This document shows, one piece after another, positions 1 through 23,428 of a DNA stretch of 23,428 bases. The stretch is from a virus. The stretch is taken from the IMG/VR virus record IMGVR_UViG_3300046736_000108, positions 1 through 23,428 of that record; one strand, given 5' to 3'. Position 1 is the first letter of the stretch. Every line of letters begins with the position of its first letter. The notes under the pieces are model-generated. The model searched no databases. It saw only the letters and a program-made list of their open reading frames with translations, and was not told the origin of the DNA. The position numbers were made by a program, and so were the translations under genes.

Positions 1-1
1 G

Positions 2-451
2 GGCCTGTCGGAGGCGACAGTGCGCCAGGCGCTCACCCGCTACCGCGCGGAGAACGGGATCACGGTCCCGAACGCGGCAGGGCTGAACGTGTCTCGCCAG
101 GCCCCGGCCGCTGAGCCGCCCCCGGTGAACGGCCGGGAGCCGACGCCCCTGCCCGCGGCGTTCGAAGCGGTGGCGGATCAGGAGCCGGACGCCGAGACCT
201 TCACCGCCTCCGTCTCCATTGAGCGGGTCGCCGCTGAATCTCCGGCGGAAGCTCTCCAGCGGTTGGGTTCGGCGGCGCAGCGCGTCCCACTCCAGCCGGT
301 CTTCAGCCTCACCCCTGACCTCCGCTCCCTGGCCCTGGACCTGGCGGCCGGCAAAGAATTGGGCGTCGACCTGCAGGAGTTGAGCCTGGCGGACCGGGCC
401 GGGGTCCTCGGCCTGGCGGGACGGCTGGTGGAAGTGGCGAGGGCGGCATGA
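2..451 (+). CDS. Partial HTH-like protein, 5' end outside window
   Basis: The reading frame is open from the first bases of the window, so the gene begins upstream; the GTG at 20 is internal to that open frame and is probably not the true start. The first visible residues, GLSEATVRQALTRYR, look like the turn and recognition helix of a helix-turn-helix. They are followed by a Pro/Ala-rich linker (about residues 30-60) and a helical C-terminal part rich in Leu and Ala. The stop overlaps the next start (ATGA at 448-451), so the two are translationally coupled. A DNA-binding role is inferred only from the short HTH-like stretch. The position ahead of the terminase genes would suit a small regulator or a DNA-packaging accessory. 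Confidence 0.6.
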   Translation, partial: GLSEATVRQALTRYRAENGITVPNAAGLNVSRQAPAAEPPPVNGREPTPLPAAFEAVADQEPDAETFTASVSIERVAAESPAEALQRLGSAAQRVPLQPVFSLTPDLRSLALDLAAGKELGVDLQELSLADRAGVLGLAGRLVEVARAA

Positions 452-648
452 GCAAGCCAGTGGCCGTGGAATACCGCGTGGCCCTGGAGGCCGACCCGGA
501 CGAGTTCGCGTCCCGGTTGAACGCCCTTGCCGCCGAGGGGTGGCGGGTGCTCACCAGCCACATCACCGAGCCGGACGAGGGGACGATCTCCTTCTACGCG
601 CTGATGATTCGCTACACCGGGGACGGGCCCGGGGTTGAGGTTCGCTGA
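448..648 (+). CDS. Small DUF4177-like protein
   Basis: This 66-residue protein has the pattern of small DUF4177-type domains: an N-terminal beta strand (EYRVALEA), a helix ending in LNALAAEGWRVL, and a closing strand (ISFYALMIRY). The AAEGW[RE] turn is the most diagnostic part. No enzymatic function is known for this family, and none is claimed here. The ATG at 448 overlaps the upstream stop, and a GAGGG sequence lies about 5 bases before it. The stop overlaps the next ATG (TGATG at 646-650), placing it in a translationally coupled run of small genes. Family assignment is by pattern only. Confidence 0.7.
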   Translation: MSKPVAVEYRVALEADPDEFASRLNALAAEGWRVLTSHITEPDEGTISFYALMIRYTGDGPGVEVR

Positions 649-986
649 TGCCAGCACCCAGGCCCCGCAACTACTACGGCGGCCGCACTACCAACCCATC
701 CGGCCGGACGCGCCTGCTCGGTGCGGGAGGTGCCCCGGTCGCGGATGCCCACCCGGCTGCACCTGATGAGGCTGGCGCCGCCTCCGACGCCCCGGGGCTA
801 CCGACGGAGCCCCCGCCCCCTGCTCCTGACGCCAAGCCGTGGTTTAAGGACGAGGCCGGGGTGGTGCGCCACAGCGGGTGCGGTGGACCACGCCAGGAGA
901 ACCGGCAACTGCGGCGCTACTACTGCGGCAGCTGCGGCCGGGAAAGAGCATGGGACGCGCAGACCGAGGAATGGAGGTGGGTATGA
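648..986 (+). CDS. Small protein with C-terminal CxxC knuckle
   Basis: This 112-residue protein has a low-complexity Pro/Ala-rich first two thirds and a compact C-terminal part with HSGCGGP, then YYCGSCGRER and a terminal EEWRWV. The CxxC pair plus the upstream Cys and His could bind one zinc ion. The C-terminus matches that of the 41-residue product at 1726-1851 (WWCGTCKRER then VWRWV), so the two share a domain. It overlaps the upstream stop (TGATG) and ends 11 bases before the convergent HNH gene stop. Function is not recognised; a DNA- or protein-binding zinc knuckle is inference. Confidence 0.65.
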   Translation: MPAPRPRNYYGGRTTNPSGRTRLLGAGGAPVADAHPAAPDEAGAASDAPGLPTEPPPPAPDAKPWFKDEAGVVRHSGCGGPRQENRQLRRYYCGSCGRERAWDAQTEEWRWV

Positions 987-997
987 TGCCGGCCCGG

Positions 998-1636
998 CTA
1001 CTCAACATGGGCCCAACTCTCGCGGCTGACGATGCTGTAGATCGTTTTGTTGCTTACCGGGTAGTCCTTCGCCAGATCGCAGACGCGCTCTCCGTCCCGC
1101 ACCCGCTGCCGGATTTCTCGGACCTCTCGCTCGGTAAGCTTGGCGTTGCGCACCTGTTCGCCCCGGGCCTGCTGTTCGGGCTTCAGGCCCAGTCCCCATC
1201 GGTGCCGTCCCTTGCGGATCTTGTCGTCGTTATTGTCGTGGACGGTCCCGATGAACAGATGGCTCGGGCGAACGCACACCGGGTTGTCACAGTGGTGGCA
1301 GACGTAGAGCCCCTCTGGGATGGGGCCGTTCGTCAACTCCCAAGCGGTCCTATGGGCGCCTTGCCGCTTGCCGCGGAAGAGGATGGATCCGTAGCCCCGG
1401 GGGTCGATATAGCCCTGCCACTCCCAGCACCCGTCGCCGCGCCTGGCCAGAGACCAGAAGTGCTCCGGGCTATTGTGGTAGGCGTTCCGACAGGCGACCG
1501 AGCAGAACTGCTGGTTGGCTTTACCAGGGTGCTCGCGGCGCCAGAAAGCGCGGAATTCCGAATTGCAGCCGCGGCAGACTCGGGTGAAACTGACTTGCGT
1601 CGCCGCGAGCTTCTGCGGGGTCGTGGTAGACTTCAT
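998..1636 (-). CDS. HNH endonuclease with zinc finger and C-terminal HTH
   Basis: This 212-residue protein is a free-standing HNH nuclease. An N-terminal Cys4 cluster (C21, C24, C45, C49) resembles the zinc fingers of these enzymes. The HNH core spans about residues 93-143: GAHRTAWELTNGPIPEG, then CHHCDNPVCVRPSHL, then GTVHDNNDD, as in the HNH_3 family. Residues 165-210 form a helix-turn-helix (KLTEREVREIRQ, then VSNKTIYSIV) expected to set DNA specificity. The ATG at 1636 has a strong AGGAGG upstream. It runs against all its neighbours and separates two related CxxC genes, as expected for a mobile homing-type nuclease. Packaging-associated HNH genes usually sit directly beside the terminase on the same strand, so that role is less likely. 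Confidence 0.93.
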   Translation of the reverse strand: MKSTTTPQKLAATQVSFTRVCRGCNSEFRAFWRREHPGKANQQFCSVACRNAYHNSPEHFWSLARRGDGCWEWQGYIDPRGYGSILFRGKRQGAHRTAWELTNGPIPEGLYVCHHCDNPVCVRPSHLFIGTVHDNNDDKIRKGRHRWGLGLKPEQQARGEQVRNAKLTEREVREIRQRVRDGERVCDLAKDYPVSNKTIYSIVSRESWAHVE

Positions 1637-1725
1637 ATGCTTGGGCGCCTCCTGTGCGCCTGGGCATGGCCCCCGTTGACGTTGACGCGTCGGCGGGGGC
1701 TTATTGCTGCCTACAGGTCAACCAA

Positions 1726-1851
1726 ATGAGCACTGATTACCTTCGCGAAATGTGGGAGCGGCGGCTGAACGGGCAGCTGGGGCGGTGGTGGTGTGGGACG
1801 TGCAAAAGAGAGAGAGCGAAGGGAGCGGATGGGGTGTGGAGGTGGGTGTGA
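1726..1851 (+). CDS. 41-residue CxxC protein, paralogue of the C-terminus of 648-986
   Basis: The ATG at 1726 gives MSTDYLREMWERRLNGQLGR followed by a WWCGTCKRER motif and a terminal VWRWV. A longer frame from 1654 would cover the HNH leader and has no family support, so the shorter start is preferred, although only a weak AGG lies upstream. The C-terminal 20 residues align with those of the 112-residue protein at 648-986, including the CxxC, the RER and the WRWV end. Its stop overlaps the next ATG (TGATG at 1849-1853). It may be a complete mini-protein, or the remaining 3' end of a gene whose 5' part was lost when the HNH gene arrived. Confidence 0.5.
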   Translation: MSTDYLREMWERRLNGQLGRWWCGTCKRERAKGADGVWRWV

Positions 1852-2045
1852 TGACCAAGCAGCAGCGTAAGGCGCTCCACCGTCTCTCCGCCACCCTCGG
1901 CACCATGCGCTCTGCCCTGCGCGACGACCTGACCGAGATCCGCGGGCTGCTGCCCCGGGGCGTGGAGGATGACGTGTGGGCGCTGCTGGGGGACCTCGGC
2001 AGGGCGGGGGAGCGGGTTGAGCGGGAGATGGGAGGGGAGACGTGA
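1851..2045 (+). CDS. Small helical protein, unknown function
   Basis: The ATG at 1851 overlaps the upstream stop and gives a 64-residue, charged, mostly helical protein (KQQRKALHRLSATLGTMRSA through to VEREMGGET). An in-frame upstream extension to 1752 reads antisense-like low-complexity sequence across the CxxC gene and is not used. No family is recognised. The end overlaps the next GTG (GTGA at 2042-2045), so it belongs to the same coupled run of small genes. Heptad-like Leu/Val spacing suggests a short coiled coil. Confidence 0.55.
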   Translation: MTKQQRKALHRLSATLGTMRSALRDDLTEIRGLLPRGVEDDVWALLGDLGRAGERVEREMGGET

Positions 2046-2254
2046 CCCCTGACGACCTGGCCGCCATCGAAGCGCACGCCGCCGCCCTGCCGCCGCACCG
2101 GACGCGGGGGTATATGCTCGAGCTGGTCCAGGAGGTGCGCGCCTTGCAGGAGCGGCTGGCGACGGTCGAGAGCGACGCGCGGGAGTGGGAGGCTGAGGCG
2201 TGGCGGGTTCGAGGCGAGCGGGACGCTGCGTTGAAAAACAGACCCCCTTACTAA
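2042..2254 (+). CDS. Small coiled-coil protein
   Basis: This 70-residue protein starts at a GTG overlapping the previous stop. From about residue 25 onward it is a continuous heptad-like helix (LVQEVRALQERLATVE, then WEAEAWRVRGERDAALK), consistent with a coiled-coil dimer. It ends in NRPPY just before the non-coding strip ahead of the small terminase. No family is recognised. Small coiled-coil proteins of this kind are common in phage early and pre-terminase regions, and function cannot be assigned. Confidence 0.6.
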   Translation: MTPDDLAAIEAHAAALPPHRTRGYMLELVQEVRALQERLATVESDAREWEAEAWRVRGERDAALKNRPPY

Positions 2255-2388
2255 GACTCAGTAACAGACCGTTACACCCCATGCATGTAGGGAGAGAGAA
2301 AAGGGGAGGGTGGGGCGCAATAATCTAGGGTTGAGGAGAGGGGTCGTCCGGGAGAGCGGCGGGCGTCATAAACCGGGGTGAGTGAATC
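2255..2388. other. Non-coding strip before small terminase with short repeats
   Basis: No credible gene occupies these 134 bases. An inverted repeat GTAAC-AGACC-GTTAC lies at 2261-2275. The octamer AACAGACC occurs at 2237-2244 and again at 2263-2270. A palindrome CATGCATG lies at 2280-2287. A purine-rich tract (GGGAGAGAGAAAAGGGGAGG) covers 2290-2309. No good sigma70 promoter was found. Position directly upstream of the small terminase makes it a candidate terminase-recognition (cos or pac) or operator region. That role is inference from position and repeats only. Confidence 0.4.
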
Positions 2389-2796
2389 GTGATGAGCGAC
2401 GCAGAGCGGCCGACAAAGGCGACAGGGCCAAAGGGCGATTGGAAGGAACGTTTTCTCCGCAAGCTTGCCGAGCGAGCAAACGTCTCCGAAGCCGCGCGCC
2501 TGGCCGGCATCAACCGCCAGTACGCTTACCACGCCCGGGACCAGGATCCGGAGTTCGCGGCCGGATGGGATGAAGCCGTCGAGGAGGCGGTCGACAAGCT
2601 GGAAGCCGCCGCCTGGGCCCGGGCCAAGAAGCAGAGCGACGCGCTGATGACGCTGCTGCTCAAGGCGCACCGGCCGGAGAAGTATGCGGAGCGGTTGGTG
2701 GTACTCCAGAAGGTCGCCAAGGAAGTGGTCGAAGCCTCCGACGAGGACCTGCTGAAAGCGCTAGGGTATGACGCAACCATCTCTGCTCACGAATGA
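2389..2796 (+). CDS. terS: Putative terminase small subunit
   Basis: This 135-residue protein starts at GTG 2389 or ATG 2392, with a GGGGTGAG sequence 6-9 bases upstream. Residues about 27-55 (VSEAARLAGINRQYAYHARD) form a helix-turn-helix, followed by an acidic helical region and a C-terminal ALMTLLLKAHRPEKYAER motif. That last motif is typical of small HTH packaging proteins encoded immediately before large terminases. The small subunit recognises viral DNA and hands it to the large subunit. It overlaps the large subunit gene by 29 bases. The call rests on HTH, size and position; sequence conservation in this family is weak. Confidence 0.8.
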   Translation: MMSDAERPTKATGPKGDWKERFLRKLAERANVSEAARLAGINRQYAYHARDQDPEFAAGWDEAVEEAVDKLEAAAWARAKKQSDALMTLLLKAHRPEKYAERLVVLQKVAKEVVEASDEDLLKALGYDATISAHE

Positions 2797-4318
2797 GGTC
2801 CTGCGTCCGGCCGTCGAACGGCTGGCGCGGATCGAGCTGGCGCGGCGCGGGGTGGTGGTGCCGGACCTGCCCGCCGTCGGCAACGCGCTGCCCGGCGCCC
2901 AGCAGCCCTGGCAGGATTGGCTCGCCCACCACTTCCCGCACGTCTGCTCCTCCCCCATGGGCCAGCGGCACCTGCGGCTGTGGGAGTGGTTCGAGAAGCT
3001 GGCGCCCGGCACCAAACCCCGGGCCCGGGTAGAAATCTGGCCCCGCGGCGGCGCGAAGTCCAGCACCGCGGAGCTGGCTGTGGTGCGCCTGGGCGTGAAG
3101 CTTACCCGGCGCTTCGTCCTCTACGTGAGCCGCACCCAGGAGATGGCGGACGGCCACGTCGGCACCATCGCCTCCCAGTTCGAGACCCTGGGCGTGGGGA
3201 GGGCGGTCAACACCTACGGCCACTCCAAGGGCTGGCGCCGCTCCCAGTTGCGGACCGAGAACGGCTTCAACGTCGCGGGCTTCGGCCTGGACGCCGGCGC
3301 GCGGGGCGTGAAGCTGGACCAGTTCCGGCCGGACCTTCTACTCCTGGACGACGTGGACGACCGCCACGATACCGAGGCGACCACGAACAAGAAGATCCGC
3401 ACCATCACCGACACGCTGCTGCCGGCGGGCTCCGCGGACTGCGCGGTCCTGTTCATCCAGAACCGGATCCACCACGCCTCGATCGCCGCCCAGCTCGTGG
3501 ACGGCCGCGCGGACTTTCTCCACTCCAGGGAACCGACCTGCGAGGAGCCGGCCCTGGTTGGCCTGAAGGTGGAGCAGGAACCGCGGGCGGGAGGCGGCGT
3601 GCGGTTCATCGTGCGCGCCGGAACCCCCACCTGGGAGGGGCAGAACGTGGCGACCTGCGAGGCCCAGATCAACGAGTGGGGGCTTTCCGCGTTCCTCCGT
3701 GAAGCGCAACACGAGACGGACGAGGAAGAGGGCGGGCTGTGGTCGCGGGAACTGCTGGATGCCTGCCGCGCGATGGACGTGCCGAACCTGACGCGGATTG
3801 GCGTCGGCGTGGACCCGAACGTGAGCGAGGGCGGCGACGAGGCGGGGATCGTGGTGGTCGGCACGGCGATGGTCGGCGGCCAGATGCGCGGCTACGTGCT
3901 TGAGGACGCCACCGTCGAAGGCGGCCCGAAGCAATGGGCGGAGGCGGCGGTTGCGGCTTACCGGAAGCATGGGGCGGATGTGCTGGTAGCGGAGAGGAAC
4001 AACGGCGGCGAGATGGTGGCTCTGACGATTGGCACGGTGAGAGGGGCGCCGCCGGTGGAACTGGTGCACGCGAGCCGCGGCAAGATCACGCGGGCGGAGC
4101 CGGTGCAGAAGCTCTACGCCGACGGGCGCATGTTCCACGTCGGGCACTTCGGGCTGCTGGAGCGCGAGCTCTGCACGTACCGCCCGGGGATGCCTTCCCC
4201 TAACCGGATGGACGCGCTGGTGTGGATTGCCACGCGCCTGCTGCTGCCCACTGACGAGAACCCGATCCGCGGCCTGATCGCGCAGGCGGCCGGAACCGGC
4301 TGGAGGCCGAAGCGATGA
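2768..4318 (+). CDS. terL: Terminase large subunit (ATPase-nuclease)
   Basis: This 516-residue packaging motor has an ATPase and a nuclease half. Walker A is WPRGGAKSS (residues 91-99) and Walker B is DLLLLDDVDD (189-198). The RNase H-like nuclease half shows three expected acidic positions: Asp349 in GVGVDPN, Glu409 in VAERNNGG, and Asp482 in SPNRMDALVW. It cuts concatemeric genomes and pumps DNA through the portal. The chosen ATG at 2768 overlaps the small-subunit gene. The 3' end overlaps the portal start (ATGA at 4315-4318). Length and motif order are normal for the family. Confidence 0.95.
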   Translation: MTQPSLLTNEVLRPAVERLARIELARRGVVVPDLPAVGNALPGAQQPWQDWLAHHFPHVCSSPMGQRHLRLWEWFEKLAPGTKPRARVEIWPRGGAKSSTAELAVVRLGVKLTRRFVLYVSRTQEMADGHVGTIASQFETLGVGRAVNTYGHSKGWRRSQLRTENGFNVAGFGLDAGARGVKLDQFRPDLLLLDDVDDRHDTEATTNKKIRTITDTLLPAGSADCAVLFIQNRIHHASIAAQLVDGRADFLHSREPTCEEPALVGLKVEQEPRAGGGVRFIVRAGTPTWEGQNVATCEAQINEWGLSAFLREAQHETDEEEGGLWSRELLDACRAMDVPNLTRIGVGVDPNVSEGGDEAGIVVVGTAMVGGQMRGYVLEDATVEGGPKQWAEAAVAAYRKHGADVLVAERNNGGEMVALTIGTVRGAPPVELVHASRGKITRAEPVQKLYADGRMFHVGHFGLLERELCTYRPGMPSPNRMDALVWIATRLLLPTDENPIRGLIAQAAGTGWRPKR

Positions 4319-5919
4319 AATGGCCCCTACAGTTGAGGAAGCCCGAACCGGAGAAGCCCTCGCCGGCAATGCAGCGCGCGGTGATGTCGGCCCTGGCCAG
4401 CAAGCGCGCCCGTAAGACTTCCGACACGCCCTCGACGCTCTTTGGCGCCGGGATGTCCATCCTCGCGCCGCCGGATGCCGAGAGCGATTGGCGCGGGCTT
4501 GAGCTGGACGGGGAGACGCTGAGCAGGGAGACGCCGACGCGGCTCCTGGAGTTGCTGGTCAACGTCTCGCCGGACATCTCCCGTGCCCTGTGGGATTTCC
4601 TGCGGTTCTGTAACCCAGGCTTCGAAGCAGACGCGCTGGCCCCCGGCCCTGCGGAGAGCATCGACACGCGCGCCCAGGCGGCGCTAGATGGCTTCCTCGC
4701 CTCCCTGAAGGCGCGGCACGGCTCGCTGGATATTGTCATCAACCGCCTGTTCATCGCGGCGTTCATGCGGGGCGCCTTCCTCGGGGAACTGGTGCTGGAT
4801 CAGTCCGGCCGTCTCCCCCTGGACATTGCCACGCCGGATCCGAAGTGGGTCCAGTTCGAGCACCGCAAGGACCCGACGCTGGGCGAGGTGTACGTGCCCT
4901 TCTACTGGAGGGGCGGCAAGCGGGAGTATCTCGACGTGGAGACGGTGCGCTACTTGCCCGTGGACCCGGTGCCAGGTTCGCCGTTCGGGCGCTCGCTGGC
5001 CGCGCCTGCCCTCTTTACCGCGATCTTCGCGCTCGGCCTGATGCACGACCTGCGGCGCGTCGTGAGCCAGCAGGGCTACCCACGGCTCGATGTCTCGATC
5101 CTCTCCGACGTGCTCCAGAAGATCATCCCCGGCGAAGCGCTCGCGGATCCGGTGGAACTGAAGCGGTGGGTGGACGCGGCGATCGCGGACGTCCAGACCG
5201 CTTATGATGCCCTCCAGCCGGATGACGCGTACATCCACCTCGATACGGTGCAGGTGAACCGGCCGGTGGGGACCGTGGACTCCTCCAGCCTGGGGGCGGT
5301 GGATGGGCTGTTGCGCGCATTGGAGCGCCAGGTGGTCCGGGCGCTGAAGACGAACCCGCTCCTCTTCGGGTTGGATCAGACCACGAACGAGGCGCAGGCA
5401 AACCGCCAATGGGAGACGCACGTTGCGGGGATCAAGGCGATCCAGCACCTCGGGGAGAGCCTGCTTGAGCACCTGCTGACCATCGCGCTGCGCGTCCAGG
5501 GCTACCAGTCCACCGTCCGGTTCCGGTTCGCCGAGCTGCGCGCTTCGGAGCTGCTCCGTGACGCCCAGGTGACGGCGATGAACCTGAAGAACGCGCGGGC
5601 CGCTTACGACAACGGCCTCGTGGACCAGGACGGGCAAGCGAAGATGGCGCTGGGCCTGGACAAGGCGGACCAGCCGGCGCCCCGGGTGGTCCAGGCCGCA
5701 GATCCGGCCGGTGGCGCCGACCCGATGGACGACAACCCGGACCCGGGGAGTATGCGCGCTTGCATCCAGTATGTGCGCGGCGTGGAACCGAGTGGAACCG
5801 ACCTCGGCGCGGTGCCCAGCGAGGTGACGGTTTCCGATGCGGAGGTCGACAGCGCCGAGGCTGCCTTTGACCTCGCGCTGCCGAACTACGCGGGGCTGCT
5901 GTCGGCGGAGGTGGTCTAG
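4315..5919 (+). CDS. Portal protein
   Basis: This 534-residue protein lies directly after the large terminase, the standard place for the portal. Its sequence fits DUF935-type portals: a helical N-terminal wing, a GELVLDQSGRLPLDIATPDP region (about residues 162-181), LPVDPVPGSPFGRSLAAPA (about 216-234), and a C-terminal stem with LLFGLDQTTNEAQANRQWE. Twelve copies would form the ring through which DNA enters and leaves the head and on which the tail assembles. Translation is coupled to terL through ATGA. The last 100 residues are variable and acidic. Confidence 0.88.
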   Translation: MKWPLQLRKPEPEKPSPAMQRAVMSALASKRARKTSDTPSTLFGAGMSILAPPDAESDWRGLELDGETLSRETPTRLLELLVNVSPDISRALWDFLRFCNPGFEADALAPGPAESIDTRAQAALDGFLASLKARHGSLDIVINRLFIAAFMRGAFLGELVLDQSGRLPLDIATPDPKWVQFEHRKDPTLGEVYVPFYWRGGKREYLDVETVRYLPVDPVPGSPFGRSLAAPALFTAIFALGLMHDLRRVVSQQGYPRLDVSILSDVLQKIIPGEALADPVELKRWVDAAIADVQTAYDALQPDDAYIHLDTVQVNRPVGTVDSSSLGAVDGLLRALERQVVRALKTNPLLFGLDQTTNEAQANRQWETHVAGIKAIQHLGESLLEHLLTIALRVQGYQSTVRFRFAELRASELLRDAQVTAMNLKNARAAYDNGLVDQDGQAKMALGLDKADQPAPRVVQAADPAGGADPMDDNPDPGSMRACIQYVRGVEPSGTDLGAVPSEVTVSDAEVDSAEAAFDLALPNYAGLLSAEVV

Positions 5920-5920
5920 C

Positions 5921-6604
5921 ATGGCCTGGGTCTACGAAAAGGCGAGCAATCGCTACAAGTCGACCGACACCGGCCGCTACCTCTCGCAAGAGGCCGCCAA
6001 GGGGCTGCGGGACCGGTGGGCCGTGGCCCAGCGCGAGAAGGCCACGGGGCTGGCGTCTCGGCTGGCGTCGGGCGACCTGACGCTGAAGGGCTGGGAGCAG
6101 CAGGCGCGCGCCCTCACCAAAGAAACCCACCTCGCCCAGGCGCTCCTCGGCCGCGGCGGCCGCAACATGATGACCGCCGCCGACTGGGGCCGCGTCGGCA
6201 ACACCCTGCGCGCGCAGTACGGCTTCCTGCGCGAGTTCGCCAACGAGATCGCGGGCGGCACGCTGACCGAGGCGCAGATCGCCGGCCGTCTCGGGATGTA
6301 CACGGACGCCTCCCGCCAGTCCTACGAGAAGGCACGCGCCGCGTCCTGGGGGATCACGCTGCCGGCGCATCCGGGAGATGGCAACACGCGCTGCCTCACA
6401 CGGTGCGCCTGCTGGTGGGACCTGCAAAAAGGACCGGACGGCGTGACGGCGACGTGGCGGCTGGGGGCGTCGGACCACTGCGAGGACTGCCTGGAGAACG
6501 CGGCGCAGTGGTCGCCCTACTCCGGCGGGGCGCGTGTGCGGATCGCCGGCCTGTCCCTGCCGCCGCTGGGGTGGGTGATGTCGGGGAACGGAGCGCACGG
6601 ATGA
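5921..6604 (+). CDS. MuF-like minor head protein with Cys cluster
   Basis: The ATG at 5921, one base after the portal stop and preceded by GGAGG at 5906-5910, gives 227 residues. The N-terminus has a YKSTDTGRYLS segment, a motif often seen at the start of phage minor head proteins. A helical region (40-140) follows, then a C-terminal Cys cluster: C158, C162, C164 and the pair C187-x2-C190 in DHCEDCLENA. This resembles the Cys-rich end of MuF/gp7-type head morphogenesis proteins and could bind zinc. Position between portal and protease supports the call. The MuF assignment is by context and pattern and is not certain. Confidence 0.7.
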   Translation: MAWVYEKASNRYKSTDTGRYLSQEAAKGLRDRWAVAQREKATGLASRLASGDLTLKGWEQQARALTKETHLAQALLGRGGRNMMTAADWGRVGNTLRAQYGFLREFANEIAGGTLTEAQIAGRLGMYTDASRQSYEKARAASWGITLPAHPGDGNTRCLTRCACWWDLQKGPDGVTATWRLGASDHCEDCLENAAQWSPYSGGARVRIAGLSLPPLGWVMSGNGAHG

Positions 6605-6807
6605 GCGAGCGGCGGGGCGAACCAGGCCGGGTCACCCAGGACCCTGACGGCTTCCTGCGCGTTCACGCCCGCGGCTCGGATCGCGTCGTCTTCCGCTACC
6701 ACCCTGATGGAGTGGTGGAAACCAAGCGCCCGGGGCAAAATCCGGAGCGAGTTGACCTCCGCTCCCTAGATGGGTATAATGGCAACGGGGCGCGTGAGCG
6801 TTCCTAG
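6601..6807 (+). CDS. Small hypothetical protein in head operon
   Basis: The ATG at 6601 overlaps the stop of the minor head gene (ATGA) and gives 68 charged residues, with a beta-like centre (GFLRVHARGSDRVVFRYHPD). No family is recognised. Its last third overlaps a near-consensus promoter at 6752-6780, so this DNA carries both coding and regulatory information. It is the last gene before the intrinsic terminator at 6846-6890 and therefore ends the terminase-portal transcription unit. Confidence 0.6.
   Translation: MSERRGEPGRVTQDPDGFLRVHARGSDRVVFRYHPDGVVETKRPGQNPERVDLRSLDGYNGNGARERS
6752..6780 (+). promoter_or_regulatory. Near-consensus sigma70-type promoter
   Basis: The -35 box TTGACC (6752-6757) and the -10 box TATAAT (6775-6780) are separated by exactly 17 bases, the optimal spacing. 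The predicted start is a G near 6787. In DNA this GC-rich, a perfect TATAAT at that distance from a five-of-six -35 box is unlikely by chance. It lies inside the end of the 68-residue gene and points at the structured region and terminator that follow. It is the only such promoter I found on the + strand. Confidence 0.75.
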
Positions 6808-6890
6808 AGCAATCATTCCAACCGAATAACACGCAGAGCGCCCTTGAGCGCCTTGGCCCACGGTAACCCGTGGCGTCGAGGCGCTTTTTT
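6787..6890 (+). ncRNA. Candidate ~104-nt small RNA or attenuator leader
   Basis: A transcript from the promoter at 6752-6780 would start near 6787 and end at the T-run at 6885-6890. Its 5' GGGCGC (6788-6793) can pair with GCGCCC (6838-6843), extended by GTG (6794-6796) with CAC (6830-6832). It can pair alternatively with the terminator's left arm GCGCC (6848-6852), because GAGCGCC is tandemly repeated at 6836-6842 and 6846-6852. Mutually exclusive pairings of this kind are the hallmark of attenuators. The middle (6800-6830) is AT-richer and probably single-stranded. Whether the product is a free sRNA or a leader for the capsid genes cannot be settled from sequence. Confidence 0.55.
6846..6890 (+). 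terminator. Strong intrinsic terminator
   Basis: The outer stem AGCGCCT (6847-6853) pairs perfectly with AGGCGCT (6879-6885). The inner stem CCACGG (6858-6863) pairs with CCGTGG (6868-6873) around a TAAC loop. Six T residues follow at 6885-6890. The orientation terminates + strand transcription only, since there is no T-run on the other side. It sits between the portal/minor-head genes and the capsid module, 5 bases before the next start codon. Confidence 0.88.
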
Positions 6891-6895
6891 GCATT

Positions 6896-7075
6896 ATGGC
6901 CGAGCAAGCGACAACCGAACAGGTCTGCACCTGCCATCGCCACGCGGAGCCGAGGGAGCACGATCCTGCGTGCCCGGTGTTCGTGAAGTGGCTGGAGGCG
7001 GGAGCAGAGCGGGCGTTCGTGCGGGACGTGCGGGTGCGACACGCCCATGACGACCGGAGGCGGCACGGTGGCTGA
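6896..7075 (+). CDS. 59-residue Cys/His protein (small overlooked gene)
   Basis: An ATG at 6896, five bases after the terminator T-run, opens a 59-codon frame that stops at 7075, overlapping the protease start. The product has VCTCHRHAEPREHDPACP, a C-x-C-H-x-H followed by H and C, then a FVKWLEAGAERAF helix and a basic His/Arg tail. The Cys/His spacing suggests one zinc site. No good Shine-Dalgarno sits at ideal distance: the GAGG at 6878-6881 is 14 bases away, inside the terminator hairpin. Translation may therefore depend on that hairpin being open. Function is unknown. Confidence 0.5.
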   Translation: MAEQATTEQVCTCHRHAEPREHDPACPVFVKWLEAGAERAFVRDVRVRHAHDDRRRHGG

Positions 7076-8345
7076 CGAGCGCGAAGCCCTCCAATACTCC
7101 CGCGTCATGGCGGTCCGCGCCGCGCCGCAGGCCTCCAGCGACGAGCTGCTGGCGGCTGCGCGCCGGAACGCGCCGGACCCGGAAGTGTTCAGCGAGTTCG
7201 CCCCGGTCTTTTTCCACGGCGAGATTTCCTCCACGCGCTGGGATGCCTGGGACACGTCCATGCACCCCAGCAGCCTGAAGAACTACGCCACCGACGCTGA
7301 GTCCGGCGTCGCTTTCCTCCGCAACCACGACACCGGCCGCGACCCGGAAGGGCACTCCATCGGGGGGCGCTTCATCGCCGGCGGCGGCAACGGCGTGGCG
7401 CGGGTGGAGTCGGACTTCTACCTCATCCCCGTCCCGGAGAGCCGGGACTACATCGCCAAGCTGCGCGCCGGCATTGTCCGCGACCTCTCCATCGGCTTCT
7501 ACGGCGGAACGTGGCGCTGCACGCTCTGCCAGCGCGACATGGCGCAGTGGTTCGGCCCCGAGGGCTGCCCGCACATCCTCGGGATGACCTACACGCCGAT
7601 GGACGAGGCGGGGACCAGGAAGGGCGAGGCGCAGAAGGCGCGGGCGGTGATTGAAGACGCCCGCCTGGCGGAGTTCAGCGGCGTGTACGACGGCGCCACG
7701 CCGGGCGCGATGATCAGCAAGGCGCGGAGCATGGCCGCCGATGGGGCGCTGTGCGGCCAGGAGCGGGACCTGGTCCAGGTCCGCTACCGGCTGGAGCTGC
7801 CCGAGAAGCGCGTGATGGTTCAGGGCGCCGACCTGCGCCCGTTGGCTGGCGCGAACGGCGCCGAGGAGAACAGGATGCCTGACGAGACGACCAACGGGAC
7901 GCCGGCCACAGAGAACCGTGCCGCGCCGGACCCGAACACGTTTGAAGCGCGCTTCCGGGCGCTCGATACGCGGCTCCGGCAGGTGTCCGGCTTGCCGCAG
8001 GACGCGAGCGACCCGCTGGAGTGGCTGATTTCCGACCGGACTCGGCTGGCAGGCGAGGTGGAGACGCTCTCGCCACTGGCGGAGGACGGCCGCGCCTACC
8101 GCACCGCCACCCTGGACGAAGCCCTGGCGGCGGGGGTGCGGGCGCTGGGCGACAAGTTCAACCGCGAGGCGCAGCAGAAGGCGTTGGGCAGCCTGCCGCT
8201 CGATACCGTCCGCGAGATGCGGGACGTGTGGAACGCGACGGGCGATGCGATCTTCGCGGGCGGGCGGCGGACACAGGACGGGCCGGGCGAACGGGCACCG
8301 GCGGAACGCAGTTCCGAACTGCCGGCGGCGGCACATCGGGCGTAG
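7068..8345 (+). CDS. Prohead maturation protease with fused scaffold domain
   Basis: I choose GTG 7068, which has GGAGG seven bases upstream, over ATG 7047, giving 425 residues. The N-terminal half fits the HK97-type (S78) prohead protease pattern: a putative catalytic His87 in FLRNHD, then EGHSIGGRF, then Ser141 in GIVRDLSIGF. A Cys-x2-Cys ... Cys-x-His insert (C151, C154, C167, H169) follows the Ser strand and looks zinc-binding. From about residue 270 the protein is acidic and helical (LDTRLRQVSGLP, then LAGEVETLSPLAEDG), as expected for a scaffold domain. The protease removes scaffold from the procapsid. Position before the decoration and capsid genes supports the call. Confidence 0.82.
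   Translation: MADEREALQYSRVMAVRAAPQASSDELLAAARRNAPDPEVFSEFAPVFFHGEISSTRWDAWDTSMHPSSLKNYATDAESGVAFLRNHDTGRDPEGHSIGGRFIAGGGNGVARVESDFYLIPVPESRDYIAKLRAGIVRDLSIGFYGGTWRCTLCQRDMAQWFGPEGCPHILGMTYTPMDEAGTRKGEAQKARAVIEDARLAEFSGVYDGATPGAMISKARSMAADGALCGQERDLVQVRYRLELPEKRVMVQGADLRPLAGANGAEENRMPDETTNGTPATENRAAPDPNTFEARFRALDTRLRQVSGLPQDASDPLEWLISDRTRLAGEVETLSPLAEDGRAYRTATLDEALAAGVRALGDKFNREAQQKALGSLPLDTVREMRDVWNATGDAIFAGGRRTQDGPGERAPAERSSELPAAAHRA
7875..8345 (+). CDS. Probable nested scaffold protein (in-frame internal start)
   Basis: Within the protease frame, ATG 7875 is preceded by a perfect GAGGAG (7863-7868) at a 6-base spacing. Initiation here would give a 156-residue protein identical to the C-terminal part of the protease fusion. 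It starts MPDETTNGTP and continues into a helical, acidic region. Lambda makes its scaffold Nu3 in the same way, from inside the protease gene C. The function is inferred from that precedent, the good ribosome-binding site and the lack of any other scaffold gene before the capsid gene. Confidence 0.6.
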   Translation: MPDETTNGTPATENRAAPDPNTFEARFRALDTRLRQVSGLPQDASDPLEWLISDRTRLAGEVETLSPLAEDGRAYRTATLDEALAAGVRALGDKFNREAQQKALGSLPLDTVREMRDVWNATGDAIFAGGRRTQDGPGERAPAERSSELPAAAHRA

Positions 8346-8375
8346 AGGGCGATCCCCTCACAAGGAGACACACAG

Positions 8376-8804
8376 ATGGCAAATCCGCGCAACACAGTGG
8401 ATTTCGAGGGGATCGCGGGGCAAGAGGACTACGCGACCTTCATCATCGATAACAGCGCGATCACCTACGATGCGGACGAGGAAGGCGGCTCGGCCCAGGT
8501 CGGCCTGGCGGTCACCCTCTCGGCCGACAAGACGATCTCCACCGTCGCGGACGGGGAGTGCGTGCTCGGCAAGCTGATCAAGGTCGAAAAGGACCTGAAG
8601 GCGACCGTGCAGGTGCGCGGTTTCATGACGCTCCCGGGCGGCACTGGGGCCTCCCTGACCCGCGGGAAGGCGATTGTGGGCGACCTGCTGAGCGCCGCCG
8701 AGGGCTACGTGCGGGAAGTCGCGACCGCCACCGCCGCGGAACTCGGGGTGATGCGCGGGACGATCCTCGATGACGACGCGACGAACCCCTGGATCCTGCT
8801 GTAG
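8376..8804 (+). CDS. Probable head decoration / capsid cement protein
   Basis: This 142-residue, beta-rich protein is preceded by AAGGAG (8362-8367), eight bases from the ATG. It lies immediately before the major capsid gene, where decoration or cement proteins are usually encoded. The sequence has the alternating small/hydrophobic pattern of such proteins, with VRGFMTLPGGTGASLTRGKA and VGDLLSAAEGYVREV near the middle and end. These resemble 'capsid cement' proteins that clamp shell trimers. The call is from position, size and pattern. Confidence 0.7.
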   Translation: MANPRNTVDFEGIAGQEDYATFIIDNSAITYDADEEGGSAQVGLAVTLSADKTISTVADGECVLGKLIKVEKDLKATVQVRGFMTLPGGTGASLTRGKAIVGDLLSAAEGYVREVATATAAELGVMRGTILDDDATNPWILL

Positions 8805-8824
8805 GGACGGGAGGAGAGAACACC

Positions 8825-10039
8825 ATGAGCAACACAGCGACCGCACCGGCGGGGGATCGGCAGCGGCTCTCCCCCCGTGACATGTTCGAGCGGATGAGCC
8901 TCGGCGTCTACGCCGAGGCAGCGCAGCGGGGGATGAGCCTCACCGCCTTCCTGGCTCGCGAGATGACCGAGGCCGACAAGCGCGAAGGGCTGGACGGCTA
9001 CGAGCGGCTGCTGGCCGTCTCCGGCATCGTCACCCGCACCCACCCGACGGGCTCCTACCAGGCGTCGGAGATGTCGGAGTGGGAGAAGGCGCCACAGAAG
9101 CGCGCCCTGTTCCCGGAGTGGGTGCGCCGCACGGCGGAGCGGGCACGCCACCACGCGCGCGCGGTCTACCTGTCCAGCGATGCGGCCGGCGGCAGCGTGC
9201 TGAACCCCTACGACGACCTGCAGGAGCCGCGGGTCGATGACCGCACGGAACCCGCGATCCCCCTCGAGGAGACGATTGCCGGGACGCGCTTCGTCGGCTC
9301 CGACCGGGCGCGCTCCCTCTACCTGACGCGCTCCGCGACCGACACGCGCAAGAAGCGGGTCGCGGAAGCGGCCGACATCCCGCGCTCGAAGATCCTCACG
9401 GGTCAGCACGACATCCCGCTCTACAAGTACGGGATCGCGCTCGAGGCCTCCTACGAGAGTATGCGGCGGGTGCGGATCGATCAGTTCGCGCGCTTCCTCC
9501 AGATGGAAGCGATCCAGGCGGTGATCGACAAGGTGGCCACCGTCATCGACGTGATGGTGAACGGCGATGGGAACAGCGGGACCGCCGCCACTTCCTACAA
9601 CCTGACCACGCTGGACAGTGCGGCGGTGGCCGGCACGCTGACCCTCAAGGGCTGGCTGTCGTTCAAGGCCAAGTTCCAGAACCCCTACATGCTGACGCAC
9701 GCGCTGGCGCCGGAGGCGATGGTGCTCCAGCTGCTCCTGCTGAACATCGGCAGCGCGAACTGGCCGCTGAACCAGCGCCCGGACCTGGGCGGCTTCACGC
9801 CGATCAACCAGACGTTCGCGGACGGCGTGCGGTGGGGCATCACCTCGGACGCGCCTACCGGCAAGATCATCGGCTACGACCGCCGCTTCGCCATCGGGCG
9901 GGTGGTGGAGACGGGCTCCGAGATCATGGAAATGGACCGCTGGATTACCCGGCAGGTCGAGGTTCTGACGGCGACCGAGACGGAAGGCTACGAGACCATC
10001 GACGCCAACGCCGTCAAGATCCTCGTCGTGACCTCGTAG
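8825..10039 (+). CDS. Major capsid protein
   Basis: This 404-residue protein has a strong GGGAGGAG site before its ATG. It follows the protease, scaffold and decoration genes in the standard head-gene order. The N-terminal 130 residues are charged and helical, compatible with a delta or scaffold-like segment. The body includes long helices (FARFLQMEAIQAVIDKVAT) and ends in beta strands (GYETIDANAVKILVVTS), as in HK97-fold capsid proteins. No close family signature was recognised by eye, so the call rests mainly on context and size. Confidence 0.85.
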   Translation: MSNTATAPAGDRQRLSPRDMFERMSLGVYAEAAQRGMSLTAFLAREMTEADKREGLDGYERLLAVSGIVTRTHPTGSYQASEMSEWEKAPQKRALFPEWVRRTAERARHHARAVYLSSDAAGGSVLNPYDDLQEPRVDDRTEPAIPLEETIAGTRFVGSDRARSLYLTRSATDTRKKRVAEAADIPRSKILTGQHDIPLYKYGIALEASYESMRRVRIDQFARFLQMEAIQAVIDKVATVIDVMVNGDGNSGTAATSYNLTTLDSAAVAGTLTLKGWLSFKAKFQNPYMLTHALAPEAMVLQLLLLNIGSANWPLNQRPDLGGFTPINQTFADGVRWGITSDAPTGKIIGYDRRFAIGRVVETGSEIMEMDRWITRQVEVLTATETEGYETIDANAVKILVVTS

Positions 10040-10051
10040 CGGAGGCGTAAG

Positions 10052-10990
10052 ATGCCAGATACGAACTTCGATAACGTCCGTGTCGCCGGGGGCCTGGTGG
10101 TGGCTCCCGGCGCCTCCTTCATCGACCTGTCCGGCAACGGGACCACGTACTACGTGGATCCCGATGCCGGCAGTTCATCCTACAACGGCCTGTCCTGGGC
10201 CACGGCGAAGGCCACGATGGCGCAGGCGTTCGCGCTCCTGAACTCGGGCGATACCGTCTACTTCCGCGGCAAGATCCGCGAGCAGATCACGACGCCGGTG
10301 CAGGTGTTCGACGTCACGATCATCGGCGCCGGCAACCGGCCGCGCCACGCGGATGCGGAGCCGGCCCCGACGGGCGGGCACGGGACGAACACCTGGACGA
10401 CCCCGGTCTCCGCCGCGGCAACGACGCCGCTCTGTAAGGTCCTCCAGCAGGGCTGGCGGTTCGTGAACATCCTGTTCGCGGGGCCCACGGATGCCGCGTG
10501 CGTCCTGCTGTTCCGTGACGGTGGGGCGGCGAACGCGGAGCGGGACGCCTCGCACGCGCACTTCTACGGCTGCCGGTTCGCGTCGGGGCAGACGCACATC
10601 GAGCAGTCGGGCGGGTGCTACAACGTGCGGATCGAGAACTGCTCCTTCGCCTCCGCGACCGGGCAGGCGCTCAAGTCGACGGCCGGCGCGGGCATCGCCA
10701 TCGTGCAGGAGTGGGAGATCCTCAACAACCGCTTCTACCAGAACGCGAACAACGCCGTGTTCGCTATGCAGCGGTTCCGGTGGATCGGCAACACGTTCAC
10801 GAGTACCACCACCGGCGTCCTCAATACGGACGGCGGGGACGCCTCGGCCGGCCACAACATCATCCTCAACAACGCCTTCGACATCGCCGCCGCGGACTTC
10901 GACCCGGCCGGCGGCGTCACCGGCGATGCGACGGACCTCTGGTCCAACTACCTGAAGGATGCCATCGAGACCGGCCTGCCGGCCAACTAG
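10052..10990 (+). CDS. Right-handed beta-helix protein, likely virion surface
   Basis: This 312-residue protein starts 12 bases after the capsid gene, with GGAGG six bases before the ATG. The opening TTYYVDPDAGSSSYNGLSWA, followed by GDTVYFRG, is the standard entry into pectin-lyase-like beta-helices. Repeating strand-turn units follow (NVRIENCSFASATG, EWEILNNRFYQN, RFRWIGNTFTST), ending near residue 280. Such folds bind or cut polysaccharides in tailspikes. No catalytic residues could be identified. Encoded in the capsid module and not with tail-fibre genes, it may decorate the head. Confidence 0.75.
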   Translation: MPDTNFDNVRVAGGLVVAPGASFIDLSGNGTTYYVDPDAGSSSYNGLSWATAKATMAQAFALLNSGDTVYFRGKIREQITTPVQVFDVTIIGAGNRPRHADAEPAPTGGHGTNTWTTPVSAAATTPLCKVLQQGWRFVNILFAGPTDAACVLLFRDGGAANAERDASHAHFYGCRFASGQTHIEQSGGCYNVRIENCSFASATGQALKSTAGAGIAIVQEWEILNNRFYQNANNAVFAMQRFRWIGNTFTSTTTGVLNTDGGDASAGHNIILNNAFDIAAADFDPAGGVTGDATDLWSNYLKDAIETGLPAN

Positions 10991-11004
10991 GGAGACATTC
11001 GGAG

Positions 11005-11256
11005 ATGCGACGTAACGACGAGGAACCCGAAACGGCGAAGCCGGCCGCCAAGAAGGCGGAACCGGCCGAGCACATGCGCGTCAAGTCCGGCCTCAAGGTG
11101 GCACCGGACGGCGGGATGCCGGTAGCGTTCTGGGAGGTCGATGAAGACCACCCGGAAGGCGAGGTGTTCGTCTCCGGGCCGGGCGAGTTCACGGTAGCGC
11201 GGACGCCGGGCGTGCTGGGCGCGATCGCGGCGAAGCGGCTCGTGGAAGTGAAGTAG
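11005..11256 (+). CDS. Small head-module protein, unknown function
   Basis: The ATG at 11005 gives 83 residues; AGGGAG (10989-10994) lies upstream. The first 25 residues are a charged Lys/Ala/Glu linker. The rest is a compact beta-like domain (MPVAFWEVDEDHPEGEVFVS, then VARTPGVLGAIAAKRLVEV). Small proteins with a similar end are common between capsid and connector genes in siphovirus-like phages. No defined function can be given. A longer upstream frame overlapping the beta-helix gene is a shadow. Confidence 0.6.
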   Translation: MRRNDEEPETAKPAAKKAEPAEHMRVKSGLKVAPDGGMPVAFWEVDEDHPEGEVFVSGPGEFTVARTPGVLGAIAAKRLVEVK

Positions 11257-11265
11257 GCGCGCAGC

Positions 11266-11712
11266 GTGGGCGACATCCTGGAAAACGCGGCGGAGTACGA
11301 CCTGGCGCGCAAGGCCCTGGATGTCGCCCTCACTGACGCCGACCTGCCCGACGCCACGATCATCCTCTCCACGTTCCTCGGGGCCGCGGAGCGGGAGATC
11401 AAGCAGCGGGATCCGCTCTGGGCCGGACGGACCGGGGCGGAAGAGATCCGGCTGAAGGCGGCGACCGCCTACATGACGGCCGCGTTCCTCGCCGGGTCCT
11501 GGCGACCCCTTCAGGAACTCTCGGAGAGCCAGGGCGACGTCCATTCGCAGACGGTGACGCACCGGAAGAAGTACGCGGCGTGGGATGCTGCCGCACTGGC
11601 GGCTGCCCTGCGTGCGCTGGCGGAGGCGGAGCTGGCGGGCTACCTGGAGACGAGCGGGGAGACGGACATTCCGACCATGTTCGCCCTGGCGACCGGGCGG
11701 AGGGGGCGCTGA
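11266..11712 (+). CDS. Putative head-tail connector protein
   Basis: This 148-residue, largely helical protein starts at GTG 11266 with a weak upstream GTAGG. Helix patterns (AAEREIKQRDPLWAG, KAATAYMTAAFLAGSW) and size resemble the all-helical adaptor proteins (HK97 gp6/SPP1 gp15 class) that sit under the portal. The location after capsid genes fits. The match is by fold pattern and position, so the assignment is tentative. Confidence 0.55.
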   Translation: MGDILENAAEYDLARKALDVALTDADLPDATIILSTFLGAAEREIKQRDPLWAGRTGAEEIRLKAATAYMTAAFLAGSWRPLQELSESQGDVHSQTVTHRKKYAAWDAAALAAALRALAEAELAGYLETSGETDIPTMFALATGRRGR

Positions 11713-11715
11713 TCT

Positions 11716-12015
11716 ATGGCACTTGAATACGCTCCCGGCGGCAGGGGAGAGGCGCGGTGGTCCGGCGGGCTCGCCGCTACTGGGTCCGATCCGGCGCGCA
11801 AACTGGTTGCCGTCACCAAAAGCGACGTGACCACCTACGACCCGCCCCTGCGTGCCCTCTGGGTAGGCGGGGCGGGCAACGTGGCGGTCATCGCGGCCGA
11901 TGACGCGGATGCGGTGACGATTACCGAGGTGGCGGCGGGGACGCTGCTGCCGATTGCGTGCTCGAAGGTGATGAGCACAAACACCACGGCGACTTTGATT
12001 ATTGGGCTCCGATAG
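11716..12015 (+). CDS. Small conserved-type phage structural protein
   Basis: This 99-residue protein has an S/D-rich centre followed by LRALWVGGAGNVAVIAADDA, then GTLLPIACSKVMSTNTTATL. This 'glycine-rich strand, then GTLLPI, then TTATLI' arrangement is common in about 100-residue proteins encoded among phage and gene-transfer-agent head and neck genes, where their role is usually unassigned. It starts four bases after the previous stop and ends 4 bases before a convergent minus-strand gene. Confidence 0.65.
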   Translation: MALEYAPGGRGEARWSGGLAATGSDPARKLVAVTKSDVTTYDPPLRALWVGGAGNVAVIAADDADAVTITEVAAGTLLPIACSKVMSTNTTATLIIGLR

Positions 12016-12019
12016 TGGC

Positions 12020-12208
12020 CTACTCTTCAGGCGGCTTCCGGAAGCAGCAGATGATGGACACGGCCATGAACGTCACGAACGGCGCCAGCACAATCGCCCC
12101 CACCACCGGATACCGCTCCCACGCCGCGGCCAAGAGCGATCCGAGGACGAGCGACAGGGCGACCAGGGCGGCGCCGAGCCAGATGACGACGCGCGGCAGG
12201 AGTGGCAT
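12020..12208 (-). CDS. Two-helix membrane protein on opposite strand
   Basis: This 62-residue protein has two clear membrane segments, about residues 7-29 (VVIWLGAALVALSLVLGSLL and onward) and 34-55 (VVGAIVLAPFVTFMAVSIIC). A WERYP turn joins them and an RKPPEE tail follows. An AGGG lies 5 bases before the ATG. It fills the only gap between + strand genes here, which supports it being real. A two-helix hairpin could be a class II holin or another small membrane effector. No lysin gene is adjacent, so holin is only one possibility. Confidence 0.65.
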   Translation of the reverse strand: MPLLPRVVIWLGAALVALSLVLGSLLAAAWERYPVVGAIVLAPFVTFMAVSIICCFRKPPEE

Positions 12209-12246
12209 ACCGGCCCTGTTCGCCTCGCGTGCGGGGGCGCCCTGCT

Positions 12247-12969
12247 GTGGCTAGCCTGGGAATAGGCATCGGCTTGACGCGCGGCCGGGCGGCGGGAGAA
12301 GCGGCCCCGCCGACGCTTCAGGCGGGCTGTAAGGCGTTCTGGACGTTCGAGACGACCGGATGGGCGGATGCCACCGGCAACGGCCATACGGGCACGGGCG
12401 TCAACACGCCAACCGTGGCAGCGGGCCAGATCGGCAACGGCGTTAACCTCGTGGCGGCCAGTTCGCAGCGCCTCACCGTCCCGGCACATGCCGACTTCGG
12501 CGGTGGCGCGGAGTACTCGTTCACCGTTTCCGCGTGGGCGAAGCCTGCCACTGTCGGCACGATGGGCGTCTTCGGGGAGGATGCGGACGGAGGCAATCCG
12601 CGCGTCTTTGCCCTGTTCGGGGCCGGTGTGGCCGGCTGGCGGTGGCGGGTCCACGGAACGGACTTGACGACCTCCGCCCTGATCACGGCCGGGGCCATGA
12701 CGACCAACACCTGGCAGCACCTGATCGTCAACCATGATGCCGTCGCGAACACGATCAACATGTGGATCAACAATGTCGCGCAAACGCCATCGGCCCACAC
12801 GCTCGGCGTTTACGACGCCAACCTGGCGGTCTGGATCGGTTCGATTAACACGCTCTTCCCCTTCAACGGGATGCTGGATGCAATCGGGTATTGGGACCGC
12901 CTGCTGACGAGCGACGAGCGGGCGCAACTGGCGGCAGGAACGGCGGCAAGCGAATGGCCCTTCACGTAA
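12247..12969 (+). CDS. LamG-like (concanavalin-fold) domain protein, copy 1
   Basis: The GTG at 12247 is chosen because the sequence around it matches the start of the next gene: GGCGCCCTGCTGTGGCTAGC recurs at 12977 with one mismatch. The product is 240 residues. After VASLGIGIGLTRGRA comes a LamG/LamGL-type jelly roll: FWTFETTGWADATGNGHTG, then GNGVNLVAASSQRLTV, WQHLIVNHD, and a closing FNGMLDAIGYWDRLLTSDE. Such domains bind glycans or act as adhesion modules. It is paralogous to the downstream gene. A virion-surface role is inferred. Confidence 0.8.
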   Translation: MASLGIGIGLTRGRAAGEAAPPTLQAGCKAFWTFETTGWADATGNGHTGTGVNTPTVAAGQIGNGVNLVAASSQRLTVPAHADFGGGAEYSFTVSAWAKPATVGTMGVFGEDADGGNPRVFALFGAGVAGWRWRVHGTDLTTSALITAGAMTTNTWQHLIVNHDAVANTINMWINNVAQTPSAHTLGVYDANLAVWIGSINTLFPFNGMLDAIGYWDRLLTSDERAQLAAGTAASEWPFT

Positions 12970-12987
12970 AGGCTGAGGCGCCCTGCC

Positions 12988-13746
12988 GTGGCTAGCGCAG
13001 GCGTAGAGATTGGGCTGTCACGCAACCGCGTGGAGGTCGGCACGGGCGCCGCCTCCAGCCTGCTGACGGGCCTCATGGGCTTCTGGAAGCTGGACGAGGC
13101 GACGTTGACGCGGGTGGACAGCAGTGGCAACGGGAACGACTTCACGCCCTTCAACACGCCGGGCAACCAGAGCGGCAAGATCGGGAACGCGCTCGCCCTC
13201 GTGGCGGCCTCCAGCCAATACCTGCGGCAGGACTTCAACTCCGATTTCAACATCGGCGCGAACGGCTCATTCACCTTCGCCTGCTGGTTTAACCCCGCCT
13301 CCCTCGCGGCCCTTCTAACCCTCTTTTCCATCTGCGCCGATACCACCGCCGCCAACTCCGACCTGCCGGTATTGATTGACGTTCTGACAACCGGCCGGGC
13401 GCGGTTCACCACCGTCAAGGCCGACACCTCGGTGGCGCAGGTCAGTTCCGAACTCGGCGGGGTGACGGCGGGCGCGTGGCACTTCCTGGTTTGTCGCCTC
13501 GATGCGGCCGCGGACCTGATGAAGGTTCAGGTCAACAGCGAAGTGCCCACCACCACCGCTAAAACGGGCGACGTTAACACGGTGGCCGGGCAGCGCCTTT
13601 ACCTCGGGATCCGCCGGACCAATACCGGCACTACATCCAGTCCGTTCGGCGGCGCAATCGACGCCTGCGGCTGGTGGAACCGCTCCCTCCTCGATGGCGA
13701 AGTCGCGAACCTCTACAACGGCGGCGACGGGTGGGAGCCTGACTGA
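12988..13746 (+). CDS. LamG-like domain protein, copy 2
   Basis: This 252-residue protein starts at GTG 12988 with VASAGVEIGLSRNRVEVGTG, closely matching the N-terminus of the preceding gene. The LamG-like body shows FWKLDEATLTRVDSSGNGND, then GNALALVAASSQYLRQDF, WHFLVCRLDAA, and a closing FGGAIDACGWWNRSLLDGE. The two genes are tandem duplicates that have diverged. Its stop overlaps the next ATG (TGATG at 13744-13748), coupling it to the hydrolase gene. Confidence 0.8.
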   Translation: MASAGVEIGLSRNRVEVGTGAASSLLTGLMGFWKLDEATLTRVDSSGNGNDFTPFNTPGNQSGKIGNALALVAASSQYLRQDFNSDFNIGANGSFTFACWFNPASLAALLTLFSICADTTAANSDLPVLIDVLTTGRARFTTVKADTSVAQVSSELGGVTAGAWHFLVCRLDAAADLMKVQVNSEVPTTTAKTGDVNTVAGQRLYLGIRRTNTGTTSSPFGGAIDACGWWNRSLLDGEVANLYNGGDGWEPD

Positions 13747-15128
13747 TGGCCGAAACCTTCAACGTCGATAACGCCCTTCCGTTCTGGTCGCCCTACAACT
13801 GGCGCCTGAGCGGCAGCACGTATCGCCACACCGCGCAGTTGGGCGCGTACGTCAAGATCCGGTGGACCGGAACCTCGCTGGCCCTCACGCTGGACGGAGC
13901 CTCCTCCGGCCCGATCCTGACCTACTCCACCGACAACGCCGCGTGGGCTGACGTGACGATTGCGGGTCAAACGTCCCTCGCCATCGCCACCGGCCTGACG
14001 GACACCACCCACGAGACCGAGGTGTGGGTGAAGTTCAACCAGATCGGCGGCACGGACTGGGTAACGCCGGTGACGATGGTGCGGGTCACGGGGATCGTGC
14101 TGGATGACGGGGAAGCGCTCCTTGCGGTGACGCCGAAGCCGAAGCGGATGCTGGTGTATGTCGATAGCATCGGGTCCGGCTTCAAGACCGTCGGCGCATC
14201 CTCCCACGACGCCACCCTCTCCTTCGCGGTGGGGCTGGGGGAAGCGCTGGGCGCCGAAGTGGGGCTCGTGGGCACGTCTAACCTCGGCTTCATGGCGGAC
14301 GGCCTCGGCGGGATGCCGGAACTCCACAAGCCGGACGACGCGACCAATTCCTCGTGGGACAAGTACGACGCCAGCAACTCGCGCCTCGTTGACGGTCTGC
14401 TGGATCCTGCGCCCGACTACATCGTGCTGGAGCTGGGGGCGAACGACAATGCGCAGGTGGACGCCACGCTGACGACGCGCGTGGCGGCAGCGCTCGCGGC
14501 CCTGCGGGAGGCGGCACCGCTTGCGCTGATCGTGGCCACGATCCCATTCTCCCAGCGCAAACTCGCGGCAATCACCGCCGGCTTCTCCCGGTTCGATGAC
14601 GACAACTCGCTACTGGTTGACCTCGGCGCGGAGGGGCAGGCGGGGCTGAACTCGCAGCTCGGGGCCGGCGTTCCTACCCGCCAGAGCCCGGACGGCTTCC
14701 ACCCCTACGGGCTCCGGCAGCAGCAACTCGCGATGCAGGCGGCGACCGACATCGCGCTCTTTGAGGACGGCAACCCCTCCACCGCCGTTAACCTGCCGCC
14801 GCGGGGGCCGTTCTGGGGCAAGTTTGAGATCACCTCCGGCGACCGGCGGCCGGTGCTGATCCTGCGGCCATTGGACGAGGCGGGCGACTACGTGAGCCTG
14901 TCCGGCGTGGCCTCTGGCCTCATCAAGTGGTGGCAGAGGAACGGGGCGGTGCAGTATCGCGCGGCGGCCGTGCTGGAGGACGCCACCTCGTGGCACTTCC
15001 GGTATGAGTGGCAGGACGGCGACACGGACCTGCCGGGGAATTACTGGCTTCAGGCGCGGGCGGTCCACGAGGCAGGCATTACCGAGACGTGGCCGCGCGG
15101 CTACGTGGACCTGAGGATCATCTCGTAA
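13746..15128 (+). CDS. SGNH hydrolase with flanking beta-sandwich domains
   Basis: This 460-residue protein has three parts. Residues 1-125 look like a jelly roll, as in CE2-type esterases. Residues 130-335 are an SGNH/GDSL esterase: Ser141 in VYVDSIGSG, the Gly block GTSNLGF, Asn233 in LGANDN, and Asp316/His319 in SPDGFHPYG. Residues 345-460 resemble the Ig-like N-domain of baseplate upper proteins (RPVLILRPLDEAGDYVSLSG). All catalytic positions are present, so it probably removes acyl groups from a surface glycan. It follows the LamG genes and is coupled to the neck gene (TAATG). Confidence 0.85.
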   Translation: MAETFNVDNALPFWSPYNWRLSGSTYRHTAQLGAYVKIRWTGTSLALTLDGASSGPILTYSTDNAAWADVTIAGQTSLAIATGLTDTTHETEVWVKFNQIGGTDWVTPVTMVRVTGIVLDDGEALLAVTPKPKRMLVYVDSIGSGFKTVGASSHDATLSFAVGLGEALGAEVGLVGTSNLGFMADGLGGMPELHKPDDATNSSWDKYDASNSRLVDGLLDPAPDYIVLELGANDNAQVDATLTTRVAAALAALREAAPLALIVATIPFSQRKLAAITAGFSRFDDDNSLLVDLGAEGQAGLNSQLGAGVPTRQSPDGFHPYGLRQQQLAMQAATDIALFEDGNPSTAVNLPPRGPFWGKFEITSGDRRPVLILRPLDEAGDYVSLSGVASGLIKWWQRNGAVQYRAAAVLEDATSWHFRYEWQDGDTDLPGNYWLQARAVHEAGITETWPRGYVDLRIIS

Positions 15129-15532
15129 TGGCCTACGAGCGACCAACCGCAGCCTTCGTCCGCCTGGTCGGCGGCCTGCGCGCGGCGGTGGAGAAGCTGG
15201 GCGAAGCCGACCTGGATGCGATCCTGGACGAGTTCATGCCGCTTGCGGAAGCCGAGTTCGCCGTGCTGGTAGGGGAAACGACGTTTGACAGCGAGGACCT
15301 ATCCGCCCGCAAGTCCATCCTCGCGCAAACGGGGGTCTGCTACACGCTGTTCGCGCGCTACCTGTTCCGTCCGCAGACCCAGGCGGCGACGGGCACGCAC
15401 GCCCCGCTGCGGATGAGCGGAGAGGAGATGTCCATGCTGCGGCTGGACTACGTGCGCGCGGCGAACCGCTACGCGCTCCTGATCTCCGGGGGCGTGGACA
15501 AGGTGCGGAGCGGGCTGGATCTACCGGTGTAA
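15128..15532 (+). CDS. Putative neck / head-tail joining protein
   Basis: The ATG at 15128 overlaps the hydrolase stop (TAATG) and gives 134 residues, mostly helical (FVRLVGGLRAAVEKLGEADL, then MLRLDYVRAANRYALLISGG). Size and place, before a tail-completion-like gene and the tail proteins, suit a neck component. The sequence does not match a family I can name. The longer frame from 15008 lies inside the hydrolase gene and is a shadow. Confidence 0.55.
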   Translation: MAYERPTAAFVRLVGGLRAAVEKLGEADLDAILDEFMPLAEAEFAVLVGETTFDSEDLSARKSILAQTGVCYTLFARYLFRPQTQAATGTHAPLRMSGEEMSMLRLDYVRAANRYALLISGGVDKVRSGLDLPV

Positions 15533-15534
15533 CG

Positions 15535-15954
15535 ATGGCAGGCATTTACCATACCGCGGACAAGATCGCCGGGCGCTACCGGGCCCGCGCGGACGCCTAC
15601 CTGCCGGCGCAGGAGCAGGCGGCCACGTCGGGCGCGCGGCTGCTGGAAATCACTAGCCGGGGCGTGCTGACGCGGAAGATTTACGACGTGCCGGAGAAGC
15701 GAAGCCGGAGCGGGCGGAAGAAGTGGCGGCGGACGGGGCGGCTGCTGGTGAACGAGCGCGGGACGCGGGACGGGCTGAACATCGCCCTCCGCAACCGCAC
15801 TCCCTACGCGGCCCGTCGCCGCAAGATGTCCCCCATTCCGCCGCAGCAGAAGGTGGACTGGCAGCGGGAAGCGGCGGAACTCGCGCGGCCCGCGATCCTC
15901 CGCCTGCGCCACCAGGCACAGGAAGAAGCACTACGGGCAGGAGGGAGCGACTGA
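15535..15954 (+). CDS. Putative tail completion / neck protein
   Basis: This 139-residue basic protein has a LLEITSRGVLTRKIYDVPEK segment, then KKWRRTGRLLVNERGT, and RTPYAARRRK. The 'W.RTG.L' followed by an 'N..pYA..' turn is seen in HK97 gp10-like neck proteins. The stop is one base before the next start. The call is tentative, from size, charge and order. Confidence 0.55.
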   Translation: MAGIYHTADKIAGRYRARADAYLPAQEQAATSGARLLEITSRGVLTRKIYDVPEKRSRSGRKKWRRTGRLLVNERGTRDGLNIALRNRTPYAARRRKMSPIPPQQKVDWQREAAELARPAILRLRHQAQEEALRAGGSD

Positions 15955-15955
15955 C

Positions 15956-17236
15956 ATGGGCGCGCCAACCAAGACACTGATAGAGGCCCTGACGGACCGC
16001 ACGGCGGCGATCCTTCAGCTTGGCCTGAACGGGCTCCTCTCGGAAGCCCTCGGCGCCACGCTGACCAGCATGGCGATCCAGGTGGACGGCGCGGGGGACC
16101 AGGTGCTGGAGGCCGCTCTGATGTCGGCCGCCCTCGGCGTGGACGAGCAATCCCTCCCCACCAACCACCGCACCGCGGTCAACGCCCTGGTGAGCCGAAC
16201 CACCCTGCGGCAGTGGGCGTCGGATCTGAATACGCTTGTGACAGGTCCTGCGGGCGGGTCCTACGACTCGTTCAACGCCTACCTGGCGGCCAAGTCCGCT
16301 GCCGTTCACCCTCTCTTCGCGGAACTGTTCCGCGCCGTGCGGGGCGAGGCGGCCTTTACGACGTCGGGCGACGTGCTGAACGTCTTCGCCCCGTCCTACA
16401 CCACCCGCAGCGCGGACAGGGTGTACCAGGGCGCGGATGGGTCCTTGAGCGAGGAGACGACGGACGCAGCCTCTTCGGCCACGGGCGACGTGACGCTGGT
16501 GGCGTCGAACAACCATGCCGTCTACATCGGGAGCCGCTACAAGTTCGGCCAGGTCGTCATCGCGCTCTCCCAGCTGGCGAACGTCACCATCGCGCCCAGC
16601 TTCCAGTATTGGAACGGCAACGCCTGGGCGACCCTGACGGTTACGGACAACTCGACGGGGCTGACGAAGAACGACACGATCAAGTTCACCCCGCCGAGCG
16701 ACTGGGAGCGGGCCTATAAGGACGGCGGCGGGACGGCGTTCGCGGATGTGGCGCCGCTCTACTACATCCGGATCGCACGGACCGCCTCCACCGTCAACAC
16801 GCTCCCCATCGGCACCTGCATCCGGATCGTGCCCACCGCCGTCCTGAACGGCACCTCCTCCGCCCGACACCTCGGCGTTCCGCAGCCCCCACTGGGGATC
16901 GCGCGGGTTACGGCGACCAACACGCTCGTGGTGGAGAGCATCGTCGACGCCGACTACCTCCGGTTCGCGGAGCCGGCCATTCAACTTGTCGCCCTCACCC
17001 CCATCGGCAGCAACCTGACGGTGACCATTTCATACGTCAGTGAGGACGGCACGAACCAGACCCAGGCGCAATCCAGTTGGACCGCGCCGGCGGCACTGGG
17101 GACCAAGGCCATCAGCCTGAACGGCTCGGACACCGGCGTCCGGTCGGTCAGGACAACGGGTTGGGCAGTCACGACCGCGGCGACGGAAGGCGTCTTCGCT
17201 ATCGAAGCGCCATCCCTCCGGACGCCGGCCCTGTAG
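15956..17236 (+). CDS. Large tail or neck protein with beta-sandwich module
   Basis: This 426-residue protein is helical to about residue 120 and beta-rich after that. It contains FQYWNGNAWATLTVTDNSTG and FTPPSDWERAYKDGG, then APLYYIRIART, a module common in phage tail and baseplate proteins. The C-terminal 70 residues look like another beta-sandwich. It precedes the tail-tube-like gene. It could be a major tail or collar protein, but I do not recognise it and the function remains open. Confidence 0.6.
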   Translation: MGAPTKTLIEALTDRTAAILQLGLNGLLSEALGATLTSMAIQVDGAGDQVLEAALMSAALGVDEQSLPTNHRTAVNALVSRTTLRQWASDLNTLVTGPAGGSYDSFNAYLAAKSAAVHPLFAELFRAVRGEAAFTTSGDVLNVFAPSYTTRSADRVYQGADGSLSEETTDAASSATGDVTLVASNNHAVYIGSRYKFGQVVIALSQLANVTIAPSFQYWNGNAWATLTVTDNSTGLTKNDTIKFTPPSDWERAYKDGGGTAFADVAPLYYIRIARTASTVNTLPIGTCIRIVPTAVLNGTSSARHLGVPQPPLGIARVTATNTLVVESIVDADYLRFAEPAIQLVALTPIGSNLTVTISYVSEDGTNQTQAQSSWTAPAALGTKAISLNGSDTGVRSVRTTGWAVTTAATEGVFAIEAPSLRTPAL

Positions 17237-17246
17237 GAGAAGAACA

Positions 17247-17657
17247 ATGGCTGAGTTTGAACACGGGGCAACCGGGGCCGACGGGTCGATTGCCATCGGC
17301 GGCGTGCTGGTGGCCGGCAAGTTCCGGCGCTGGGAAGTGGAATGGATGTCCGACCGCCTGAACGACCGCGGCGGCGGCCAGAAGTGGCGCTCCACCATCG
17401 GCGGAGAGCTGGCGTATGAAGGCACCGGGACCTTCATCGCGACCTCCAATGTCTCCGCAGAGACGGCGCTGGGGGCGGAGGCAACCCTGGTGCTCTACGT
17501 CGACGCAGACGACGCGGACCCCTACCTGGAGGACACCGGGGCGGCGATCACCCGGATCCGGCGGACGAACGACTACAACGAGCCGAACGAGTTCACGATC
17601 TCCTTCGAGAAGTCGGACGGTGACCCGCCCACGGTGAACGGGACCCAGCTCGACTGA
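17247..17657 (+). CDS. Probable major tail tube protein
   Basis: This 136-residue, beta-rich protein is preceded by AGGAGAAG seven bases or fewer before the ATG. It has a GSIAIGGVLVAGKFRRWEVE opening and a closing NEFTISFEKSDGDPPTVNG strand. It lies directly before the chaperone-like gene, where the tube gene usually sits. The small size is at the low end for tube proteins, but the fold pattern of alternating strands with one helix fits. The 426-residue upstream protein is the alternative candidate. Confidence 0.6.
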   Translation: MAEFEHGATGADGSIAIGGVLVAGKFRRWEVEWMSDRLNDRGGGQKWRSTIGGELAYEGTGTFIATSNVSAETALGAEATLVLYVDADDADPYLEDTGAAITRIRRTNDYNEPNEFTISFEKSDGDPPTVNGTQLD

Positions 17658-18358
17658 TGAGAACCAAACGACGGGTGAAACTGACCGCGGAGCAGGTCGA
17701 GGCGCAGCTGGCGGAGCTCCGCCGTTCCGGCAGGAGCAAGGATCCGGACGACCTGCCCGACATCGCCAGGTGGGCGCCTGTGGGCCTGGGGGGAGAGGGC
17801 GAGGAGGCCCTGCCCTACACGGGCCCCGGCGTCACCCTGGACTCGCTCCGCGGGCGCGCGATGCTGCCGCCGGAAGAATACTGGATCCCCGGCGTCGAGG
17901 CGCCGATCTGGATCCATCCGTTCTCGCTCGGGCTGCGCGCGAAGTGGCTGAAGCAGACCGCGAACATCGCCGGCACGATCAAGGTCTCCGACAATCCATC
18001 GGCGCGCGAACTCCAGCAGCAGGCCCTCGGGATGGAGTTCGCCGCCCTCCAGGCGTGCCTGGTCTGCCGGCAGGGGCCGGAGCGGGAAGCGATGCCGTGC
18101 TTTCCCGAGAAGCATTACCGCCTGGTGGCGGATGAACTCGGCGAGGAGCGGATCGGGGAGATCGTCGGACGGGCGCTGGAGCTGGCGAACCCGAAGCAGC
18201 AAGAGGAGGAACCCGAGAACCCTTTCGTTCAGGTTTCCGAGACCTTGAGCGCCTGGCTTTCTGCTTACGGCGACTTGGAGGACTGCCCGCCTGGCTTGAA
18301 GGCGATGACGCTGGAGTCGATGCAGCTCTTGCAGGCTACCGGGCCGCCCGGCACCTAG
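17657..18358 (+). CDS. Putative tail assembly chaperone
   Basis: The ATG at 17657 overlaps the previous stop (TGATG) and gives 233 residues. It has a charged N-terminus, a central MLPPEEYWIPGVEAPIWIHP segment, and a helical acidic end (LGEERIGEIVGRALELA). The position between the tube and tape-measure genes is where gpG-type chaperones are encoded. Many make a second, frameshifted product. Here the only downstream frame within reach needs a +1 shift and no convincing slippery site is seen, so only the unshifted protein is annotated. Confidence 0.6.
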   Translation: MRTKRRVKLTAEQVEAQLAELRRSGRSKDPDDLPDIARWAPVGLGGEGEEALPYTGPGVTLDSLRGRAMLPPEEYWIPGVEAPIWIHPFSLGLRAKWLKQTANIAGTIKVSDNPSARELQQQALGMEFAALQACLVCRQGPEREAMPCFPEKHYRLVADELGEERIGEIVGRALELANPKQQEEEPENPFVQVSETLSAWLSAYGDLEDCPPGLKAMTLESMQLLQATGPPGT

Positions 18359-18374
18359 GGATCTGGGATCAGGT

Positions 18375-18680
18375 GTGAGCGCAACGGATGAGTATCCGGT
18401 GGTGGCGGAGACGCGGCTCAGGTGGCACCGGCGGCGGGAACTGCCGCTTTCCGAGGCGCTTCCCGCGGCCGGGGATCCGTTTGCGGAGACCAGGGAGCGC
18501 CTGGTGCTTTCCGACCACGCGCGGCGGGCGGGGCTGACGACGGAGGAATGGGCCGCCCTGGTCCTCTCCGCGTGGGGGCTGACGACGGAGGAGATCGGGT
18601 TCGCGCTGCGCCTGGCCGTGGCGACCGTGAAGCGGAGACGGGCCACGGCGCGAGCGAAGTTGGACGGAGCGGGAGGGTGA
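18375..18680 (+). CDS. Small HTH protein resembling sigma factor region 4
   Basis: This 101-residue protein starts at GTG 18375 with only a weak upstream AGG. Residues about 55-97 (LTTEEWAALVLSAWGLTTEE, then GFALRLAVATVKRRRATARA) have the pattern of sigma70 region 4 or a LuxR-type HTH: a helix, 'LT.eEI', then the recognition helix 'VKRRRA'. It could bind DNA or RNA polymerase. It occupies the slot where a second tail chaperone is normally found. Its stop is 3 bases from a convergent gene, and the coding end forms one arm of a 12-bp inverted repeat. Confidence 0.6.
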   Translation: MSATDEYPVVAETRLRWHRRRELPLSEALPAAGDPFAETRERLVLSDHARRAGLTTEEWAALVLSAWGLTTEEIGFALRLAVATVKRRRATARAKLDGAGG

Positions 18681-18712
18681 GGGCTACCGCCGCGGCACCG
18701 CCCTCCCGCTCC
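18666..18712. terminator. Bidirectional hairpin at convergent gene ends
   Basis: GGAGCGGGAGGG (18666-18677) is a perfect reverse complement of CCCTCCCGCTCC (18701-18712). A T-G and a G-C pair extend it inwards to a 14-bp stem around a 19-base loop. It lies across the stop codons of the + gene (18678-18680) and the - gene (18684-18686). Neither side has a T-run, so it is not a textbook intrinsic terminator. It could still halt or protect both transcripts. Confidence 0.55.
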
Positions 18713-19091
18713 CCGAAGTAATGATCCCCGGATTGATCTTCACCGCGGTCGGCAGCAGCGGGGACTCGGACCCAGGAGCAACAAGCCCGCCATCTCCGCC
18801 CGCAACCGGCGATCGCCGCGCGGCCACCGGCGCCTGCGGTACAGTCGGCGCTCCCAGCCGCGGCATAGCCCCCCGGCTGGCAACCGCCTTCCCGTCCGGC
18901 CCCACCATCCCCGGCTTCCAGGTCGGCACCGTCTGCCCCGTCCTGGCGTTCACCAGAACGCGGAACGGAACCCCGACCTGCTTCCCTTCCCGGTCATAGA
19001 TCGCCACCCACCGCTCCAAAACCGGATCCTGTGGCTGTGCGGCCACGGAGACCGGGAGCAGTAGGGCGGCGAGCAGTAGCGTGTATCTCAT
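18684..19091 (-). CDS. Secreted protein with signal peptide, opposite strand
   Basis: ATG 19091 gives 135 residues beginning MRYTLLLAALLLPVSVAAQP: a basic residue, a hydrophobic core and a VAA-Q cleavage site, i.e. a Sec signal peptide without a lipobox Cys. The longer frame from 19154 would bury this signal inside the protein and has only a two-base gap to its AGGAGG, so it is rejected. The mature part begins with a small folded segment (LERWVAIYDREGKQVGVPFR) and continues into a Pro/Gly/Ala-rich tail. No family is recognised. Lying antisense inside the tail operon, it resembles a moron. Confidence 0.65.
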   Translation of the reverse strand: MRYTLLLAALLLPVSVAAQPQDPVLERWVAIYDREGKQVGVPFRVLVNARTGQTVPTWKPGMVGPDGKAVASRGAMPRLGAPTVPQAPVAARRSPVAGGDGGLVAPGSESPLLPTAVKINPGIITSGSGRAVPRR

Positions 19092-19212
19092 AGTTTTCTC
19101 GGGGCCGGCAAGCAACCGGCTTAGACCGGACTGTTCGCCTCCCGTGGTCCCCATCTCCTCCTAACGCGAAATCCGTGATACGGTTCCGCCCTTCCCGCGC
19201 CTAAAGGGTGAA
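19092..19212. other. Intergenic gap before tape measure
   Basis: These 121 bases lie between the divergent secreted-protein and tape-measure genes. They hold small inverted repeats: GCCGG (19104-19108) with CCGGC (19116-19120), and CCGT-GAT-ACGG (19173-19183). On the minus strand, AGGAGG lies close to 19154. I saw no convincing promoter on either strand, although at least the minus-strand gene must have one unless it is silent. Confidence 0.4.
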
Positions 19213-20784
19213 ATGACGATCCGCGATGTCATCGAGACCATCTTCGTCTCCAAGGGCGCCTCCGGCGTCCGGGCGGAGATGGCGGCCAACGCCAAGGGCG
19301 CTGCGGCGCTCTCCGCCAACCTGGACCGCCTCGGCAGGTTTTCAGCCGCGACCGGCGCCGCCTCGGCCCTCGCGGCCGGCGTGGTGAAGGCCACCGCGGC
19401 GGCGGGCGAGGTGGAGCGGGTCCAGGCGGGGCTGGAGAGCACGCTGGGGACCGCCGAGAAGGCCCGCACGCTCCTCGGGCAGATCCAGGACTTCAGCGCC
19501 ACGACCCCCTTCGATTTCGCCGATACCGCCAAGGCGTCCCAGCAGCTCCTCGCCTACGGCGTGGCGTCCGAGAAGCTCCTGCCGATCCTGAAGGGGATCG
19601 GGAATGCGACCGCGGCCGCGGGCGGCTCGACAGAGGAGTTCGTCGGCGCGCTGCGCGCCATCGGCCAGATCCAGACGAAGGGCCGCTTGCAGGGCGACGA
19701 ACTCCTCCAGCTATCCGAGCGCGGGATCCCTGCCACGCGGATTCTTCAGCGCGAACTCGGCCTGACCGCCGACCAGATGGCAAGGATCGGCGAACAGCGC
19801 CTTGACGCGGAGCAGGTCATCAACGCCCTCGTGGAGGGCGCGAACAAAGACTTCGGCAACGCGATGGCCCACCAGGCGCAGACCCTCACCGGCTCCCTCG
19901 CGAACCTGCGGGATGCGGCCTTCCAGTTCTCGGCGGCGATGGGCGCTCCGTTCGTCGGGCCGGTGGGGTTCGCGGCAAGGATGCTGGGCGGGTTTGCCAA
20001 CGCGGTCCGGGCGGTGCCGGGGCTCGCGGCGGCGCTGGGCGTGGCGATGGCGGCGGCGGCGATTGCGATGGCCGTCTACGCCGTCAAGGTCGGCATCGCC
20101 ATCGTGCGGACGGGCGTGCTGGCGAAAGAAGTTCTGGGCTTGGCGGGGGCCTACCTGAAGCTGGCCGGCTCCGCGGGCACGGCGGGCGCCGCGGTGGGGA
20201 CCGTGGGCGGACTGCCGGCGCACATGGCGGTCGCGCGCCTGGGAGGGGCCTCCGCGGCCACTACGGGCGCTGGCGCGGCCGGTAGCGCAGGTCTGCTGGC
20301 CGGCCTGCGCGGCTCGAAAGGTGCCGCCTTCCTCGGCCGGGCAGCACGGAGCGGCGGCGGGATCGGGCTGGGAGCCGCGCTTGCCGGCGGTGGGCTGGAG
20401 TGGGCTGGCTCATCCCTGCCGGAAGGCCACGCCGCGAAGCCGTGGTATCACGGTGCGGGGACCATTCTCGGCGCGGCGGGGACCGGGGCCGCGGTTGGCT
20501 CCCTCGCGGGGCCGTGGGGCGCGGTGGCGGGTGGCGTGATTGGCGCCGGAGTGGGCGCGGGATCACTCCTGGGGGAGGGCGCGAACAAAGAGCAGTCGGA
20601 GATGGACCGGTTGATCAAGGCGGTGGAGGAGAATACGCGGGCGCAGCAGACGACGGCGGCACGGCTGGGGGACCTGGGAGCGAAGGCGGCGGGGTCAAGG
20701 ATCGGCGGGAACGCGGCCGCGTCGGAGTTCCTGGACGGGTCCTCGCTGCTCCGTGCGGCGCGCCGGGCGTGGGTCGATGGCTGA
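19213..20784 (+). CDS. Tail tape measure protein
   Basis: This 523-residue protein carries the N-terminal tape-measure domain at about residues 65-230 (ESTLGTAEKARTLLGQIQDF, then TTPFDFADTAKASQQLLAYG, and TKGRLQGDELLQLSERGIPA). Ala/Gly-rich hydrophobic segments follow (260-310 and 330-460), and then a charged helical end. It sets tail length and helps DNA entry. The protein is short for the family, and at the usual ratio would imply a tail of modest length. The stop overlaps the start of the hub gene. Confidence 0.88.
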   Translation: MTIRDVIETIFVSKGASGVRAEMAANAKGAAALSANLDRLGRFSAATGAASALAAGVVKATAAAGEVERVQAGLESTLGTAEKARTLLGQIQDFSATTPFDFADTAKASQQLLAYGVASEKLLPILKGIGNATAAAGGSTEEFVGALRAIGQIQTKGRLQGDELLQLSERGIPATRILQRELGLTADQMARIGEQRLDAEQVINALVEGANKDFGNAMAHQAQTLTGSLANLRDAAFQFSAAMGAPFVGPVGFAARMLGGFANAVRAVPGLAAALGVAMAAAAIAMAVYAVKVGIAIVRTGVLAKEVLGLAGAYLKLAGSAGTAGAAVGTVGGLPAHMAVARLGGASAATTGAGAAGSAGLLAGLRGSKGAAFLGRAARSGGGIGLGAALAGGGLEWAGSSLPEGHAAKPWYHGAGTILGAAGTGAAVGSLAGPWGAVAGGVIGAGVGAGSLLGEGANKEQSEMDRLIKAVEENTRAQQTTAARLGDLGAKAAGSRIGGNAAASEFLDGSSLLRAARRAWVDG

Positions 20785-23344
20785 GACCTACCGGATCGAG
20801 TTCGACCCCGAGGGCTACTCGTGGCCGGAGGAGCCGGGCCTCGATTGGGAAATCAGGGGCGATCAACTCGCCTCGCGCAAGGCGGGGGACGGCACGCCGT
20901 TCCTGCGGCCCTCTGACTTCTTCTGGAACCCGCCTGACAGCCAGTGGTTGCTGCCGAAGCCGCGGCAGTTCGATCCGGACTGGATCCACTCCATCAACTT
21001 CCCGGACAGCGTAGCTCGCGCCTCCAAGTGGTCCTTTACGTCCGGCATCAACCCTGCCGATGACGTGGTAGAAGTGGACATCATGGCCTCGCCGTCCCAG
21101 GTGGCGAACGAGGAAAACGAGTTCATGTCCTTCTTCAACCCCGCGGACCCCGGGGTTCCGCCGATTGCGATTGACTTCGTTTCGATGGCGACTGTGGCCG
21201 GCGTGGCAATCCCCGCCAGCCTCCAGGTAACCGCCTGCACCCTCCAGCCGCAGCCCGGCGCCAAGGCCCCCTTCCTCCAGTGGGCGGAGTATCCGAACAA
21301 CGTCCCGTGGGCGTTCGGGTGGGGCAACCTGGCGCTCATCTTTTACCAGGGCGCGATCTACGTCATGCAGCACGCGGGCGGCGGCCTGTCCAACTGGGCC
21401 CGCCTCGGCGTCATCCCCGCCGACAAGCCCGTGACCTCCACGAACCGCGTCACCGTCTACGGGGATCCGGTGGGTCCGGAGGCGCAGCAGGTCAACGCCG
21501 AGGTCAAGATGCGGACGCTGATGGCGCTGGCCGTCGGCTTCGATGACCTCTACCTGGGGACCGGCGGGGGGTCGTGGCAGTCCGTCCCGCTCCGCAAGTC
21601 GATCCCCTCCGACCGCTACCCGGCCGCCACCTTCCCGATCAAGCCCGGCCGGTGGTGGTTCGCGCTCCCCCCGTCCCGCCGCTTCCTCGGCCAGTTCCAG
21701 GCGGTCAACTACTCCACCGGCAACCGGACCCAGGGCGCCGTGATGTGGGACACGGCCGGGGACGCGCCTACCACGGACCCGGTGCTGTGGACGTCCCACC
21801 GGCTGAAGCTGCTGGACGCTGACGACTTCACCCGCACGGAACTGACGAGCGGCTATCGGCTGGAGAGCACGTTCTTCGGCGAGCAGATCGAGGTCCAGGT
21901 GCTGGACGACGAGGGCGAGGCGTGGGATCCCGGCGACGGCAAGAGCCGCGGGATGCTGCACCTCAAGCTGACGCCCGGCAACGACCCCGAGACCGCGGTA
22001 GTGCCCGAGGAGTCCTTCGGCTTCGTCAATGTCACCTGTCCCCAGCTGCGCCTCGTCCAGCTCCGCTTCCCCCCGAAGCTCACCGCCCGCGTCCGCCCGC
22101 TCCCGGACGGCGTGACGCGGGCCACCCTGGAATTCGCGAACGAGTTCGTGCGCGTCAACGCTGAGTCCGGGCTGTACAGCCACGACAGCAAGAAGGTCGC
22201 TTTCTTCCTGAATACCGCCGGTGCCGCCAAGTTCCGCCTCTGGGGCCTGCACCGGCGGACGAACTACCCGGTGCATCTGATCCGCGATGTGGACGGCGAC
22301 GAATCCATCGTAATCCGCGCCTGGGTCAAAGAGCCGCAGTTGAAGACCGTCAAGATCGACGTGGTAGACCCCAACGATCCTGACAGCTGGATCGAAATGG
22401 ACGCGGTTCAGGTGGTGGCGGTGGGTCTGATCGGGCGCTTCAACAACTCGCCGTGGCCCCTGATCCCGAACCTGGTCGACCCCGAGAACGAAGGGCAGAC
22501 GGCCCACACGACCCTCGTTGAACAGGTCCTCAAGAAAGCCGGCTACGACGTCACAGATCCCGAGTTCGTCTCCATCGCCGAAGATGACGCCCCCGACGAC
22601 CTCCGCAACCTCCCCGGATCCCCGCAGTCCGATCCCGGCACCACCGGCGCCCGCGAGCGCCAGAACCCCTACGCTCCCTCGGACGAGGAGGGGATGGGGC
22701 GGTGGATTGCGCGGATCGGGAGGCAGTGGCGCGGCTGGCTGTTCTGGGAGCGGCTTGACGGACAGATGCGGTACGAGCCGGATCGGGTTCAGGTCCAGGT
22801 CATCGATGGCGGCGGGACGCTCGCCAGCAACGCGACCCTCTACGGGACCCGGACCGCGGCGCTTGGTGCAGGCCGCCCGGCGCGGCAGAAGTGGCTGGTG
22901 GAGACTAACGAGCACACCGAGGAGCCGATCACTAACTTCGTCAAGGTCCTGGGGGTCAGCCTCGTGGACAGCCAGCCGCTCCCGGTGGTGGTCCAGGAGG
23001 ATGGCGGCTCCATCCGGGACCCGCTGGCGCACAACTTCGTCGGCGAGCGCCTGAAGCCGGTCACCATCGATACGGCGCTGGCGATAGACGAGAAAAGCCA
23101 GCGGCAGATCGCGATCCTCGGCGTCCGGCGCCTCTCCCGCCAGCGCACCCTGCGCGTCCTCTCCTGGATGCTCGCCCTCTGGGAGATCGAGCCGGACCCC
23201 ATCGAGAACGACTCCGTGCTGACCCCCGAGGGGCTAGGCGGGGACTGGCACATGATCCACGTCCGGACGGACCTGATCGGGCAGACGGGCGGGGAGCCAC
23301 TGTGGCAGACGTTCGCGACCAGCGAGCTGCTGCCGGAGAACTGA
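20777..23344 (+). CDS. Large tail-tip / baseplate hub-like protein
   Basis: The ATG at 20777 overlaps the tape-measure stop and gives 855 residues. The first 500 residues are beta-rich with many Trp and Pro and match nothing I recognise. From about residue 575 there is a hub-like end: TTLVEQVLKKAGYDVTD, then NEHTEEPITNFVKVLGV (about 710-726), and QIAILGVRRLSRQRTLRVLS (about 777-796). This resembles the late-control-D/gp27-type fold in which a rearranging 'N-V-V-G' strand and an 'A..L' helix recur. Position after the tape measure fits a distal tail or hub protein. The N-terminal half may be a separate receptor-facing domain. Confidence 0.65.
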   Translation: MAETYRIEFDPEGYSWPEEPGLDWEIRGDQLASRKAGDGTPFLRPSDFFWNPPDSQWLLPKPRQFDPDWIHSINFPDSVARASKWSFTSGINPADDVVEVDIMASPSQVANEENEFMSFFNPADPGVPPIAIDFVSMATVAGVAIPASLQVTACTLQPQPGAKAPFLQWAEYPNNVPWAFGWGNLALIFYQGAIYVMQHAGGGLSNWARLGVIPADKPVTSTNRVTVYGDPVGPEAQQVNAEVKMRTLMALAVGFDDLYLGTGGGSWQSVPLRKSIPSDRYPAATFPIKPGRWWFALPPSRRFLGQFQAVNYSTGNRTQGAVMWDTAGDAPTTDPVLWTSHRLKLLDADDFTRTELTSGYRLESTFFGEQIEVQVLDDEGEAWDPGDGKSRGMLHLKLTPGNDPETAVVPEESFGFVNVTCPQLRLVQLRFPPKLTARVRPLPDGVTRATLEFANEFVRVNAESGLYSHDSKKVAFFLNTAGAAKFRLWGLHRRTNYPVHLIRDVDGDESIVIRAWVKEPQLKTVKIDVVDPNDPDSWIEMDAVQVVAVGLIGRFNNSPWPLIPNLVDPENEGQTAHTTLVEQVLKKAGYDVTDPEFVSIAEDDAPDDLRNLPGSPQSDPGTTGARERQNPYAPSDEEGMGRWIARIGRQWRGWLFWERLDGQMRYEPDRVQVQVIDGGGTLASNATLYGTRTAALGAGRPARQKWLVETNEHTEEPITNFVKVLGVSLVDSQPLPVVVQEDGGSIRDPLAHNFVGERLKPVTIDTALAIDEKSQRQIAILGVRRLSRQRTLRVLSWMLALWEIEPDPIENDSVLTPEGLGGDWHMIHVRTDLIGQTGGEPLWQTFATSELLPEN

Positions 23345-23345
23345 C

Positions 23346-23428
23346 ATGCCTTACGACGGGGACCGGTTCAGGGAGGCCTTGAGGGAGCAGGCGGAGCGGG
23401 CGGCGGGGATGGACTGGCGGCCGGTGGC
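23346..23428 (+). CDS. Start of next tail gene (partial, 3' end outside window)
   Basis: An ATG one base after the hub stop opens a frame that runs off the window. The visible residues are MPYDGDRFREALREQAERAA followed by GMDWRPV, a charged helix. Too little is seen to identify it; by position it is probably a further tail protein. Confidence 0.5.
   Translation, partial: MPYDGDRFREALREQAERAAGMDWRPV

Follow-up and report, generated by a model that had tools for sequence, protein, structure and literature searches.

What does a promoter-plus-terminator unit do inside the head operon of a phage, between its portal and protease genes? The locus that raises this question lies in a virus record of 23.4 kb with 69% GC, hereafter the window, by which we mean the whole stretch of DNA analyzed. 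Its genes are ordered as terminase, portal, a phrog_24776 protein, the unit, a protease/scaffold-type gene, a head protein and the major head protein, with the tape measure gene found later.

A predicted promoter, leader and terminator in the head operon

The unit is flanked by structural genes, which, like the signals of the unit itself, lie on the plus strand. Upstream are the portal gene (4315–5919, phrog_3753) and the phrog_24776 gene (5837–6604), which stands between portal and unit and in some relatives forms a fusion with the portal. A 68-codon open reading frame (ORF; 6601–6807) follows, for which no homologue was found in related loci. Downstream, a 59-codon ORF (6896–7075) begins 6 nt past the T run of the terminator, and its stop codon runs into the probable GTG start of a head maturation protease/scaffold-type gene (7068–8345), whose protease role is suggested by its position and a weak PHROG match. 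The longest ORF of this gene runs from 7047; an SD-like GGAGG and the stop/start overlap indicate that translation probably starts at the GTG at 7068 rather than the ATG at 7047. This is the first large gene that the unit would control, and relatives have a gene of the same family at the syntenic position. A head structural protein (8376–8804, phrog_4588) and the major head protein (8825–10039, phrog_3922, PF25209) come next. Between capsid and tail genes, the window also carries genes for a laminin-G-like lectin (12202–12969) and a GDSL/CE2-like esterase (13746–15128). A tRNA search found none.

The initial annotation had placed a promoter in the end of one gene, and our scan recovered it: TTGACC (6752–6757) and TATAAT (6775–6780), separated by 17 nt and matching a sigma70-like consensus at 11 of 12 positions, lie within the last third of the 68-codon ORF. 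It was the sole promoter-like site with at least 9/12 matches in the scan of bases 1–20000, and the sole site with at least 10/12 in the whole window. Across 400 first-order Markov simulations of the window, sites with 11/12 matches appeared on neither strand, and 0.1 sites with 10/12 were expected per strand.

A transcript starting ~7 nt past the −10 hexamer would yield a predicted leader RNA of ~104 nt (6787–6890) that stops at the end of the T run. Its 3′ end, also as proposed, is a predicted intrinsic terminator hairpin (6846–6886, 3′ arm GGCGC at 6880–6884, −30 kcal/mol) followed by a T6 run (6885–6890); no other T6 or A6 run occurs in the window. Per strand, 0.05 terminators of such strength were expected, and two were counted, the second near 7209 inside the protease ORF. 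The two tandem GAGCGCC boxes are exactly where they had been reported, box 1 at 6836–6842 and box 2 at 6846–6852, 10 nt from box 1 and forming the 5′ arm of the terminator stem. Just upstream of them is a match to AA[CT]NGAATA (AACCGAATA, 6820–6828). We found no ORF of 60 codons or more between the stop at 6807 and the terminator, in keeping with the claim that no protein gene lies there; an 11-codon ORF (GTG...TAA, 6794–6829) ends 6 nt before box 1.

The leader folds strongly. At −49.8 kcal/mol, the fold of 6787–6892 lies well below the average of shuffled sequences (−34.2; z = −5.0), and it includes a 5′ domain, with ~60 nt of leader lying 5′ of the hairpin. The whole window gave no match to the Rfam 15 covariance models at gathering score, and a permissive Rfam search of the window's unit and of the leaders of two relatives (L060 and L133) returned sub-threshold matches only.

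The initial annotation had further suggested that the 5′ end of the transcript could pair with either box and thereby switch the terminator on or off. The free energies of the two pairings are not comparable: GGGGCGC pairs with box 2 at −33.9 kcal/mol and with box 1 at −49.8, a gap of 16 kcal/mol. Since the pairing with box 1 is far more stable, box 1 would take the 5′ end when no factor is bound, and the terminator would form. Nor is the 5′ partner conserved, as an upstream GGCGC occurs in 4 of the 35 dereplicated units described below, versus 3.7 expected. We therefore rejected a two-state, box-swapping attenuator on both energy and conservation. Box 1 can also substitute for box 2 as the 5′ arm of the stem, at a cost of ~7 kcal/mol in most units; the two forms both keep the T run and would both terminate.

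Recurrence among relatives with homologous head genes

DNA similarity searches of the unit region against 50,697 phage records and single-protein searches with the capsid and the protease gave no match, and alignments were needed to reach relatives. Portal protein alignments retrieved 77 viral and 6 genome loci, and capsid alignments 80 viral loci; the portals of these relatives are 37–57% identical to that of the window. Kouleothrix and Ardenticatenia contigs among them hint at Chloroflexota, and most records are metagenome fragments with hosts not known.

Promoter–terminator pairs were concentrated at the position of the unit. In 49 non-redundant loci, we counted 0.26 pairs per kb upstream of the protease homology versus 0.013 per kb elsewhere on the same strand, and zero on the opposite strand. 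A further 27 loci gave 0.34 per kb upstream of the protease, versus 0.007 elsewhere on the strand and 0.003 on the other strand. Over these 76 non-redundant relatives, the enrichment just upstream of the head-protease gene was ~20- to 50-fold. The unit was present in 13 of the 76 loci, including two just beyond the 700-nt test window (L024 and L051) and one weak case (L039); the other 63 had no scored pair. In L056, L060, L034, L090 and L041, the protease gene begins, with its ribosome-binding site and start codon, within tens of nucleotides past the terminator.

Several loci showed features of their own. L010 (1661-5017) and L057 (7980-11342) encode a portal–phrog_24776 fusion with an in-frame insert of ~1 kb within the second domain. 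In L007 (~8581-8787) and L011 (~8546-8749), a gene that by eye is of the LuxR/GerE helix-turn-helix type directly precedes the protease-upstream terminator; these two phages have no consensus promoter. A near-perfect 17-bp hairpin, CCAAACGGCTTGGCACCGTTGGCGGTGCCAAGCCGTTTG (−33.5 kcal/mol), is found on the minus strand of L018 near 3269.

Conservation was clearest in a clade of four loci (L060, L133, L041 and L056) with portals 64–74% identical. Its members keep the promoter, a CCCGGT box, the SD and the terminator, whose stem carries a compensatory G-C to A-T change, and vary in the leader body. Between promoter and terminator, L060 (5617-5725) and L133 (5000-5095) could also form a three-way-junction RNA of ~85 nt with compensatory changes and the sequence elements CCTGGCRGGTGAAAGTC..CCAT..GTGTAGAC..GAGTCTCTAGCCYGCCAGG. 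This RNA matched no Rfam family, and its exact core pattern was found in no IMG/VR contig beyond these two. Being absent from L056 and restricted to two contigs, it was dropped as a candidate core of the element.

These comparisons bear on whether the predicted ~104-nt transcript is itself the product, a small regulatory RNA acting in trans, with its place before the head genes being secondary. Such an RNA would be expected to have its own promoter and terminator and a stable fold with a 5′ domain, as the window's predicted transcript does. We found no conserved leader body, however: from one relative to the next the leaders change in both length and sequence, and the boxes and terminator alone persist. 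The fixed place of the unit a few nucleotides before the ribosome-binding site of a head gene argues, moreover, for action in cis, and we regard a free small RNA as quite improbable. The initial annotation had offered a free RNA or an attenuator. What stands of this is a real, non-coding element placed to control the protease-to-capsid genes; no sign of a trans-acting RNA was seen.

The tandem box in unrelated phages

The window shares with L051 and L149 an AACYRAATA sequence followed by tandem GAGCGCC boxes 9–10 nt apart. We searched for the pattern GAGCGCC-N1-4-GAGCGCC-N15-45-GGCGCTTTT, for which exact-match counts are lower bounds. At least 48 IMG/VR contigs matched the tandem box plus terminator, versus 1 when the first box was permuted, and the box sequence was unchanged over contigs of 35–69% GC. 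Because the terminator was part of the search pattern, it cannot count as independent evidence in this set. Such evidence comes from the permuted-box control, from the genes that lie downstream and from the independent relatives. The simulations, the enrichment of pairs upstream of the protease and the permuted-box control together reject a chance origin of the unit. The same architecture, kept by relatives and by unrelated phages, favors an attenuator or leader over chance.

Dereplication left 35 units. In their inner stems, 119 of 140 positions are paired, with 31 different sequences. The AA[CT]NGAATA motif lies just upstream of the boxes in 8 units (0.12 expected), and a promoter of at least 10/12 lies within 200 nt in 11 (0.7 expected). 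In the remaining two thirds, no strong sigma70 promoter was recognized close upstream, so the terminator there may be acting on nothing more than read-through out of the preceding gene. An SD and start codon follow at a median of ~21 nt past the T run. Like the inner stems, the motif and the promoters, they were not in the search pattern.

The genes that follow the boxes are uniform in function. Of 28 scanned, 19 could be assigned a function, and all 19 are head or packaging genes: the portal (L196, L200, L202, L209, L210 and L240), the large terminase (L204, L214 and L222) or small terminase (L216) subunit, the head protease (L207, L211, L218, L227, L230 and L232), the scaffold (L213 and L217) and the major head protein (L226). 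The window itself and L206 are further cases with a downstream protease. We found no non-structural gene common to most tandem-box contigs. In an isolate, Eggerthella phage EL753P1, whose terminase is 36% similar, no array occurs in the stretch read.

Bacterial genomes, by comparison, hardly ever carry the tandem box plus terminator (0/6, 1/400, 0/398 and 0/149 in successive sets; 1/947 across three phyla). The sole match, L243 in the Chloroflexota genome G410, is a chromosomal site that is not in a recognizable phage and lies between fabF-like and rplS-like genes, upstream of rplS. On this sample of three phyla, an origin of the element as a host terminator is unlikely.

The frequent order of hairpin, U run, SD and ATG among tandem-box units calls to mind the T7 gene 10 leader and other strong leaders of phages, in which a stabilizing hairpin precedes the ribosome-binding site. 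The structure might accordingly be a 5′-UTR stem-loop with a U-rich stretch that terminates nothing. Whole records offer some cases that such a stem-loop fits as well as a terminator does: G001 has four promoter–terminator–gene units on the structural strand and G008 two, and in one of each (G001 4964 and G008 6526) the hairpin begins nearly at the transcript start. The T run starts right at the end of the stem, as it does in terminators, and the window has ~60 nt of leader before the hairpin. In G002, G003 and G007, the unit's promoter is the one site on the structural strand to reach 11/12, and the early-strand promoters of the same phages are followed by no terminator, nor is the stem-loop found at early promoters. 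Overall, a mere 5′-UTR stem-loop seems very unlikely.

The boxes themselves could instead be operators, that is, DNA sites at which a phage repressor blocks late-gene elongation in lysogens, with the terminator as a second safeguard. This would resemble the stoperators of Cluster A-type actinophages, 13–14 bp sites present ~25 times per genome (PMC13313380), which are likewise short directional repeats in intergenic regions. Arrays hold 2–4 direct repeats, 8–11 bp apart in one orientation, mostly that of the following gene; some phages have several, placed ahead of more than one late operon, for instance of terminase and of scaffold-like genes in G823, G828 and the gut phage MT836094, and integrase-like genes are present in five tandem-box contigs. 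Unlike stoperators, the boxes are 7-nt tandem units linked to a terminator, and a record has one to a few arrays. For operators, the repressors of unrelated phages would need to keep one box sequence, sites per genome are few, and box variants preserve the RNA pairing of box 2. We consider this reading improbable.

That pairing is evident where the box and the 3′ arm have changed jointly: two GAGAGCC copies accompany GGCTC in L285 (14721; MT835477.1, a gut phage of 35% GC), and GAGTGCC accompanies GGCAT in G818. Together with a box 1 that can serve as an alternative, ~7 kcal/mol weaker 5′ arm in most units, such changes also fit a constitutive partial terminator, in which the tandem boxes would amount to a spare copy of the 5′ arm that safeguards termination. 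A fixed fraction of transcripts would then be lost to set head-protein ratios, the promoter would compensate, and no regulated antitermination would be involved; the terminator lies immediately 5′ of the gene, with no obvious room for a second promoter. Against it, a capsid operon normally wants higher, not lower, expression, and mere hairpin redundancy would not need a fixed box over 35–69% GC. Some arrays also lack a matching terminator arm, namely a tandem GAGCGCC before a probable major tail protein gene (L248:18461, in G818) and, on the G823 minus strand near 38600, an array of four copies. We hold a constitutive terminator to be unlikely.

A candidate switch for assembly genes

Based on these comparisons of sequence, the unit is almost certainly a real, recurrent and conserved phage regulatory element. 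For its mode of action, we give roughly even odds to a late-gene leader in which antitermination lifts the block set by a promoter-proximal terminator, similar to the lambda pR′-tR′ region. A strong promoter of the host sigma70 type inside the preceding gene would start RNA at ~6787; by default, polymerase would stop at ~6890 and release a short RNA. When head proteins are needed, a factor, whether phage-encoded, host-encoded or a modified polymerase, would allow read-through, and the protease, scaffold and capsid would be expressed. Most units leave no obvious room for a promoter between terminator and gene, so polymerase has to cross the terminator to transcribe the head genes. The tandem boxes would be the likely recognition site that recruits the factor, since one sequence is kept across GC extremes and before head and packaging genes. 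Arrays ahead of several late operons in some phages fit this reading as well. The sequences show the promoter and terminator signals, the conservation of their pairing and position, the box motif and its linkage to head genes; from these we infer transcription of the unit, regulated relief of its termination and recruitment of a factor by the boxes.

In lambda, pR′-tR′ combines a strong host promoter, a short leader and an intrinsic terminator before the late genes, the expression of which requires read-through. The window likewise has a strong predicted sigma70 promoter and a promoter-proximal intrinsic terminator before late genes. Unlike in lambda, its unit stands between the portal and protease genes, and in other phages ahead of other head genes; positions 6781–6805 (GGCAACGGGGCGCGTGAGCGTTCCT) hold, by inspection, no −10-like pause hexamer after the start; and the tandem boxes are found ~50 nt past the predicted start, not at the promoter. 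The likeness falls short of placing the unit in the pR′-tR′ family. Q antiterminators act by a described read-through mechanism and fall into mutually unrelated families (PMC7171158). Neither the Q families PF06530 and PF03589 nor NusG (PF02357) had a match in 12 related records, mostly fragments. With no relative of these Q families or of NusG found there and no shared non-structural gene, a host factor or an intrinsic effect of the RNA is as possible as a phage protein.

A possible parallel to an intrinsic RNA effect is offered by the put elements of phage HK022, reported to antiterminate in cis as RNA (PMC9378689). An RNA element may similarly lie between promoter and terminator here, but the leaders are short and divergent, unlike put. 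Like bacterial leader attenuators and riboswitch expression platforms, the unit has its terminator right ahead of an operon's first gene; unlike them, it has no Rfam match (window, L060 and L133 leaders) and no conserved alternative pairing that we could find.

The initial annotation had called such an element between portal and protease genes not standard. It is indeed undescribed in the papers searched, in which we found neither the box nor the layout, most subscription journals being outside their coverage, and the element is apparently new to the literature. It is nonetheless recurrent in this phage group, and its tandem-box form is widespread in metagenomic phages. The same stop signal and doubled box before the head or packaging genes of dozens of unrelated phages look like an undescribed assembly-gene switch. 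That the tandem GAGCGCC and terminator form a common late-gene antitermination site, read by one conserved factor across phages with unrelated head genes, is a tentative proposal that we rate at somewhat under even odds.

The timing of assembly genes is largely uncharted in phages beyond the lambda and T-phage models. If our reading is correct, dozens of environmental and gut phages with no relation to one another would share one short element that marks the head-gene switch. It could be found by a simple pattern, and it would indicate an antitermination or blocking factor to be sought biochemically. Late operons would then become predictable in metagenomic phages without a cultured host.
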